NCBI GenBank assembly: GCA_019637155.1
Contig: JAHBWE010000031.1
Location: 1-64,000, forward strand
Origin: Labilithrix sp.
Lineage (GTDB): Bacteria > Myxococcota_A > Polyangia > Polyangiales > Polyangiaceae
Length of the DNA stretch: 64,000 nucleotides
Direction of reading: 5' to 3'
In this document: positions 1 to 64,000 of the stretch, piece after piece
How positions within the stretch are numbered: the stretch's first letter is position 1
Layout: each line of letters starts with the position of its first letter
Notes under the pieces: model-generated
Seen by the model: only the letters and a program-made list of their open reading frames with translations
What the model was told of the DNA's origin: nothing
The model's database searches: none
Made by a program: the position numbers and the translations under genes

Positions 1-2004
1 CCGGCCGCGAAGCCGCCGCCGCCTGCGTCGAAGCCTGCGCCTCAGGCCGCGAAGTCGGCGCCCGCGAAGCCTGCGGCGAAGAACGCCTCCTCGAAGTCGT
101 CCACGCCGCGAGGGCCGCGCATCCCGGAGAGCGCCGCGCGCCGCGCGATCGCGAGCGGCCCCACCTACGACGAGACCGCGCTCGGCGCCGACACCCCCGA
201 GCTCCGCGCGCTCGCGGCGGCGGAGCGCGAGCTCTTCCCGCCCTCGCAGCGCGACCTCTCCTCGCCGTGGCCGGAGGAGCTGCCGTTCCCGGTCGCCGCG
301 ACCGACGACAAGCCGCGCGTGCACGCGTCCGGTCTCCCGCCCGCCCCGCCGCCGAGCGCGCCGCCGGTCACGTCGGAGAGCGGCAAGGACCTCGCGTGGC
401 TCGCGACGCTGAACCTCCCCGATCTCCCTGTGCGCTGGGACGGGCGCGTGGTGCGGTACCTCGAGTTCTTCAAGGACGATCCGCGCGGCCGCGCGACGTT
501 CACGCTCTGGCATCGCCGCTCGGGGCGCTACATCGCGCAGGTGCGGCGCACGCTCCGGAACAAGAGCCTCCCCGAAGACCTCGCCGCGCTCGCGATGATC
601 GAGAGCGGGTTCACGCCCACCGCGCGATCGCCGGTCGGCGCGCTCGGCATGTGGCAGTTCATGGCCGAGACCGGCAAGATCTACGGCCTCATGCAGGACC
701 GCTGGGCCGACCAGCGCATGAACGTCACGATCGCGACCGAGGCCGCGGCCGATCACCTCTCCGATCTCCATCGCCGCTTCGGGAGCTGGGACCTCGCGAT
801 GGCGGCGTACAACATGGGCTACGGCGGCGTGCTGCAGGCCGTGCGCCGCTACAACACGAACGACTACTGGGCGCTCTCGAAGCTCGAGGGATCGCTCCCG
901 TGGGAGACGACGCTCTACGTCCCGAAGATCCTCGCCGCCGCCGTCGTCTCGCGGAACCTCGCCGCGTTCGGGTTCCAGGACGTGCAGCAGGACGCGGCGC
1001 TCGAGGGCGAGGAGGTGATGGTCGCGCCCGGCACCGCGCTCGCCACCGTCGCGCAGGCCTGCGGGACGACGACGAAGGAGGTCGAGGCGCTCAACACGGA
1101 GCTCCGCGCGTCGCGCACGCCGCCGTCGACCGAGGACTGGCGCGTGCTCGTCCCCGCCGGCAAGGCGGCGGGCTGCAGCGCGAGCCTCGCGAAGGCGCGG
1201 AAGGAGGCGCCGACCGAGCACTACACCGTCCGCTTCGGCGAGACGCTCGAGCAGGTCGCGCAGGCGCGCCGCACCACCGCGGCGAAGCTCGTCGATCTGA
1301 ACGCGATCCAGCCGGGTGAGGTCATCCGCGGCGGCACCGTCCTCATCGTCCCGAAGATGGATCCGAACGCGCCCGCGGTCGCGGACGCGAAGACCGATCC
1401 GAAGAAGAGCGCGTCGAACGACAAGCCCGCCGTCATCGTCCCGCAGGACCTCTTCGTCTACCCCGATCGCAAGCGCGTCTTTTACCGCGTGCAGGTCGCG
1501 GACACGCTGAAGGACGTCGCGACCGCGTTCAAGGTCGGCACCGACGAGCTCCGCCGCTGGAACGACATCGATCCGTCCGCGCGCCTGGTGGAGGGCATGA
1601 CGCTCCAGGTCTTCGCCCCGCCGTCGTGCGACCTCTCGCAGATGGTCGTCCTCGGCGAGAGCGACGTGCACACGATCGTCGCCGGCACGGAGGAGTTCTT
1701 CCGCCACTGGGAGGAGAAGGGCCGCCGCCGCACGGTCGTGACCGCGAAGGCAGGCGAGACGATCGAGCAGATCGGGCGCCGCTTCGGCGTGTCGCCCGCG
1801 CTGATGGAGCGCATCAACCGCCGCGGTCGCCGCGAGACCCTGTCCGAGGGCGAGCGCGTCGTCGTGTGGAGCCCGGGCCCGTCCGCGCCGCTCGCGGCGG
1901 ACGCGCCGCAGCTCGCCGCCCTCGCGAAGCCGCCCGTCGTCCCCGAGCGCACGCCCCCGCTCGACAGCGCCCCCGCGCCGTCGCTCCTCCCCGCGCTGCC
2001 CTGA
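1..2004 (+). CDS. membrane-bound lytic murein transglycosylase, MltD-like (5' end outside window)
   Basis: The reading frame is open from the first base, so the start lies left of the window; an ATG at 319 is only internal. The visible N-terminus is a Lys/Ala/Pro-rich low-complexity stretch. It is followed by a GH23-type SLT domain (about 480-990) with the catalytic glutamate in AMIESGF (codon 601-603) and the family patterns ALGMWQFM and MAAYNMGYGG. Three LysM-type repeats follow, near 1210-1365 (HYTVRFGETL), 1480-1620 (FYRVQVADTL) and 1735-1880 (VTAKAGETI). SLT plus LysM is the MltD architecture: periplasmic cleavage of the MurNAc-GlcNAc bond during wall remodelling, with LysM anchoring to peptidoglycan. 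The C-terminus is Pro/Ala rich. Family assignment is firm; the subfamily is inferred from domain order. Confidence 0.9.
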   Translation, partial: PAAKPPPPASKPAPQAAKSAPAKPAAKNASSKSSTPRGPRIPESAARRAIASGPTYDETALGADTPELRALAAAERELFPPSQRDLSSPWPEELPFPVAATDDKPRVHASGLPPAPPPSAPPVTSESGKDLAWLATLNLPDLPVRWDGRVVRYLEFFKDDPRGRATFTLWHRRSGRYIAQVRRTLRNKSLPEDLAALAMIESGFTPTARSPVGALGMWQFMAETGKIYGLMQDRWADQRMNVTIATEAAADHLSDLHRRFGSWDLAMAAYNMGYGGVLQAVRRYNTNDYWALSKLEGSLPWETTLYVPKILAAAVVSRNLAAFGFQDVQQDAALEGEEVMVAPGTALATVAQACGTTTKEVEALNTELRASRTPPSTEDWRVLVPAGKAAGCSASLAKARKEAPTEHYTVRFGETLEQVAQARRTTAAKLVDLNAIQPGEVIRGGTVLIVPKMDPNAPAVADAKTDPKKSASNDKPAVIVPQDLFVYPDRKRVFYRVQVADTLKDVATAFKVGTDELRRWNDIDPSARLVEGMTLQVFAPPSCDLSQMVVLGESDVHTIVAGTEEFFRHWEEKGRRRTVVTAKAGETIEQIGRRFGVSPALMERINRRGRRETLSEGERVVVWSPGPSAPLAADAPQLAALAKPPVVPERTPPLDSAPAPSLLPALP

Positions 2005-2021
2005 CGCGATAGAATGACCGG

Positions 2022-2993
2022 GTGCGAAGGCTCGCGCCCCTCTTGCTCGGTCTCTCCGCCGTCGCGTGCAACGCGGTCGTGGGCTGGGGCGACCTCACGC
2101 GCGTCCGCGCGTCGGCGGAGGGCGAAGAGGACGGCGGCGACGAGGAGCCGACCGATCCGCAGAAGCCCGACGCCGCGCCGAAGGACGACGCCGGAGGCCC
2201 GCGCTGCGACCCGAACAAACCGTTCGGCGCGCCGGTGCCGCTCGCGGGCATGTCGACGTCGGTGCACGAGACCGGCGCGGCGCTGACGGGCGACGAGCTC
2301 GAGATCTTCTTCCAGCGCACGAGCGGCCTCGACGGCGGCACGATCCTCCGCGCGACGCGGACCTCGATCGACGTGGACTTCGATCCGCCGCAGGAGGTCA
2401 CCGAGCTCGGGACGTCGGGCCTCCTCTACAGCCCCTCCGTCACCGCCGACGGCCTCTCGCTCTTCTACGCGCAGCTCGATCCGCAGAAGGGCTTCCGGAT
2501 CATGAACGCCACCCGCACGACGCGGGGCCGCCAGTTCGATCGCATCCTCGACGTCGCGCGCATCGCCGCCGGCGCGGAGGACACGTTCCCATTCGTCACC
2601 GGCGACGGTCGCGCGCTCTTCTTCACGCGTGACATCGCCGCCAAGCGCGGCCGCATCTTCCGCGCCGAGCGCGACGACCTCGGCGAGTACGTGCAGCCCA
2701 AGCAGGTGGACGAGCTCGCGTCCTCCGCGGCGGAGGAGTCCGTGGCGGTGACGGCGGACGGGCTCCGCGTGTTCTTCGGATCGAGCCGCGCGGGCGGCCT
2801 CGGCGAGATGGACATCTGGACCGCGCGCCGCGACAAGGACACCGACGCGTGGTCGAACATCGAGCTCGTCCCGAACGTGAACACGGCGGAGACGGACTGG
2901 CCGCACTGGGTCTCGCCCGACGGCTGCCGCCTCTACCTGAGCAGCGTCGGCGCGCAGCCCGGCGACATCAAGATCGCGACGCGCCCGCGTTAG
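2022..2993 (+). CDS. PD40/WD40-like beta-propeller lipoprotein
   Basis: Starts at GTG 2022, 17 bp after the transglycosylase stop, so the two are probably cotranscribed. The N-terminus MRRLAPLLLGLSAVACN is a lipoprotein signal with lipobox SAVAC. An acidic linker (about residues 30-65) leads into repeated motifs such as SPSVTADGLSLFYAQ, FPFVTGDGRALFFTR, SVAVTADGLRVFFGSS and WPHWVSPDGCRLYLSS, which are PD40 (TolB-type) propeller blades. No catalytic residues are visible; a binding or scaffold role in the envelope is likely but unproven. The stop overlaps the stop of the convergent porin gene by a few bases. Confidence 0.75.
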   Translation: MRRLAPLLLGLSAVACNAVVGWGDLTRVRASAEGEEDGGDEEPTDPQKPDAAPKDDAGGPRCDPNKPFGAPVPLAGMSTSVHETGAALTGDELEIFFQRTSGLDGGTILRATRTSIDVDFDPPQEVTELGTSGLLYSPSVTADGLSLFYAQLDPQKGFRIMNATRTTRGRQFDRILDVARIAAGAEDTFPFVTGDGRALFFTRDIAAKRGRIFRAERDDLGEYVQPKQVDELASSAAEESVAVTADGLRVFFGSSRAGGLGEMDIWTARRDKDTDAWSNIELVPNVNTAETDWPHWVSPDGCRLYLSSVGAQPGDIKIATRPR

Positions 2994-4417
2994 AACTTGT
3001 AGTTCACGCCGACGCCGAGGATGAGCGCGCGCGCGGCGTAGAGCCCGCCGTTGATCTTCTCGGTGTCGGTCGGGTTGCCCTTCACCGGGTTGACGCGCGG
3101 GACCTGCGCCTCGGCGGGATCGACGCTCGTGCCGTTCAGGAGCGCGAGGGCGGCGAGGGCGTCCATGCGCCAGTGCTGCCCGATGTGGAGGCCGCCGCCG
3201 ACGCTCGCGACGACCTTGTCCGCGTCGTACGTCTGCGGCGCGACCCACGCCCGCGGCACGCCGCTCGTCTCGTACGAGATGCCGGCGCGGAGGTCGATCC
3301 AGTACTCCTTGAGCAGGTTCTTCAGCGAGTACTCGGTCCCGAGGCGGATCGAGTTCGAGTCCTGGAAGTTCTTCGGCAGCGAGATCGGCGCGACGCCGAA
3401 GGGGCTCGGGAAGCCGGTGATGTCGTGGAGCTTGATGTTCGAGGGGCGGATGTCGATCGAGTCGTGCATGCTCCAGAACTCGCGGACGTAGGCGAGCTCG
3501 ATGCGGAGGCGCGACGCGTCGCCGAAGTCGGTGCGGAGCTCGGCGCCGACGCGCGCGACGGCGGGGAGCACGAAGCGGACGTTCGCGTCCTCGCCGACCT
3601 GGCGCGCGTTGTCGAAGGGCGCGGCGGTCGGGAGGCGGACCTTGATCTTCGCCGGCGCGTTCACCCAGAACGGCAGCTGCCCCGAGACGCCGAGGCGCAG
3701 GTACTTCGACGGCTCCGCGATCATCCCGAGGTTGCCGCTCGGCGAGACGATGGGGCCGACCGCGAGCTGGCTGAAGGCGTCGTACTGCGGGTCCTCCGGC
3801 GCGCCGATGAGGCGATCGGGCGGGCTCGCGCTGAACACCGTCGTCGCGTTGAAGTTGCCGACGAGCGCCTGGAGGCCGAGGCCGACGCGGAACTGCTCGA
3901 TCGGCTTGTAGGCGAAGTAGCCGCCCGCGACGACGAGCGCCGAGCCCTCGAGCGAGACGAGCGAGTACCGCGAGGGGGCGGGCTGCCCGTTCACGTTGAG
4001 CGGGTAGCTCGCGATCGCGGTGTACGGCGCGAAGATGCCGATCGCGGCGGTGTACTCCTTCTCCTTCCCGAAGTTGTAGGAGCCCGCGATCGTGGGGATC
4101 GGCAAGAACGGCGAGCTGCCCTTCACCTGCGGGAAGTCGATCTGCCGCACCGTGCCGCCGGCGTCGGTGACGAGCGTGCTGCGCGTGTACTCCGCGCTGA
4201 AGTTGAGCCACGAGAAGTCGACGAGGACGCTGGAGCCCGCGTCGGCGAGGCCGGCCGGGTTGTACCAGATCGCCCCCAGGTCATCGGCGCCGGCGACGAA
4301 CGCGCCCCCGCGTCCGAGCGGACGAACGCCGCGATCGGTCATGAACAGACCGCCCGCCTGCGCGCTCGACGAACCGAGCAGCACCGCGACGCCGAGAAGG
4401 AAGCTCCGGGACCTCAC
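2990..4417 (-). CDS. outer-membrane transport protein, FadL/OMPP1/TodX family
   Basis: 475 residues, GTG start, signal peptide ending near SSSAQA-GG. The mature N-terminus carries the FadL hallmark GRGGAFVAGADDLGAIWYNPAGL (given here by key residues: N-terminal hatch plus the NPA motif), and the remainder alternates short beta strands typical of a 14-strand barrel, ending in aromatic VNYKF as OMPs do. FadL relatives carry long-chain fatty acids or other hydrophobic compounds across the outer membrane. Substrate cannot be read from sequence. The gene is convergent with the PD40 lipoprotein and lies 19 bp downstream of the large lipoprotein gene on the same strand, suggesting an operon. Confidence 0.88.
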   Translation of the reverse strand: MRSRSFLLGVAVLLGSSSAQAGGLFMTDRGVRPLGRGGAFVAGADDLGAIWYNPAGLADAGSSVLVDFSWLNFSAEYTRSTLVTDAGGTVRQIDFPQVKGSSPFLPIPTIAGSYNFGKEKEYTAAIGIFAPYTAIASYPLNVNGQPAPSRYSLVSLEGSALVVAGGYFAYKPIEQFRVGLGLQALVGNFNATTVFSASPPDRLIGAPEDPQYDAFSQLAVGPIVSPSGNLGMIAEPSKYLRLGVSGQLPFWVNAPAKIKVRLPTAAPFDNARQVGEDANVRFVLPAVARVGAELRTDFGDASRLRIELAYVREFWSMHDSIDIRPSNIKLHDITGFPSPFGVAPISLPKNFQDSNSIRLGTEYSLKNLLKEYWIDLRAGISYETSGVPRAWVAPQTYDADKVVASVGGGLHIGQHWRMDALAALALLNGTSVDPAEAQVPRVNPVKGNPTDTEKINGGLYAARALILGVGVNYKF

Positions 4418-4436
4418 GCCTCCCGGCAGCGTACCG

Positions 4437-7400
4437 TCACTTCAGGCCGTTTCGTACGACTTCGTAGAACTGCTCGAGGCCGCGCTGCGGGTCGACGAGG
4501 AACTCGACGACGTTCTTGCTCATGTTCGCGTAGTCGGGCTGGCGGAGCGTGCCGTCGTACGGCTGGGTGGGGTCCTCGCGGTTCACGTCCGCGACGACGT
4601 CGATGATCACCTCGAGCGGGGTCTGGCCCTTGAAGTCGCCGTCCTTGATCGGCGTCACGACGCGCGCGAGGACGGAGGCGATGACCTGGTTCGGGTCGAC
4701 CTCGTTGCGGCAGATCTCCTTGCCGTCCTTGTCGAAGTACTTGCCGCTCATGCGCGCGAGGAGCGCCATCTGCGCGTCGACGAGGCTCTTCTCCTTCACG
4801 CGGCCCTTGTCGTCGTAGGTCGAGCCGTCGACTGCGGCGGCGGCGACCTTGAGCAGCGGGATGAGGTTCTCGTCGTCGCGGAGGATCTGGAGCATGTCGT
4901 TCGTGGAGGCGAGGACGCTCCCGAGCGCGTCGTTCTGCGACGCGGCGTCGACGAGGTACTCCATCATCCGGTTCATCTCGCGGCGCGCCTCGGGGTCCTT
5001 GCGCATCGCGTCCATGACGTCGATGCCCGTCGTCGCGAGCGGGCCCGCGAGCGAGTCGGAGGCCTTCTCCACGAGCTCCTTGCGCGCCCACTCGCAGGTG
5101 GGGTGCGCGACGTTGTCGTCGAGCGGCGCGGCGAACGTGTTGGGGCAGTGTGCCCAGAGCTGCGAGCGCAACAGGTCGAGGATGACCGGCGTCATCTTCG
5201 GGATGCTCGGGTTCTTGAAGGAGCTGTTCGACTTGATGCCGCTCACGCCGAGGAACTGGTCGACGAGCTGCGAGCGCGCGCGCCGCCACCCCGCGCGGCG
5301 CTCCTTGTCGTTCGGGTTCTGCTCCTCGTACTTGTCGAAGGCGAGGTCGATGCCGAGGAGCGCGTTGGTGAGGAGGTAGGCCGGCGTCACCTGCGGCACC
5401 GTCGTGCCGTCGTTGCGCGTCGTCGTGACGTTGCCGGCGCGGTCGGTGAGCCGCTGCGCCTTCGCGCGGTCGGGGTCGAGCAGCGCGCGCGTGGCCGCGG
5501 CGGCGACCTGGATGCCGGAGAGGAGCTCGACCTGGTTCTCCGGGCAGACGCCGCCCTCGCCGGGCTGGACCTTGCAGGTCTTCACCGTGAGCGTCTCGAG
5601 CGCCTTCGTGAGCTCGCCGAGCGCGGGGACGACGTCGCCGCCGAAGGCCTCGGAGACGACGCCTTCGTAGCTGACCATGTCGTCGCGCGGGCAGTCCTTG
5701 CCGCCGGGAAGCTTGCACTCGCCGACCGACGCGTCGGGCCCGGGGAAGTGCTTGTAGAGCGAGGCGGAGAGCTCGAGGAAGAGGTCCTCGCGGCCGTGCG
5801 CGACGAAGGCGCTCACGAGCGGCTTGATCGCGTCGTAGAAGCCGAAGCTCTCGAGCGGGAAGAGCCCGTCCGGGTTGCGCTGCTGGAGCCACTCGCCGTC
5901 GGCGCAGTTGCGGAGGCCGCGGACCTTGCCGTCGGGGCGCGCGTCCTTCGCGTCGGGGGCGGGGTCGTCGATGATGCGCTCCGGGCACGCCGCGGTGCCC
6001 ATGAACTCGCCCTGGAGGTCCTTGATGAAGGTGTTCGACTTCTGGTTCTTCGTGTCGTTCTCGAGGTCGAAGAACACGAGGCGGTTCAAGAAGCGCGGCG
6101 TCGGGGCGATCGCGGTGCCGAAGCCGAGGACGCCGCCGCCGGTGGGGTACATCCCGAGGATGCCGGCCGAGGCCTCGATGAGGCTCCCGGACGACGCGGC
6201 CGAGAGCACGCTCTTCCGCATGAAGATCGTGCCCGGGCGGGGGTCCACGTTCGCGGGCGCGTTGTGGTAGCCGTCGCCGATCGAGTCGACGTAGAAGACG
6301 CCGAGGTCGTCGATCTTGAAGACCTCGCACTCCTTGAAGGTGAGGAACGGGATGTCGGGGAGGCCGTCGACGTGGAGCTTCGCGTCGGGCTTGTTGCACG
6401 CCGCGACCCCGACCGTGTCGCTCACGGTCTTGAGGAACTGCATCAGCGCGCTGCGGTTGTCGCCCGTGATCGGCGCGCCGCGGTCGACCGGCGTCTTCGG
6501 GTCGCTCTTGCTCTTGGTCGTGAGGTTGAGCGCGGGACCGTTGATGTCGTCCCGGTCGTAGGTCATGTGGTCTTTGAAGCTCGCGAACTTCGAGAAGATG
6601 ACGCCGAGGTTCTGCGACTCGGGCGCGGCGAACGCGGCGAGCACGTCCTCGAGGAGGCCCGGCTCCTTCACGAGCTTCGCCATGATGTCGAGCTGCTCGT
6701 CCCAGAACGTGGACTCGCGCGGGATCTTCGCCTCGTCGTGCTTCTGTGCGATGTCGAAGGCGGTGTTGATCGCGCCGGTGACGCGCGCCATCTCGCGGCT
6801 CTTCGTCGTGAAGAGCTCCCGCGACATCGAGAGCGTGAGGTCGGCGGTCTGGTCGCCGAGGATCGTGCCGAGCGCCCACATGACGTCGAGCATCGGCGAC
6901 TCTTTCGTGCGGATGCCGTCGTAGGACACCTGCACGCCGTCGGCGTACGTCTTCGTCCGCGTCTCGCGCGGGCCCATCATGATCGGCAGGCCGCCCATCA
7001 TGTCCATGAGCGTCTCGTGCTTCGCAGCGGGGTCGCTGTTCACGAGCGGCTTCATGTCCTTCATCATCTGCGCCGCGAACGTGCGGCTCGTGTCGATGTA
7101 GTCGTAGAGCAGGCCGCCGCCGGCGATCGCGCGGCCTTGCCCGTCGCGCGAGAACTCGGGGCTGCCGGCGAAGGCGAAGGGGGACGGGGCGAGCGAGCCG
7201 TTCGCGGTCTTGAAGTTGCCGACCTCGTCGACGTCGGGCAGCCCGTCGTCGTTCGCGTCGAGGAAGGGGGCGGGGACCTCGCCGTTGCGGACGCGCGCGT
7301 AGCCCCGCGAGTCGCGGCGGACGATGAAGCGGGAGGGGCCGTTCACGAACGCGTCGTCGTCCGTGAAGAGGACCTGCTGCAGCATCTCGATGTTGTCGCG

Positions 7401-8462
7401 CGGGCGCGAGATGAAGACGCGCCCGGTCGGGTCGGGCCGCGTGACGAGGGGCGGGAGCGGGTCGTCGGGCTTCACCGCGAGGAGCTCCTCGTGCGCGACC
7501 TCGAGCATCTTGTTGAACGCCGCGTTCGCGGGGCCGGCGATCGGGACGCGGTTGCCGTCGGCGTCGCGCTGCGGGTTCAGCTCGTACGGCTTCGAGTCGG
7601 CGGAGAGGAGGCGGAGGCTCGCGTTCGAGAGCTCGCGGAGGTGGGGGTACGCGACCATCGGCCGCGCGACGCCGAGCGCGGTCTCGATCGGGCGGTAGCC
7701 CTGGCGCGCGCTGATGCGCTGCCACGCCTTCTGCGCCTCCTCGTCCTTCTGGAACACGTCGACGACGCGCGCGAGCGAGGACGTCGACTGCGGGAGCGTC
7801 CCGTCGGTGTACAGCTCGCCCATGCGGCCGAGCATGTCGGCGAGCTGCTCGGTGAGGAGCCCCTCGCCGCTCTTCGCCGGCGCGTCGCAGCTCTTCGTCG
7901 GGTCGGCGTGGTCGAGGTCCTTGATCGGGATCTTCTCGTCGGCGGGGAACGTCGCGTCGAGCGCGCGAATGAGGTCGTCGCGCCGCCGCGCGAGCGCCTC
8001 GATCTTCCCGCACGCGCGATCGCGATCGACGCGCTGCTTCTCGACCGAGACGGGCTCGCCCTTCGTGTTGACGGCGCCCTCGGTCAGCGGGGGCAAGAGC
8101 GTGCGATCGACCTTGTCCGCGAACTCGCCCCCGGCCGGCTTGTGACAGACGCTACGGAACGACGCGCCGGTGAGGTCTTCCCGCAGCGCCTGCGCCGCGA
8201 CGCGGTCGCAGAGGACGCCGTACATCTCCTGCCCCACCGACCCCCGCGCCGGGAGCTCCCGCGTCGTGTCGAACTCGTGGCACGCAGGCGCGACCGTCGC
8301 GACGAGGGCGATGCCGACGACGCCGAGGAGGCTGACGCGCCGCGCCGTCGTTCGTGCCCCATGGGTATCCGAATCGGGATGACTGGAGGATCCGTTCTGA
8401 TCCAGATCACATCGGGTAGAGTCGGGGGACTCTGGTTTTGCGGCGTTCGGACTCCGTCGCAT
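4437..8462 (-). CDS. very large hypothetical lipoprotein (about 1340 residues)
   Basis: Start taken at ATG 8462, with a TTG just before it. A hydrophobic segment with lipobox-like VAPAC occurs only about 45 residues in, so the N-terminal extension is unusual; I found no in-frame ATG, GTG or TTG closer to the signal. The body is soluble with few Cys; a DANDDGLPDVDEVG stretch near residue 390 resembles a calcium-binding type-3 repeat. No enzyme family is recognised. It is divergent from glmU with only 36 bp between the two start codons, so the promoters must overlap or sit inside coding sequence. It lies upstream of the FadL-type porin on the same strand. Likely an envelope protein; function unknown. 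Confidence 0.7.
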   Translation of the reverse strand: MRRSPNAAKPESPDSTRCDLDQNGSSSHPDSDTHGARTTARRVSLLGVVGIALVATVAPACHEFDTTRELPARGSVGQEMYGVLCDRVAAQALREDLTGASFRSVCHKPAGGEFADKVDRTLLPPLTEGAVNTKGEPVSVEKQRVDRDRACGKIEALARRRDDLIRALDATFPADEKIPIKDLDHADPTKSCDAPAKSGEGLLTEQLADMLGRMGELYTDGTLPQSTSSLARVVDVFQKDEEAQKAWQRISARQGYRPIETALGVARPMVAYPHLRELSNASLRLLSADSKPYELNPQRDADGNRVPIAGPANAAFNKMLEVAHEELLAVKPDDPLPPLVTRPDPTGRVFISRPRDNIEMLQQVLFTDDDAFVNGPSRFIVRRDSRGYARVRNGEVPAPFLDANDDGLPDVDEVGNFKTANGSLAPSPFAFAGSPEFSRDGQGRAIAGGGLLYDYIDTSRTFAAQMMKDMKPLVNSDPAAKHETLMDMMGGLPIMMGPRETRTKTYADGVQVSYDGIRTKESPMLDVMWALGTILGDQTADLTLSMSRELFTTKSREMARVTGAINTAFDIAQKHDEAKIPRESTFWDEQLDIMAKLVKEPGLLEDVLAAFAAPESQNLGVIFSKFASFKDHMTYDRDDINGPALNLTTKSKSDPKTPVDRGAPITGDNRSALMQFLKTVSDTVGVAACNKPDAKLHVDGLPDIPFLTFKECEVFKIDDLGVFYVDSIGDGYHNAPANVDPRPGTIFMRKSVLSAASSGSLIEASAGILGMYPTGGGVLGFGTAIAPTPRFLNRLVFFDLENDTKNQKSNTFIKDLQGEFMGTAACPERIIDDPAPDAKDARPDGKVRGLRNCADGEWLQQRNPDGLFPLESFGFYDAIKPLVSAFVAHGREDLFLELSASLYKHFPGPDASVGECKLPGGKDCPRDDMVSYEGVVSEAFGGDVVPALGELTKALETLTVKTCKVQPGEGGVCPENQVELLSGIQVAAAATRALLDPDRAKAQRLTDRAGNVTTTRNDGTTVPQVTPAYLLTNALLGIDLAFDKYEEQNPNDKERRAGWRRARSQLVDQFLGVSGIKSNSSFKNPSIPKMTPVILDLLRSQLWAHCPNTFAAPLDDNVAHPTCEWARKELVEKASDSLAGPLATTGIDVMDAMRKDPEARREMNRMMEYLVDAASQNDALGSVLASTNDMLQILRDDENLIPLLKVAAAAVDGSTYDDKGRVKEKSLVDAQMALLARMSGKYFDKDGKEICRNEVDPNQVIASVLARVVTPIKDGDFKGQTPLEVIIDVVADVNREDPTQPYDGTLRQPDYANMSKNVVEFLVDPQRGLEQFYEVVRNGLK

Positions 8463-8498
8463 CAAGACACCCTCTCTTCACCAAGCGAAAGACGCGCC

Positions 8499-9923
8499 AT
8501 GTTCGAGAAGACGACCGCCATCGTGCTTGCCGCGGGGCAGGGCACCCGCATGAAGAGCTCGTTGCCGAAGGTGATGCACACGGTGGCGGGTCGGCCCCTC
8601 GTTCATTATCCCGTACGCGCGGCGCTCGACGCCGGATGCGCGAACGTCGTCGTCGTCGTGGGACATGGCCGGGAGCAAGTCGAAGCATATCTGGCAAAGG
8701 CGTTCGGATCGAACGTCACGACGGCGGTGCAGAAAGAGCAGCGGGGGACGGGGGACGCGGCGAAGGCGGGGCTCTCCGGCGTCGGCACATCGTGCGAGCG
8801 CATCCTCCTTTTCTACGGCGACGTCCCGATGCTCCGGGCGGAGGACATCGGGCCGGTCGCGAAGAAGCTCGACGAGGCGCCGGACGCGGCGGTCGCGATG
8901 GCGACGTGCACGATCGACGATCCCACCGGCTACGGCCGCGTTCTCCGCGACGCGAAGGGCGAGATCGTCGAGATCCGCGAGCACCGCGACCTCGAGACGG
9001 ACGCCGAGAAGGCGACGAAGGAGTGGAACCCCGGCATCTTCGCCGCGAGCCGCGCCTTCTTCGAGGAGGCGCTCGCGACGCTCGAGCCCAACAACGCGCA
9101 GGGCGAGTACTACCTCACGGACATCGTCGCGTACGCGATCGAGAAGGGGAGGCGCGTCGTCGGCGTGCACTCCGACGCGGCGGTGATGGACGGCGTCAAC
9201 GACCGCCACCAGCTGGCGCAGATCGACCGCGCGATGGTGGAGCGCATCGTGAAGAAGCACCGCGTCGCGGGGGTGACCATCCGCGACGGCGCGCGCATCG
9301 AGGACGGCGTGACGATCGAGCAGGACGCGACGATCGAGAGCTTCGCGGTCCTGCGTGGAGAGACGAAGATCGGCAAGGGCGCGCTCGTCGACGTCGGCTG
9401 CGTGCTCACGAACGCGGTCGTCGACGCGGGCGCGGCGCTCAAGCCGTACAGCGTGGTGAGCGACGCGGTGGTCCGGACGCGCGCGCAGGTCGGGCCGTTT
9501 TCGCACTTGCGTCCCGAGAGCGAGGTCGGGGAGGAGGCGCACGTCGGCAACTTCGTCGAGCTGAAGAAGACGCGGCTCGACAAGGGCGCGAAGGCGAACC
9601 ACCTCGCGTACCTCGGCGACGGCTTCGTCGGCGAGGGCGCGAACATCGGCGCCGGCACGATCTTCTGCAACTACGACGGCTTCTCGAAGCACGTCACCCG
9701 CATCGGCAAGGGCGCCTTCATCGGCTCCGACTCGCAGCTCGTCGCCCCCGTCACGATCGGCGACGGCGCCTACGTCGGCACCGGCACCACCGTGACGAAG
9801 GACGTCCCCCCCGACGCCCTCGCGATCGGCCGCGCGAAGCAGGAGAACAAGGAAGGCTACGGCCCCCGCCTCCGCGCCCGCTTGAAGGCGGAAAAGGAAG
9901 CCCGCGCCGCAAAGAAGACCTGA
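8499..9923 (+). CDS. glmU: bifunctional GlmU: GlcNAc-1-P uridyltransferase / glucosamine-1-P acetyltransferase
   Basis: 474 residues from ATG 8499. The N-terminal nucleotidyltransferase domain (1-230) has LAAGQGTRMKS and the PKVMH lysine, plus the uridyl-binding YGDVPML (metal Asp). A left-handed beta-helix of hexapeptide repeats follows (about 250-455) with the acetyltransferase signatures LRPESEVGE, VGNFVELKK and NHLAYLGD, the catalytic histidine lying in the last. It makes UDP-GlcNAc for peptidoglycan and LPS in two steps. The downstream murA uses that product, so the pathway context fits. The reading frame extends far upstream, but homology begins at this ATG. Confidence 0.97.
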   Translation: MFEKTTAIVLAAGQGTRMKSSLPKVMHTVAGRPLVHYPVRAALDAGCANVVVVVGHGREQVEAYLAKAFGSNVTTAVQKEQRGTGDAAKAGLSGVGTSCERILLFYGDVPMLRAEDIGPVAKKLDEAPDAAVAMATCTIDDPTGYGRVLRDAKGEIVEIREHRDLETDAEKATKEWNPGIFAASRAFFEEALATLEPNNAQGEYYLTDIVAYAIEKGRRVVGVHSDAAVMDGVNDRHQLAQIDRAMVERIVKKHRVAGVTIRDGARIEDGVTIEQDATIESFAVLRGETKIGKGALVDVGCVLTNAVVDAGAALKPYSVVSDAVVRTRAQVGPFSHLRPESEVGEEAHVGNFVELKKTRLDKGAKANHLAYLGDGFVGEGANIGAGTIFCNYDGFSKHVTRIGKGAFIGSDSQLVAPVTIGDGAYVGTGTTVTKDVPPDALAIGRAKQENKEGYGPRLRARLKAEKEARAAKKT

Positions 9924-10429
9924 CGCCACCGCGCCGCGCCCGCCCCTCCGCCGCGCCTGCGTCGCCTCTCCATCCGGTTGCCGCGCGCGGGGCCGTGTCG
10001 CCGCCTCTCCGTCTCGCTGCCGCAGCCGTGTCGTCGTCCGCTTCCGTCTCGTTGCCGCTCCCCGCGGCCGTGTCGTCGTCCGCCTTTCCGTATCGTTGCC
10101 GCGCGCGTGGATGAGGACGTCGTAGGTGAGGAGGCCCACCCGCGCCCCACGCGATCACGCCGAAACGTGAGACGACGTCGTGCGGGCCCAAAAAAAGAAA
10201 GCCAACCGCGCCCCCGCCGAAGCTTGCGGTGGCACCGGCCACGCGCCGCTCGCATATGCGCCGCCGCATCGCGTTGAAGCGGCGGGGAAAAGCTTCGCAC
10301 CGCGCGGCTGCATCGCGTCGAAGCGGCGGGGGGAGAAAGCTTCGCACAGCGCCGCTGCTTCGCGTCGAAGGGGGGCGGGAGTCTCGTTGCGTGCGGGAAC
10401 AAATTTCGGTGCGTCGTCGTCGTGGGGGC
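9924..10429. repeat. 506-bp intergenic stretch with short tandem repeats
   Basis: No gene is supported. Imperfect direct repeats of a pattern close to CCGTCTCGTTGCCGC with GCCGTGTCGTCGTCCG lie around 9980-10090. A second tandem array with starts near 10267, 10311 and 10358 (periods 44 and 47 bp) has cores GTCGAAGCGGCGGGG and AGCTTCGCAC. The start of the next lipoprotein gene lies at the end of this region. Regulatory role unknown. Confidence 0.6.
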
Positions 10430-11569
10430 ATGCGGCGCGGGATCGGCATCGGCGCGTTCGTCCTGCTGCTCGTGTGTGCGTGTGGGAAGTCGCGGCGTGT
10501 GATGGAGGTGAGCAGCAGCGGCGAGGGGTCGGGCTTTCATCCTGTCGAGCTGGATTGCGAGCCGTCGGGGCCTCCGCGGCGCTTCGAGATTCCGGCGCGG
10601 ACGGCGGCGCTCGAGGAGGTCGCGACGCTCTCGAAGGTGCCGCAGGCCTTCGCCGCCGACCGGCGTGCCGTCTACTGGATCGACGACCTCCACGCCGTGC
10701 GGCGCGCCGAGCGATCGATGGTGACCGGATGGAACGTGCAGGAGCTCGCGCGCGAGGAGGAGCAGATCCTCGACCTCGCGGTGACGGCCGGCCGCGTCTA
10801 CTGGACGACCACGCGGAGCGGCAAGCACTTCACGCTTCATGCGCGCTCGAAGGAGACGGGCGAGCGCTGGGTCCAGGAGGTCGAGTGGCCGGCGATGTCG
10901 AAGCTCGCCGTCCATGACGGCAGCGTGGTCTGGCTCTCCGAGCGCGGGCTCCGCGACGTCGACGACGAGATGCGCGCGAGCTGGACGTACGGGATCCCGA
11001 TGCGTGACGGTGACCCTCTCCGCGCGGTCCTCGCCGTGGACCGCGCGCGCGTGTTCGCGCTCTTGCCGCTCGGCATCTACGCCGTCGAGCGCGGGCGGCA
11101 GGAGCCTCCGCGCCGGCTCTCGCAAGGGGTCACCGCCGTCGCCGCCGCGACCGACGGCAGGTTCCTCTACTGGCTCGAACGCGGCGAGTCGAGCGAAGCG
11201 CTCGAGGAGTGTAGGCCGTGCAGCATGGGGTATCGAACGCCGGAGCCGAAGCGCAGGGTCTACCGCCAAGGCCGGCTCCGCCGCCTTCCCGCCACCGGCG
11301 CCGCGAGTGAGGGGAGTGGGAGTGAGGCGAGCGAGCCCGAGGTCCTCGTGGGCGATCTCCCCGAGCCGCAGGGGCTCGTGATCGACGACGGAGTCGCGTG
11401 GATTTCGACCTCGGAGGGCCTCCTCCGGCTCGACCTCTCCGCCCGCGGCGCGCGGCCCGTGCTCGTCGCTCCCGACGCGCGCGGCGACGGCCGGCTCTTT
11501 CGCGTCGGCGGTGCGCTCGCGCTTGCCGCCGGGGACCCGCGGCCCCGCATCGTGCTCGCGGCGCCGTGA
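10430..11569 (+). CDS. lipoprotein with beta-propeller-like repeats
   Basis: An open frame extends upstream to 10229, but the preceding 67 codons are Arg-rich repeat sequence; ATG 10430 begins MRRGIGIGAFVLLLVCACGKS, a clear lipoprotein signal (lipobox VCAC). The mature protein (about 360 residues) contains blade-like units such as AVYWIDD, GRVYWTTT, GSVVWLSE, RFLYWLER and VAWISTSEG, about one per 40-50 residues, as in NHL/YWTD-type propellers. No catalytic motif is seen. It precedes murA by 36 bp on the same strand. Probably an envelope binding protein; function unknown. Confidence 0.75.
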   Translation: MRRGIGIGAFVLLLVCACGKSRRVMEVSSSGEGSGFHPVELDCEPSGPPRRFEIPARTAALEEVATLSKVPQAFAADRRAVYWIDDLHAVRRAERSMVTGWNVQELAREEEQILDLAVTAGRVYWTTTRSGKHFTLHARSKETGERWVQEVEWPAMSKLAVHDGSVVWLSERGLRDVDDEMRASWTYGIPMRDGDPLRAVLAVDRARVFALLPLGIYAVERGRQEPPRRLSQGVTAVAAATDGRFLYWLERGESSEALEECRPCSMGYRTPEPKRRVYRQGRLRRLPATGAASEGSGSEASEPEVLVGDLPEPQGLVIDDGVAWISTSEGLLRLDLSARGARPVLVAPDARGDGRLFRVGGALALAAGDPRPRIVLAAP

Positions 11570-11605
11570 ATACCTTGGCCTCGGCGCGGTTTTCCGGCAT
11601 TTGTC

Positions 11606-12900
<1,295 letters not shown>

Positions 12901-12904
<4 letters not shown>

Positions 12905-13593
12905 CCTCATCGGGCGTGACCTCATCGGACGCGCCGGCGCTGACGATCGCGCTCCCGAAGGGGCGCACGCTCCGGCCCGTGACCACGCTGCTCGCCGCCG
13001 CGGGGATGGAGGGCGCGGACGGGCACGACCTCGCGCACGCGCTCGACGAGGACAGCCGCGCGCTCGTGCGCCGCGGCACGTTCGCGGGCCGCGTCGTGCA
13101 CCTGCTCCTGCTCAAGCCGGACGACGTCCCGACCTACGTCGAGTACGGCACCGCCGACCTCGGCGTCTGCGGTCGCGACGTCCTCGTCGAGCGCGAGATC
13201 GACGCGTACCTCCCGGTCGACCTCGGCATCGGTCGCTGTCGCCTCGTCGTCGCGGGGAAGATCGGCCCCGCGCCCGCCCTCGCGCGCATGCCCCGCATCG
13301 CGACGAAGTACCCGCGCACCGCCGCGCGCCACTTCGCCGAGCGCGGGGTCCAGGTCGAGATCGTGAACGTGCAGAGCTCGGTCGAGCTCGCGCCGCTCAC
13401 CGGCCTCGCCGACCTCATCGTCGACCTCGTCGAGACCGGCCGCACGCTCGCGGAGAACGGCCTCGAGGTGAAGGAGGACGTCCTCGCCGTCTCCACCCTC
13501 CTCGTCGCGAACCGTGCATCTTACAAGCTTCGCGCCGACACCGCCGGCGCCCTCGTCCGCGCGCTCCGTCACGGCGCGCCGCCGTCGACGTAG
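12901..13593 (+). CDS. hisG: ATP phosphoribosyltransferase, short (HisZ-dependent) form
   Basis: Starts at GTG 12901 within the murA stop, or at the duplicated GTG 12916. About 230 residues, with [10 protein letters not shown] at the N-terminus, [12 protein letters not shown] in the middle and the PRPP-binding [20 protein letters not shown] near residue 180. The length matches the short HisG form lacking the C-terminal ACT-like regulatory domain; such enzymes need HisZ, which is not in this window. Catalyses the first step of histidine synthesis. The 15-bp tandem duplication at the start gives two alternative GTG codons. Confidence 0.95.
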
Positions 13594-14033
13594 GGCATGT
13601 CGAGGCGGAGGAGCGGCCGCCACTTCTTGATCGTGGACCGGCCGATGCCTTTCACGCGGAGCAGGTCCTCGATCCGCTGGAACCTCCCCATGCGCGCGCG
13701 CAGCGCGACGATGGCCTCGGCGCGCTTCGGCCCGACGCCGGGCAGCCGGCGGAGCTGCTCCGCGCTCGCGTAGTTGACGTAGACGGGATCGTCCGGCGTC
13801 GCGCGCGCGGACGACGGCGGCGGCGGCGTGAGCACCGGCGTCGAGGGCGGCTCCGCGGGTGGCGGCGGCGGCGGCGCAGGCACCGGCGCGCTCGCGAGCA
13901 CCGGCGCCACCCCCGCGTCGAGCGACGTCGCCATGACGGTCGCGCGCGCCGCCGCGAAGCGCCCGATCCCCGCGAGCGCGACAAGACCAAGGACGAGCAT
14001 GAGGACACGAACCGCGACGCCAGCCTTCTTCAT
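13569..14033 (-). CDS. ComEA-like helix-hairpin-helix DNA-binding protein
   Basis: ATG 14033 gives MKKAGVAVRVLMLVLGLVALAGI, a signal/anchor; longer upstream frames run into repeat DNA. A Pro-rich linker (about residues 45-85) precedes tandem helix-hairpin-helix motifs, VNYASAEQLRRLPGVGPKRA and IEDLLRVKGIGRSTIKKW. This TM-linker-HhH layout is that of ComEA, the periplasmic DNA receptor of natural transformation. The end overlaps hisG convergently by 25 bp. A block upstream resembles the region upstream of comM (see findings). No comEC is present here, so a competence role is inferred. Confidence 0.8.
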   Translation of the reverse strand: MKKAGVAVRVLMLVLGLVALAGIGRFAAARATVMATSLDAGVAPVLASAPVPAPPPPPPAEPPSTPVLTPPPPSSARATPDDPVYVNYASAEQLRRLPGVGPKRAEAIVALRARMGRFQRIEDLLRVKGIGRSTIKKWRPLLRLDMPYVDGGAP

Positions 14034-14089
14034 CGACCCACCTCCGCGCCGCGCCACAACCACGAACCGGGCCAACACCCGACCCCAAC

Positions 14090-14150
14090 GATTCCGCACC
14101 ATTGCCGCCCGTGACCATATGGCCCGTGCCGGCCAGGGCCAGGCCAGATG
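14090..14150 (+). repeat. intergenic block shared with the comM upstream region
   Basis: Contains CGTGACCATATGGCCCG followed by GCCAGGGCCAGGCCA. A related block in reverse complement lies at 36555-36620. Both copies lie upstream of DNA-uptake-type genes (the ComEA-like gene and comM) and in the same orientation relative to them. It may be a shared control element or a REP-like repeat. Confidence 0.6.
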
Positions 14151-14194
14151 CCAGCTAGAGCTCGCCCTGACCGCGGACGCTCGCCTCATCTCGC

Positions 14195-14310
14195 CTCATC
14201 CAGAAGGGGCCCCAGAAGCGGCCGCGCAAGCGGGCGCGAAGCGCCCCGAGCGCAAAGCGCGAGGGCCGTGTCTGGGGTAGGGGTGTCGGGGGCGGAGCCC
14301 CCGACGTTGA
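14195..14310 (+). repeat. GC-rich intergenic repeat ending in a perfect hairpin
   Basis: The stem GTCGGGGGC (285-293 of 14 kb) pairs with GCCCCCGAC (297-305) around GGA. Upstream are GAGCGC/GCGAGGGCCGTG segments. An inverted relative lies at 20681-20800. It stands between the ComEA-like and DUF362 genes; it could terminate transcription but has no T-run. Confidence 0.65.
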
Positions 14311-14344
14311 ACAGTGATAGGGTTTGCGGCTAGGAGGCTTCGCT

Positions 14345-15451
14345 ATGAACGAGAAGGAGTCGCGCGCGTTGGTCGAGAGGGAGCTCTCGTGGCCGAACCC
14401 TCACCTCGGGCGTCGTACGTTCCTGGGAGGCGCGGCCGCGGCGGCCGCCGCCGTGACCACGTTGACCTCGTCCACGGCGGACGCGAAGGACGCGAAGGAC
14501 GCGAAGAGCCTCGCCGCCGCGCCGCCGGAGGGGTTCAGCCCCTTCAACGCGCCGGGCAAGGTCGTGAAGGTCACGAAGGCCGGGTGCCTCGAGGCGAACA
14601 AGATGTATCCCAAGGCGGACGACGCCAAGGAGATGCTCACGAAGGCGCTGACCGAGCTCACCGGCAAGCCGGATCTCGTCTCCGCGGTGAAGGAGTTCGT
14701 CCACCCGGACGACGTGATCGTCGTGAAGGTGAACGGCATCGCGCAGAAGCAGTTCGCGACGAACAAGGAGCTCGTCATTCCGTTCGTCGAGGCGATGGTC
14801 ACCGCCGGGATGAAGCCGGAGAACATCACGCTGCTCGAGCAGTGGCACGGCTACTTCGCCGCGACGCGCATCACCGCGCAGAACGTGCCCTCCGGCGTGA
14901 AGATCCTCACGCATTCGAACGGGAACGCGACGATGGCGGAGCGCCCGATCCCCGGCACCGGCGGGGTGAAGACGCAGTTCACGCGCTACCTCACCGAGGC
15001 GACGGCGTGCATCAACTTCGCGCTCGTGAAGCACCACTCCATCTGCGGCTACACCGGCGCGATGAAGAACATGACGCACGGCTGCAGCGTCAACCCGGAG
15101 GCGTTCCACGCCCACCACGCGAGCCCGCAGATCGCGCTCATGTACGCGCAGGACGTGATCAAGAGCCGCGTCCGCCTCAACATCGCCGACGCGTTCAAGA
15201 CGATGTGCGAAGGCGGCCCGCTCGGCAAGACGCCGCAGTTCCACAAGGTCTACGAGTCGGTCTTCGCCTCCACCGACCCCGTCGCGATCGACGCGATCGG
15301 CTGGGAGGTCATCGAGAAGCACCGCGCCGACTTCAAGCTGAAGCCGCTCGTCGATCAGGGCCAGGAGCCCTACTACATCAAGATCGGCCAGGACCTCGGC
15401 CTCGGCATCGCCGACCGCGCGCGCATCCAGCTGAAAGAATTCACGGTCTAG
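14345..15451 (+). CDS. Tat-exported DUF362-family protein
   Basis: ATG 14345 is preceded by AGGAGG at the right spacing, which decides the start. The N-terminus has a twin-arginine signal (GRRTFLGGAAAA, residues 21-32) and an AKDAKDAK stretch at the mature end. The remainder (about 315 residues) matches DUF362 proteins: VHPDDVIVVKVNGI, TNPEL-like TNKELVIPFVEAM, and a conserved end DPVAIDAIGWEVIE. Such proteins are often annotated as iron-sulfur or cofactor proteins, but the CxxC clusters of Fe-S members are absent here. Tat export suggests a cofactor is bound before translocation. Function unknown. Confidence 0.85.
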   Translation: MNEKESRALVERELSWPNPHLGRRTFLGGAAAAAAAVTTLTSSTADAKDAKDAKSLAAAPPEGFSPFNAPGKVVKVTKAGCLEANKMYPKADDAKEMLTKALTELTGKPDLVSAVKEFVHPDDVIVVKVNGIAQKQFATNKELVIPFVEAMVTAGMKPENITLLEQWHGYFAATRITAQNVPSGVKILTHSNGNATMAERPIPGTGGVKTQFTRYLTEATACINFALVKHHSICGYTGAMKNMTHGCSVNPEAFHAHHASPQIALMYAQDVIKSRVRLNIADAFKTMCEGGPLGKTPQFHKVYESVFASTDPVAIDAIGWEVIEKHRADFKLKPLVDQGQEPYYIKIGQDLGLGIADRARIQLKEFTV

Positions 15452-15497
15452 CTCCAAACTTGGGTCGGCGGTCCGGCGGACCGTATGATTTGGGGTC

Positions 15498-16334
15498 TTG
15501 AGCGAAGCCCCGGTCGAGCGTGCATGCCTGGTCGTGATCTATGGGCCGGAGCTCGGGAAGCGGGCCGCCCTCGGCCACGGCGCGTTCGAGATCGGCCGGT
15601 CGTCGAAGTCCGATCTGCCGATCGATCAGGAGAGCATCAGCCGCCACCACGCGCGCATCACGTTCGACGGGACGCGCCACCTGATCGAGGACCTCGGCTC
15701 CACGAACGGCACCTTCGTGAACGAGCAGGCGTCGAAGCGCACGGCGCTGAAGGACGGCGACACGGTCAAGGTCGGCCGCTCGATCCTCAAGTACATGGCC
15801 GGCGACAACATCGAGGCCAACTACCACGAGGAGATCTATCGCCTGATGACGATGGATGCCCTCACCCAGACGCACAACAAGCGGTACTTCAACGAGGCGC
15901 TCGAGCGCGAGTACCTCCGCAGCATGCGGTACCGGCGCGCGCTCTCGCTCATCCTCTTCGACATCGACGAGTTCAAGAACGTGAACGCGAGCTACGGGCA
16001 CGTCGCGGGCGACAACGTCCTCCGCCAGCTCGCCCTCGTCGTGAAGCCGCGCCTCCGCCAGCAGGACGTGCTCGCGCGCGTCGGCGGCGAGGAGTTCGCG
16101 GTGCTCCTGCCCGAGGTCGAGCCTGCCGGCGCGATGGTGGCGGCGGAGAAGGTCCGCCGCCTCGTCGAGAGCGCGCGGTTCGTCGTCGACGACAAGCAGT
16201 TCGGCTGCACCGTGAGCCTCGGCACCTCGTCGTTCAACGAGCGCATGACGTCGGCGCAGACGCTCTACGAAGAAGCGGACAAACGCCTCGAGGACGCGAA
16301 GAAGGCCGGCCGGAACCGCGTCGTCGGCGCCTAG
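15498..16334 (+). CDS. FHA-GGDEF diguanylate cyclase
   Basis: TTG start at 15498; 278 residues. An FHA domain (about 10-100) carries GRSSKSDL, SRHHARI and GSTNGTFVN, the phosphothreonine-binding loops. A GGDEF domain follows (about 115-275) with FDIDEFKNVN, the active motif GGEEF in RVGGEEFAVL, and an upstream RQQD that fits the RxxD inhibitory site for c-di-GMP. It should make c-di-GMP in response to Thr phosphorylation by a Hanks kinase; two such kinases are in this window. The stop overlaps the convergent lipoprotein stop through a CTAG palindrome. Confidence 0.93.
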   Translation: MSEAPVERACLVVIYGPELGKRAALGHGAFEIGRSSKSDLPIDQESISRHHARITFDGTRHLIEDLGSTNGTFVNEQASKRTALKDGDTVKVGRSILKYMAGDNIEANYHEEIYRLMTMDALTQTHNKRYFNEALEREYLRSMRYRRALSLILFDIDEFKNVNASYGHVAGDNVLRQLALVVKPRLRQQDVLARVGGEEFAVLLPEVEPAGAMVAAEKVRRLVESARFVVDDKQFGCTVSLGTSSFNERMTSAQTLYEEADKRLEDAKKAGRNRVVGA

Positions 16335-17410
16335 GTCCCGCCGTCCGGGGGCTCGACGACGGTGCAGTCGCCGCAGTCGCGGACCTCTGCGCCCGCCGTG
16401 ATCCACATCCGGATCCGCTGCCGCTCCTGGAACGTGAGCGGCTGAACCGGCGGGTACGGCATCTCGCGCCCGAGGACGTAGTCGCCGAGGCGGCCGCGCT
16501 CCGCGTCCGACGCGCGGTCGTTCCACGGCGACGCGAGCGCCTGGTACGGCTGCGCGGGGGTGGGGACCGCCGCCCCGGGCCGCTTGCAGACGTACGCCGG
16601 CTGCGGCCCCGCATCGACGACCGGAAGCGGCGCCATCTCGATCTTGTACATGAGCCAGCTCGCGCCGGGGTTGCCGGGCGCGATGAGCGCCATGTCGACG
16701 CCGAAGACGGGCCCGTCCGACGCCGGCGTGAACGCCCTCGCGCCGGTGTTCGCGCCCTGCGCGACTCGGCCGATCGCGCTGAGGCGAAGACCGTCGTGGC
16801 TGTTCAGGACCAGGCTGGAGGCGGCGCGCGGAGGGTTCGTGCCGGCCGGCGCGCCGTGGCACGTCGCGCCGCTGCAGCGCGCCTGGAAGATCGGGAGGAC
16901 GTCGGCGCAGAAGTCGACGGGCGGATCGAGCGTCGTCGCGCCGCGCACGGCGCCGGCGCGGAACGAAAACTGCCGGTTCTGGCTCGGCTCGAGCGGTGAG
17001 CGATCGATCGCGCGGAACCCGCCGAGGTCCGAGCGCTCGTCGCGCGGGAGCCCGAGCACGAGCTTGTACTCCAGGCCCGGCGTGAGCCACGGCACGCCGG
17101 GTCCGAGCGGCCCGACGATCGTGACGGTGCGCGCGATCGGGTCGTAGACCGTCTTCAGGTCCAGCGCCTCGAGGAGCTGGTTCTGGTTGTCGACGATCGC
17201 GTACGACTGCCGCGTGATCGTCGACGGCAGGAGGTAGCGGTCGAACGACAGCTGGATCACGCCGTCGGCCGGCACCTCGGCGGTGGTCGGATCGATGCTC
17301 GTGCCGAGCACGCGGACGAGCGGCCCGTACGTGTTCTGCTCGTGCTGCGTGTCCTTGATGTCGCACGCCGCCGCCAGCACCGCGGCGGTGAACGCGGCGA
17401 GAGCGATCAG
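16331..17410 (-). CDS. cytochrome-like lipoprotein with a CX4CH site
   Basis: No in-frame ATG, GTG or TTG precedes the signal peptide closely. The best start is CTG 17410, which overlaps the TGA of the small upstream gene (CTGA) and begins LIALAAFTAAVLAAAC, a lipoprotein signal. The mature protein has an Ig-like region (Pro-Ala-Asp-Gly-Val, about residues 35-140). It then has VLPIFQARCSGATCHG, resembling the haem site of PSCyt-type cytochromes but with four residues between the cysteines, and a late motif REMPYPPVQPLT followed by WITAGAEV as in that family. Probably a periplasmic or envelope c-type cytochrome; haem binding is inferred. Confidence 0.7.
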   Translation of the reverse strand: MIALAAFTAAVLAAACDIKDTQHEQNTYGPLVRVLGTSIDPTTAEVPADGVIQLSFDRYLLPSTITRQSYAIVDNQNQLLEALDLKTVYDPIARTVTIVGPLGPGVPWLTPGLEYKLVLGLPRDERSDLGGFRAIDRSPLEPSQNRQFSFRAGAVRGATTLDPPVDFCADVLPIFQARCSGATCHGAPAGTNPPRAASSLVLNSHDGLRLSAIGRVAQGANTGARAFTPASDGPVFGVDMALIAPGNPGASWLMYKIEMAPLPVVDAGPQPAYVCKRPGAAVPTPAQPYQALASPWNDRASDAERGRLGDYVLGREMPYPPVQPLTFQERQRIRMWITAGAEVRDCGDCTVVEPPDGGT

Positions 17411-17661
17411 CTCTCGGCGTACATGACGAGCTGCTCCTTCATCACCTGATCGTTCACGCCCGTGCGGATGTGCTCCTTCAGCACGTCCGCCAGGGTGATG
17501 AGGAGGTCGTCGACCCCCTTGTCCTCGATCAGCTTCTGAAGGAGCGCCTTCGACTCGCGGCTGTCGTCCCCGCGCAGGTACTGGCGGACCTGGTCGAGCG
17601 AGATCTCCCCCTGGAAGTCCACGTAAAGGTTGTCCAAGAGGTACCGAACCAGCTCTTTCAC
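17407..17661 (-). CDS. small conserved-looking hypothetical protein (84 residues)
   Basis: GTG 17661 with a GAGGAGG ribosome site about 8 bases upstream; longer upstream frames lack a site. The protein is acidic, predicted helical and soluble, with heptad-like spacing in LLDNLYVDFQGEISLDQVRQY and KALLQKLIEDKGVDDLL. Not recognised. It is translationally coupled to the cytochrome-like lipoprotein through a 4-bp overlap. Confidence 0.7.
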   Translation of the reverse strand: MKELVRYLLDNLYVDFQGEISLDQVRQYLRGDDSRESKALLQKLIEDKGVDDLLITLADVLKEHIRTGVNDQVMKEQLVMYAES

Positions 17662-17754
17662 AGGGGGCCTCCTCGGGCGGTAAGCAACGTGTCGTCGAGG
17701 GGCTCGTATAGTCGTCGCCCCGCTCGAACCGCAAGCCAAAACGCCTACTTTGCG

Positions 17755-19086
17755 TCATTGGCACCTCTGAAGCACAGCCGCACCGGGTTCGTGGCAGACC
17801 AGGCAGGGCCGCGGATTGCGCCGCATCTGCGCGGCGCAAGAGCCCGCAAAGCCGGCGCTATGCGGGTTGAAACCGCCTCCGATCCCCGCGCCGCCGTGGC
17901 AAATGACGCAGTCCCGCTCGACGTGGCAGCTGACGCAGGCGTTGAGGTTCCGCATCGCCTCGAAGGCGTGGTGGCCGGGGCGGCGCGGGGCGTCGCTCCA
18001 CTCGTTCTTCGGGGGGTGGAACCGCCCCGGCTCGCGGACGCCGGCCGGCCCGCTCATCGAGACGCCGAGGCGCTGGTGGCAGCTGAGGCAGAAGCTCTGC
18101 TCGCGGTGGCAGCTCGTGCACCGCTGCGTCGCGAGCCGCGCCTCGATCGGGTGCATCGAGATGTAGTCGGCGGGGTGGATGTTCCGCGGCCGGACCCGCC
18201 CGTCGTGGCAGGCGACGCAGAAGTCCTCCTTGTGGCAGTTCGCGCAGAACTGCGAGTCGTTCGCGGCGACCATCTTGTGGCGCTCGATGAAGTCGGGCGC
18301 GTGCTGGGCGTTGTGCATCCAGCGCGGCGGGTTCATCGTGCCGCTCGCGAACACGGTCTTCAGTCGCCCGCCCTCGGCCGCGCCGCCCTTCAGGTGGCAC
18401 GTCTCGCAGCTGCTCTTCGCGTCGCCGCGCGCGGCGGCGTCCGGGTGCTGGTGGCAGCCGAAGCAGCCGCGCATGCGCGGGAGGGAGTCGCGCGTCGCGA
18501 GCTCGAGCTCCTGCACGTCGCCGTGGCACTGCTGGCACTTGATGTTCCGCGCCGCGTGCTTCTGGTGGTTGAACACCATGTTGGGCGGCGGGATCGACAC
18601 GCGCGCGACCTTGTTCCCGTCGCCCGGCTGGTAGCCGAGGTGACAGAACTCGCATTTCCCGGCGGCGTCGTCGCCCGCGAGCACCTCGTCGAGGTTCCCG
18701 TGGCTCGTGCCGTGGCAGCCGTCGCAGGTCGTCGGCGGCGGCAAGAGCGCGTCGGACGCGAGCTGGCTCGTCAGCGCCTTCGTGTGGCAGGTCTCGCAGC
18801 GGAGCTTCTCTTTGCCGACGTGGAGCTTGTGGTTGAAGCGGATCGTGAGCTTCTGCGGCGGGAACACGGCGGTGGACGGCCCGCGGTCCTTGTCGAAGGA
18901 GCCGGGCGGCATCCACTGGAGCGGCACCGCGGTGTTGTCCGGCATCGGGTAGAGGCCGCCGAGCGCGCTCGGAGCCGGGGCCGCCGACGCGGGCGTCGTG
19001 ACGGGGGCGGGGACGGGATCGTCCGCGAACGCGGTCCCGATCGCGCCGAGGAGCACGCCGACGAGGAGGAGGGCGGCGGGTTTCAT
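17755..19086 (-). CDS. periplasmic multihaem cytochrome c with 13 CXXCH sites
   Basis: 443 residues with a signal peptide (LLLVGVLLGAIGTAFA). I count 13 CXXCH motifs: CETCH, CDGCH, CEFCH, CQQCH, CFGCH, CETCH, CANCH, CVACH, CTSCH, CLSCH, CVSCH, CVICH and CLVCH. Several sit after FNHKLH or FNHQKH histidines that fit distal ligands as in cytochrome c3/c7 modules. Likely an electron carrier in the periplasm. The ATG overlaps the stop of the upstream outer-membrane barrel gene (ATGA), so the two are cotranslated; a cytochrome-barrel pair suggests electron transfer across the outer membrane (inference). Confidence 0.92.
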   Translation of the reverse strand: MKPAALLLVGVLLGAIGTAFADDPVPAPVTTPASAAPAPSALGGLYPMPDNTAVPLQWMPPGSFDKDRGPSTAVFPPQKLTIRFNHKLHVGKEKLRCETCHTKALTSQLASDALLPPPTTCDGCHGTSHGNLDEVLAGDDAAGKCEFCHLGYQPGDGNKVARVSIPPPNMVFNHQKHAARNIKCQQCHGDVQELELATRDSLPRMRGCFGCHQHPDAAARGDAKSSCETCHLKGGAAEGGRLKTVFASGTMNPPRWMHNAQHAPDFIERHKMVAANDSQFCANCHKEDFCVACHDGRVRPRNIHPADYISMHPIEARLATQRCTSCHREQSFCLSCHQRLGVSMSGPAGVREPGRFHPPKNEWSDAPRRPGHHAFEAMRNLNACVSCHVERDCVICHGGAGIGGGFNPHSAGFAGSCAAQMRRNPRPCLVCHEPGAAVLQRCQ

Positions 19087-20639
19087 CGGTCCTTCCCCGA
19101 CAACGAGAGGGCGATCGAAAACCAGAGCATCGCGCGGAAGCGCTGGCCGGCGAGGCGGTTCATATCGTGCTGGAAGTCGGCGAGGACGAGCGAGCGCGGG
19201 AGGAACTTGTAGCCCGCCGCGACCGCGTAGCCGAGGTCGGTCGCGTCGCGATCGGGCCGCAGCTTGTCGTTCCATTGCCAGACGCCGAGGCGCCCCTGGA
19301 AGACGAAGCGGGTCTCGAGCGTGCGCTCGCCGTAGACGTCGAGGCCGACGCGATCGCCGCTCGTCGCGACGTCGGCCGCGCCGCGCGCGCCGAGCATTCC
19401 CTCGCCGATGCGGTAGCGCCCGGAGAGGTTCGCGCCGCCGACCGGCGAGACGGCGCTCGAAGGGTAGTAGTTGGCGAGCGCGAGCCCGCCCGGCGACGTG
19501 TTGTTGATCCCTTCTTCCGGGCCGGTCGCCACCGTGAAGAGCCGCGCGTGGAGGTTCCCCGCGACGCTGAGCCGGCTGCTCGGATCCCACGCCGCGCGGA
19601 ACGCGACGTCGTTCATCGGCATCGCCATGAAGAAGTTGAAGATCGAGTCGCCGTCGAAGGTCGGCTGGTAGAAGTCGTAGTCGAGGCTGAGCGTGACCTT
19701 CTTGCTCGTGTACCAGTCGACGGAGGCGAAGACGTTCGCCATCCGCTGCACGTAGAGGTCGTACGCGAAGCCGGCCTTGAAGCCGCCGAGCTCGGGGAGC
19801 ATGCCGTCCACCGCGTAGCCGACGCGCTCCTGCGAGATGCGCGCGCCGTCGTAGCCGATGGGTTGGCGGAGGCCGTTCGCGAACGGCGACGCGTTCGAGC
19901 CGCCGGTGTTGTACACGCGCCGGTAGGTCGCGCGGCCGTGGAGCCAGGTGAAGCCCGCCGTCTCGACCGCGGCGCCGAAGGCGGGGGCGAGGTTGTTCGG
20001 CTGGAACGAGGGGTAGACGTTCGGGTTGTTGTCGTAGTCGTTCGTGCGCCCGCGCCAGATGCCGTCGCGCTCGTAGCGGGGGGTGTTGAACGGAAAGCCG
20101 CCGCGCTGCTCGAGCCCGCCGTAGGCCTCGACCGCGAAGTAATACGGCGTCGTGACCTGCACCTGGCCGCCGTCGAACGACCACCACCCGAGGGCGTCGG
20201 TGACGTACTGCCGGCCGACGCGAAAGTTGAGGAAGCCGCGGAGAAAACGGCGGCCCTCGACGTAGCCGTACATCAGGTCGACCGGCCCGCGGTAAAACCC
20301 CGGGACGAAGCGATCGAGGCGGTTCAGCGACGTCTCCTCCGCGCTGCCGCCGTAGTCCGCGTCGTAGCGGAGGCGCGCGCGGAACGTGAGCGTCGGCGCC
20401 ATCGGATCGAGCGGCTTGTCGAGGAGGTTGTAGGCCGACGCGCCGATCGTCGTCGTGAGCCGCCGCCGCCCGATGACGGTCTGCCCCGAAGGGCTCCGCA
20501 TCTCGTAGAGCTGGGCCGCCGTATCGGCGGTGACCTCCGCGTCGATCGGCCGTCGTGGCTGGTCGTCCGCGCCCGCCCTCCCGCTCGCCGTAAACGCGGC
20601 GAAGCCGAGACTGGCACACAGGAAACGAGCGGACACCAC
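19083..20639 (-). CDS. predicted outer-membrane beta-barrel paired with the 13-haem cytochrome
   Basis: 518 residues, GTG start, signal peptide ending near GRAGA. The body alternates aromatic and hydrophobic strands with polar turns (for example YYFAVEAYGG, TLSLDYDFYQ, FVFQGRLGVWQW) over the whole length, typical of a large barrel. No catalytic motif. It is first in a two-gene operon with the multihaem cytochrome. MtrB/PioB or other porin-cytochrome barrels are comparable in role, but I cannot show homology by eye. Upstream, at 20640-20850, lies a repeat element. Confidence 0.75.
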   Translation of the reverse strand: MVSARFLCASLGFAAFTASGRAGADDQPRRPIDAEVTADTAAQLYEMRSPSGQTVIGRRRLTTTIGASAYNLLDKPLDPMAPTLTFRARLRYDADYGGSAEETSLNRLDRFVPGFYRGPVDLMYGYVEGRRFLRGFLNFRVGRQYVTDALGWWSFDGGQVQVTTPYYFAVEAYGGLEQRGGFPFNTPRYERDGIWRGRTNDYDNNPNVYPSFQPNNLAPAFGAAVETAGFTWLHGRATYRRVYNTGGSNASPFANGLRQPIGYDGARISQERVGYAVDGMLPELGGFKAGFAYDLYVQRMANVFASVDWYTSKKVTLSLDYDFYQPTFDGDSIFNFFMAMPMNDVAFRAAWDPSSRLSVAGNLHARLFTVATGPEEGINNTSPGGLALANYYPSSAVSPVGGANLSGRYRIGEGMLGARGAADVATSGDRVGLDVYGERTLETRFVFQGRLGVWQWNDKLRPDRDATDLGYAVAAGYKFLPRSLVLADFQHDMNRLAGQRFRAMLWFSIALSLSGKDR

Positions 20640-20680
20640 GGCGCCCGCGCAGCATCAATAAAGGCTGTGCTCATGTCAAT

Positions 20681-20800
20681 CAACGTCGGGGGCTTTGCCC
20701 CCGACACCCCCACCCCGCGACCACGGCCCTCGCGCGGAGCGCGAGGGTTGCTTCGCACCCGCTGGGGCGGCCGCGGTCGCGGGGGCCCCCGACGCGCTCA
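20681..20800 (-). repeat. inverted relative of the 14195-14310 intergenic repeat
   Basis: Begins with the perfect hairpin GTCGGGGGC-TTT-GCCCCCGAC (20685-20705), then CACCCCCACCCCGCGACCA and a CCTCGCG/CGCGAGG pair. Read on the minus strand it parallels the 14195 copy, including GAGGGCCGTG and GGGTGTCGGGGGC. It separates divergent genes, so simple terminator function is unlikely. Confidence 0.6.
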
Positions 20801-20866
20801 GACGCGCTCATTTGGGCAACGGGAGCGAGAGCTGTTGACGGCGATTGCAGGGGGGTGGCACGCTCC

Positions 20867-22360
20867 ATGGCGCCGGGTTCGCCCCGCAAAATGACCGAGA
20901 GCGCACAAAGATACCGCGTCGTCGAAAAGCTCGAGTCGGGGGGCATGGCGGAGGTGTTCCGCGCGGAGAGCGAAGGCCTCCAGGGCTTCCGCAAGCAGGT
21001 CGCGATCAAGCGCGTCCTCCCGCACCTCAGCGAGAAGAAGCGCTTCATCGCGATGTTCCTCGACGAGGCGCGCATCTCCGCGCAGCTCACGCACTCGAAC
21101 TGCGTGCAGGTCTTCGACATCGGCGTCGGTGACAACGCGTACTTCATCGTCATGGAGTTCGTCGACGGGGCGAACCTCAAGTCGATCGCCGAGTCGCTGA
21201 AGAAGCAGGGCAAGGACTTCCCCGTCGCCGCGGCCGCCTTCGTCTGCCACGAGATCTGCAAAGGCCTGAGCTACGCGCACGAGCTCACCGACCACACCGG
21301 CATGCCGCTCAACATCGTCCACCGCGACATGTCCCCGCCGAACGTGCTCGTCACGAAGTACGGCGAGGTGAAGATCGTGGACTTCGGTCTCGCGAAGGCG
21401 AGCTCGCAGCTCGAGAAGAGCGAGCCCGGCATCATCAAGGGCAAGTTCTCCTATCTGTCGCCGGAGGCGGCGATGGGGCAGGAGGTCGGGCCCGCGACCG
21501 ACATCTTCGCGGTCGGCATCATCCTCTGGGAGCTCCTCGCGGGGCAGCGCCTCTTCCTCGGCGAGACCGACTTCCAGACGGTGAAGAAGGTCCAGCAGAC
21601 CCAGGTCCCGCCGATCTCGCAGGTGAACCGCCGCGTCCCGCCCGAGCTCGAACGGATCGTGAACAAGGCCCTCGCCCGCGACGTGACGGCCCGCTACGCG
21701 ACCGCGCGCGAGCTGGGGCAGGACCTCAACCGGTTCCTCTTCGCTTACGGCCAGGCGATCGGCACGTTCGACATCGCGAACATCGTGCAGTCGACGATGC
21801 GCGACAAGCAGCGCGTGCGGCAGCCGCAGGGCTCGATCATCGACAAGCTGATCGAGGAGGCGCTCTTCGAGTTCACCTCCCTCAAGGAGGACGGCGCCTC
21901 GCAGGCCGGCATGAAGGTGAGCGCCGCCGCCGCGCCGCTGAACCCGGGCTCCTTCGTCGACCCAACGAACTGGGCGGAGGAGATCGCGGTCGGCCGCTCG
22001 CAGCCGATCGGCGGGAGCGGCGCCTACGACGCGTTCCGCGCCTCGCTCCCGGGCGACATCTTCGAGCAGGGAAACCTCTCGGCGCTCGAGGAGCAGGAGA
22101 CGCCCGCCTCTTCACGCCCGGTCCCGCCGCGCCCGACGCCGATCGGCGGACCGACCATCGACCCGGCGTCGCTCCTCGCCCCGCGCGGCCCGTCGATCCC
22201 GCCGCCGCCGCCGCCGAACGCGGTACCGATGCGAACCGGCTTCGACCCCAACGCGAAGGAAGGCGGCGGCAATAGCGCCACGATCGGCGTCGTCGTGCTC
22301 CTCGTCGTCGCCGCCGCCGCCGGCGCGGCGTGGTTCTCCGGCCTCATCCCCCACCCGTGA
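20867..22360 (+). CDS. Hanks-type Ser/Thr protein kinase with C-terminal membrane anchor
   Basis: Start at ATG 20867 behind a G-rich stretch; ATG 20891 is possible. The kinase domain (about residues 15-290) has VAIKRVLPH (catalytic Lys), IVHRDMSPPNVLV (HRD loop), KIVDFGLAK (DFG), and SPEAAMGQEVGPATD in place of APE. A Pro-rich juxtamembrane part (about 400-470) precedes a single TM segment, GVVVLLVVAAAAGAAWF. Only a short tail follows it, so sensing is probably not extracellular. In myxobacteria such kinases feed FHA proteins, and three FHA proteins are encoded in this window. Confidence 0.93.
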   Translation: MAPGSPRKMTESAQRYRVVEKLESGGMAEVFRAESEGLQGFRKQVAIKRVLPHLSEKKRFIAMFLDEARISAQLTHSNCVQVFDIGVGDNAYFIVMEFVDGANLKSIAESLKKQGKDFPVAAAAFVCHEICKGLSYAHELTDHTGMPLNIVHRDMSPPNVLVTKYGEVKIVDFGLAKASSQLEKSEPGIIKGKFSYLSPEAAMGQEVGPATDIFAVGIILWELLAGQRLFLGETDFQTVKKVQQTQVPPISQVNRRVPPELERIVNKALARDVTARYATARELGQDLNRFLFAYGQAIGTFDIANIVQSTMRDKQRVRQPQGSIIDKLIEEALFEFTSLKEDGASQAGMKVSAAAAPLNPGSFVDPTNWAEEIAVGRSQPIGGSGAYDAFRASLPGDIFEQGNLSALEEQETPASSRPVPPRPTPIGGPTIDPASLLAPRGPSIPPPPPPNAVPMRTGFDPNAKEGGGNSATIGVVVLLVVAAAAGAAWFSGLIPHP

Positions 22361-22440
22361 AGGCCTGTCCATCCAGGCGGAATCAGGGCGCTTTTGCGCC
22401 TAGTTGGCATGCGTGCGCGGGCTGTTGTAGCTCTGGGCCC

Positions 22441-23211
22441 GTGGCGCTCTTCTGCCGACGCTCCGCGGTCGTGACGTTCGCCGTCTTCGTCGCGTCGTGC
22501 TCGCTCTTCACCTCGAACACGGTCGAGGGCGGGCGCGGTCCATGCCCCGCCGGCATGGTGCACATCGATCTCGACGGCGCGCCGCGCGGCTACTGCATCG
22601 ACAAGTACGAGGCGTCGGTCGTCGAGATCCGCGGCAAGGAGGAGGTCGCGCACGCGCCGTACGAGCCGGTGACGAACCTCAAGGTGAAGGCGGTCTCGCG
22701 CGCGGGGGCGGTGCCGCAGGGGTACATCTCGAAGAACGAGGCGGAGGCGGCCTGCGTCGCGGCGAAGAAGCGCCTCTGCACCGCGGTCGAGTGGCAGACG
22801 GCGTGCCGGGGGCGGAAGCCGACGAAGTTCCCGTACGGCGACGAGCGCAAGGACGGCTACTGCAACGACTCGGGCCGCGCGCCCCTCGCCGCGCTCCACC
22901 CCGAGCTCCCGGGCGACGAGGTCTACTCCTCGCACGCGGCGCTGAACGATCCGCGCATCAACCGCGCGCCGAACACCGTCGCGCCGGCCGGCAAGTTCGA
23001 CAAGTGCAAGAACGCCTACGGCGTGTTCGACATGGTCGGCAACCTCCACGAGTGGACCGCGGAGGTGAACGGATCACGCGGCGTGTTCCGCGGCGGCTAC
23101 TACCAGGACACGCACCTCAACGGCGACGGCTGCGGCTACAAGACCGACGCCCACGGTCTCTCGTACCACGACTACTCGACCGGCTTCCGCTGCTGCGCGA
23201 ACCCTCGTTGA
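22441..23211 (+). CDS. lipoprotein with formylglycine-generating enzyme (SUMF1) type domain
   Basis: GTG 22441 begins a signal with lipobox FVASC; upstream codons in frame look non-coding. The domain shows the SUMF1/FGE-sulfatase pattern: GMVHIDLDG, YCIDKYEAS, AACVAAKKRLCTAVEWQTAC, YGVFDMVGNLHEWT and RGGYYQD, ending in STGFRCCANPR. The same fold occurs in non-catalytic members; the active-site cysteine pair of true FGE cannot be assigned by eye, so a binding or structural role is equally likely. It follows the kinase gene with an 80-bp gap. Confidence 0.85.
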   Translation: MALFCRRSAVVTFAVFVASCSLFTSNTVEGGRGPCPAGMVHIDLDGAPRGYCIDKYEASVVEIRGKEEVAHAPYEPVTNLKVKAVSRAGAVPQGYISKNEAEAACVAAKKRLCTAVEWQTACRGRKPTKFPYGDERKDGYCNDSGRAPLAALHPELPGDEVYSSHAALNDPRINRAPNTVAPAGKFDKCKNAYGVFDMVGNLHEWTAEVNGSRGVFRGGYYQDTHLNGDGCGYKTDAHGLSYHDYSTGFRCCANPR

Positions 23212-23215
23212 CGTT

Positions 23216-23236
23216 CGAGAGGGCGCTGCCCTCTCG
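23216..23236. terminator. perfect 9-bp hairpin after the FGE-type gene
   Basis: CGAGAGGGC-GCT-GCCCTCTCG lies 5 bp after the stop, between convergent genes. There is no T-run, so factor-independent termination is uncertain; a bidirectional mRNA 3'-end structure is plausible. Confidence 0.5.
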
Positions 23237-23333
23237 AGCTCTCCCGCCGGGGGCCTCTCCGTGCGCGGGGCGCGCTCCGCCGCCCCCGTACCCCGCAGAG
23301 GGGGTTCGGGGAGTTATTGGCAGTCGATGCGCG

Positions 23334-24038
23334 TCACTTGCAGTCGATGGGGCGGCCGGGGCGGGTCGAGATGGTGCAGGACGTCTTGCACGTGCGGGTC
23401 TTCGTGTAGCGGTTGCCCTGGCAGACAAGCTCCGTCTTTCCGTCGGTCGAGCATACGACCATGCCGGCGACGCCGCAGGGGTCGCCGACCTCGGAGATCG
23501 ACTCGTCGCACGACGGTCCCTCCGGCTTCGTGATGCAGCCGTGCTCCCCGCGGCACTGGCGGTGGAGCACGAACTTGCCGCTCCGGCACGCCAGCATCTG
23601 CTTCTTGTCCTCGGTGCAGGCGAGCGCGCCGTCCTTGTTGCAGGCGTCGTCCTTCACCGCGACCGACGCATCGCACGCCGGCGTGCGCCCCAACATCGAG
23701 CAGCCGTCCGGCCCGCGGCAGTCGGCGAGCTTCTCGAAGCGGCCGCCCTTGCAGGCGAGGGCCTGCTTCTTGTCGGCCGTGCACGCGTGCTCGTCGTCCT
23801 CGCCCATGCAGGTCGCGCCGGCGCTCGCGATCGACGTGTCGCAGTTGATGTGGTCCTCGTACTTCGCGCACTTGAGCGGGCCGGCGCACGCGACCGACAC
23901 GAACGTGCCGTTGCGGCAGACGAGGCCGCTCGCCTTGTCGGCGGCGCAGGCCTGCTCGTTCCCTTTGCAGGGAGCGCCTTCCTTCGTCTTGTTGCACGCC
24001 GCGGCGACGAGCAAGAGGACGAGCGCGAAGATCCTCAC
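23334..24038 (-). CDS. Cys-rich repeat lipoprotein
   Basis: GTG 24038 overlaps the M18 peptidase stop (GTGA) and starts VRIFALVLLLVAAACNK, a lipoprotein signal. The mature part (about 215 residues) is built from four or five repeats of roughly 45 residues with the pattern C-x-D-x-A-L-x-C-x2-G-x-F-x8-C, for example LVCRNGTFVSVAC, LACKGGRFEKLADC, LACRSGKFVLHRQC and LVCQGNRYTKTRTC. About 24 cysteines suggest many disulfides in the envelope. Family not recognised. Confidence 0.75.
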   Translation of the reverse strand: MRIFALVLLLVAAACNKTKEGAPCKGNEQACAADKASGLVCRNGTFVSVACAGPLKCAKYEDHINCDTSIASAGATCMGEDDEHACTADKKQALACKGGRFEKLADCRGPDGCSMLGRTPACDASVAVKDDACNKDGALACTEDKKQMLACRSGKFVLHRQCRGEHGCITKPEGPSCDESISEVGDPCGVAGMVVCSTDGKTELVCQGNRYTKTRTCKTSCTISTRPGRPIDCK

Positions 24039-25342
24039 GCGCCGCCGGGATCGGGGTGGTTGTAGAAGGCCGTCATCACGCGCGTCATCAGGGCCGGGTC
24101 CTTCGCGCCGCAGAGCTCGCGGATCGAGTGCATGCTCAGCATCGCGTTGCCGACGTCGACGGTGCGGATGCCGAGGAGCGTCGACGCGATCGGCCCGATC
24201 GTGCTGCCGCACGGGAGATCGGTGCGATGCGAGTAGTGCTGGAACGGGACCTCGACCTGCTTGCAGAGCTCACGGAACATCGCCGCGGTCGCGCCGGAGG
24301 TCGCGTAGCGCTGCTGGGCGTTGATCTTGACGACGGGGCCGCCGTTGAGCGCCGGCTTGTGCCGCTCGTCGTGCTTCGCGGCGTAGTTCGGGTGGACCGC
24401 GTGCGCCATGTCGGCGGAGAGGCAGAAGGAGCCGGCGAGCGCGCGGTGGTAGTCCTCGCGCGAGCCGCCGCGGGCGGTGACGACGCGCTCGAGCGCGCGC
24501 GGCAAGAAGCCGGAGTGCGCGCCGTACGCGGTCTCGCTCCCGATCTCCTCGTGGTCGAAGAGGACGACGACGGGGACGAGGTCTCCGCTCTGCGCCTTCG
24601 CCGCGGCCTCCGCGAGGGCGACGACGCCGGCGTGCGACATCCCGAGGTTGTCGAGGCGGGCCGAGAAGAGCAGCTCGTCGTCGCGGCCGCCGAGGGTCGG
24701 CGGGACGACGTCGTAGAGCATGAGCTCGTGCCCGGCGATCGCGTCCTTCGCGACCGAGAGCTCCTCCGCGAGCATCGAGGCGAGGTCGGGGGCCCCGTCG
24801 CGCGCGAGGCCGAAGATCGGCGCGAGGTGCTCCTGGCGGTTCAGCTTCAGGCCGTCGTTGACGTCGCGGTCGAGGTGGATCGCGAGCTGCGTGACGCGGC
24901 ACAGCGGCTTCGTGAAGCGGACGAGGCGCGACGCGAGGGCGCCGGTCTTGGCGTCGCGCACGAAGACGCGGCCGGCGAGGGAGCAGTCGCGGTCGAGCCA
25001 CGAGTTGAGGAGCACGCCGCCGTAGACCTCGACGCCGAGCTGCGCGTAGCCCTCCTTTTTGTACTCCGCGTTCGGCTTCAGCCGCAGGTTCGGGGAGTCG
25101 GTGTGCGCGCCGACGATGCGGAAGCCGGCAATCTTCTTTCCTTCGGGGAGGACGAAGGCGAAGAGGCTCGAGCCGCCGTGGCTCATCATGTAGCGGCCGG
25201 GCGCGAGGTCCTCCCACGCGTCCGCCTCCGTGATGGGCTTCCAGCCGGCCTTGGCGAGGCGCTGCATCGCGCCCGCGACGGCATGGAACGGGGTGGGGGA
25301 GTCGCCGAGGAACGCGAGGAGATCGGGGAGCAGATCGGTCAC
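24035..25342 (-). CDS. apeB: M18-family aspartyl aminopeptidase
   Basis: 435 residues, GTG start. M18 signatures are visible: GAHTDSPNLRLKPN (zinc His/Asp), VLLNSWLDRD, VVLFDHEEIGSETAYG (catalytic Glu pair), SADMAHAVHPNY, and the late MHSIRELCGAKD with a zinc-binding His. Cytosolic dodecameric enzyme removing N-terminal acidic residues. It is upstream of and coupled to the Cys-rich lipoprotein gene, an unexpected pairing without obvious pathway logic. Confidence 0.93.
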   Translation of the reverse strand: MTDLLPDLLAFLGDSPTPFHAVAGAMQRLAKAGWKPITEADAWEDLAPGRYMMSHGGSSLFAFVLPEGKKIAGFRIVGAHTDSPNLRLKPNAEYKKEGYAQLGVEVYGGVLLNSWLDRDCSLAGRVFVRDAKTGALASRLVRFTKPLCRVTQLAIHLDRDVNDGLKLNRQEHLAPIFGLARDGAPDLASMLAEELSVAKDAIAGHELMLYDVVPPTLGGRDDELLFSARLDNLGMSHAGVVALAEAAAKAQSGDLVPVVVLFDHEEIGSETAYGAHSGFLPRALERVVTARGGSREDYHRALAGSFCLSADMAHAVHPNYAAKHDERHKPALNGGPVVKINAQQRYATSGATAAMFRELCKQVEVPFQHYSHRTDLPCGSTIGPIASTLLGIRTVDVGNAMLSMHSIRELCGAKDPALMTRVMTAFYNHPDPGGA

Positions 25343-25376
25343 GCGGCGAGTCTATCGAACGGCCGCGCGGCGCTCC

Positions 25377-26141
25377 TCACTTCTTCTTCTTGGGCTTGCC
25401 CTTCGCCGGCTTGGGCGCGGGCTTCTTCGGCGCCGGCTTCTTGGCCGCCGGCTTGGGCGCGGGCTTCTTGGCGGCGGGCTTCTTGGCCACCGGCTTCGGC
25501 GCGGGCTTCTTGGCGACGGGCTTGGCCGGCTTCGCGGGGGCCTTCGCCTTCGCAGGGGCCTTCGCCTTCGCGGGCGGCGCTTTCGGCGGCGGCGGCGCGG
25601 CCTTCTTCGCCGCGAGCGCCTTCTTCGCCGCGAGCCGCTCCTTGAGGCTGCCCTTCTTCGGCGGCGTCTCCTCCTCGTCCTCCTCGTCGTCTTCCGGGGG
25701 CGGGAGCGGCCTCCGCGGCGGGGGCGGGTTCCGAGGATCGGGGAGGAACTTACTGAAGAAGTTCCGCATCGGCGTGAAGTAGGAGTCGTTCCAGACCGAG
25801 CGGCACTTCTCGCCCTGACCCTCCGGGATCTCCGTCTGGATCAGCGTGATCCGCGTGCTGCCGCCGATCGCTTCGAGGTGGACCTCGACCTTCGAGTCGT
25901 GGGCGTCTCTCGGGAAGTCCGATGTTCGCCACGCCATGACGATGCGGCGCCCGAGGTCGAGGATCACCAGCTTGCCGCTGATGTACCCGTTCGCGGCCGT
26001 GAATTTCGCGCCGACGGTCGGATCGATCTTCGCCGTCGCCCCCGTCATCGCGCTGTGTTGCTCCGAGGAGAGCCACGCGTAATAGAGGGTGGTCGGTGCC
26101 GCCGGGATCGCCGTCGTGACGCGGATGGCCTCCTTCTTCAT
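25377..26141 (-). CDS. SRPBCC (AHSA1-like) protein with histone-H1-like Lys/Pro/Ala tail
   Basis: The first 140 residues match the START/SRPBCC AHSA1 type: VTTAIPAAPTTLYYAWLSSEQHSAMTG at the N-terminus, later RIVMAWRTSDFP and TRITLIQTEIPEG, and a final helix around WNDSYFTPMRNFFSKF. An acidic hinge (PPPEDDEEDEEE) then leads to about 95 residues of (K/P/A)-rich repeats such as AKAPAKAKAP, KPAPKPVAKK and AAKKPAPKP, like the C-terminal domain of histone H1 or bacterial H1-like proteins. The tail predicts nucleic-acid binding. The gene starts 56 bp from the end of the tRNA array and is on the same strand downstream of it. Confidence 0.85.
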   Translation of the reverse strand: MKKEAIRVTTAIPAAPTTLYYAWLSSEQHSAMTGATAKIDPTVGAKFTAANGYISGKLVILDLGRRIVMAWRTSDFPRDAHDSKVEVHLEAIGGSTRITLIQTEIPEGQGEKCRSVWNDSYFTPMRNFFSKFLPDPRNPPPPRRPLPPPEDDEEDEEETPPKKGSLKERLAAKKALAAKKAAPPPPKAPPAKAKAPAKAKAPAKPAKPVAKKPAPKPVAKKPAAKKPAPKPAAKKPAPKKPAPKPAKGKPKKKK

Positions 26142-26196
26142 GCAGAGGAGCGTAACTCGCCGCGCCGAGGGGGACCTACTTTTGAGATGTAATGAG

Positions 26197-26281
26197 TGGA
26201 TCGGGAGGGAATTGAACCCCCAGTGCCTTTAGGGACCCCATTTACAGCGGGGTGCGGCCATCCGATATCCGCGTCCGATCC
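26197..26281 (-). tRNA. tRNA-Tyr(GTA)
   Basis: Acceptor GGATCGG/CCGATCC, anticodon loop CTGTAAA, long variable arm, T-loop TTCAATT, A73. CCA is not encoded. Last tRNA of the array in transcription order. Confidence 0.93.
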
Positions 26282-26300
26282 GTGGGAAAAACTGGCGTCG

Positions 26301-26387
26301 TGGCGGAAGTCAGGTGAGTCGAACACCAATCCTCGCGGACTTCCCGGGTAGCAACCGGGCCTGCGAACCTCTCGCAGTATGACTTCC
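26301..26387 (-). tRNA. tRNA-Ser(GCT)
   Basis: Acceptor GGAAGTC/GACTTCC, anticodon loop TTGCTAC, long variable arm, T-loop TTCGACT, G73 with encoded CCA (included in the coordinates). Confidence 0.92.
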
Positions 26388-26400
26388 ATAAGTGATGCGG

Positions 26401-26473
26401 TACGGGGCGAGAGGATCGAACTCTCCTGCGCCTGCGTGTGAGACAGGTGTCATCACCAGATGACGGGCCCCGC
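26401..26473 (-). tRNA. tRNA-Val(CAC)
   Basis: Acceptor GCGGGGC/GCCCCGT (terminal G-U), anticodon loop CTCACAC, T-stem GAGAG/CTCTC with TTCGATC, A73. Confidence 0.92.
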
Positions 26474-26482
26474 GTGGCGTAG

Positions 26483-26555
26483 CTCCGGGAGAGGGACTTG
26501 CACCCCCATCTCAGCGGTTCAAAGCCGCGTATCCTGGCTATTGGACGATCCCGGA
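26483..26555 (-). tRNA. tRNA-Gln(TTG)
   Basis: Acceptor TCCGGGA/TCCCGGA, anticodon loop CTTTGAA. The T-loop is TGCAAGT, with G at the pseudouridine-55 position. Outer anticodon-stem pair is C-T. Confidence 0.85.
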
Positions 26556-26561
26556 AGACGG

Positions 26562-26630
26562 TCGCTACGGACAGAGTCGAACTGTCTCGACCGCGCTTAT
26601 GAGGCGCGCCGTCCTCCGAGGATCGCAGCG
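26562..26630 (-). tRNA. tRNA with CAT anticodon, shortened D-arm
   Basis: Acceptor CGCTGCG/CGTAGCG (one G-U), anticodon CTCATAA on a CGCGC/GCGCG stem, T-loop TTCGACT. The D-arm region has only about 15 nt. Met or Ile2; C1-G72 pairing argues against an initiator. Confidence 0.75.
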
Positions 26631-26676
26631 TCGGGCCGCGTCCTCGTTCTCGCCCGAAGGCGGTCACGAGGGCGGC

Positions 26677-26750
26677 TGGAGCGGTGACCGGGAATCGCAC
26701 CCGGATCTCGAGCGTGGCGGGCTCGGGTTCTGCTCTTGAACTACCACCGC
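26677..26750 (-). tRNA. tRNA-Gly(GCC) with C33
   Basis: Acceptor GCGGTGG/TCACCGC (one G-U), anticodon loop CCGCCAC, so position 33 is C instead of U. T-loop TGCGATT (G55). U73 with encoded CCA. Confidence 0.85.
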
Positions 26751-26782
26751 AAAATCGTGGGCGCGTCCGTCACACGCGCCGG

Positions 26783-26856
26783 AGCCATCCGAGGGAATTG
26801 CACCCTCCTCATTCCTCGCTACCAGTGAGGTGCCCCGCTGTCTGGGCGTGGACGGC
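26783..26856 (-). tRNA. tRNA-Thr(GGT)
   Basis: Acceptor GCCGTCC/GGATGGC, anticodon loop CTGGTAG with an A-C inner stem mismatch, T-loop TGCAATT (G55). Confidence 0.85.
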
Positions 26857-26930
26857 AAAGTCGAGCGATCGACAACGAGTGGTGCGCGCCGGGTCTCGCC
26901 CGGCGGCGCATTTGTCGTGCTCGGTGTCGG

Positions 26931-28484
26931 TCAGATCGTCACGGCCTGGATCGCGTCGAGGAATCCTTCCCCGCGACCGCCTTCCGTGACGAAGGAGGCG
27001 ACGACGTCGAAGACGGCATCGGAGAAGCCGCCGACGTTGAGGACCTCTTCGCGCGTCTCGACCTGGGTGGTCGCGTACGGCTGGAGGTCGATGAGGACGA
27101 GCTTCGCGTTCGGGTTCCGCTCACGAAGCCGGTTCCACTCGTGATCCATCGTCGTGTCGTGCTTGAAGTCGGCCCACGACTGGTTGTCGGAGACGAAGAC
27201 GACGAGGTCGGGCGCCTCGTTGCGCTCGTTGAGCCACCGGAGCGGAGCGGCGCAGGCCGTCCCACCGCTCGGGAGCGACGAGAGCAAGTCGGTATTCGCG
27301 ACGACCGAGTCGAGCGCGTTGATCGGACGCTCGAGCGCGACGACGTGATCGGAGAAGGGAAGGACGGTGGCCTCCTCGTTCTTCCGCAGGAACGCGGCCG
27401 TGACGAGGGCGGCGACGTCGACGCAGCGCACCTTGGTCGTCGCGGTGCCGCGGCGGCCGGTGAGGGGCGAGTGCATCGATCCGGAGACGTCGGGGCAGAG
27501 CGCGACCGATCCGGGGAAGGACGGGACGTTCGCGACGGCGTGCTCGACCGCGCGGCCGAGGGCGCGCTTGATCTCCTTCGGCAGGCTCTCCGTGACGGAC
27601 CGGTGGGCGGCGAGGAGCTGATACGGCATCGTCCGCGCGCGGCGAATCGCCTCCGGGTCGGAGAGCCGCTCGGCGACGAGCGCGATCATCGCCTCGTCGG
27701 CGAAGACGCCATGACGGAAGAGGGTATTCAGGTTCTGCCGGAGCTGGCCGAACGTCATCTTCTTCGCGAGGTCGATCCAGTGCTCGGCGCGCAGCGGGAG
27801 AGCGGTCAGCATCTCGAACGGCACGTCGGGCAGCGGGCCTCCCGCCGCCTTGAATGCCTCGTAGGCAATCGCGAGCGCGGGGAGCTTGGAGTGGTCCACG
27901 TTCTTTCCGATGAGGTAGCCGTAGAGGGCCTCCCGAACGGCATCGGCTTCGCCCTTGTCGTTCCGCGGGGGAGGGCGAACCATCTTGATGACGTCGGACA
28001 TGGACGGGCTCTGACCGATGGACTGGCGGAAGAGCGTCTCGGGGGAGCGCGCCGCGAACCATGCCCGGAGGGCACGCTTCGGCGCCGAGCCGAACGACTT
28101 GCGGCCCGTGACACCCGAGCGAACGATCGACACGAACGCTCGCAGCATTCGCGCGTCGTCGATGACGCGTGGGAAGACCTTCAGCATCAGCCCCACGTCG
28201 CGCGTCGCGAGCAACGCGACGAGGAACGCCGGGACGTCCTTCATCCTGCCGTTCTGGCGGCAGTAGATCGCCGTCTTGGCGACGAGCTCCGGCGCGACCG
28301 CACCGGCGAGCTCCTGCACCTTGGCGAGCTGGTCGTCGGCGTCGGCGTAGAAGGTGCCGTGGAAGGTCCCCGTGACCGCGTACTGCGCGAGCGCATGCTC
28401 GGGTGAGAACGCGAAGGCCTTGCCGCCGGCTTCGTTGCGGACGACGGTGCTGGTACCGGTGTGGAATAGATGCTTGTTCGCCAT
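26931..28484 (-). CDS. rsr: TROVE (Ro60/Rsr-like) RNA-binding protein with VWA domain
   Basis: 517 residues from ATG 28484. Residues 1-330 form the HEAT-like TROVE ring: FSPEHALAQYAVTGTFHGTFYADADDQL, VPAFLVALLATRD, RKSFGSAPKRALRAWF and LRQNLNTLFRHGVF. Residues about 345-500 are a VWA domain with an intact MIDAS: DVSGSM, the SGGT threonine and VVFVSDNQSW. Ro60/Rsr proteins bind misfolded RNAs through the ring pore and Y RNAs on the outer face; bacterial Y RNAs have tRNA-like modules. The gene lies inside the tRNA array on the same strand, with tRNAs 28-77 bp on either side, so it is probably on the same primary transcript. No rtcB/rtcA neighbour is present. The permuted and mini tRNAs of this array are natural ligand candidates (inference). 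Confidence 0.95.
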   Translation of the reverse strand: MANKHLFHTGTSTVVRNEAGGKAFAFSPEHALAQYAVTGTFHGTFYADADDQLAKVQELAGAVAPELVAKTAIYCRQNGRMKDVPAFLVALLATRDVGLMLKVFPRVIDDARMLRAFVSIVRSGVTGRKSFGSAPKRALRAWFAARSPETLFRQSIGQSPSMSDVIKMVRPPPRNDKGEADAVREALYGYLIGKNVDHSKLPALAIAYEAFKAAGGPLPDVPFEMLTALPLRAEHWIDLAKKMTFGQLRQNLNTLFRHGVFADEAMIALVAERLSDPEAIRRARTMPYQLLAAHRSVTESLPKEIKRALGRAVEHAVANVPSFPGSVALCPDVSGSMHSPLTGRRGTATTKVRCVDVAALVTAAFLRKNEEATVLPFSDHVVALERPINALDSVVANTDLLSSLPSGGTACAAPLRWLNERNEAPDLVVFVSDNQSWADFKHDTTMDHEWNRLRERNPNAKLVLIDLQPYATTQVETREEVLNVGGFSDAVFDVVASFVTEGGRGEGFLDAIQAVTI

Positions 28485-28561
28485 GGCTCTCGTGCGTTCT
28501 CCTTTCCGAGCGGGTTTCGTTGGTTGTCCGCGACCGCGCGGCTCGACGTGCGGTCGCGAAT

Positions 28562-28638
28562 TGGCGTTTCCTACGGGATTCGAACCCGTGTTCCTGGATT
28601 GAGAGCCCAGTGTCCTTGGCCGTCTAGACGAAGGAAAC
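28562..28638 (-). tRNA. tRNA-Glu(CTC)
   Basis: Acceptor GTTTCCT/AGGAAAC, anticodon loop CTCTCAA, T-loop TTCGAAT, G73 and encoded CCA. Confidence 0.94.
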
Positions 28639-28674
28639 GTGAATTGTGGTCATCCGAGTGAATCGAGCGCGATG

Positions 28675-28745
28675 TTCTTGATCCGGGAATCGAACCCAGA
28701 CTTTCAGTTTACGAGACTGACGCCCTACCTTTAGGCGAATCAAAA
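28675..28745 (-). tRNA. tRNA-Thr(CGT), copy 1
   Basis: Acceptor TTTTGAT/ATCAAGA, anticodon CTCGTAA on TCAGT/ACTGA, T-loop TTCGATT. No CCA. Confidence 0.88.
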
Positions 28746-28776
28746 GTGCGTGTAGGCTCGAACCGCGTGGATGACC

Positions 28777-28851
28777 TGGGTGCAGCGGTCGGATTCGCAC
28801 CGACGATCTCGAGCTTATGAGGCTCGCAGGATACTACTTCCCCACGCTGCA
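28777..28851 (-). tRNA. tRNA with CAT anticodon (Met/Ile2)
   Basis: Acceptor TGCAGCG/CGCTGCA, anticodon CTCATAA on CGAGC/GCTCG, T-loop TGCGAAT (G55), C73 with encoded CCA. Confidence 0.85.
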
Positions 28852-28866
28852 TAACTTGCTGCTTCG

Positions 28867-28936
28867 TACCTTCGCCGGGAGTCGAACCCGGTCCGCGAGC
28901 TTCGGAGGCTCGGCCCTGTTCCGTCAGGACGAAGGT
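28867..28936 (-). tRNA. tRNA-Arg(CCG)
   Basis: Acceptor ACCTTCG/CGAAGGT, anticodon CTCCGAA on CGAGC/GCTCG, T-loop TTCGACT, A73; short D-arm. Confidence 0.9.
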
Positions 28937-28937
28937 A

Positions 28938-29011
28938 TGGTCTCCTCGCCAGGAATCGAACCTGGACAACCGGCTTCGTAGACCGATGCGTAGAGCCACT
29001 ACGACGAGGAG
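28938..29011 (-). tRNA. tRNA-Arg(ACG)
   Basis: Acceptor CTCCTCG/CGAGGAG, anticodon loop CTACGAA, T-loop TTCGATT, A73 with encoded CCA. Confidence 0.92.
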
Positions 29012-29027
29012 AGGAGAGAGGTGGCGG

Positions 29028-29098
29028 TCTCTTCGCCAGGAATCGAACCTGGGGGATCGGCTTCGCTCGCCGATGCGTAGCTCCACTACGACGAAGAG
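29028..29098 (-). tRNA. tRNA-Arg(GCG)-like with A33, paralogue of tRNA-Arg(ACG)
   Basis: Very similar to its neighbour in acceptor, D-arm and T-arm (CTCTTCG/CGAAGAG), but the anticodon loop is GAGCGAA. Position 33 is A, and G34 replaces the usual A34. Possibly non-coding or decaying. Confidence 0.75.
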
Positions 29099-29104
29099 AG
29101 GGGT

Positions 29105-29186
29105 GCAGCGCGGCGAGTGAGGAAGGCGCGGGACTTACCTTTAGCCGAGGAAGTTGCGTGTAGGCCTTGCTCGAGAGCCGTGCGGC
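29105..29186 (-). pseudogene. permuted-tRNA unit remnant (flanks kept, tRNA mostly lost)
   Basis: Has the 5' flank with ACACGCAA (29154-29161) and the 3' flank with ACTC. Inner helix GAGCAAGGC/GCCTTCCTC and outer helix GCCGCACGGC/GCCGCGCTGC (two mismatches) still form. Between them only about 26 nt remain, with a D-arm-like GGCTAAAGGTAAG. No T-arm or acceptor. It directly follows a Ser-type tRNA, as unit f follows its paralogue. Confidence 0.7.
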
Positions 29187-29196
29187 GAGATCGGAG

Positions 29197-29286
29197 AGGA
29201 AGAAGGAGGTGTCGAACCCCACACGCCCTCATCGAGCGTGCGCATTGCTTTCAAGGCAGGCCCGGCTCCGCGCCGGTTCTTCTTCC
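29197..29286 (-). tRNA. tRNA-Ser(TGA)-like, class II
   Basis: Acceptor GGAAGAA/TTCTTCC, anticodon loop CTTGAAA, long variable arm, T-loop TTCGACA. Two outer anticodon-stem pairs and one T-stem pair are mismatched; short D-loop. U73. Confidence 0.75.
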
Positions 29287-29310
29287 ATATGCCTCGAGGG
29301 TGAAAATTCT

Positions 29311-29510
29311 GAGACGCGGCGAGTGAATCGGGCTGGGAGAATTGGCAACGTCTTATGAGGACGAAGGCGCGCCACCGCGCATACCTCCCGTATTGCCGCT
29401 CGCGCGGCGCGGCCCGGAGGCCGTGGTGGAAGGTCGTGGAGTCGAACCACTGTCTTTCTGGAAGGAAAGATTCTTGTTTGCGTGTATGCCCGATTCGATT
29501 GTCGCGTCTC
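29311..29510 (-). tRNA. circularly permuted tRNA, unit f (CAT anticodon, long variable arm)
   Basis: Order on the minus strand: 5' flank (29510-29478), variable arm, T-arm TTCGACT, acceptor ACCTTCC, A73 and encoded CCA (29434-29424), a 34-nt linker, then the 5' acceptor GGGAGGT (5' end 29389), D-arm, anticodon loop CTCATAA (anticodon 29357-29355), and the 3' flank. GGGAGGT pairs with ACCTTCC at all seven positions (one G-U). The flanks pair perfectly as GAGACGCG/CGCGTCTC and GAATCGGGC/GCCCGATTC, around ACAATC opposite ACTCGC. ACACGCAA is at 29485-29478. The variable arm TCTTTC/GAAAGA is class-II length, odd for a CAT tRNA. Confidence 0.85.
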
Positions 29511-29512
29511 GG

Positions 29513-29603
29513 AGGAAGAAAGAGGTGTCGAACCCCACACCCCTCGCTCGAGAGGTGCGCATTGTTTTCGAAACAAGCTCGGCGCCTTGCCGATTTTTCT
29601 TCC
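29513..29603 (-). tRNA. Ser-type class II tRNA, anticodon TCG or CGA
   Basis: Acceptor GGAAGAA/TTCTTCC, long variable arm, T-loop TTCGACA; paralogue of the tRNA at 29197. Standard numbering gives loop TTTCGAA and anticodon TCG (Arg); reading one base on gives CGA (Ser), which suits the class II body. Ends 2 bp before permuted unit f. Confidence 0.7.
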
Positions 29604-29626
29604 GTGTGGTCCCGCGGGTGCGGTCG

Positions 29627-29699
29627 TCGTCGGTGAGGGAGTCGAACCCTCTACGCGCAGCGTTTCAGACTGCCGCTCTACCACTTGAGCTTACCGACG
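29627..29699 (-). tRNA. tRNA-Phe(GAA)
   Basis: Acceptor CGTCGGT/ACCGACG, anticodon loop CTGAAAC, T-loop TTCGACT, A73. Confidence 0.93.
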
Positions 29700-29736
29700 T
29701 AGTTTCTTCGAAGTCGCCGCCCGAAGGCGGGCGCGG

Positions 29737-29824
29737 CGGAAGTTGGAGGACTCGAACCTCGATCGGCGTTCAGCCGACCGCACTGCTTTCCAAGCAGGCT
29801 CCGCGCCTCGCGGATCCACCTTCC
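29737..29824 (-). tRNA. tRNA-Ser(GGA)
   Basis: Acceptor GGAAGGT/AACTTCC (one G-A mismatch), anticodon loop TTGGAAA, long variable arm, T-loop TTCGAGT, G73. Confidence 0.85.
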
Positions 29825-29837
29825 ATTCATCGTTCGG

Positions 29838-29912
29838 TCAGGACGGCAGGATTCGAACCTGCGCTCTTCAGTCCCCCAGACTGACGCTTTTGCCAGGCTA
29901 AGCTACGCCCTG
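29838..29912 (-). tRNA. tRNA-Pro(GGG)
   Basis: Acceptor CAGGGCG/CGTCCTG, anticodon loop CTGGGGG on TCAGT/ACTGA, T-loop TTCGAAT, A73. Confidence 0.93.
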
Positions 29913-29986
29913 AATAGTTGGTCCAGTTTATGTCGTCGTGGACCAGGACGCGGGAGCTCCGCAGCGTGTTCATCGCCGCTCACACC

Positions 29987-30520
29987 TCAGGCCGAGAGCG
30001 GAGCCGGCTCCTGGAAGCCGTCGCAGTACGGCTGCCAGGTCTCCGGCAGGGCCCCGTCCGAGAGGCGGATGGGCGGGACGACGGGGAGCGAGGTCGGCTT
30101 CTTCGGCTGCCGCAGCAGCTTCATGCCGGCCTGCTCGGGCGTGCGGCTTCCCTTCCGATCGTTGCACGGGTAGCAGGAGGTGACGATGTTCTCCCAGACG
30201 GTCTTTCCTCCCTGCACACGAGGGACGACGTGGTCGTAGTTCAGCTGCTTGAGAGTCTTCTTCTCGCCGCAGTACTGGCACCGGAACTTGTCCCGGGTGA
30301 ACACGTTCACGCGGGAGAACCGGACAGACTGCTTCGTCGACACGGACCCCTTCTTCAGCCGGACGACGGCGGGGGTGAGCATCGTCGCGCTCGGGCCGCG
30401 GAGCTCCGCGTCCCAGGTCTCGATGACTTCGACCTTGCCGAGGTAGGTGAGGACGACGGCACGCTGCCAGGAGATGATTTTGTGGGGCGCCATCCAGGGG
30501 GTCAGCATCAGCGTTTGCAT
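29987..30520 (-). CDS. HNH endonuclease embedded in the tRNA array
   Basis: 177 residues from ATG 30520, with AAAGG upstream. The N-terminal half has the pattern WQRAVVLTYLGKVEVIE, then a linker with TRDKFRCQYCGEK. The HNH core is LNYDHVVPRVQGGKTVWENIVTSCYPCNDRKG by key residues: His of YDH, Asn of WEN, Asn of CND, with zinc cysteines CQYC and CYPC. This stand-alone HNH type is widespread in bacteria; substrate unknown. It sits on the array strand between tRNA-Leu(GAG) and tRNA-Pro(GGG). It could act on DNA (array spread) or, less likely, on RNA. Confidence 0.92.
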   Translation of the reverse strand: MQTLMLTPWMAPHKIISWQRAVVLTYLGKVEVIETWDAELRGPSATMLTPAVVRLKKGSVSTKQSVRFSRVNVFTRDKFRCQYCGEKKTLKQLNYDHVVPRVQGGKTVWENIVTSCYPCNDRKGSRTPEQAGMKLLRQPKKPTSLPVVPPIRLSDGALPETWQPYCDGFQEPAPLSA

Positions 30521-30613
30521 GGGGACTACCTTTTCTTTCTCGGTTTCACGGATGATCTCCTTGTCGGAGGGTTGAGAAAGAATCGGTTCTGCTGCTCAGG
30601 ATGATCGCGCTAG

Positions 30614-30696
30614 TGTCACCGGAGGGAGTCGAACCCTCACACCCGTTGGGGCGCAGCACCTCAAGCTGCTGTGTATGCCAATTCCACCACGGTGAC
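30614..30696 (-). tRNA. tRNA-Leu(GAG)
   Basis: Acceptor GTCACCG/CGGTGAC, anticodon loop TTGAGGT, class II variable arm, T-loop TTCGACT, A73. Confidence 0.92.
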
Positions 30697-30735
30697 GTAT
30701 CGCGTCCGTGAACCGCAAAAACGATCCTTGGACGA

Positions 30736-30814
30736 TGGTACCGACGGAGGGAGTCGAACCCTCACAACACACCGTTTCTGAGACGGCGTCCTCTACCAAT
30801 TGGGCCACGTCGGC
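30736..30814 (-). tRNA. tRNA with Leu(CAG) anticodon on a class I body
   Basis: Acceptor GCCGACG/CGTCGGT, anticodon CTCAGAA on GCCGT/ACGGT, T-loop TTCGACT, A73 and encoded CCA. The variable region is short (about 7 nt), unlike bacterial leucine tRNAs. Confidence 0.85.
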
Positions 30815-30964
30815 ATGTGGCACGTTCCGTCCGGGGACTCTCGCATGCGGCGCGCGGGCTATGCCCGAGCGTTGCGCATGGTCGTTTCCTCACGGAGCAG
30901 GCGTGCTCGTCTTGGAGCCTTTGACGGGATACCGGCGCGACGAAACGCCGGTGGCTCTCTTGAG

Positions 30965-31039
30965 TCCGTGTAGGAGGATTCGAACCTCCAATCCCTCCGA
31001 CCCGAACGGAGTGCTCTAGCCAGGTTGAGCCATACACGG
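30965..31039 (-). tRNA. tRNA-Pro(CGG)
   Basis: Acceptor CCGTGTA/TACACGG, anticodon TTCGGGT on CTCCG/CGGAG, T-loop TTCGAAT, A73. Confidence 0.93.
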
Positions 31040-31099
31040 GTATGTTCGAAGAATTTCCATGTCACAGGTTCTCCTTCGCAGTGGGGTCCGAAGACCCGG

Positions 31100-31167
31100 T
31101 GGACGAGCCGGGAGTCGCGCCCGGTCGCTCTGTTTGCAAGACAGAGCCCTCACTCTGAGACAAGCCC
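31100..31167 (-). tRNA. degenerate tRNA-Ala(TGC)-like
   Basis: Good anticodon arm TCTGT-CTTGCAA-ACAGA and a T-stem CCGGG/CCCGG, but the T-loop is CGCGACT (C54, G55). The acceptor GGGCTTG/CTCGTCC has two mismatches, and the D-arm is a small CTCA-GAG-TGAG hairpin. A GGGTC-TTCG-GACCC hairpin follows at once. Confidence 0.5.
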
Positions 31168-31236
31168 GTTAGGCGCTACCCCACGCCGCCTGCCCATCGG
31201 GCCAGAGGCCCGCCGGGTCCGGCGTGGGACGCGTTG

Positions 31237-31309
31237 TACGGCGCGCGGGGATCGCACCCGCCTGGTCCTGTTAGTCATACAGGTACAGTCACTAGACTGC
31301 CAGCGCCGC
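31237..31309 (-). tRNA. tRNA-Val(GAC)
   Basis: Acceptor GCGGCGC/GCGCCGT, anticodon ATGACTA on CCTGT/ACAGG, T-loop TGCGATC (G55), A73. Confidence 0.87.
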
Positions 31310-31325
31310 TCGACGTTTCGTTCCG

Positions 31326-31398
31326 TGGATCACCTGCGAATCGAACGCAGTGCAAGCTCCTTATCAGAGAGCCCAGGGTAACCATCCCGTCGTGATCC
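31326..31398 (-). tRNA. tRNA-Ile(GAT)
   Basis: Acceptor GGATCAC/GTGATCC, anticodon loop CTGATAA, T-loop TTCGATT, A73. Confidence 0.92.
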
Positions 31399-31404
31399 GT
31401 GCAG

Positions 31405-31473
31405 AGAGCCGAGAGGGAGTTGAACCCTCACGCGCCGGGTTGCAGCCGGCGATCCTCGCCGGAGAATCGGCTC
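31405..31473 (-). tRNA. tRNA-Cys(GCA)
   Basis: Acceptor GAGCCGA/TCGGCTC, anticodon CTGCAAC on GCCGG/CCGGC, T-loop TTCAACT, U73 as expected for Cys; D-arm short. Confidence 0.9.
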
Positions 31474-31485
31474 GTGTCGTGTCGT

Positions 31486-31560
31486 TGGAGCGGACAGAGG
31501 GAATCGCACCCTCATTCTCGGTTTGGAAGACCGATATCCTGGCTATTAGACGATGCCCGC
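31486..31560 (-). tRNA. tRNA-Gly(TCC)
   Basis: Acceptor GCGGGCA/TGTCCGC, anticodon CTTCCAA on TCGGT/ACCGA, T-loop TGCGATT (G55), U73 with encoded CCA. Confidence 0.9.
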
Positions 31561-31886
31561 GTATCGTATATTCAAAAAAGCCTCGACGAGATTGACGAAG
31601 ACGTTAGCGTCCGCCCGGTCGCCCGGGCTTCTGCAATCGGCACATTGAGCGTCCCTCGCGGTTCGCCCCGTTCGCCCCGCAGGAGGGAGTCCGCCGAGGC
31701 GGTACCCGAACGTCCGCGCGCTGGGTCGGCGCGCCTACGTCCCACTCCTTCACTGCCGTCGCTGGATGGGTCGCCCCATCATCGCTACCTTAGGACCGTT
31801 ATAGTTACGGATGTAGTCCTCATCGGCATTCGAGACCGACGTTCCGTGTCGTTTCGTTTCGTTTCGTATCGTTTCGTGTCCCTTCG
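31561..31886. other. 326-bp gap in the tRNA array without a recognised gene
   Basis: No T-loop or anticodon arm was found. A GTTTC/GTATC pentamer run lies near 31848-31880; a related TCGTG run precedes the tRNA at 32232. Nothing else could be assigned. Confidence 0.5.
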
Positions 31887-31959
31887 TGGAATCGGCCGGA
31901 ATCGCACCGGCAACCTCCTCGATGCCATCGAGGCGCTCTCCTGTTTGAGCTACGATCCC
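31887..31959 (-). tRNA. tRNA-Ala(GGC)
   Basis: Acceptor GGGATCG/CGATTCC, anticodon ATGGCAT on CCTCG/CGAGG, T-loop TGCGATT (G55), A73. Confidence 0.9.
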
Positions 31960-31961
31960 GC

Positions 31962-32035
31962 TGGTGGAGCGACGGGGAATCGCACCCCGATCTATGCGAT
32001 GCGAACGCATCGTTCTCCTGTTGAACTATCGCCCC
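31962..32035 (-). tRNA. tRNA-Ala(CGC)
   Basis: Acceptor GGGGCGA/TCGCTCC, anticodon TTCGCAT on ATGCG/CGCAT, T-loop TGCGATT (G55), A73 with encoded CCA. Confidence 0.9.
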
Positions 32036-32067
32036 AGCTCTCTCGTGTCACGCGCCGCAGCGCGCAG

Positions 32068-32138
32068 CGGGCCGCGAAGGAATCGAACCCTCTCTCCGGG
32101 TTTTGGAGGCCCGGCCGGTCACCATGACTCTGCAGCCC
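32068..32138 (-). tRNA. tRNA-Trp(CCA)
   Basis: Acceptor GGGCTGC/GCGGCCC, anticodon CTCCAAA with an imperfect top pair, T-loop TTCGATT, G73; reduced D-arm. Confidence 0.85.
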
Positions 32139-32143
32139 ATCAG

Positions 32144-32215
32144 CGCCTCGTACGGGAATCGAACCCGTCTCGTCCCATAGACAGTGGGATCGCCACGCCA
32201 GTAGCGTTACGAGGC
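32144..32215 (-). tRNA. tRNA-Asp(GTC), conventional copy
   Basis: Acceptor GCCTCGT/ACGAGGC, anticodon CTGTCTA on TCCCA/TGGGA, T-loop TTCGATT, G73. A permuted Asp(GTC) unit lies at 32666. Confidence 0.9.
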
Positions 32216-32231
32216 ATTTCGTGTCGTGTCG

Positions 32232-32308
32232 TGTCGTGTCCTCGGCAGGAGTCGAACCTGCCTATGCCGGTTTAGAAGACCGGCGCCTATCCGATCGGCC
32301 ACGAGGAC
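32232..32308 (-). tRNA. tRNA-Arg(TCT)
   Basis: Acceptor GTCCTCG/CGAGGAC, anticodon CTTCTAA, T-loop TTCGACT, A73; near-paralogue of the next tRNA. Confidence 0.94.
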
Positions 32309-32318
32309 GTTGTCTGGG

Positions 32319-32391
32319 CGTCCCCGGCAGGAGTCGAACCTGCGTCGAACCGGCTTAGGAGGCCGGCGCCTTTCCGTTCGGCCACGGGGAC
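32319..32391 (-). tRNA. tRNA-Arg(CCT)
   Basis: Acceptor GTCCCCG/CGGGGAC, anticodon CTCCTAA on CCGGC/GCCGG, T-loop TTCGACT, G73. Confidence 0.94.
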
Positions 32392-32451
32392 GCGCGCCTT
32401 TTCCTTTCGGCCTGGTCGCGCGTCTTTCCTTCCGGTCCGAGGACCGGTCGG

Positions 32452-32523
32452 GGTGGCGTGCGGGGATTGCACCCGCCTCCACTGATTCACAGTCAGTCCT
32501 CGTCACTAGACGAGTAACGCCAC
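32452..32523 (-). tRNA. tRNA-His(GTG), conventional copy
   Basis: Acceptor GTGGCGT/ACGCCAC, anticodon CTGTGAA on ACTGA/TCAGT, T-loop TGCAATC (G55), C73. The base before G1 is C, so the usual encoded G-1 is missing. Confidence 0.88.
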
Positions 32524-32557
32524 GTAGAACCGGCGTCGCCTCGCGGCGGCGGCCGGC

Positions 32558-32632
32558 TGGTACTCCCGGTCGGAATCGAACCGACACCTTCCGCTTGAAA
32601 GACGGAGATCCTGACCACTAGATGACGGGAGC
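32558..32632 (-). tRNA. tRNA-Glu(TTC)
   Basis: Acceptor GCTCCCG/CGGGAGT, anticodon CTTTCAA, T-loop TTCGATT, A73 with encoded CCA. Confidence 0.93.
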
Positions 32633-32665
32633 AGACACGCAGCGACGCTGCGTGCGGGAGAGTTA

Positions 32666-32807
32666 TCGTCCGAGTGAGCAAGCCGTTGTCTGTGAAGACG
32701 GCTTGACAGGCCGGTGTCCTACCATTGGACGACAGCTGCTGAGACGCAGTTGGCTGGATTCGAACCAGCATATTCCTTTGCGTGTGAGGCCTGCTCGAAC
32801 GGACGAA
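32666..32807 (-). tRNA. circularly permuted tRNA-Asp(GTC), unit e
   Basis: Minus-strand order: 5' flank, ACACGCAA (32785-32778), T-arm GCTGG-TTCGAAT-CCAGC, acceptor CAACTGC, G73 (32745), a 5-nt linker, 5' acceptor GCAGCTG (5' end 32739), D-arm GTCC/GGAC, anticodon loop CTGTCAA (anticodon 32707-32705), 3' flank. Acceptor strands match at 6 of 7 positions. Flank helices are GAGCAGGCC/GGCTTGCTC and TCGTCC/GGACGA, with internal loop GTTC opposite ACTC. G73 and GTC fit Asp identity. Confidence 0.85.
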
Positions 32808-32821
32808 GTCTTGAAAATTTT

Positions 32822-32996
32822 GTCGCGGCCCGAGTGCGAAAACCAGGTGCTTTGGATCATTTCACGAATGATTGCCTTACCGTTAGGCTACGGGCACCGT
32901 GCGCTCTTGCGAGCAGAGCCTCGCGGCTCGGGGTACCCGGTTGGAGTCGAACCAACTTTGGATTGCGTGTAGGGTCTTCTTCGATGGGCTGCGAAC
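32822..32996 (-). tRNA. circularly permuted tRNA-His(GTG), unit d
   Basis: T-arm GTTGG-TTCGACT-CCAAC and acceptor CGGGTAC with C73 precede a 33-nt linker and the 5' half GGTGCCCG (G-1 at 32898). GTGCCCG pairs with CGGGTAC at 7 of 7 (one G-U), and G-1 faces C73, the histidine identity pair. D-arm GCCT/AGGC; anticodon loop TCGTGAA (anticodon 32865-32863) has C33. ACACGCAA is at 32970-32963. Flanks pair less regularly than in the other units (CGAAGA with TTTTCG, and a bulged GC-rich outer helix). Confidence 0.83.
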
Positions 32997-33349
32997 ATTC
33001 TTTGGCGATGCGGCCTGCGCATCGCGGAAAAGGAGCGTCAGGTCGGCGTGGGGCTCGCCTGACGGGGAGCTCGAGGTGAGCTCGGATGCGCTCGCGGGGA
33101 CGGAGCGGCGGGGCGGCCGGGGTGAGGGCCGCTCGCTCGCCGGACTCGAACGTCCGTGCGGCGCGGGAACTTTATGCATCGTCGCTCTCGTTGTCGAGTG
33201 GCGACTTCGGTTTTTTCTTTCTTCGGAGCTTGCTCTCGCCGCCGAGAGCGCAGTTGAGAGCTCGCCTCGGCGCCGAGAGCGTCGGCGCCGCCGAGGCAAC
33301 TCTCGCTTTCGTTCGAGCGTTCCCGCCTACGAGACGGTGGCTCCACCTG
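32997..33349. other. 353-bp gap in the array; one degenerate T-arm-like hairpin
   Basis: A minus-strand CGGAC-GTTCGA-GTCCG hairpin near 33141-33156 resembles a T-arm with a 6-nt loop, but no acceptor or anticodon arm could be paired to it. GCCGAGAGCG/CGCCGAGAGC repeats occur at 33240-33285. No protein gene supported. Confidence 0.4.
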
Positions 33350-33422
33350 AGCCCGTGTCCGGATTCGAACCGGAACCTTCCCGTTTACAAGACGGGGGCT
33401 CGTCCACTCGAGCTGCGCGGGC
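33350..33422 (-). tRNA. tRNA-Thr(TGT)
   Basis: Acceptor GCCCGCG/CACGGGC (one C-A mismatch), anticodon CTTGTAA on CCCGT/ACGGG, T-loop TTCGAAT. Confidence 0.9.
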
Positions 33423-33497
33423 GATTTGCGCCGCGCTATTCTGTGTCGGCGGCGCTTGCTTCGCAAGTGCCTAGTGTCGATTTGTTTTCATCGTCGG

Positions 33498-33569
33498 AGC
33501 CCACGTCCGGGATCGAACCGGATCCTCCCGTTTACGAGTCGGGTGCTCGTCCTATCGAGCTACGCGGGC
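33498..33569 (-). tRNA. tRNA-Thr(CGT), copy 2
   Basis: Acceptor GCCCGCG/CGTGGGC, anticodon CTCGTAA with an A-A inner mismatch, T-loop TTCGATC; paralogue of tRNA-Thr(TGT) next door. Confidence 0.88.
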
Positions 33570-33638
33570 AGTGCTCGCGGTGCGCGCGGACCGTCAGCGA
33601 GAGACGGCGCGCGCCGGCGCGAGCAGCGGAAAAGTTTT

Positions 33639-33803
33639 CTTCGTCCGAGTGAGGAAGTCAGGTGTCTTTTCAGACTCGTTTTCTAGACGAGCGCCTCTAC
33701 CAATTGGGCTATCGCTCCCAGACGCCCTTGCGGAGGCCGGGGACCGAGTTGGAGTCGAACCAACACTTGAAATTGCGTGTGTGACCTTCTCGAGTGGGCG
33801 AAG
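33639..33803 (-). tRNA. circularly permuted tRNA, unit b (anticodon AGA)
   Basis: T-arm GTTGG-TTCGACT-CCAAC and acceptor TCGGTCC (33747-33741) precede a 21-nt linker and the 5' half GGAGCGA (5' end 33718). The strands pair at 6 of 7 (one G-G). D-arm GCCC...AGGC, anticodon stem CTCGT/ACGAG, loop CTAGAAA (anticodon 33684-33682), then a GTCT-GAAA-AGAC hairpin. ACACGCAA at 33780-33773. Inner flank helix GAGAAGGTC/GACTTCCTC, internal loop ACTC/ACTC, outer helix CTTCGCCC/GGACGAAG. Confidence 0.83.
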
Positions 33804-33806
33804 CAG

Positions 33807-33857
33807 CTTCAACGGAAGGAGTCGAACCTTCGACGCACCGATCCGATCGGCGTTGAA
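33807..33857 (-). ncRNA. mini-tRNA b: acceptor plus T-arm without anticodon arm
   Basis: TTCAACG/CGTTGAA acceptor stem, T-arm GAAGG-TTCGACT-CCTTC, and only 19 nt between (a CCGA/TCGG hairpin where D and anticodon arms should be). It ends 3 nt before the 5' flank of unit b. An ACCCGC/GCGGGT hairpin with a 7-nt loop TCCAGAC lies just upstream (33860-33879), resembling a detached anticodon arm. Confidence 0.7.
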
Positions 33858-33886
33858 GACCCGCGTCTGGAGCGGGTGAAATAGAC

Positions 33887-34077
33887 CTTTCGTCCGAGTG
33901 AAGAAGCCGGGTCTTTTCAGACTCGTTTCCATAACGAGCGCCTTACCATTAGGCAACCGACCCAGGTGCCGTCGTGCGACGGAGCCATGCGCGGCGTACC
34001 GCGCGCGGCTTGTGGATCGGGTCGGATTCGAACCGACATTTCTATTTGCGTGTAGGGCCTTTTCGGGTGGACGAAAG
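33887..34077 (-). tRNA. circularly permuted tRNA, unit a (anticodon TGG)
   Basis: T-arm GTCGG-TTCGAAT-CCGAC and acceptor CCGATCC, A73 (34013) precede a 49-nt linker and the 5' half GGGTCGG (5' end 33963). The strands pair at 7 of 7 (one G-U). D-arm GCCT/AGGC, anticodon stem CTCGT/ACGAG, loop TATGGAA (anticodon 33931-33929) with A33, then a GTCT-GAAA-AGAC hairpin. ACACGCAA at 34053-34046. Flanks: CTTTCGTCC/GGACGAAAG perfect outer helix, ACCC/ACTC loop, GAAAAGGCC/GGCTTCTTC inner helix. Confidence 0.87.
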
Positions 34078-34122
34078 TGGATCCAACGGAAGGAGTCGAA
34101 CCTTCGCGTGCCGAGCGTTGGA
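34078..34122 (-). ncRNA. mini-tRNA a: 45-nt acceptor/T-arm RNA with encoded CCA
   Basis: TCCAACG/CGTTGGA acceptor, T-arm GAAGG-TTCGACT-CCTTC, U73 and CCA. Only 10 nt (CTCGGCACGC) replace the D and anticodon arms. It abuts the 5' flank of unit a. Its T-arm and acceptor resemble those of tRNA-Asn at 34319, from which it may derive by internal deletion. Confidence 0.7.
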
Positions 34123-34160
34123 TGTCGTGTCGCGCCATCGTGGCGCTGCTTTAAGAGGTT

Positions 34161-34316
34161 GCTCGTCCGAGTGAGGAAGTCGTTTCGATTTCTCGTTGAA
34201 GCGAGGTGCCTTACCATTAGGCTACGCGCCGGGGTTGGAGGGGAATTCCCCGGGCGGCACGGTTGGATTCGAACCAACATGTTCTTGCGTGTATGACCTC
34301 TTCGAGGGGACGAAGC
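34161..34316 (-). tRNA. circularly permuted tRNA, unit c (anticodon TCA)
   Basis: T-arm GTTGG-TTCGAAT-CCAAC and acceptor CGTGCCG, C73 precede a linker of about 22 nt containing GGGGAATTCCCC, then the 5' half CGGCGCG (5' end 34231). The strands pair at 7 of 7 (one G-U). D-arm GCCT/AGGC; CTCG/CGAG stem with a 6-nt loop CTTCAA, anticodon TCA (34199-34197). ACACGCAA at 34292-34285. Inner helix GAAGAGGTC/GACTTCCTC, CCTC/ACTC loop, outer helix around CTTCGTCC/GGACGAG. Confidence 0.82.
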
Positions 34317-34318
34317 AG

Positions 34319-34390
34319 CTCCAGCGGAAGGAATCGAACCTTCGAATCTCCGGTTAACAGCCGGGTGCCTGACCATTCGGCTTCGCTGGA
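34319..34390 (-). tRNA. tRNA-Asn(GTT)
   Basis: Acceptor TCCAGCG/CGCTGGA, anticodon CTGTTAA, T-stem GAAGG/CCTTC with TTCGATT, G73. Directly upstream of permuted unit c. Confidence 0.92.
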
Positions 34391-34546
34391 ATGAGCTCGT
34401 GGCAGCATGCGCGAGGGTGCGTGCCACGGGGCGGTCGATCGACGAGCGATCTCCCGACACGAGGAGCACACCACACGCGCATGCGCGACGAGCGTGTTGA
34501 CGCCAGGTTTTCAGAGAGCGGGGACCCACGTCGTGAGTCCGTGCAG

Positions 34547-34618
34547 TTCCGGGTACAGGATTCGAACCTGTCTTTCTGGGTTCAGAGGCCAGTGTCCTGC
34601 CAGCTAGACGATCCCGGA
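34547..34618 (-). tRNA. tRNA-Gln(CTG)
   Basis: Acceptor TCCGGGA/ACCCGGA (A-A at the last pair), anticodon CTCTGAA on CTGGC/CCCAG, T-loop TTCGAAT. Confidence 0.88.
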
Positions 34619-34661
34619 GCAGAGACAGACGAGTCGACGCGCGAGCGCGGCGTCTCGTCGG

Positions 34662-34733
34662 TGGGTCCGGAGGGAGTCGAACCCTCAACATGCCGGGTAA
34701 GAGCCGGATGCGCTGCCGTTGCGCCACGGACCC
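34662..34733 (-). tRNA. tRNA-Lys(CTT)
   Basis: Acceptor GGGTCCG/CGGACCC, anticodon CTCTTAC, T-loop TTCGACT, A73. Confidence 0.93.
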
Positions 34734-35179
34734 GTGGCGAGATGAGTTGTGCGAGTCAGCGCCGACGTCGCCGGCGGAAGGAGTGAGGTGGAGGATCAGC
34801 CAGAGAGGCGACGAGAAGTCATGTCGCGAGCGAGACGATCACGAACGAGGAGAGCGCGACGCATGGGCGTGGGCGAACGAGCAGAGCAAGCTCTGCGTGA
34901 GAAGTGACGAGGAACGCGAGAGCGCGGACGAAGCGCGGGTGAGGAGTGACGAGGAACGCGCGAGCGCGGACGAAGCGCGGGGTGAGGAGCGCGGACGAAG
35001 CGCGGGTGAGGAGCGACGACGACGAACGGAGGGTGCGGAACGACGAGCGCGGGTGAGGAGTGACGGCGAGGCACGTGGGAGAGGAACGTGGACGACGAGC
35101 GCCATGCGCGAGCGCGCCGGAGCGTCATGCGTGAGCGCGCCTGGGGGGGGCGAAGCGAGCGTGAGCGTCGTGTGTGGGG
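34734..35179. repeat. 446-bp array gap with 42-bp degenerate tandem repeats
   Basis: Copies begin near 34904 and 34946, with a shortened third near 34987. Cores are GTGACGAGGAACGCG and GAGCGCGGACGAAGCGCGG. The plus-strand frame through it encodes only Arg/Glu/Ser low complexity, and I do not accept it as a gene. Confidence 0.6.
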
Positions 35180-35252
35180 TGGGGCGCGAGGGGGTCGAAC
35201 CCTCATCCCTCGGGGTAAAAGCCCGGTGCTCGGCCGATTGAGCTAGCGCCCC
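35180..35252 (-). tRNA. tRNA-Lys(TTT), first tRNA of the array
   Basis: Acceptor GGGGCGC/GCGCCCC, anticodon CTTTTAC, T-loop TTCGACC, A73. Confidence 0.94.
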
Positions 35253-35300
35253 GCGTGACAACGTCGTTTGGAGAGCCGTGACCGATCGCCAGAAATCATG

Positions 35301-35339
35301 ATGACAATGGCATTTGATTTTTGACGCAAATGACCATTG
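35301..35339 (-). promoter_or_regulatory. candidate array promoter with overlapping inverted repeat
   Basis: An AT-rich island 50-90 bp upstream of the first tRNA. Minus-strand TTGCGT (35329-35324), 17-nt spacer, TGTCAT (35306-35301) could be -35/-10. CAATGG-C-ATTTG and CAAAT-GA-CCATTG (35305-35339) form an imperfect inverted repeat across it, a possible operator. Confidence 0.35.
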
Positions 35340-36209
35340 AATACGCGCAGAGAGCGTATGCCATCGCCTGACACTGTCTGTTCCCATGCTCGTGCCCACA
35401 CGAGCATGAGGACGCTACTGCCGCCCCGACGGGACGGAGGACCGTTGCAGCTGCAGCCTTGGGCGGATCGCTCCGCTCGACCCGAGAGAGCTCGGGCGGA
35501 TCGACGCGACGGTTCTAGGACCGCCGGGTCGCGAGAGCGCTCGAAAGCCACAAATGCGGAAAGGCCACCTCGGGTTGCCCCGGGCGGCCTTCGCAAACGG
35601 CTCCGAACGTGGAGACGATGGCTGGGACCGCCTTTTAGGCGCCGCCCTCCTGCTGATTGGCGCTCGGATCGAGCGTGAGAGGGGCGGTGGACATGCGGCA
35701 GACGCCGAGCGCGAGACCCTGCGGACGTGCAGGGGCTGCAAAGGACGAGCTACCGCCAAAAATGGTGGAGGTTGACGACACGGAAGCTGGCCGATAGGCC
35801 GGCCCACGCCAGGACGTATCGCTGACGCGATGCGACGAGCCTCCCGCTTCCGACGCGAGGCACGCCAAGCCGCTGCGCTTCAGCGCTTCGGCAGTCGTCC
35901 TGTTGTTGGAAAGGGAGAGGATCACGCGAGACGAACACGCCCGGGGCCACCGGCACGTGCCTCCTGAGGAGAGATGGTGTCGTTCGTAGACGTTCCCGAC
36001 GGGGAAGCGATTCAATCTATAGCCTGGCCTTTCGTGCCCCGCAAGCTTTTAAATCAAAAATCTCTCGCTTCGCTGCCAGCGCGTGAGCAACGGACAAACG
36101 AACATCTTTCAGCGACGAGAAGAGGCGCGAGCGAGCGCGAAGTGCAGAAGGAGCACGCGCGTGAGCAGAGCGGTGCCCGATGTGGCCGACGGTGACGGCG
36201 CGACGCGTT

Positions 36210-36490
36210 GGGCTCTCGACGCGGCGGCAGCATGGATCGTGGCGCCGGATGCGCGATGACGAGCAAGCCGAGGCCATCACTGGGCTCTCGACGCGGCGGC
36301 AGCATGGAGTGTGGCGCCGGATGCGCGCCCGAGGACATCACCGGCAGGCCGAGGACATCACCGGGCTCTCGACGCGGCGGCAGCATGGAGTGTGGCGCCG
36401 GATGCGCGATATCGAGCAGGCCGAGGACATCACCGGCCTCTCGACGCGGCGGCAACGTGGAGCGCGGCGCCTGGTTCGCGCGATGTCGTC
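36210..36490. repeat. four imperfect tandem repeats of 71-81 bp
   Basis: Copies start near 36210, 36282, 36363 and 36434. Shared cores are CTCTCGACGCGGCGGCA, TGGCGCCGGATGCGCG and GCCGAGGACATCACC. They stand 150-430 bp upstream of comM. Confidence 0.8.
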
Positions 36491-36554
36491 CCGGCAGTAC
36501 GTTGGCTGTGAAGAGGTCGTGGAGAACGCGTGCATGACGCAGGCTTTGGGGTGG

Positions 36555-36620
36555 CCCCTGGCCTGGCCCTGGCCTGGCCGGGCCATATGGTCACGCGTTC
36601 CAACGGCGCGTAATCGCTCG
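36555..36620 (-). repeat. block shared with the ComEA-like gene upstream region
   Basis: Reverse complement of a relative of 14090-14150; contains CCTGGCCTGGCCCTGGCC and GGGCCATATGGTCACG. Ends 15 bp before the comM start. Confidence 0.6.
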
Positions 36621-36634
36621 GGCGCGATGTCGGC

Positions 36635-38203
36635 ATGGCGTTCGCTTTCGTCGCGGGCATGCTCGCCATCGCCGAGAGCGCTGTTCTCACGGGGGTCACC
36701 GCCCAGCCGGTTCGCGTGGAGGTGCGCGCCGAGGCAGGCATCCCTGCGTTCGAGCTCGTCGGGCTGGCCGAGACGACCGTCCGCGAGAGCCGCGTCCGCG
36801 TGAAGGCGGCGCTCGAGAACGTCGGGATCAAGATCAACGAGCATCGCATCACCGTGAACCTCGCGCCGGCGGACGTGAGGAAGAACGGGAGCTCGTTCGA
36901 TCTCGCGATCGCGATCGGGACGCTGGTCGCGCTCGAGCAGCTGCCGCAGACGGCGATCGCGGGCGTGCTGCTGCTCGGAGAGCTCTCGCTCAGCGGACGC
37001 GTCCACGCGCTGCGCGGTGCGGTCGCTCATCTCGTCGGGGCGCGCGAGCGCGGCGTCGCGCGCGCGATCATGCCGCTCGCGAACGAGGAAGAGGCGTCGC
37101 TCGTCGATGGCGTCGACGTCGGGCTCGCCGCGACGCTCGGCGAGATCGTCCAGGCGCTGCGCGGCGCGGAGCCTCTCGCGCGTCCCCGGCGCTCGGACGT
37201 GCTCGAACGACGCGCCTGGCTGGTCGACGATCTCGCCGACGTTCGCGGACAGCACGGCGCGAGGCGCGCGCTCGAGGTCGCCGCCGCCGGCGGGCACAAC
37301 CTCCTCATGATGGGCCCGCCCGGCGCGGGGAAGACGATGCTCGCGCGGAGGCTGCCGGGGATCCTGCCCTCGCTCACGCGCGAAGAGCGGCTCGAGGTCC
37401 TCGCGATTCACGGCGTGGCGGGCCTCCTCGGCGTGCACTCGGTGAACGAGCGGCCGTTCCGCGCGCCGCATCACACCGTGAGCGAGTTCGCCCTCGTCGG
37501 CGGCGGCGAGCACGTGCGGCCGGGAGAGGTGAGCCTCGCGCATCATGGGGTGCTCTTCCTCGACGAGCTCGCCGAGCTCCGCCGCTCCGCGCTCGAGGCG
37601 CTGCGGCAGCCGCTCGAGGACGGCGCCGTCACCGTGTGCCGGATGCGCGCGACGACGACGTTCCCCGCGCGGCCGATGCTCGTCGGCGCGACGAACCCGT
37701 GTCCGTGCGGCAACCGCGGCGACGGCACGATGCGCTGCACCTGCGCCGCCGACGCCGTGCGCGCGTACCGGCGTCGTCTGAGCGGTCCCCTGCTCGACCG
37801 GCTCGACGTGCACGTCGTCCTGCCGCGCGTCGAGCTCGCCGACCTGCAAGGCGGCGCGCGCGGAGAGGCGAGCGCCGACGTGCGGGCGCGCGTGACCCGA
37901 GCGCGAGAGGTGCAGCTCGCGCGCTTCAGGGCCGGCGAGACGAGCGCGGCGACGAACGCCCACCTGGCGCAACGCGACGTGGAGCGGATCTGCGCGCTCG
38001 ACACGAAGACGCGGTCGCTCCTCGCAGCGGCGGTGGAGCGGCGTGGGCTGTCCGCGCGCGGCTACGGGAAGGTGCTCCGCGTCGCGCGGACCATCGCCGA
38101 CCTCGCCGGCGTCGATCCGGTCCGGCACGCGGACGTGAGCGAAGCGCTCGCGGCGCGCGTTCTCGACCGCGACCTCGAAGGTCACCCCGCGTCCGCGGCG
38201 TGA
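36635..38203 (+). CDS. comM: ComM/YifB-family Mg-chelatase-like AAA+ ATPase
   Basis: 522 residues. The N-terminal Lon-protease-like S5 fold (about 1-165; VEVRAEAGIPAFELVGLAETTVRESR) is followed by an AAA+ domain with Walker A GPPGAGKTMLARRLPG, Walker B HHGVLFLDELAE and sensor GATNPCPCG. It then has the MCM/ChlI-type CPCGN cysteine cluster and a C-terminal helical domain (ARGYGKVLRVARTIADL). ComM is a hexameric branch-migration helicase acting on RecA-coated recombination intermediates during natural transformation. The gene is directly upstream of recA with a 58-bp gap. Confidence 0.95.
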   Translation: MAFAFVAGMLAIAESAVLTGVTAQPVRVEVRAEAGIPAFELVGLAETTVRESRVRVKAALENVGIKINEHRITVNLAPADVRKNGSSFDLAIAIGTLVALEQLPQTAIAGVLLLGELSLSGRVHALRGAVAHLVGARERGVARAIMPLANEEEASLVDGVDVGLAATLGEIVQALRGAEPLARPRRSDVLERRAWLVDDLADVRGQHGARRALEVAAAGGHNLLMMGPPGAGKTMLARRLPGILPSLTREERLEVLAIHGVAGLLGVHSVNERPFRAPHHTVSEFALVGGGEHVRPGEVSLAHHGVLFLDELAELRRSALEALRQPLEDGAVTVCRMRATTTFPARPMLVGATNPCPCGNRGDGTMRCTCAADAVRAYRRRLSGPLLDRLDVHVVLPRVELADLQGGARGEASADVRARVTRAREVQLARFRAGETSAATNAHLAQRDVERICALDTKTRSLLAAAVERRGLSARGYGKVLRVARTIADLAGVDPVRHADVSEALAARVLDRDLEGHPASAA

Positions 38204-38261
38204 CGATGATTCGAAATAGAGAAATATAGAAATAGAAAATAGGGAATCGAAGGAGATAGAA
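38204..38261 (+). promoter_or_regulatory. AT-rich recA leader with strong ribosome binding site
   Basis: A 58-bp purine/AT-rich leader, with ATAGAAATA-type repeats, in an otherwise GC-rich region. AGGAG at 38251-38255 is 6 bp before the recA ATG. No recognisable LexA box. Confidence 0.55.
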
Positions 38262-39290
38262 ATGTTCGCAGAGCTCGCAGAGAAGATGAAGGCGCTGAAG
38301 GGCGTCATCGGGTCGGTGGAGAAGCAGTTCGGCAAGGGCGCGATCATGTCGCTCGGGGACGACGGTGAGCTCGAGCCCGTGCCGACGATCCCGACGGGAT
38401 CGCTCGCGCTCGACCTCGCGACCGGCATCGGCGGATATCCGCGCGGCCGCGTCGTCGAGGTCTACGGTCCGGAGTCGAGCGGCAAGACCACGCTGTCGCT
38501 CCACGCGATCGCGCAGGCGCAGCGCGCGGGCGGCGTGTGCGCGTTCATCGACGCGGAGCACGCCTTCGACGTGGCCTACGCGCGCTCGATCGGCGTCGAG
38601 ACCGACAAGCTGCTCGTGTCGCAGCCGGACACGGGCGAGCAGGCGCTCGAGATCGTCGACATGCTGATCCGCTCGGGCGCGATCGACCTCGTCGTCGTGG
38701 ACTCCGTCGCCGCGCTCGTGCCAAAGGCCGAGATCGAGGGCGAGATGGGCGACCATCACATGGGCGTCCAGGCGCGGCTCATGAGCCAGGCGCTCCGGAA
38801 GCTCACCGCCGTCGCGCATCGCACGGGGACCACCATCATGTTTATCAATCAGCTCCGTCAGAAAATAGGCGTCGTCTTCGGCAATCCCGAGACCACGACC
38901 GGCGGCAACGCGCTGAAGTTCTACGCGTCGATGCGGCTCGACGTCCGCCGCATCGGTCAGGTGAAGGTCGGCGACGAGCTCGTCGGCGGACGTACTCGCG
39001 TAAAGCTCGCAAAAAACAAAATGGCACCTCCATTTTGCGAAGCGGAGTTCGATATTCGATACGGGCAGGGCGTCGACACGCTCACGGAGCTCGTCGATCT
39101 CGGGCTCACGCGCGGGCTCGTCGAGAAAAGTGGGAATCACCTCTCGTTCGCGGGGACCACCCTCGGGAACGGGCGGGAGCGCTCGCGCGACGCGATCGCC
39201 GCGAATCAGGAGCTTCAGACGACGCTGCGGCAGGCCATCCTCGCGTCCGGTCCGGTGCGGCCCGGCCGGCGCGCGGACGCCGCGGCGTGA
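38262..39290 (+). CDS. recA: recombinase RecA
   Basis: 342 residues, ATG 38262. Walker [11 protein letters not shown], Walker [14 protein letters not shown], the L1 loop [23 protein letters not shown] and L2 loop [15 protein letters not shown] are intact. IDAEHAFDV replaces the common IDAEHALDP. Forms the strand-exchange filament and would coactivate LexA. Myxobacteria often carry two recA genes; whether this is the principal copy cannot be told. AT-rich codons occur locally (about 38840-39070), including a CAAAATGG/CCATTTTG hairpin. Confidence 0.96.
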
Positions 39291-39401
39291 CCGCATCGCG
39301 GGGCGGCCCTCTCGGTTCGAGGGCGAGGGCCGAGGGCCGAGGGCCGACGAGAGGGCCGCTCCGCGCGGGGCTCGACATTCCATTCGACGGAGGAAAATTC
39401 G

Positions 39402-39941
39402 ATGTATTTCAGAGTCGACGATATCCCGACCAAGTATCGGCATCCCGAGCAGGCGCAGTTCGACGAGTGTCTTCGCGCGGTGGACTTCGCGCCACGATAT
39501 GACGCGCTCTGCGCCGCTCACCCGAAGCGGGGCCCGGAGGTGCCGGTCGGCGCGCGCATGCCGGCGCTCCAGGGGACCGGACGCAGGTGGTATTACAACA
39601 GGCAATTCAAGTTCTACGCGCTCCGGGAGCGGGAGCGTCTTCCGAAGTACTGCGGGCTCGGGCTCGATCTGCGCATCGACGCCCGCGTCGAGACGGCGCT
39701 CCTCTTCTCGACGCCGGACGGCCACCTCTCGGCGCCGCTCGCGAAGCTCGCGCGGAACATGCATCGCTTCACCGAGCCCGGCTTCGTCTACCGGCCGGCC
39801 GCGCACCCCGCGCCGCGGATCGGATCGCTCGAGGAGCTGCCCGCCATCCTGACGGATTGCCTCGCGCTCTACGATCTCCTCGCCGAGGCGATCCGCGCGG
39901 CGGGAGACTGGTGGCGACCCGCGCTGGCGCGTGCGGCGTGA
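39402..39941 (+). CDS. hypothetical protein (179 residues)
   Basis: ATG 39402 with GGAGG 10 bp upstream. Soluble, rich in aromatic and Arg residues, no signal peptide. Features: [20 protein letters not shown], then [15 protein letters not shown] and [11 protein letters not shown] at the end. Not recognised. Follows recA with a 111-bp gap and precedes another unknown gene, possibly cotranscribed. Confidence 0.65.
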
Positions 39942-39959
39942 GGTAGCTAAGACGACGGC

Positions 39960-40442
39960 GTGAAGATCGCGCTGCGAAAGATCTCCGATGAGCGTCACGA
40001 GCTCGTGATCCGAAGCGACGAGAACGGACGGGAAGCCGTTCTCTGCGAGACGCGGAGCCTCCTCCGGCATGACCTCCTCCACTTCGCGGTGGAGGCGGAA
40101 GCGCGGCTCGAGCACGGATTCTGGGGACACCTCGCGCGCGGGAAGACGCTCGCCGACATGAACGATCGGTCCGGCGTCGCGATGGCCGACGCCGGACCGG
40201 AGCTCGCGGCGATCGAGCGGCTCGTGGGGGCGCTCGACGCGGCGGCGAAGGGACACCCCGCCGACGAGGTCGTCGCCGGGATTCGACGCTTTCACGAGAC
40301 GAGCGGGCTCGTCGCGCCGACCTGGCTCGACGTCGAGCTCGTGCGGCGCGTGCAGGAGCGGATGCGGCGGCTCCTCGGCGAGTGGAAGGCGCTCCCCGTC
40401 GGCGGGACGATGCATTTGAGCTGGCCCCCGCCGCCGGCGTAG
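39960..40442 (+). CDS. hypothetical protein (160 residues)
   Basis: GTG start 39960. Opens with MKIALRKISDERHELVIRS and a beta-rich half, then helices with ETRSLLRHDLLHFAVEAEARL, a pattern seen in small uncharacterised bacterial proteins. No catalytic motif. 18 bp after the previous gene. Confidence 0.7.
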   Translation: MKIALRKISDERHELVIRSDENGREAVLCETRSLLRHDLLHFAVEAEARLEHGFWGHLARGKTLADMNDRSGVAMADAGPELAAIERLVGALDAAAKGHPADEVVAGIRRFHETSGLVAPTWLDVELVRRVQERMRRLLGEWKALPVGGTMHLSWPPPPA

Positions 40443-40458
40443 GCGGTAGCATCCGCGC

Positions 40459-41781
40459 GTGTTTTGGGCCGGTCGGATCGAGCGCGCGCGGGCGAGGCGG
40501 ACGCGAACGATCGCGATCGTTCTCGCCGTCGTGGCGTTCGCGGTCCGGCTCGTCTGGGGGATCGCGGTGCAGTCGCCGTTCGACGCCCTCTACTCCGACA
40601 TGGCCAACTACCACGGGCGCGCGATCGACCTCCTCGACGGCGCGACGCGCGGGGATCCGCGCAACTACGCGTTCTTCCCGTGGGGAGCGCACGTGCTGAT
40701 CGCGCTGGAGCTCGCGGTGGTGGGGCGCACCTCGCAGATCGGCGTCGCGCTCGTGCACGCGCTCGTCGGCACGATCCCGGTCGTGTGCGTCGTCGCGATC
40801 ACCGCGCGGGTCGTGCGACCTTTGGCGATCGTCGCGGTCGCGGGGCTCGTCGCGGCGCTCTGGCAGCCGGCGGTGGTGCACTCCGGGTTCTTCATGTCCG
40901 AGATGTGGTTCTCGGCGGCGATCGCGCTCGGGTCGGCGCTGATGCTTCGCTCCCTCGAGGGCAAGAGCGGCGCGCTCGGGGCCGGCTGCGCGTTCGCGGT
41001 CGCGATCGCGGTGCGGCCGCAGGCGATGTTGACCGTCGCGCTCGTGGCGGCGCTCGTCGTCGTGCGAGCCGCGCGCACGCGCGCGATGCTCGACGGCTGG
41101 GCGCGCCTCGTGGCGCCGATCGCGCTCGTGCTCGCGTTCTCGGCCGTGCGGATGCATCAGCTCTCGGGGCACTGGGGGCTCGTCTCGGAGAACGGGCCGC
41201 TCAATCGCGTGTTCGGCGCGACGCACATCGGGCGCGTGCAGGCGCGCTGGCAGAACCAGTATGGCCAATACGAGGCCTGGTACACGCCGCCGGCGAAGAT
41301 GCCCGTTCGGCCCGAAGACATCGTCGCGTACGAGGGGTACATCGGCGACGCCGAGATCCTCGACCGGATCCGCGAGGAGCACATGAAGCGGGAGACGCGC
41401 TCGGAGTACGCGCGGCGCCTCGTCCGCAACACGCGCCTGCTCGCCTTCCGGCTCGTCTTCCCGGAGGAAGACTTCGCGGCGCGCGTCCCGTTTCGGCGCG
41501 TCCTCCAGCGCGTGTATCGCGTCGTGCTCGTCAACTTGCTGCCGATCGGGGCGTTCGGGCTCGCGGCGATGCTCGTGGCGCGGAGGAAGCGGCTCGTCGG
41601 GATCGTCGTGCTCGCGAACGGGCTCACCGTCGTCGTCGTCGCCGCGCTCTACTTCGCGGAGGCGCGGCTTCGCATGCCGTACGACTCCTTCGTGATCGTC
41701 GGCGCCGCGGCCGGCGTCTCCGCGCTGATCGCGATCGGAAAGCGCGTCCGCAGCTTCGTCCGCGAGCGGCATCGTTCTTGA
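40459..41781 (+). CDS. integral-membrane GT-C type glycosyltransferase (ArnT/PMT-like)
   Basis: 440 residues, GTG start. A cytoplasmic basic N-terminus is followed by about 10-11 predicted TM segments. The first periplasmic loop has SDMANYHGRAIDL, the acidic residue expected near the GT-C active site, and later come FFMSEMWF and VRPQAML. GT-C enzymes use polyprenyl-phosphate sugars to glycosylate proteins or lipids in the periplasm. The acceptor is unknown. Confidence 0.75.
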   Translation: MFWAGRIERARARRTRTIAIVLAVVAFAVRLVWGIAVQSPFDALYSDMANYHGRAIDLLDGATRGDPRNYAFFPWGAHVLIALELAVVGRTSQIGVALVHALVGTIPVVCVVAITARVVRPLAIVAVAGLVAALWQPAVVHSGFFMSEMWFSAAIALGSALMLRSLEGKSGALGAGCAFAVAIAVRPQAMLTVALVAALVVVRAARTRAMLDGWARLVAPIALVLAFSAVRMHQLSGHWGLVSENGPLNRVFGATHIGRVQARWQNQYGQYEAWYTPPAKMPVRPEDIVAYEGYIGDAEILDRIREEHMKRETRSEYARRLVRNTRLLAFRLVFPEEDFAARVPFRRVLQRVYRVVLVNLLPIGAFGLAAMLVARRKRLVGIVVLANGLTVVVVAALYFAEARLRMPYDSFVIVGAAAGVSALIAIGKRVRSFVRERHRS

Positions 41782-41793
41782 TGCGCGGCGGGC

Positions 41794-42663
41794 ATGAACC
41801 CGCAGGAGAAACACCCGAAGCCGCCGTTCGAAGACGATCCGCAGTCGATCCCGGCGCGCGAATCCAGGATGCGTGACAAACCCGACCACGGCGAGACGAG
41901 CTACCGCGGCCATGGCAAGTTGAAGGACCGCGTGGCGATCGTGACCGGCGGCGACAGCGGCATCGGGCGCGCGGTCGCGCTCGCGTTCGCGCGGGAAGGC
42001 GCCGACGTCGCGATCGCCTACCTCGACGAGCACGACGACGCGAAGGAGACCAAGCGCCTCGTCGAGGAGGCCGGCCGCCGCGCCCTCCTCGTCGCCGGCG
42101 ACCTCGCCGAGAAGGAGGCCTGCCACCGTCTCGTCGATACGGTCGTCGACACGTTCGGGCGCGTCGACGTCCTCGTCAACAACGCCGCCCATCAGGGCAA
42201 GGCGGCGGACACGTTCGAGGACCTCGACCCCGAGCGCGTCGAACGCACGTTCAAGGTGAACATCCTCGCGATGTTCCACCTCGTGCGGCGCGCGCTCCCG
42301 CACATGAAGGAGGGCGCGAGCATCATCAACGTCGCGTCGATCCAGGCGTACCAGCCGTCGAAGGAGATCCTCGACTACGCCGCGACGAAGGGCGCGATCG
42401 TGACGTTCACGAAAGGCCTCGCGGAGGAGACGATCGAGCGCGGCATCCGCGTGAACTGCGTCGCGCCGGGACCGGTGTGGACGCCGATCATCGTGCAGTC
42501 GTTCGAGAAGGAGAAGATCGCCGACTTCGGATCGCGCTCCGTCATGAAGCGGCCCGCGCAGCCCGCCGAGCTCGCGCCGGCGTTCGTCTTCCTCGCGAGC
42601 GACGAGGCGAGCTACGTCAACGGCGAGGTGCTCGGCGTCACCGGCGGCAAGCCGCTGTCGTGA
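41794..42663 (+). CDS. short-chain dehydrogenase/reductase, YghA/YdaD-like
   Basis: 289 residues with a 40-residue polar N-terminal extension (MNPQEKHPKPPFEDDPQSIP) typical of the stress-related SDR group. Cofactor loop TGGDSGIGRA (TGxxxGIG), NNAA, catalytic Ser in NVASIQ and the YAATK pair YxxxK, C-terminal VNGEVLGVTGG. Cytosolic NAD(P)-dependent oxidoreductase; substrate unknown. Overlaps the convergent kinase gene by 26 bp. Confidence 0.92.
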   Translation: MNPQEKHPKPPFEDDPQSIPARESRMRDKPDHGETSYRGHGKLKDRVAIVTGGDSGIGRAVALAFAREGADVAIAYLDEHDDAKETKRLVEEAGRRALLVAGDLAEKEACHRLVDTVVDTFGRVDVLVNNAAHQGKAADTFEDLDPERVERTFKVNILAMFHLVRRALPHMKEGASIINVASIQAYQPSKEILDYAATKGAIVTFTKGLAEETIERGIRVNCVAPGPVWTPIIVQSFEKEKIADFGSRSVMKRPAQPAELAPAFVFLASDEASYVNGEVLGVTGGKPLS

Positions 42664-44650
42664 AGGCCTTCTTCACCGGATCCCACACCGGCTTGCACTC
42701 GCGGCGCACCGGCTTCGCGGCCGGCGGCGGCGGCGGCGGTCGTGAGCTCGACGCCGACGTGCTCGATGTGCTCGCCGCGGGGACGCACGCGGTCGCGGCC
42801 GGCTCGGCGGAGGTGGAGGTCGCGACGGGCGTGATCTCGAGCAGCGCGGCGGGCAGCGGCGGCACGGTCGCCGCCGGCGCCGGCGGCGACGACGCGGGAG
42901 GGGAGGGCGCCGCCGCTGGGGCGCGCGAGACGTGACGTGTCGCCACGAAGCTGGCGGCGAAGACACACGCCGCCGCGACGAGCCACGGCCACACGCGTCG
43001 CCTCCCCGCCGCCGCGGGCGCGCCCGACTGCGTCATCGCGGGCACCGACTCCGGCGGCGCGGAGTCGTGCGCCGCGACCGCGCGCGCGAACGGCGACATC
43101 ACGATCGGCCCGTCGACGAGCGCGGCGAGACGCGCATCCGAGTCGGAGAGCACGTCACGACGCTTCGCCGGCAGCGCGCCGGAGCTCGGTGCGTCGCGAG
43201 AGGAGCGGCGCTTCTCGGACGCCGGCAGCGCGCCGGAGCTCGGCGCGGCGGCGGCTGGCAAGCGAGGGCCTGACTCGAGCGCCTCGCGCGCCGCGGCGGC
43301 GGCGGCGAGCTGGGCCGAGTCGAGCGCCTCCGCGAGCGGGGCGAACCCAGCGCTCGGGGTCGCCGGCTCGAGGCACGGCGAGGAACGTGGGAGGACGAAG
43401 AGCGCGCCGTCCTCGCCGCGCGGCGGACGCTTCGCCGTCGCGACGAGCTCGGACTCGTCGACCTCGACCGAACGCGGCGACGGCTGCGCCACCGCGGCGA
43501 GCTCCGCTTCCAGCTCCTCCGGGAAGAACACACGAGGCGTGGGGACCGTCATGCGCTCTTCGGCCGGGTCGGGATCGGCGGCGACGGCCACGCTCCGTCG
43601 CGACAGCGTGGCGGCCTCGACGCGGGAGCTCGCGCGCCACTCCTCCTCGCTCTGCGCGAGCGTGCGGCGGAGCCTCGCCATGTGGTCGTCCGCGACCTCG
43701 GCGAGCCACGCGCCGAGGTCCGCCTGCGTCGCGGGCGGATGCGCGGTGCACATCGCCTCCGCCATCTCGAGCGCCGTCGCGTACCGGTCGCCGGGCGCGA
43801 GCGAGATCGCGCGCATCACGACGGCGTCGAGCGCGATCAACCGCTTCCACCCCGCCTGGCCCATGCTCCGGCGCCACGCGCTGCACTCCTCGACCAGCGT
43901 CGGGATCGTCCCGTCGAACAGCATCGAGAGGTAGTCCGTCTCGCTCATGCTCTCGCCGATGCGGCGGTTCGCGAGGAGCTCCCACATCACGACGCCGGCC
44001 GCGTAGACGTCGGCGCGCCGCGTGATCGGATCGGCCTTGATCTGCTCCGGCGCCATGTAGCTCAGCTTGCCCTTCATCACGCCAGGCCGCGTCTGGTGCG
44101 CGCTCGTCCGCGCCTTCGCGATGCCGAAGTCGAGGAGGCGCGGGACGCCCTCCGTGCTCAGCATGATGTTCTGCGGGGACACGTCGCGATGGATCACGTC
44201 GAGCGGCGTGCCGAGCTCGTCGCGCGCCTCGTGCGCCGCGTGGAGCCCCGCGAGCACGCCCGCGACGATCGCGACGGAGATGCCGGTCGGGATCGGCTTC
44301 AGCGCCATCCGCGCGCGACGCATCACGACGCTGAGCGGCACGCCGTGCACGTACTCCTGCACGAGCATCACCTCCGCGCCGGTCACGACGACGTCGAGGA
44401 CCGGCACCACGTTCGGATGATGGATCCGCGACGCGATGCGCGCCTCGTCGTGGAACATCGTCACGAACTCGGGGTCCTCCGCGTATTCGGGATGGAGCCG
44501 CTTCGCCGCGACGAGGCGATGGAACCCCTCCGCGCCCGTCACGCGCGCGGCGTGCACCGACGCCATGCCCCCGCGCGCGATCTCGGCGTGGAGCACGTAG
44601 CGGCCGACCTTCTCCGGTCCGACGCGCTCGTCGTCGCAGGTCATCGCCAT
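42638..44650 (-). CDS. Hanks-type Ser/Thr protein kinase with Pro/Ala-rich membrane-anchored tail
   Basis: ATG 44650 with GGAGG 4-8 bases upstream fixes the start; longer frames lack a site. Kinase domain (about 15-290): LVAAKRLHPEY (Lys), DVIHRDVSPQNIML (HRD), RLLDFGIAK (DFG), LSYMAPEQI (APE). A 250-residue Ala/Pro/Ser linker contains two ASSGALPA-type repeats. One TM segment (WPWLVAAACVFAASFVA) and a Pro-rich extracytoplasmic tail with Cys pairs (REC, AACRR) follow. Confidence 0.93.
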   Translation of the reverse strand: MAMTCDDERVGPEKVGRYVLHAEIARGGMASVHAARVTGAEGFHRLVAAKRLHPEYAEDPEFVTMFHDEARIASRIHHPNVVPVLDVVVTGAEVMLVQEYVHGVPLSVVMRRARMALKPIPTGISVAIVAGVLAGLHAAHEARDELGTPLDVIHRDVSPQNIMLSTEGVPRLLDFGIAKARTSAHQTRPGVMKGKLSYMAPEQIKADPITRRADVYAAGVVMWELLANRRIGESMSETDYLSMLFDGTIPTLVEECSAWRRSMGQAGWKRLIALDAVVMRAISLAPGDRYATALEMAEAMCTAHPPATQADLGAWLAEVADDHMARLRRTLAQSEEEWRASSRVEAATLSRRSVAVAADPDPAEERMTVPTPRVFFPEELEAELAAVAQPSPRSVEVDESELVATAKRPPRGEDGALFVLPRSSPCLEPATPSAGFAPLAEALDSAQLAAAAAAREALESGPRLPAAAAPSSGALPASEKRRSSRDAPSSGALPAKRRDVLSDSDARLAALVDGPIVMSPFARAVAAHDSAPPESVPAMTQSGAPAAAGRRRVWPWLVAAACVFAASFVATRHVSRAPAAAPSPPASSPPAPAATVPPLPAALLEITPVATSTSAEPAATACVPAASTSSTSASSSRPPPPPPAAKPVRRECKPVWDPVKKAFTTAACRR

Positions 44651-44819
44651 GCGACCTCCGCCCCCCGAAGGCCGCACGCACGCGCGAAGGTGGACTGCAT
44701 ACTTGCCGGAGGGCACGCCGCGGTCCATCGCGCCGAGGCCCATTTTCCCGTGCCGCGCGCGCGCGTTGCGGGGTCCTCCCCGCAGGACGATTGCGGGATG
44801 CACACATCAGCAACGAACG

Positions 44820-46115
44820 TCAGCGGCGCTTCGGGTCGAGGCCGTGCTTCTGCGCGAGCTGGTGCAGGTACATGCGGTCCATCTTTGCGTCGCGGGCGGC
44901 CTTGCTGAAGTTGCCGCCGGTGCGGGTGAGGAGCGGCTCGAGGTAGGACTTCTCGAACTCCGCGATCGCCGCCTCCTTCGCCTCCTTGAACGGGACCGTC
45001 GCCGCCTCCTCCGGCGAGTAGCGGCGGACCGTGCCGCTGCGATGCGGGAGCGACGCGTCGGAGAGGACCAGGCTGCGCTCGACGTGGTTGCGGAGCTCGC
45101 GCACGTTGCCGGGCCAGTCGTGGCGCGCGAGGTCGGCGAGGACCGCGTCGTCGATCGCGCGCGGGCGGCCGAGCGCTTGGAGGAACGCGCGCGCGAGGAG
45201 CGGGACGTCGTCGAGGCGCTCGCGCAGCGGCGGGATGCGGACGGTGAGCTTCGCGAGGCGATAGTAGAGGTCCTCGCGGAAGCGGCCGCGGTTCACCTCC
45301 GGCTCGAGGTCGCGGTTCGTCGCCGCGATGACGCGGACGTCGACGCGCTTGCCGCGGTTCTGCCCCACGCGCCGGACCTCGCGGTTCTCGAGCGCGCGGA
45401 GGAGCTTCGGCTGGAGCTCGAGCGGGAGCTCGCCGATCTCATCGAGGAAGAGCGTGCCGCCGTCGGCCGCTTCGAAGGCGCCCTCGCGCTCGCGGTCGGC
45501 GCCGGTGAAGGCGCCGCGCACGTGGCCGAAGAGCTCGCTCTCGACGAGCGAAGGCGAGATCGCTCCGCAGTCGACGACGACGAGCGGGCCGTCGGCGCGC
45601 GCGCTCCGCTGGATGATCTCCGTCGCGACGAGCTCCTTGCCGGTGCCGCTCTCGCCGAGGACGAGCGTGTCGATGTCGCTCGCGGCGACGCGCTCGACGA
45701 TCTCGAAGAGACGGAGCATCGGCGGGCTCGCGCCGACGAGCGCGCCGAACGAGTCGCGCGGCGGCGGCGCGGACGTGTGCGTCTTGCCGGGGACGAGGCG
45801 CAGTGTCGTGTCGCCGAGCGTGAGCGTCGCCTCGCGCTCGACCTCGGCGACGAGCACGCGCACGCCGTCGAGACGTGTGCCGTTGAGCGAGCCGGAGTCG
45901 GTGAGGCGCCAGCGACCGTTCTCGCGCGTGAGCCGGCAGTGGAAGCGCGACACCGTCGCGTCGTCGAGCACGAGCTCGTTCGAGGGATGCGAACCGATCC
46001 GCACGACGTCGTCGCCGTAGACGCGCGCGCCGATCGCGATCGTCGCGTGCTCGGTCATGAGGCCGAGGAGCGGGTTGGTCCGCTTTGCGAGCGTCGGTTC
46101 CTCTCGGCGCCGCAT
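44820..46115 (-). CDS. FHA-domain sigma54 activator 1
   Basis: 431 residues, ATG 46115 (a GTG precedes it). The FHA domain (about 20-110) has RIGSHPSNELVL, SRFHCRL and GSLNGTRL. The AAA+ domain has GESGTGKEL (Walker A), the sigma54 loop GAFTGAD and FLDEIGEL (Walker B). The C-terminal Fis-type HTH reads GGNFSKAARDAKMDRMYLHQ. It has no receiver domain: phosphothreonine recognition should control it, so the adjacent divergently placed kinase region is a plausible input (inference). Confidence 0.94.
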   Translation of the reverse strand: MRRREEPTLAKRTNPLLGLMTEHATIAIGARVYGDDVVRIGSHPSNELVLDDATVSRFHCRLTRENGRWRLTDSGSLNGTRLDGVRVLVAEVEREATLTLGDTTLRLVPGKTHTSAPPPRDSFGALVGASPPMLRLFEIVERVAASDIDTLVLGESGTGKELVATEIIQRSARADGPLVVVDCGAISPSLVESELFGHVRGAFTGADREREGAFEAADGGTLFLDEIGELPLELQPKLLRALENREVRRVGQNRGKRVDVRVIAATNRDLEPEVNRGRFREDLYYRLAKLTVRIPPLRERLDDVPLLARAFLQALGRPRAIDDAVLADLARHDWPGNVRELRNHVERSLVLSDASLPHRSGTVRRYSPEEAATVPFKEAKEAAIAEFEKSYLEPLLTRTGGNFSKAARDAKMDRMYLHQLAQKHGLDPKRR

Positions 46116-46126
46116 CACCTTGGAGC

Positions 46127-47098
46127 TTAGCGCGCGGCGGTCTCCTCCGCGTCCTGCTTCTCCCAGCGCTCCTTCAAATAGGGGTACGTCGTCTCACCCA
46201 TTGCGTGCAGCTGCCGCACGTGGTCTGCGGCGAGCTTGCCGTGGAATCCAGCGATGTGAAAGCTGCCTTCGTCGACCTTGTAGAACTGGTGCATCTTCGG
46301 TCGCGGTCCGTCGATGGAGCACGGCTTGCGCCGGATCGACTCGAGCTCGAGCAGCTTTCCGACGCACTCCTGAACGCTCGGGTAGGGGCCGGTCGGGATG
46401 GTCGTGTGGGTGATGGCGAAGAGCTTCTCGTTCTTCCGCGCCGCCTGGGAGAAGCGGGTCCACCGCTCGAGGCCGGCCGTGTTTATCGTGCGTTTCCTGA
46501 CGTTCTTGAAATTCGTGAAAAATCCGTCGGCGAGGAGGACCGCGTCGACGCGGTCCGCCGTCGTGTCGGACATGATCCGCGAGATCGAGCTGAAGCCGGC
46601 GCTCCACGCCGACAGGGCGAGGCGTCCGAGCTTCGCCTCGCCGCGCGACTTCGTCACCTCGGCCTCGACGTCGGCGAGCAAGCGCTCGAAGACCTCCGGG
46701 TCCTTGAAGGCGTTCGAGTAGGGCGGCGTCCCCATCCCCAGGTTGACGCTCACGACCGCGACGTTCAGCTTCGCGCGCTCGACGTTCTGCTCCTGCCAGC
46801 GGCCTTCGCCGTGGAAATGGACGACGAGGTCGTAACGACCGCCGTGGGTCGTGAACCACGAGGGGATGAAGAGCTCCGAGCCGCGGAGGCCGAGCGCCGT
46901 CCGCACCGGCTCGGGCGGCTCCGCCGGACGCGGCGCGGGGGGCTCGGCCTCGGTCTTGGGCGCCGATCCCGCGTCCGCGACCGTCGACGCGGCCGTCGCA
47001 GGTGCGGGTCGCTTCTCGTGTGAGCACGCGGCGGCGCCGATGCTCCCGAGAAGCATCACCGCGAACGCTCTGGCAGCAATTTTCCCGTGAACTTTCAA
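46127..47098 (-). CDS. lipoprotein with alpha/beta-hydrolase-like core
   Basis: 323 residues. Signal with lipobox GAAAC, then a Pro/Ala-rich linker to about residue 65. The core has VVHFHGEGRW, SVNLGMG, LALSAWSAGFSSISR (nucleophile-elbow-like, Ser-Ala-Gly) and a late His in GSFHIAGFHG. The order strand-HG-oxyanion, elbow Ser, late His fits an esterase/alpha-beta hydrolase, but an acid residue cannot be assigned with confidence. It starts upstream of the FHA activator and could be in its operon. Confidence 0.75.
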   Translation of the reverse strand: MKVHGKIAARAFAVMLLGSIGAAACSHEKRPAPATAASTVADAGSAPKTEAEPPAPRPAEPPEPVRTALGLRGSELFIPSWFTTHGGRYDLVVHFHGEGRWQEQNVERAKLNVAVVSVNLGMGTPPYSNAFKDPEVFERLLADVEAEVTKSRGEAKLGRLALSAWSAGFSSISRIMSDTTADRVDAVLLADGFFTNFKNVRKRTINTAGLERWTRFSQAARKNEKLFAITHTTIPTGPYPSVQECVGKLLELESIRRKPCSIDGPRPKMHQFYKVDEGSFHIAGFHGKLAADHVRQLHAMGETTYPYLKERWEKQDAEETAAR

Positions 47099-47283
47099 GC
47101 GTGCGGGCCCGCATGTGAGGGATCGTTACAACAGGGTGAGTAAACGACGCCTCAGGGCGTGGTTGGATTTGCGCAAGACCAGAGCAAATTGTGCCGCAAC
47201 TCCGGGGGACATCAAGTTCGCGGCACCTCCCTGTGGGTGGGCATCACCTTTGCGATCACCCATGACCGGAGAGACGATCCACC

Positions 47284-48918
47284 ATGGCCCATCCCAAGAT
47301 GCCCGCTCGTCCCCAGACCCCGTCGGCTCCGGTCGCCCCGCTGGCGCCCCAAATTCCGTCGGCTGGGAAGAGCTCCTCGGGGATCGCCCCGCGTCCGCCG
47401 GCTTCCATTCCGCCCGCGGCGATTCCGCCTTCACCGCCGGTCCCGCAGGCGCTCGCGGAGCCGAGCTATCCGGAGCCGAACCCGACCATCCCGGACATCG
47501 AGCCGCCGGTCGCGAGCGGGGTCCAGGCGCCGAGGAGCATCCAGACCGTCCGCCAGCTGGTGGAGACGGTCTCGGTCCCCCGCGTCTCGCTCACGATCGA
47601 GCGCGAGGGCGGGATGCCCGCGAACCGCACCATCGTGCACGACGGCGACGTCTGCAAGATCGGCTCGCACGCCTCGAACGACATCGTCCTGCGCGACCCG
47701 ATGGTCTCGCGCTTCCACTGCCGCCTCGTGCGCGAGGACGGCGTGTGGCGCCTCCGCGACTCCGGCTCGATGAACGGGACGAAGCTCGAGAACGTCCGCG
47801 TCCGCGACGCCGACCTCGCGGAGGGCGGCGTGCTCGGCCTCGGCGACTCGATCGTCCGCATCCGCGCGGGCGCGCCGCAGAAGGAAGACATCGTCCCGAT
47901 GCTGCCGTCGTTCGGCGCGCTCGTGGGGACGAGCATGCCGATGCGCCGCCTCTTCGGGCTTCTCGACAAGATCGCGCAAAGCGACATCAACGTCTTGATC
48001 GAGGGCGAGAGCGGCACCGGCAAGGAGCTCGTCGCGACGGAGATCATGCAGCGCAGCGCGCGCGCGGACAAACCGTTCGTCGTCGTCGACTGCGGCGCGA
48101 TCAGCCCCGCGCTGATCGAGAGCGAGCTCTTCGGTCACATCCGCGGCGCGTTCACGGGCGCCGACCGCGATCGCATGGGCGCGTTCGAGGCCGCCGACGG
48201 CGGCACCGTGTTCCTCGACGAGCTCGGCGAGCTCCCGCTCGAGCTGCAGCCCAAGCTGCTGCGCGCCCTCGAGGCGCGCGAGATCCGCCGCGTCGGCGAG
48301 ACCCGCGCGCGCCGGGTGAACGTCCGCGTCATCTCGGCGACGAACCGCGACCTCGAGCGCGAGGTCAACAAGGGTCGCTTCCGCGAGGACCTCTACTTCC
48401 GCATCGCCGTCATCAGCGCGCGCGTGCCCCCGCTCCGCGAGCGCCTCGACGACATGCTGCTGCTCGTCCGCACCTTCCTCTCGCAGCTCGGGGTCCCGGA
48501 GGAGGAGCGCCTCTTCGGACAGCAGGCCCTCTCCGAGATGGCGAAGCACGACTGGCCCGGCAACGTGCGCGAGCTCCGCAACTACGTCGAGCGCAGCGTC
48601 GTCCTCCAGTCGGCGAGCCCCGCGCTCCGCCGCGGTCAGAACGGCGCGGTCGGCGTCGCGACCTCCGGCCCCGCGAACGGCATCGACCTCTCGGTCCCGT
48701 TCCGCATCTCGAAGGACGCCGTGATCGACTCGTTCGAGCGCGGCTACCTCTCGCAGCTCCTCGAAGCGGCGGGCGGCAACATGAGCAAGGCCGCCCGCAT
48801 GGCGGGGATGGACCGCATGTACCTCCACCGCCTCGTCCAGAAGCACGGCCTCCGCGGCGGCCGCTCCACCGCCCCGCCGAGCGAGTCGCTCCGCGCGGCG
48901 ACGCCGATCCTCAAGTAG
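47284..48918 (+). CDS. FHA-domain sigma54 activator 2
   Basis: 544 residues. A 95-residue Pro-rich N-terminus precedes the FHA domain (about 105-195; [27 protein letters not shown]), AAA+ ([24 protein letters not shown]) and a Fis-type HTH ([20 protein letters not shown]). Closely similar to the activator at 44820 over FHA, AAA+ and HTH, so the two are paralogues separated by one gene in opposite orientation. Confidence 0.95.
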
Positions 48919-48923
48919 CTGCG

Positions 48924-50546
48924 TCAGCCCTTCTTCCGCCGCACCACCGAGAGGACCATCCCGAGGTCCTCTCGTCCGAGCTCGCGCGTGGCGACGAGGA
49001 GGCCGAGGTACGCGACGCCGAGGAGGGGGGCGACGGCGAGGGTGGCGAGCTTGCCGAAGGGCGGGGTGTAGAGGCCCGCGAACGCGGCGAGCGCGACGCA
49101 CATGCCGACGCGGAGCGCGGTGAGCGCGGGGACGAACGCGCCGGCGGTGCGGCGCGCGGTGATCACGCCGACGACGAGCGCGAGCGAGAGCGCGGAGAGC
49201 ACCGCCGTCGCCGACGCGATGAGCTGCGCCTTTCCGAAGATCGCGTCGGGCACGAGGACGCTGCACGCGCCGGCGAGGAGCGCGAGCGCGAGCGCGGTGA
49301 GCCCCATCGCCGCGCGCTCGCGGCCGAGGCTGACCAGGATCGTCGTCGTCAGGCTCAGCATCGCGAACGCGCCCTGGCCGAGGACGAGCACGCGCAGCGC
49401 CGGCGCGCCGGACGCCGCGACCTCCGGCGCGTACGCGAGCCGGATGAGCGGCTCCGGCATCGCGACGATGACGGAGATCATGAGCCCGCACAGGATCGCG
49501 CCGATGCGCGCGCCGCGCGAGACGAGCTCGGCGACGCGTTTGTCGCCCTCCTCCTTCTTCGCCTTCGCGAGCATCGGGAAGAGCACCTGCGTCACGCTGA
49601 ACAGGAACTGGAAGGGGAGGAACGCGAAGAGCTGGCAGGCGCGGTACACCGCGATCCACTGGTTCGCGGCGGTGCCCGGCTCGAGCAGCGCGCCGCCGGG
49701 CGCGACCGCGCCGTCGGCCTTCACCGCGGAGAGCGAGAGGAAGCGGCCGAGCAGGATGATGTCGGCCTGCATCAAGGCCTGGACGAAGAGCTGCGCGAGG
49801 ATGACGGGCACGATGAGCCGCACGTACTCGCGCGCGGCCGGCACGCCGGCGGGCCGCTCGCCGCTCGGCAGCGCGGCGCCGGTCCCGGTCCACGTGAGCG
49901 CGAGGAGGAACACGCCGGTGGCGGCGAGCACGGTGCCGACCGTCGCGCCGAGCATGCCGGGGAGCGTGCCCGCCGCGCGCGCGATGCCGCCGCCGTTCTT
50001 CGCGAAGAACCAGCCGACGCCGATCATCGACGCGGTGCGGAGCGTGGCGGCGACGACGTTGAGCGACGCCTGCCGCGTGAACATGCGGCGGCCGTTGAGG
50101 TACCCGACGAGCGGCGCGTACACGCCGTACACCGCGAGCACGCCCGCGATCACGACGAGCGGCGTCAGGATCTCGGGCGCGCTCTGGAACGCGGTCACGA
50201 CCGGCGCGGCGCCGAGCAGGAGCGCGGTCGCGAGCGCGGCGACGCCGAGGTGGACGCGGAGCGCGGCGCGGAACGCCTGGCGCTCGGCGTCACCCGCCGC
50301 GGCGGTGACGCGGCTCACGCCCTGGATCGAGCTCGTGACGACGACGTTGTTGAACACGTTCGACACCGCGAGCACGCGCGCGAGGGCGCCGTAGTCCGCG
50401 AGGCCGATCGCGCGCTGGAGGAGCGGCTGCTGCACGAAGCCGGTCACGAGGAAGTAGACGTTCGCCGCGAGCATCGCGAGGCCGCCGCGGCCCGCGCGCT
50501 TCTGCTCGTCTTCGTTGGCGGTGGCTTCTTTGGTCGCTTCGGTCAT
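48924..50546 (-). CDS. polysaccharide flippase, MOP superfamily (oligosaccharide exporter type)
   Basis: 540 residues, ATG 50546, about 14 predicted TM helices; starts MTEATKEATANEDEQKRAGRGGLAMLAANVYFLVTGF. Helix patterns GFVQQPLLQRAIGLADYGALARVLAV and QLFVQALMQADIILLGRFL fit Wzx/MurJ-like exporters. Likely flips a lipid-linked glycan; substrate unknown. The preceding propeller gene overlaps its start by 4 bp. Confidence 0.87.
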   Translation of the reverse strand: MTEATKEATANEDEQKRAGRGGLAMLAANVYFLVTGFVQQPLLQRAIGLADYGALARVLAVSNVFNNVVVTSSIQGVSRVTAAAGDAERQAFRAALRVHLGVAALATALLLGAAPVVTAFQSAPEILTPLVVIAGVLAVYGVYAPLVGYLNGRRMFTRQASLNVVAATLRTASMIGVGWFFAKNGGGIARAAGTLPGMLGATVGTVLAATGVFLLALTWTGTGAALPSGERPAGVPAAREYVRLIVPVILAQLFVQALMQADIILLGRFLSLSAVKADGAVAPGGALLEPGTAANQWIAVYRACQLFAFLPFQFLFSVTQVLFPMLAKAKKEEGDKRVAELVSRGARIGAILCGLMISVIVAMPEPLIRLAYAPEVAASGAPALRVLVLGQGAFAMLSLTTTILVSLGRERAAMGLTALALALLAGACSVLVPDAIFGKAQLIASATAVLSALSLALVVGVITARRTAGAFVPALTALRVGMCVALAAFAGLYTPPFGKLATLAVAPLLGVAYLGLLVATRELGREDLGMVLSVVRRKKG

Positions 50547-51676
50547 GGCTTCGCGGGGAGGAACGCGACCGGCGCGCGCGGGAGCGAGAGCGAGCGGCCG
50601 GTCTCGGTCAGCTCGCAGGCGCCGGTGAGGGCGAGCTCGTGGACGAGGAACTGGTTCTGGACCGCGCGGCGATCGCCGACCCAGAGCGTCGAGCCGTGCC
50701 AGGTGAGGCCCTGGAGGTCGTAGCCCGGCGTGGGGCCGAGGACGGGAGACGCGTACGAGCGGAGGACCGCGCCGGTGTCGGGATCGAAGGTCACGATCGC
50801 GGTCGGGTTCACGCCCGGCTGCGGACCGGCCGCGATCGCGACGCCGCAGCCGGGGCGCACCGCGATCTCGGAGACGCTGCCGCCGAGCGCCCTCTCGGCG
50901 GCGAGCAGCTTCGTCGTCGACGTCGCGGTGTCGAAGCGCTCGATGCCGGCGTGCTCGTCGTCGTCCGCGTCGAAGCGGCCCGGCTCGGCGAGGAACAGCG
51001 CGCCGCCGAGCTCGACCATCGGGTTGAAGGGGTTCCGTCCGGCGAGGTCTATCGTCGCCTCGACCGTCCGCGTCGCGACGTCGATCCGGAGCATCTGCGA
51101 GGGGCGCGTCGACTGGAGCGGCGGCGTCGAGCGATCGTCGAGGCGCTCGAGCGCGACGAACGCCTTCGGGACGCCGCCGACGGGGACGACGCGCACCGAC
51201 TCGGCCTGCGGGTTGCCGTCCTCGTCGAAGCTCGAGAGATCGAGGTCGCCGTCGACCTCGCCGTTTTTCACGAAGACGAGCTTCGGCGTGTTGTAGAGCG
51301 CGACGAGGAGCGTCGCGTCGTCCACGCTCGCGACGTCGTGCGGGTTGGCGCGCGCGGTCGGCGTGCGGAACTCGACGAGGTTCGTCTTCGCGCGCGGCGC
51401 TCCGCACGAGGGATCGAGCTCGAACACGAGGTCGCGATCGCGCGAGAGCCAGAACACGCGCCCGCGGTCGCCGACGAGCATCGGATCGTTTCCGAGGTCG
51501 ACGCCGGTGGTGCGCTCGTCCTCGACGCAGCCGGGCGCATGACACGCGACGCTCGACTCGAAGTCGCTCGCCGCGACGAGGAGCTCGGCCCCCGGGCAGC
51601 CGCCCGCCGCCTCGGTCGCGACCGTGTCGCTCTCGCAGGCGAAGAGGATGAGGAGGAGGGCGGGCGCCGAACGCAC
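50543..51676 (-). CDS. beta-propeller lipoprotein
   Basis: 377 residues, GTG start, lipobox LFAC. A series of blade-like units (GDRGRVFWLSRD, DDATLLVALYNTPKLVFV, GGALFLAEPG, WHGSTLWVGDRR) indicates a six- or seven-bladed propeller; several DxD/DDDE acidic clusters might bind calcium. Overlaps the flippase start (ATGA), so they are coupled; a role linked to an exported glycan is possible but unproven. Confidence 0.75.
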   Translation of the reverse strand: MRSAPALLLILFACESDTVATEAAGGCPGAELLVAASDFESSVACHAPGCVEDERTTGVDLGNDPMLVGDRGRVFWLSRDRDLVFELDPSCGAPRAKTNLVEFRTPTARANPHDVASVDDATLLVALYNTPKLVFVKNGEVDGDLDLSSFDEDGNPQAESVRVVPVGGVPKAFVALERLDDRSTPPLQSTRPSQMLRIDVATRTVEATIDLAGRNPFNPMVELGGALFLAEPGRFDADDDEHAGIERFDTATSTTKLLAAERALGGSVSEIAVRPGCGVAIAAGPQPGVNPTAIVTFDPDTGAVLRSYASPVLGPTPGYDLQGLTWHGSTLWVGDRRAVQNQFLVHELALTGACELTETGRSLSLPRAPVAFLPAKP

Positions 51677-51711
51677 GCCGCTCTATTACCCCAAAGCGGT
51701 GGTCTCGCGAC

Positions 51712-52218
51712 TCAGAACATGTTCTTGGGGTCGAGCGGCTTCCCATCCGGCCCACGCCCAGCCTTGCGATACGCCTCGTCGGGCGTCATCGACGGGGCGG
51801 GGGGCGGCGGCGTGACGTCACGGACTCTCATCGAGCTCCGCGCAGCGTCCTTGTACGAAACGGTGACTTCGATGTGGAGGCGCCGGTTCGGCTCCTTCGG
51901 CGGGACGGCGTCTTCGAACGTCGTCTTCTGGGCGCCGGCGACGATCTTCGCGTCTTGCACGTGCGCGCGGACGTAGTTCGAGAGCTCCTCCGGCAAGAGC
52001 CGGCTCCGGACCTCCACCATGTCCGTGATGCGATAGACGATGGACGAGTCCCGCGGAAGGACGAGGCCGAAGGCGTTCTCGTGCCCTTCGGGGAACTCGC
52101 CCTCGCGGAGGTGATCTTTCGGTTTGCCCGCGTCGACCTCGGGGGGTGGCGGTGGCTTCTTGCAAGCGGCGGCGAGGAGCGCCGCCGCGAGGATGGTCAC
52201 TGCAGAACGAGCGCCCAT
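51712..52218 (-). CDS. small lipoprotein at the end of the minor-pilin operon
   Basis: 168 residues from ATG 52218; lipobox LLAAAC. A Pro-rich start and then FPEGHENAFGLVLPRDSSIVYR, RLHIEVTVSYKDAARSSMRV and a C-terminal PLDPKNMF. It overlaps the pilY1 end by 22 bp. No family recognised; context suggests an accessory pilus or envelope factor. Confidence 0.75.
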   Translation of the reverse strand: MGARSAVTILAAALLAAACKKPPPPPEVDAGKPKDHLREGEFPEGHENAFGLVLPRDSSIVYRITDMVEVRSRLLPEELSNYVRAHVQDAKIVAGAQKTTFEDAVPPKEPNRRLHIEVTVSYKDAARSSMRVRDVTPPPPAPSMTPDEAYRKAGRGPDGKPLDPKNMF

Positions 52219-55200
52219 GAATCGACTTTCGTCGCTTGCTTCGGGAGCGGTCGCGAGACCGACTTGCGGTCCGCCTGCGTGTTCCTGCCGGCGCCGCCGG
52301 GGCGGGTGATGCCGAACGTGAGGCTGTAGGATGACGAGGCGACGGATTGGTAGCCCATGTTGCCGTATTCGTCGGTTGCGGCGTCTTCCGAGCATGCGGA
52401 GGATGCGGTCAGCGTCACGCCGGGGATGATGTCGCTGATCGGCTGGCCGATGCTGTCGACGGGGATCACGTTCGCGACCTTCGATGCGCCCGGAGCACAT
52501 AGCCCCGTGACCGAATCGATGTCGGTGTCCTGGCACCACTCGGGCCGGCCGCCGCTCGTCGGATCGCCGTCGGTGAACGGCGCGGTGTAGTGGAGGCCCC
52601 AGAGCTTGGTGAGGCCAAGGCCGGTGCAGATGGCGGAGCCCGTGGCGGGCTGGCGCGGCTGATACGACGCGAAGTAGAGGATGCGGTCGAAGACGGTCAT
52701 CGGGCCGGTGACGCGCTCGGAGTTGGGGAGCACCTGCCACCAGAGCGTGCTGGCCTTCGGGAAGGAGCTCGCGTCGCGGACCTCGCGGATCGAGAAGACG
52801 TAGTTGGTGTCGCTGCTCGCGACCATGCTCTCCTGATCGCCGGTAGCCACATTGATGATGAGGCTCCCGGACTCGTCGAGCGAGAGGACCGGCGGGACCT
52901 GGATGGGGTGGCCGGCGAGCCCCGGAGTGGCGGCCGTCGTCACGGCATAGAGGTCCGAGAAGAGGTTCATGCGCCACCTTCGCGGGTCCGTGCTCGTGAA
53001 GTCGATGCGCCAGAGCGTGCCGTCGGCGTCGCCGATGAACGCCTTCTGGATCGGAACGCCGACCTGGTCCGGGAAGACGACGGGCGTGCCGACCATCGGC
53101 GAGTCGAGCGGGGTGTCGATCATCTTCAGCGAGGCGCCGATGAGGGCGGGGACGTCCTGATTGGCGCGCCCGAAGTGCGCGATGATCTCGCCGTTGTCGA
53201 GGCGGACGACCGTGACGCCGCGTCCCGGCACGGGCTGCGTGCAGTCGCCTCGCGCCCACCTGCGGACGTCCGTACGCGGCGTGCGGTCGGAGTAGTCCGC
53301 GCCGGACTCGTCGGGGGTCGTGGGCTTCGCGCGGCGCGGGCAGGTCTGGCCAGTGATCGGCGGCTCGTCGTAGCCGCCGGGGAGGATCGCGATCCCGACT
53401 TGGCGATCGACGTCGGCCGCGTCACGGATGACGACGGTCCCGACGGCGGGCGTCGACGTGTGCTTGCCGAACAGCGCGACCATCGGCGTGTTGCCGATGG
53501 TCGACCTGCGGATCTCCTTGGCCGGGTCGGTGGCGCTCGCCTGCGGCACGTCGGTGAGCTGCCACAGGAAGTGCGGACCCCTCATCGCCGCGCTGCCCGT
53601 GTCGCCGCTCGTCGAGACCTGGGCGATGTCGTTCGACGTCGGCGTCTGGTGGTTCGCCGTGCAGTCACCGCCGCAGTCCGCGTCGGTCACGTTGAGGGCG
53701 TAGTAGCCGCCCGTCGTTCCGATCCCGGCGACCAGCGTGGAGTGCCACTGCGAGGCGGCCTGCGTACCGGCCGCGGGGCGATCCCAGACCGTCTCACGCA
53801 CGACGGGCGTGCCGTCGAGGAGGATCTGGTTGCCGCCGGGGTAGTTCGAGGCGAGGCGCGGAAGGACCGCCGGCGGGACGAACGCCCAGAGCTCGTGCTT
53901 CGCGTCCGTGCCGCCTTCATCGAGCGCCTTGAACGCGTGGAGGATGCCGTCGGTGGTTGCGGCGTAGAGGACCGTCCTCCGCGCGGCGCGGTTCGCCTGG
54001 TAGTCGCGGAAGCCGTCTTCACGGAGGAGGCTCTGCGGCGGCGGAACGATGGCGGGGTTGGCGTGATAGACGGCGCCGAGCGCAGCGCAGCGCGCGACGC
54101 AGACCTCGCCGGACGGGCACGTGGCCGGCAGCGCATGCGGGACGCACGAGTCGCCCGAGATCGAGCATTTGCCCGGCTCCGACTCGGACGTGCGGCACCG
54201 GACGTTGAAGTCGTAGCCGCGGAAGCTGAGGGGGGTCGGAACCGCGGTCGCAAACCCCCATACCACCGACGTGCACTCGGCTGGTCCTGCCGCACCGTCG
54301 AGCGCAGGGATCAACGTGGTGCCGCGGTCGATGCGGCCGCCGGTCTGTACCGCGCGACCACGCTTGCACGTGTGTTCGGTGATGCCGAGCGCTGCCGGCC
54401 ACGCGGGGGGGAAGCTGAGAGGGGCGGGCATCGCGACCTCGGTTCCGCCGTAGGTCGGGGCCCCGCCGCCGGGCTTGGTGATGGGATCGGCGCCGGTCGA
54501 CGACGGTGTTCCGGCGTTGGCGTACGGACGAACGGACGCGCTCGAGTCGATCGAGGTATCGCCGGCGTCGCCCGCAACGACCGAGAGGAAGAAGCGCGCG
54601 TTGTCCTCGGTCTGCTTCGCCAGGTTCTCGGACATGAAGTCGCCCTTGCTGGCGAGCTGGCTATCGTCGGGGAGAGAGGCGAGCTTCCCGGTGATAGGGT
54701 CGTTCTTGCATACGAACCGTGTGCGGTCGATCTCGCCGGACCACGGGCGCTGGGAGCTCGGGATGAACGTACCGTGGAACTGGCCGGCGACGGCGGTGGG
54801 CGACGCCGCGGTCGCGGAAGCCGAGAAGCGAGTCGACGGAGACATCACGGGGATCGTCTTCGTGCTCGCGCTGCGGATGATGTTCGCCATGATGCGGCCG
54901 AACGCGAGGACGATGTCGGCCTGCGACTCTGCGAAGAACGCGCTCGTCTCGGACCCCGCGAGCGCGAGCTCGTTCAGCTTGCAACACGCGTAGCCGGTCG
55001 TGCCCTCCGTCGGCGGTGGGGTGCAAGCCGCCTGCATCGCGAGCGCAGCGTCGTGGTCGCTGCTTGCGGAGGCGGCCACCTGGTCGAACCATCCCTTGCA
55101 CGAGGTGACGCCGGTGGGGAGGCCCTCGGCAGGGCCGCCCGCCACGCCGTTCACGGAGAAGCCGATCACGAAGGTGGTGACCTTCTTCAGCGGGTCCGTC

Positions 55201-56459
55201 GCGGTGAACATGTCGTTCGCGATGACGGAGCCGCGCTCGTACGGACAGTCCGTCCCGGCGCAGCCGCCCGCGCCACGGAGATCGAGGTTCGGGGCGCCGT
55301 CGGTGAGGAGGACGATGTACTTGTCGCGGCAGCCGTACGGATCGCTCCGCGGCCCCGCCGGATCGTCCCAGAGGAAGGTGCGCGCGTCGTCGAGCATCCC
55401 GTCGATCGGCGTCGCACCCCATGGACGCGACGCGAGGAGCACCTGCTGGACGTGCTCGTTCTGCGCGCCGAGCTCGTAGAGGTTCGCGTCGGGGTCCGGG
55501 AAGGGGACCAAGCGTCCCTCCCACGGCGGCGCGCCCCGGTTGCGCGCGCCGACCTCTTGTGGGGTGAACGGGCAGGGCGGGGCGGTCGTCGGCCTGCCGC
55601 GAGTCCAACCGATCTCCGGGAAGACGGTGACGGGGCAGTCTGCGTCCGTCGCGATGCACGTGCGGGTGTTGTAGTCGGCGCTAGTGGAGCGTCGGTGGTA
55701 GCTCCACGTGCCGGTGAACGGGTTCGCGATGTCGATGTACGTGTTGCTGCCGCTCGTGGTCACGCCCGTGAAGCCTGACGTGTCGCTGTCGAACATCATG
55801 AGCGCGAAGCGCGCAAAGTCGCGCGCGACGTCGAGCTGCCCGTCGTTCGTCTGCTCGAACGTGCATCGGCTCAGCCCCGACGCATCCGTCGCGATGAGCC
55901 CGTTGTTGATCGAGTTGTAGAGGACGCTTGCGAGCGCGTTGTCGGGGAAGTCCGTGGCGAGGCCGCCGGCTCCGAGGCCGTTGGGGCCGACGCCGTTGGG
56001 AGAGCTCGCGCCCGGGAGGTGCCACGGCGTGATCGCGCAGGCGTTCGCCGGCGAGTTGCCGGAGGTCGGCTGGTGGTACGGGATCGCGTAGCCGACGTCG
56101 TACGGCGGCTGGTTGTTGATCTTGTAGATCTGGGCGAACGGTTCCGTCGCGCCGCGCGGCCTCGCCGCGCAGCTGAAGAACGGCTGGATGTTGCCGGTGA
56201 GCGCCTGGAGCAGCATGCCCCAGCGGTTCGGCTCGCTCATGACGCCGTGGTCGCACAGCGTTCCCGGATCCTCGCCGGGGAGCTTGTTGTTCGGCATGCG
56301 CTCCATCGAGCCGGAGTTGTCGACGAGGAGCAGGACGTCCGGCAGAGGACGGCTCGACGTCCCCGCGACCTGCGCGTGGGCGGCTCCGGAGAGCGAGAGC
56401 GCAGCAGAGCCGACGACGAGAGCGGCGAGACGAGCCGAGCGGAACGAATGGCGTTGCAC
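52197..56459 (-). CDS. pilY1: PilY1-type pilus tip adhesin/assembly protein
   Basis: 1420 residues with signal peptide (LSLSGAAHAQ). The N-terminal VWA-like domain has the MIDAS sequence LLLVDNSGSMERMP and a later GAPNLDLRG, with many Cys. The C-terminal half has propeller strands such as RRTVLYAATTDGILHAFKALD, HSTLVAGIGTTGGYYALNV and FIGDADGTLWRIDF, as in the PilY1 C-terminal domain that controls pilus retraction. It is last but one in an operon of minor pilins, the normal genetic setting. Confidence 0.93.
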   Translation of the reverse strand: MQRHSFRSARLAALVVGSAALSLSGAAHAQVAGTSSRPLPDVLLLVDNSGSMERMPNNKLPGEDPGTLCDHGVMSEPNRWGMLLQALTGNIQPFFSCAARPRGATEPFAQIYKINNQPPYDVGYAIPYHQPTSGNSPANACAITPWHLPGASSPNGVGPNGLGAGGLATDFPDNALASVLYNSINNGLIATDASGLSRCTFEQTNDGQLDVARDFARFALMMFDSDTSGFTGVTTSGSNTYIDIANPFTGTWSYHRRSTSADYNTRTCIATDADCPVTVFPEIGWTRGRPTTAPPCPFTPQEVGARNRGAPPWEGRLVPFPDPDANLYELGAQNEHVQQVLLASRPWGATPIDGMLDDARTFLWDDPAGPRSDPYGCRDKYIVLLTDGAPNLDLRGAGGCAGTDCPYERGSVIANDMFTATDPLKKVTTFVIGFSVNGVAGGPAEGLPTGVTSCKGWFDQVAASASSDHDAALAMQAACTPPPTEGTTGYACCKLNELALAGSETSAFFAESQADIVLAFGRIMANIIRSASTKTIPVMSPSTRFSASATAASPTAVAGQFHGTFIPSSQRPWSGEIDRTRFVCKNDPITGKLASLPDDSQLASKGDFMSENLAKQTEDNARFFLSVVAGDAGDTSIDSSASVRPYANAGTPSSTGADPITKPGGGAPTYGGTEVAMPAPLSFPPAWPAALGITEHTCKRGRAVQTGGRIDRGTTLIPALDGAAGPAECTSVVWGFATAVPTPLSFRGYDFNVRCRTSESEPGKCSISGDSCVPHALPATCPSGEVCVARCAALGAVYHANPAIVPPPQSLLREDGFRDYQANRAARRTVLYAATTDGILHAFKALDEGGTDAKHELWAFVPPAVLPRLASNYPGGNQILLDGTPVVRETVWDRPAAGTQAASQWHSTLVAGIGTTGGYYALNVTDADCGGDCTANHQTPTSNDIAQVSTSGDTGSAAMRGPHFLWQLTDVPQASATDPAKEIRRSTIGNTPMVALFGKHTSTPAVGTVVIRDAADVDRQVGIAILPGGYDEPPITGQTCPRRAKPTTPDESGADYSDRTPRTDVRRWARGDCTQPVPGRGVTVVRLDNGEIIAHFGRANQDVPALIGASLKMIDTPLDSPMVGTPVVFPDQVGVPIQKAFIGDADGTLWRIDFTSTDPRRWRMNLFSDLYAVTTAATPGLAGHPIQVPPVLSLDESGSLIINVATGDQESMVASSDTNYVFSIREVRDASSFPKASTLWWQVLPNSERVTGPMTVFDRILYFASYQPRQPATGSAICTGLGLTKLWGLHYTAPFTDGDPTSGGRPEWCQDTDIDSVTGLCAPGASKVANVIPVDSIGQPISDIIPGVTLTASSACSEDAATDEYGNMGYQSVASSSYSLTFGITRPGGAGRNTQADRKSVSRPLPKQATKVDSWALVLQ

Positions 56460-56476
56460 GGTTGGTCCTCCTCAGT

Positions 56477-57202
56477 TCACTGCATGTAGGGGCCGACGAC
56501 GAGGCGTCCGCGCCCGACGACGATGGAGTGAGCGGGTTGCATCACACCGCCCACGGCTGCTGGACGCATCTCCGCGAACACGGTAGCGCGGATCACGGTG
56601 AAGACCGGCGGCGGGCCTGCCGCGGAAGAGACCGAGTATCCGGCCGGCGCAGCCCAGTCGATCGGATTGGTGAGCTCGACCCGGATGTTGGCGTAGCTCT
56701 GCACCTCGCCGAAGCTCTGGTTCGAGAAAGGTATCGTGTACGGCGGAGCGTTGTAGCCGTCTGGCGGCGTGCTGGGGTCGGGGTAGTTGTTCGGGTCTTC
56801 GGAGTAGGGTTTCATCGACTTCGGCGTCAGAGTGAGGCACGCCTCCGCGACGCGGTCGCGAATCGAGCTTCCGCCGGAGGTGAGCGGCTTCGAGGTCGTG
56901 CAATCCACCCTCGAACTGACGCGCACCGCCGCGTCCGCCATCATGTCGTTCATGACGACGCGCGCGTTGCGCGGCGTGAGCATCGACGCCGTCATCGTGA
57001 CCGCGAGCTCCGCCGCGTGCTGTCCCTGCGCGGCCTGACGCCCATGACCGGCCGCGCGGACCTGCTGCGCGGTCCCCGCCAGGCTCCAGGCGCCCATCGC
57101 CGCGAGGAGCCCGAGCGTGATCGCGACGATGAAGAGCGCGGCGCCGCCGGCGCGACGACGGGCCCGAGCGCGGCGAAGTGCGATCGGTCGAGTGGTGGCC
57201 AT
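56477..57202 (-). CDS. pilX: PilX-like minor pilin component
   Basis: 241 residues from ATG 57202, overlapping the pilW stop. A basic N-terminus (RRARARRRAGG) precedes a hydrophobic helix ALFIVAITLGLLAAMGAWSLAG without the Glu at +5, as is usual in PilX. The remainder is a soluble domain with two Cys. Position between pilW and pilY1 supports the call. Confidence 0.82.
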   Translation of the reverse strand: MATTRPIALRRARARRRAGGAALFIVAITLGLLAAMGAWSLAGTAQQVRAAGHGRQAAQGQHAAELAVTMTASMLTPRNARVVMNDMMADAAVRVSSRVDCTTSKPLTSGGSSIRDRVAEACLTLTPKSMKPYSEDPNNYPDPSTPPDGYNAPPYTIPFSNQSFGEVQSYANIRVELTNPIDWAAPAGYSVSSAAGPPPVFTVIRATVFAEMRPAAVGGVMQPAHSIVVGRGRLVVGPYMQ

Positions 57203-58587
57203 CAGTAGAATGCCCCCGCCTGGTTGGTGAGCGCGACCTCGGAGACGACCGTGCGGACGCGCGCGAACTTCCTGCAAGGTGTAGCGGTGTCGACGCAGAC
57301 GCGGGCCCTGGAGGTCGCCACGCCCGTGGGAAGATCGACCTCACGGTCGGCCACGGCGGCGCGGATGGCGAGGCGGAACCGAACGGAGCGTACGCGCTGC
57401 GGCCCGGGCTGCCCCGGCAGGATGCTGTTGGGGCCGTTCGTCGCGTTGAAGATGCTTCCGTTCCCGTTGTCCGTGTCCATGTCGTAGACGACATGGCGCG
57501 CGGCGCCAGTGGCGCCGGGAACGTCGAGGACGATCCCGAACTTGAGGTCGGTCGCGTACTCGGCGATGACCTCGGGCGGACCGACGGCCACGCCGTCGAA
57601 GTCGATCACCTGACGCACGAGATCGACCTTGGCCACCTGGCCGAGGCCGGGCTCGGTGTGGAAGCTCGCGTTCATCGACTCGGTCGCCAGCGCGAGCCTC
57701 CAGACGACGCGCGAGAGCGGCGCGATGGTGACGCGACCGCCTTCGCTCGAGCCACAGCCGCGCGCGACGCCGCCGGCCGGGTTCTCGTAGGAGTCGCCGC
57801 CGACACCCGACCCGCTGTTCGCGTAGAGGACGCCGCGCAGGTTCGTGTCGCCGGAGACCGTGACCGCGAGCCTCCCTCCGGCCACATCGACGTTGCAGAC
57901 CGGGACGTAGTGGTGGCACCCGATCGCGTCCGTCACCTGCGCGAGGAACCTCCTGCCCGCGACGGGCTGGAAGGCGGTCCTCGCGTTGTTGCGAAAGCGA
58001 GTATCGTCGTAGGGGACCGAAGCCGACATTCCCGCGAGCTGGTAGACCGCGGCGTCGGCGTTGGGATCGAGGGTGATCGTCTGCGCGTTCGCGCAGCCGC
58101 CGCCCGCGCCGGCGTTCATCGTGATCGTCCCGCTGTACGCGTCGTCGCTCGTCATGTTGCCGACGATCTCGACCGCGTCGGGAACGATGCCGACGTCCGT
58201 GAGCGGCGCCGGGACACCGAACTGGGTCGAGCCCACGTCGATGCGCAGGCCGCGCAGTCGGAGGATTCCGGCGTAGCGGGCGACGTTGGCATCGCCGTCG
58301 GGGACGTTCGCGAGGCGCGCGACCTTCGGGTCGAGCACGATGTTCGGGGTCGACATGAAGGACGCGCGCGAGAGGTCCTGCCGCAGGCGATCCGCCCCCA
58401 TGCGGAGCGCCATCTCGGTCGACGACGTCCTTACCTCCTCGTGGAAGGTGAGGGTCGCCGAGCGGGCGAGGGCGACCGACGCGAGGGCGACGATGAGGCC
58501 CATGACGAGCGCGACCATCAGCTCGGTGAGCGTGAAGCCGCGCGCGCGCGCGCGCCTGAGGCTGGTCTTGCGACGGGGGATGCTCAT
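57202..58587 (-). CDS. pilW: PilW-like minor pilin
   Basis: 461 residues. Type III signal RARG-FTLTELMVALVMGLIVAL with Glu5, then a large C-terminal domain with many predicted strands and four Cys. Long for PilW. Part of the priming complex of type IV pili with FimT, PilV, PilX and PilY1. Starts within the end of pilV. Confidence 0.88.
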   Translation of the reverse strand: MSIPRRKTSLRRARARGFTLTELMVALVMGLIVALASVALARSATLTFHEEVRTSSTEMALRMGADRLRQDLSRASFMSTPNIVLDPKVARLANVPDGDANVARYAGILRLRGLRIDVGSTQFGVPAPLTDVGIVPDAVEIVGNMTSDDAYSGTITMNAGAGGGCANAQTITLDPNADAAVYQLAGMSASVPYDDTRFRNNARTAFQPVAGRRFLAQVTDAIGCHHYVPVCNVDVAGGRLAVTVSGDTNLRGVLYANSGSGVGGDSYENPAGGVARGCGSSEGGRVTIAPLSRVVWRLALATESMNASFHTEPGLGQVAKVDLVRQVIDFDGVAVGPPEVIAEYATDLKFGIVLDVPGATGAARHVVYDMDTDNGNGSIFNATNGPNSILPGQPGPQRVRSVRFRLAIRAAVADREVDLPTGVATSRARVCVDTATPCRKFARVRTVVSEVALTNQAGAFY

Positions 58588-59204
58588 GGCTCCGGGTTCG
58601 GCCGCACAGCGGTCGTGACGTGGACGAAATGGAGTCTGGGTTTGTTCGCTTCGGGGTCGTATCCGAAGCAGTCTACGATCGGCGCCTCGTCGAGACGTGC
58701 GTAGTACACACGGATCTCGGCGCGCAGGAGCGCGGTCATGCGCTGGGACGCTCCCGTGGCTCCGGGATGGGTGATCCACCGGAAGCGATACTGCGTGCAG
58801 AAGATGTGAGGGTCTCCGCCCGCCGCCGGAAGATCGCGGCCGAAGAGATCGAACGCGGGGCTCCGGCCTACGTGATCGCCCGCGAGGGGGGGCGTGGTCC
58901 ACGGGCCGAGCGTGGTCGCGTCGAGGCCTGCGGCGCCAGAGAGCCAGGTGGTCTGCGCGAGGTTGTTCTCGTCGGGGAAGGAGGCGCTCGGCCGCGTCCA
59001 GAACGCCGCGTCGCGATGGAGCCGGGCGGACCACTCGTGCGCGATGTTCACGGCGATGTCCATGCGCCGCGCGTCATCACCGCCCTGAATCGTCACGCGC
59101 TGCATGCTGATGACGCCGGCCGCGCCGATCGCGAAGAGCGTCATCGCGCTCATCACCTCGACGACGGTGTAGCCGCGCTCGCGGCGGAGGCGAGTGCGCT
59201 TCAT
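58584..59204 (-). CDS. pilV: PilV-like minor pilin
   Basis: 206 residues. Prepilin motif RRERG-YTVVEVMSAMTLFAIGAAG with Glu5 and the PilV-like AIGAAGVISMQ, in which the helix continues to Gln. C-terminal globular part without recognisable subdomains. Overlaps both neighbours by 4 bp. Confidence 0.87.
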   Translation of the reverse strand: MKRTRLRRERGYTVVEVMSAMTLFAIGAAGVISMQRVTIQGGDDARRMDIAVNIAHEWSARLHRDAAFWTRPSASFPDENNLAQTTWLSGAAGLDATTLGPWTTPPLAGDHVGRSPAFDLFGRDLPAAGGDPHIFCTQYRFRWITHPGATGASQRMTALLRAEIRVYYARLDEAPIVDCFGYDPEANKPRLHFVHVTTAVRPNPEP

Positions 59205-59932
59205 TCGGACTTGATCCTCGGGGCGCCGCCGCTGGCGATGATGACGCGGCGGGTGAGGCCGACGACGAGCCCGCCCGTGTCGTGGCGCGCGATGTCGAGC
59301 TCCGCGACCCCGTTGAACGGGGGCTGGCTCTGCATGGCAGCGATCGCGTTCGCCGCGCTGTTGTCGGACCCAAAGTAGGTCGTGCCGTTCGGCGTCGTGC
59401 AGAGCGCCCACGCGTCCACGTTGGCCGGTGGGTCTGTCCCGGTCGCGACGCGCCCGAGCATCATCATGTTTTGCTTCACCTGCACCGAGGCGGCGGACAT
59501 GTTGTTGAGATTGAGCGACTCGATGTGCACCCAACGGTCGCCGGCGGCCGGTGTCAGCGCCGTCACGTTCTGCCACTGGTTCGGAGCCCGGCAGCTCGAG
59601 ACTGGGTTCGGGCCCGCGATCGGAGTGCTCGTCGCGAGGAGGCCGTCCGTCGCCTCGAAGACGTGGAGCTCGCCTCTTCCGGCGCCTCTGATGTAGAGCA
59701 CGAGGTGCGCGGCGCCGCGGCCCGCCGAGCGAGCGCGTGCATTGTGCACCATTTCCGAGACCTGGCGGGCGTAGGAGAACGCGAGCTGGTCGTCGCGCGC
59801 GGTGGCGAGCGAGGGCGCGGCGAGGGCGGCGAGGATCGCGATGAGCATGACGACGACCATCAGCTCGATGAGCGTGAAGCCGCGTCGCGAGCGGCGTCGC
59901 GTGGTGCGTCGTAGTGCGAGGGATCCCTTCAT
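59201..59932 (-). CDS. fimT: FimT/GspH-family pseudopilin
   Basis: ATG 59932 (MKGSLALRRTTRRRSRRG); a longer frame starts at 59995. Prepilin motif RRG-FTLIELMVVVMLIAILAALAAPSL with Glu5 and the FimT-typical AAPSLA. First gene of the fimT-pilV-pilW-pilX-pilY1 operon. FimT in other bacteria binds DNA for uptake, which is noteworthy next to ComEA-like and comM genes in this window. Confidence 0.88.
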   Translation of the reverse strand: MKGSLALRRTTRRRSRRGFTLIELMVVVMLIAILAALAAPSLATARDDQLAFSYARQVSEMVHNARARSAGRGAAHLVLYIRGAGRGELHVFEATDGLLATSTPIAGPNPVSSCRAPNQWQNVTALTPAAGDRWVHIESLNLNNMSAASVQVKQNMMMLGRVATGTDPPANVDAWALCTTPNGTTYFGSDNSAANAIAAMQSQPPFNGVAELDIARHDTGGLVVGLTRRVIIASGGAPRIKSE

Positions 59933-60097
59933 CAAGGCGCCGGTTCCACGTGAACACAGCAAGTGCCATGCCTCTCGGGGCACGAGGTCGGACACGCGGG
60001 CGGAGCGGGTTTTCTCGTGCCGGGAGGCGTGGAGGTCGAACCGTTTGCGGGGCTACGAAAAAAGTAGCCGGGCCTGGTCGGTGCTCGACTATGACCG

Positions 60098-61267
60098 ATG
60101 GCCATGAAGTCTCGTCGGTTTGGCCTCTTTTTCTCCATCACGCTCTCCGTGTTCGGGACGGGGTGCAAGGACGACAAGCCGAAGGACAACCCGCCGCCTC
60201 CTCCTCCCGTCGCTTCCGCGAACCCCGCGCCGTGCGCGAAGGGGGGCGGTGAGCTCACCGACGGAGTCTCGGCGCCGATGCTGCCGAAGGCGGCCGCGGG
60301 CTACTGCGTCGATCCGCAGGGGGAGGTGAAGACCTATGGCGAGAAGGGGAAGCTCTCGATGGACGAGGTCTGCACGACCGCGTTCGACGGGGAGTGTGAG
60401 GTCTACAAGCGGTTCGGGCTGAAGCGCGTCGTGTCGCTCCACTACGTCGACGGCAGCGGGAAGGGCGGGACGGTGGAGGTGAACCTCTCGCAGTTCGCGG
60501 ACGTCGCGGGCGCGTATGGCATGTACACGCTCCGCGTTGCTTCGGGCGATCCGGCCGAGCCGTCGACGCCGCGTGTCCTCGAGGCGAAGGCGGCGGGCGC
60601 GATCGGGACCGGGCGCGCGTACGTGTGGCGCGCGCAGCACCTCGTCGAGCTGACGTACGTGAACGAGAACGAGTCGCCGGAGCAGAGCGCGAAGTCGAGT
60701 GAGGTCGTGCTCTCCGCCGTCGGCAAGGAGATCGGGAGCCGCCTCCCCGGCGCCGAGACGCTGCCGCCCGCCGCGCAGATGCTGCCGCCGGCGAACCGCA
60801 TCGCGCAGGGCATCGTCTTCCATCCGAAGGAGGTCCTCGGCTGGCCGGGGATCGGACCCGGCGCGGTCGGCTTCTACAAGGAGGGCGATCGCCGCTGGCG
60901 TGTCCTCGCGATCGTGAAGGACGACGCGGAGCAGGCGAAGGACGCCTTCAAGACGATGAAGGCGAAGCCGGGGACGTTGCCGATCGCGAACAGCGGCGGC
61001 GACGAGGGCGCGCACGTCGTCGTGCCGACGAAGGGCGAGAAGGTCGAGATGTTCATCGTCCGCAAGGGCAACGTCATCTGGGGCGTCGGCGACGAGGAGT
61101 ACGCCCTCCGCGGCGGCGACGCCGCCAAGGCCCGCATCACGAAGGACGAAGCCACGACCAAGATGAAGACCCTCCTCACGCTCCCGCCGCCCCCCGCCTC
61201 CGCTCCCGCTCCCGCTCCGAGTGGCTCCGCCGCCCCGGCCCCGAGCGGCTCCGCCGCCCCCAAGTAG
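60098..61267 (+). CDS. lipoprotein of unknown function with Ala/Pro/Ser tail
   Basis: 389 residues, ATG 60098 (second ATG 60104). Signal with VFGTGC. The middle part (YGMYTLRVASGDP, RVVSLHYVDGSG, VWRAQHLVELTYVNE) resembles the DUF6599 type of envelope proteins, stated tentatively. The C-terminus has a duplicated PAPSGSAAP. Divergent from fimT with a 165-bp gap. Confidence 0.7.
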   Translation: MAMKSRRFGLFFSITLSVFGTGCKDDKPKDNPPPPPPVASANPAPCAKGGGELTDGVSAPMLPKAAAGYCVDPQGEVKTYGEKGKLSMDEVCTTAFDGECEVYKRFGLKRVVSLHYVDGSGKGGTVEVNLSQFADVAGAYGMYTLRVASGDPAEPSTPRVLEAKAAGAIGTGRAYVWRAQHLVELTYVNENESPEQSAKSSEVVLSAVGKEIGSRLPGAETLPPAAQMLPPANRIAQGIVFHPKEVLGWPGIGPGAVGFYKEGDRRWRVLAIVKDDAEQAKDAFKTMKAKPGTLPIANSGGDEGAHVVVPTKGEKVEMFIVRKGNVIWGVGDEEYALRGGDAAKARITKDEATTKMKTLLTLPPPPASAPAPAPSGSAAPAPSGSAAPK

Positions 61268-61274
61268 CTCCTGC

Positions 61275-62405
61275 CTACGGTTGCGAGCGGGGCCCCTGCG
61301 TTGAAGCCCCCTTGCCCTGCAGGCTCTTGCGCTCGAAGCAGTGGGCGTCGACGTTGAGCTTCTTCCGCACCAGCTTCGTGTCGGCGATGAAGCGCGTCGA
61401 CGCGGGATCGTGGTAGCCGCTGACGTCGGGGAGGTCGGGGACGTGCGCGCGATGGAAGCGGACGATGCGGCGCATCAGGTGATCGCGCACCCACTTGCCG
61501 ACGAGCGACGCGAGGCCGATGAGGATGTGGCCCTCCTCCGCGTCGCGGAGGAACGAGAGGCGGCCGACGCCGGGGACCTGGTAGTCGCTGCGCGCGCGGC
61601 CTTCGCCGAGGACCGTGTGGAGCCGGCCCGCGAGCGGCCCGAAGCGATCGGCGTAGAAGTCGAAGCCGCCGACCTTGCCGCAGAGCGCGAGGACGTCCTC
61701 GCCGGCGTCGGCGCGCGCGGCGAGCGTGAGCCGCTCCATCGTGTGGAGGTCGACGTCGAAGCGTGAGCGGCCGAGGTGGATCGCGTCGTTGAGGCGGCGC
61801 GTGCAGACGATCGCGACGCGCACGCGGACGACGTCGAGCCCCTTCGCGGCGAGGCGATCGAGGTCCTTCGCGCAGCGCGCGACGTCCGCCGCGGAGGACA
61901 CGAGCGCTTCGCCGGCGTCGCCCCAGCAGAGGTCCACGTGATGCGACGGACACGGCGCACGGAGCTCGCCTTCGGAATCGAGCACGATCGCGCGAAGCAG
62001 CTCGGCCGGCGTGGCCGGAGCGAACGCCGCGGTCGCGGCGGGCATCGCGGTCGCGGTGGGCATCGCGGTCGCGGCGGGCCTGGCCGTCGCGTTCGTCGCG
62101 GCCATCGACGCCGTCGCGGGCGCTTCGGTTGGTGGGGCGGTCGGGCCTCGCTGGGCCAGCGCTCGTGCCCAGGCTTCGCCGAGGGTGCTGTCGTCGAACG
62201 CGACGAGTCGCTTCGAGTCGCCGATGCGTTTTGCGAGCGCGCCGCGTGGTTTCTTCGTCGCGAGGTCGAGGCCTACGCTCGGTTCCGCGGCGCGGGCGAG
62301 GACGGAGGTGACGACGAGCGGGCCGAGCCGCGGGCCCATGCCGTTCTCGTCGATGCCGACGAAATGGCGTCCGGTCCACGGCGGCAGGGCTGGAGTGGGC
62401 GGCAC
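61275..62405 (-). CDS. divergent ribonuclease HII-like protein
   Basis: 376 residues. The N-terminus GIDENGMGPRLGPLVV parallels the RNase HII motif GxDExGRGPLAGPVV with its two catalytic acids, and GDSKRLVAF parallels DSKxL. Further on, VGGFDFYADRFGPL may hold the third acid. An Ala/Thr/Met-rich insertion (about residues 95-130) with repeats like ATAMPTATAMPAAT separates the first and later blocks. If active it would nick RNA-DNA hybrids at ribonucleotides. Longer and more divergent than standard RNase HII (about 200 residues), so activity is uncertain. Confidence 0.65.
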   Translation of the reverse strand: MPPTPALPPWTGRHFVGIDENGMGPRLGPLVVTSVLARAAEPSVGLDLATKKPRGALAKRIGDSKRLVAFDDSTLGEAWARALAQRGPTAPPTEAPATASMAATNATARPAATAMPTATAMPAATAAFAPATPAELLRAIVLDSEGELRAPCPSHHVDLCWGDAGEALVSSAADVARCAKDLDRLAAKGLDVVRVRVAIVCTRRLNDAIHLGRSRFDVDLHTMERLTLAARADAGEDVLALCGKVGGFDFYADRFGPLAGRLHTVLGEGRARSDYQVPGVGRLSFLRDAEEGHILIGLASLVGKWVRDHLMRRIVRFHRAHVPDLPDVSGYHDPASTRFIADTKLVRKKLNVDAHCFERKSLQGKGASTQGPRSQP

Positions 62406-62640
62406 GGCTCGGGTCTATCGCGTCGAGGGGCCGTGGACGACGGAAAATTGCCGCATACGGCCCGGGGGGAGGCCTGGTGAGGCTCGTGCATAAGTGGCTG
62501 GAACTCGAGGGCAAGGAAATGGAATGATGAGCGGCTTGCGGGGGTTGTTCGCCAAGCGTTGACCGGACGGAGCACGATGCTTACCGTGTCGGGCCCTCGC
62601 GACAGCCGGCGAATCCGCCAGCGCGCTTTTGGAGGCCGTG

Positions 62641-63003
62641 ATGAACAAAGTCCAACTGAAGAAGTTCAAGACCCTCCTCACCGAGAAGCGCGACGAGATC
62701 GTGAAGAAAGCGAAGCAGACGCTCGAAGAGGACATGACCCTCGACTCGAACGACCTGCCGGACGAGATGGACCTCGCTTCGAGCGAGTACCTCCAGTCCT
62801 TCACGTTCCGCCTCCGCGGTCGTGAGAAGGTGTTCCTCGACAAGATCGAGAAGGCGCTCCGCAAGATCGAAGACGGCAGCTTCGGCACCTGCGAGGAGTG
62901 CGGCGAAGAGATCTCGGTGAAGCGCCTCGAAGCGCGCCCGGAGACCACCCTCTGCATCCGCTGCAAAGAGGATCAGGAGCGCCACGAAAAGGACTACACC
63001 TGA
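62641..63003 (+). CDS. dksA: DksA/TraR-family RNA polymerase regulator
   Basis: 120 residues, ATG 62641 behind TTTGGAGG. A coiled-coil arm with the DxxDxA tip (LPDEMDLASS) is followed by LRKIEDGSFGTCEECGEEI and CIRC, the four-Cys zinc finger. It enters the secondary channel of RNA polymerase and with ppGpp controls rRNA, tRNA and amino-acid promoters. The intact tip acids suggest a true DksA. Confidence 0.95.
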   Translation: MNKVQLKKFKTLLTEKRDEIVKKAKQTLEEDMTLDSNDLPDEMDLASSEYLQSFTFRLRGREKVFLDKIEKALRKIEDGSFGTCEECGEEISVKRLEARPETTLCIRCKEDQERHEKDYT

Positions 63004-63141
63004 GCCCTCGCGTCCTCGTGCCCCGGCGCGCACCCGAGCGATAGCCCGCTAACGTCGGACGCTACGGTCCGACGTCTCGCGTCCGCGACTCTGCACACCG
63101 TCCGGGTGGTGCTTCGGAGGACGCGCTCGCGTGTGCGCGGG

Positions 63142-63849
63142 CTACTCGCTGAGCGTGGTGCTTCGGAGGAGGAGCTGGGTCATTTCTAGGTAGAAACGCG
63201 CGGCGGCGTCGCCGTCGCGGAGGCGGCGTAGGAGCTCCTTGTAGAAGGAGAAGCGCACGCTGGGCGTCATCAAGCTCGGGGCGGGCTCGGCGCGGGCCGT
63301 CTCGACGACGCGTGTCCACCACGTGAGCTCGCGCTCGAAGAGGCGGTTATTGCCCATCTTCGCGAGGGAGGTCCACACCTCGCTCTCGACCTTCCACGCT
63401 TCGGACGCGTCCTCGATCGTCTCGAGCGACGCGACGACTTCGATGAGCCGCTCGATCTCCGTGCGGTCGACGCGGAGCTCGGCGAGGGCGACCATCGCGA
63501 CGCCCTGGAGCATGCGTCGCTCGATCATCTCGCGCCGCTCGCGGGCGTCGACCGGGCCGAGCCGGTAGCGGAGCTCCGTCACCTCGACCGAATACGCGCG
63601 CGACGCGTCCGCGACGCGCGTCGTCCCGCCCTGCCGCGTCTCGAGGAGACCCCAGTCGCCGAGCTTGTGGATCGCCTGCCGCACGGTGCCGCGCGCGCAC
63701 CCGAAGCGCTCCGCCAGCACGCGCTCGCTCGGCAGCGCGTCGCCCTCCCGCAGCTCCCCGCGCACGATGAGCGCCCCGAGCTGCTCGACGATCTGCTCCG
63801 CCGCCCGCTCCTTCGGCAGGAGCGGCTGGCTGGGTAACTTGGTCGCCAT
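63142..63849 (-). CDS. GntR-family transcriptional regulator
   Basis: 235 residues from ATG 63849. Winged helix (about 10-80): GELREGDALPSERVLAERFGCARGTVRQAIHKL is the GntR signature by key residues. The C-terminal helical domain (about 95-235) fits the FCD/FadR type without clear metal ligands. It is divergent from the lipoprotein at 63949; the palindrome between them is the likely operator. Confidence 0.92.
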   Translation of the reverse strand: MATKLPSQPLLPKERAAEQIVEQLGALIVRGELREGDALPSERVLAERFGCARGTVRQAIHKLGDWGLLETRQGGTTRVADASRAYSVEVTELRYRLGPVDARERREMIERRMLQGVAMVALAELRVDRTEIERLIEVVASLETIEDASEAWKVESEVWTSLAKMGNNRLFERELTWWTRVVETARAEPAPSLMTPSVRFSFYKELLRRLRDGDAAARFYLEMTQLLLRSTTLSE

Positions 63850-63927
63850 GTTTCTCACCAACGTTACAGCACACATTGGCTATCTGCTTGAAATGACGTG
63901 AGACAGCGAGGGCACGTGGGTTGAACA

Positions 63928-63942
63928 ACTTGGTCACCAAGT
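63928..63942. promoter_or_regulatory. perfect 15-bp palindrome, candidate GntR operator
   Basis: ACTTGGT-C-ACCAAGT lies between the GntR gene and the lipoprotein, 7 bp before the latter's ATG. A half-site ACTTGGTCGCC recurs at the start of the GntR gene (63837-63847). GntR operators often have TGGT/ACCA arms, so autoregulation is likely. Confidence 0.6.
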
Positions 63943-63948
63943 GACCAG

Positions 63949-64000
63949 ATGCTGACCCGCCTCCTCCTCGCCCTCTGCCTGCTCGTCGGCTGCAACAGCC
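63949..64000 (+). CDS. lipoprotein, N-terminus only (cut by right edge)
   Basis: ATG 63949 begins MLTRLLLALCLLVGCNS, a complete lipoprotein signal with lipobox LVGC. Only 17 codons are in the window, so nothing more can be said; likely controlled by the adjacent GntR protein. Confidence 0.6.
   Translation, partial: MLTRLLLALCLLVGCNS

Follow-up and report, generated by a model that had tools for sequence, protein, structure and literature searches.

The block shared by the upstream regions of comM and of a comEA-like gene in Labilithrix sp. is, judged from its letters and its copies, probably a promoter module of the sigma-54/enhancer-binding-protein type that serves a dispersed regulon of DNA-uptake and recombination genes. 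This regulon would likely act as a competence switch. The two genes lie in the window, a stretch of 64,000 nucleotides (assembly GCA_019637155.1, contig JAHBWE010000031.1, positions 1 to 64,000). The block was followed from there through the source genome (G000; 10.1 Mb, 46 contigs) and through relatives. The module, its copies, their spacing, the genes downstream and the conservation are read directly in the DNA.

The shared block in the window

According to the original prediction, comM and a ComEA-like gene are both preceded, in the same relative orientation, by a shared block of about 60 bp. Such a block is present. A comparison of repeats within the window yielded 83 nt at 77% identity (14071-14153 versus 36552-36634), and the genome-wide alignment extends the similarity to 36646 on the comM side and to 14058 on the comEA side. 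The predicted similarity is thus real, while the predicted size was too small. The distances to the gene starts are unequal, as predicted, with comM beginning 13 nt after the -12 box and comEA 26 nt after it. The 13-mer CCATATGGTCACG occurs exactly twice in the window, at 14110-14122 (minus strand) and at 36583-36595 (plus strand). With up to two mismatches, 0.42 matches are expected in the window, and 4 of 100 shuffles gave at least two; the 13-mer by itself is therefore weak evidence. A repeat-type core had also been proposed. Repeats are present, but the CCATATGG core is not essential; this palindrome was ruled out as the core, since the TATGGTCACG/TAGGGTCACG stretch is missing from 11 of the 22 aligned copies. 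In the alignment, the conserved essence of the block is the upstream dyads together with a sigma-54 type -24/-12 box (Table 1).

Directly upstream of the comM module, positions 36210-36481 hold three tandem direct-repeat copies (119 nt in register, spaced 72-81 nt). In about 9 kb just upstream of comM (26196-35252), 35 minus-strand tRNA genes form an unusually dense array.

Table 1. Features of the window that belong to the module, its target genes and the candidate regulators
Feature	Position	Strand	Basis and remarks
comM upstream activating sequence (putative)	36552..36585	+	TGGCC repeats; second dyad TGGCCGGGCCA at 36575-36585; 22-copy alignment; dyad position kept in comM of other genera
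comM sigma-54 type -24/-12 box	36631..36646	+	CGGCATGGCGTTCGCT, GG-N10-GC; also backed by the independent comM set
comM, YifB family Mg chelatase-like AAA ATPase	36659..38203	+	TIGR00368, 532 bits (cut-off 362); Pfam; predicted leaderless
recA, second gene behind comM	38262..39290	+	TIGR02012, 506 bits; PF00154
comEA upstream activating sequence (putative)	14120..14153	-	TGGCATCTGGCCTGGCCC...GGGCCA; copy alignment
comEA -24/-12 box	14059..14074	-	TGGCCCGGTTCGTGGT, GG-N10-GG, departs from GC at -12
comEA-like gene, helix-hairpin-helix protein, 154 aa	13569..14033	-	TIGR00426, 63.8 bits (cut-off 53.1); PF12836
FHA-domain sigma-54 enhancer-binding protein, candidate regulator only	47284..48918	+	PF00158 match; GAFTGA in sequence
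Paralogous FHA-domain enhancer-binding protein, divergent to the 47284-48918 gene, candidate only	44820..46118	-	Pfam; sequence

Copies in the genome and in congeners

A 111-bp stretch served as the query in the source genome. The 22 full copies align with at most two gaps over 99 columns. A sequence-only model was built from them, which these 22 match by construction. The model search retrieved 25 copies in the 10.1-Mb genome (E up to 6e-8, noise from 0.007), comprising the 22 full copies, two copies cut at contig ends and one partial copy (L072); the last three are excluded from the copy statistics. The same search found 79 copies in 8 of 11 congeners. No copy was accepted in the relatives outside these eight, where a single match in G016 reads as the interior of an activator gene and was dropped.

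The two cut copies (L070 and L071) lie exactly at the ends of contigs C22 and C4, suggesting an assembly break in the repeat. In L072 (G000:C1:299845-299898), the -24/-12 box is absent and the enhancer part continues directly into a truncated gene of the PD-(D/E)XK-like family. In the congener G003, the genes behind three copies (L104, L111 and L157) are transposase-like and have an MSNH motif; two of them are 98% alike. This arrangement possibly reflects the capture of a promoter by a mobile gene.

Promoter box and dyads

The sigma-54 consensus is TGGCAYRN4TTGCW, in which GG and GC are separated by N10. All 22 full copies carry GG at -24, and 19 of them read GG-N10-GC; the other three, comEA included, depart at -12. 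The best copies read TGGCATGN4NTGCT at the box. Towards its 5' end the module is conserved as TGGC..CTGGC.TGGCCC...GGCCA, towards its 3' end as GG. Spacing and surrounding letters very likely mark the box as a promoter of the sigma-54 -24/-12 type. Sites of the TGGCAYRN4TTGCW form are listed in parts of a study on Ralstonia solanacearum (PMC4371752).

Alignment of 32 comM upstream regions on the -24 element revealed two peaks of dyad symmetry separated by 21.5 bp, at -71.5 (z 8.8) and -50 (z 5.2). Enhancer-type dyads are expected at about -70 to -110, and the two centres agree with such a placement. Provided that the box is of the sigma-54 type, the distance from the dyads to the transcription start would be about 70-100 bp, as is usual for enhancer sites. 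A third symmetry peak, as high as that at -50, was discarded as an enhancer dyad because it coincides with the -24 element itself. Most congeners have TGGCC as their half-site; TGTCC is found in G005, G007 and some other genera, TGGCGG in Polyangium and others. The two arms vary in concert from genus to genus (TGGCC/GGCCA, TGTCC/GGACA, TGGCGG/CCGCCA); the sequence varies, while position and symmetry are kept. A protein-binding site with drifting specificity would look like this.

The distance from the -12 box to the start codon is bimodal. It amounts to 12-17 nt in 12 of the 22 genes (13 nt in eight; 12-14 nt in 10 of the 22 copies) and to 43-48 nt in eight genes for Uma2 proteins, with intermediate values for a protease (23 nt) and comEA. 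A GGAGG-type stretch precedes the start of several Uma2 genes and that of comEA. Sigma-54 transcripts start about 12 nt after GC. By this rule the first group should be leaderless, and the mRNAs of the core genes would begin at the start codon or within about 2 nt of it.

Genes behind the module

The first genes behind the 22 full copies are comM, comEA, comEC, ssb, radC, two genes for XPB-like helicases, one for a SWIM protein, eight for Uma2 proteins, one for a trypsin-type protease, one for a PD-(D/E)XK-like protein and four others. Pfam recognized six of the Uma2 targets; the other two, L054 and L056, are nearly identical to L050. Pfam describes Uma2 proteins as putative restriction endonucleases. 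The module is carried by both uptake genes, comEA and comEC, and on the recombination side by comM-recA and ssb. The recA gene lies 58 bp behind comM, and 27 of 30 relatives likewise have a recA match next to comM; in G037 this match is on the opposite side and strand. The genome holds two recA and two ssb genes, one of each in the regulon.

Assuming 9000 genes in the genome, at least 5 of 22 copies would fall on 12 to 30 such genes with a chance of 4e-11 to 7e-9. The genome-wide search for copies returned non-random targets and no random scatter among unrelated genes. The proposal of a competence-regulon control element gains support from the copies that precede comM-recA, comEA, comEC, ssb and radC; we infer the competence function of the block from this gene content.

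Three of the 79 congener copies had no usable open reading frame and were dropped. The remaining 76 downstream proteins comprise, by Pfam, 14 Uma2, 6 SSB, 6 RadC, 5 HHH_3, 4 Mg_chelatase (ComM), 3 trypsin, 2 ResIII and 1 Competence (ComEC), and homologs of 55 of the 76 occur among the 22 proteins encoded behind the copies of the source genome. The start distances in the congeners (11-14 nt in 53 of 76) come from an open reading frame picker that favoured starts 10-16 nt away; the earlier assignment of reading frames carried no such bonus.

The L051-type family was checked for the PD-(D/E)XK motif D...ExQ/K. Five proteins have invariant AD and EVQ residues in common. By structure prediction (mean pLDDT 83), the fold is closest to the Pyrococcus repair endonuclease 2vld_B (VIA Z 9.0, rmsd 3.0 over 102 residues), with Z 8.6 for EndoMS (NucS/EndoMS), over about residues 4-135. 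Foldseek returned a best E of 0.02 and none below 0.001. On the predicted fold, the family is likely a nuclease.

Conservation in relatives

In a test that did not use the copy model, relatives were scored for a box in front of comM, comEC and dprA. At least five of eight further positions were required besides GG-N10-GC. For comM, such a box lies 12-16 nt before the start in 28 of 30 relatives (25 of 30 at 12-15 nt). The background rate in the same loci was 60 of 18128 ATG/GTG (0.33%), counted per start codon, while the comM tests, here and in the named loci below, took the best of several in-frame starts. For comEC, 24 of 30 relatives have some qualifying site, which by our reading stands at the N-terminal start in 22 of 30. 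The box was found at none of 30 dprA loci, whose scanned regions were shorter than those of comEC. At least eight dprA and comEC loci were left out of the scoring.

The nearest named comM genes are those of Polyangium (60-61%). Among 78 readable named comM loci, from which L458 and L464 were left out, all four myxobacterial ones (both Polyangium species and two Myxococcales genomes) carry the box, as against 0 of 74 non-myxobacterial loci. A wider survey covered 54 comM loci, L315 being left out as too short. The strict box was found in 6 of 7 loci of the same family and in 5 of 5 from other orders of the class; of the 15 loci from other families of the order, three had it and 12 did not. Outside the class, 12 of 27 comM loci have a box at any distance, only one of them at 12-16 nt; there is no fixed distance, and no phylum-wide claim is therefore made.

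Proposed mechanism

In the proposed mechanism, an AAA+ enhancer-binding protein would bind the two dyads (half-site about TGKCS; centred some 71.5 and 50 bp upstream of -24, two helical turns apart). Once bound, it would activate the sigma-54 RNA polymerase that waits at the GG-N10-GC box. The module would switch on a dispersed regulon, in which comEA and comEC would serve uptake, and ssb, comM and recA would protect and integrate the incoming strand. The genes for RadC, helicases, Uma2 and PD-(D/E)XK-like proteins would be further members. We infer the use of sigma-54, the activator, the absence of leaders from the transcripts and a function in natural transformation from the arrangement described above. 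Several observations speak against this reading: the core transformation gene dprA is without the box at all 30 loci, 8 of the 22 targets are the unexplained Uma2 proteins, three copies (comEA included) depart at -12, the strict box is missing from 12 of the 15 comM loci of other families of the order and keeps no fixed distance outside the class, and the pilin promoter behind the PilR-like gene is without the dyad.

Candidate activators

The genome contains 96 matches to the sigma-54 activator domain, most of them full-length; two of FHA type are located in the window (Table 1). A relative of the 47284-48918 gene (72-82% identity) lies about 3-19 kb from comM in five congeners. None was found within 20 kb of comM in G008, and a neighbour gene is conserved as well, so the synteny with comM is not specific. 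This FHA activator is one candidate among several. The FHA pair lies within an inverted repeat (I1), and the congeners examined seem to hold one such gene near comM. The half-site of PilR is TGTC. PilR was a weak lead on this ground and was set aside, as the pilin promoter behind a PilR-like gene has no dyad of this kind. A comparison by way of small genomes gave four reciprocal families common to G000, G008 and G022 in addition to an FHA family; none is linked to com genes, and this route was abandoned.

Alternative explanations

The main rival to the competence reading is a DNA-damage regulon. The same sigma-54 module would run a LexA-independent damage and repair response, in which comEA and comEC are passengers that supply repair templates or nucleotides. 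This is a minority possibility. In its favour, recA, ssb, radC and the XPB-like helicases are repair genes. For Myxococcus xanthus, parts of one paper (PMC12288472) cite damage induction independent of LexA and an earlier study in which mitomycin C strongly induced ssb, and they name three sigma-54-dependent regulators as rising with damage. These LexA-independent responses keep the repair explanation alive. On the other side, comEA, comEC and comM are genes of uptake and transformation, and the second recA and second ssb fit dedicated copies. Term searches in portions of Myxococcus damage papers met neither comEC in one (PMC12288472) nor comEA in another.

A nuclease-rich defence or DNA-processing response that recruited competence genes is improbable. 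It would account for the Uma2, PD-(D/E)XK-like, helicase and RadC proteins; Uma2 makes up 8 of 22 targets in the source genome and 14 of 76 in congeners, and the PD-(D/E)XK-like family has its best fold matches in NucS/EndoMS. The deepest conserved members are, however, comM-recA and comEC, while the nucleases vary between species.

It is very unlikely that another sigma factor reads the promoter and that GG-N10-GC is incidental. The departures at -12 in some copies would agree with this, but independent loci carry GG-N10-GC at a constant position, with a background of 0.3%, no sigma-70-type match was found in 36400-36700, and the sigma-54 activator-domain matches in the genome are numerous. 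A dispersed mobile or REP-like element lying by chance before genes, the alternative named in the original prediction, can practically be dismissed: copies are many and near-identical, some in G003 precede transposase-like genes and L072 is fused into a truncated gene, yet the copies are not independent of gene identity and orientation as REP or MITE elements would be, their geometry to the start codons is fixed, and orthologous comM sites persist across genera with diverged sequence and kept symmetry.

Relation to known systems

Known sigma-54/bacterial enhancer-binding protein regulons include the NtrC, PilR and Nla types. The putative regulon resembles them in the -24/-12 box, the upstream dyads at enhancer distance and the many enhancer-binding proteins in the genome. 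It differs in its targets, which are DNA-uptake and recombination genes, and in the start distance of 12-14 nt, which implies leaderless core mRNAs. Competence regulons elsewhere include those of ComK, ComX/SigX, TfoX/Sxy-CRP and QstR. They share the coordinate control of comEA, comEC, ssb, comM, recA and radC-type genes at dispersed sites; the sigma-54 type promoter with dyad enhancers is different here, and dprA is apparently outside.

In Ralstonia solanacearum, rpoN1 is needed for natural competence, which the portions available of one study explain through the type IV pilin gene pilA (PMC4371752). Sigma-54 is needed for natural transformation there, and a box of apparent sigma-54 type is found here; unlike in R. 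solanacearum, it stands directly in the promoters of the com genes, ssb and comM-recA. No sigma-54 competence regulon in myxobacteria was described in the open-access literature searched, and the words competence, recA and DNA uptake are not used in the accessible portion of a large sigma-54 promoter survey (PMC12316311). Control of myxobacterial competence through a sigma-54 regulon has apparently not yet been described, as far as this literature search shows.

The element points to its target genes, and it could be used as DNA bait for the activator or as a reporter sequence. The last could be tried in cultured Polyangium, whose comM has the same type of box. The odds are about even for the broader proposal that natural transformation in myxobacteria of the Polyangiaceae type is under a dedicated sigma-54 regulon, with a dyad that co-evolves with its activator, leaderless core mRNAs and the expanded Uma2 and PD-(D/E)XK-like families as members. 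The element ties the Uma2 proteins to a defined programme. If the proposal is true, these widespread and unexplained proteins would gain a place in DNA uptake or integration.
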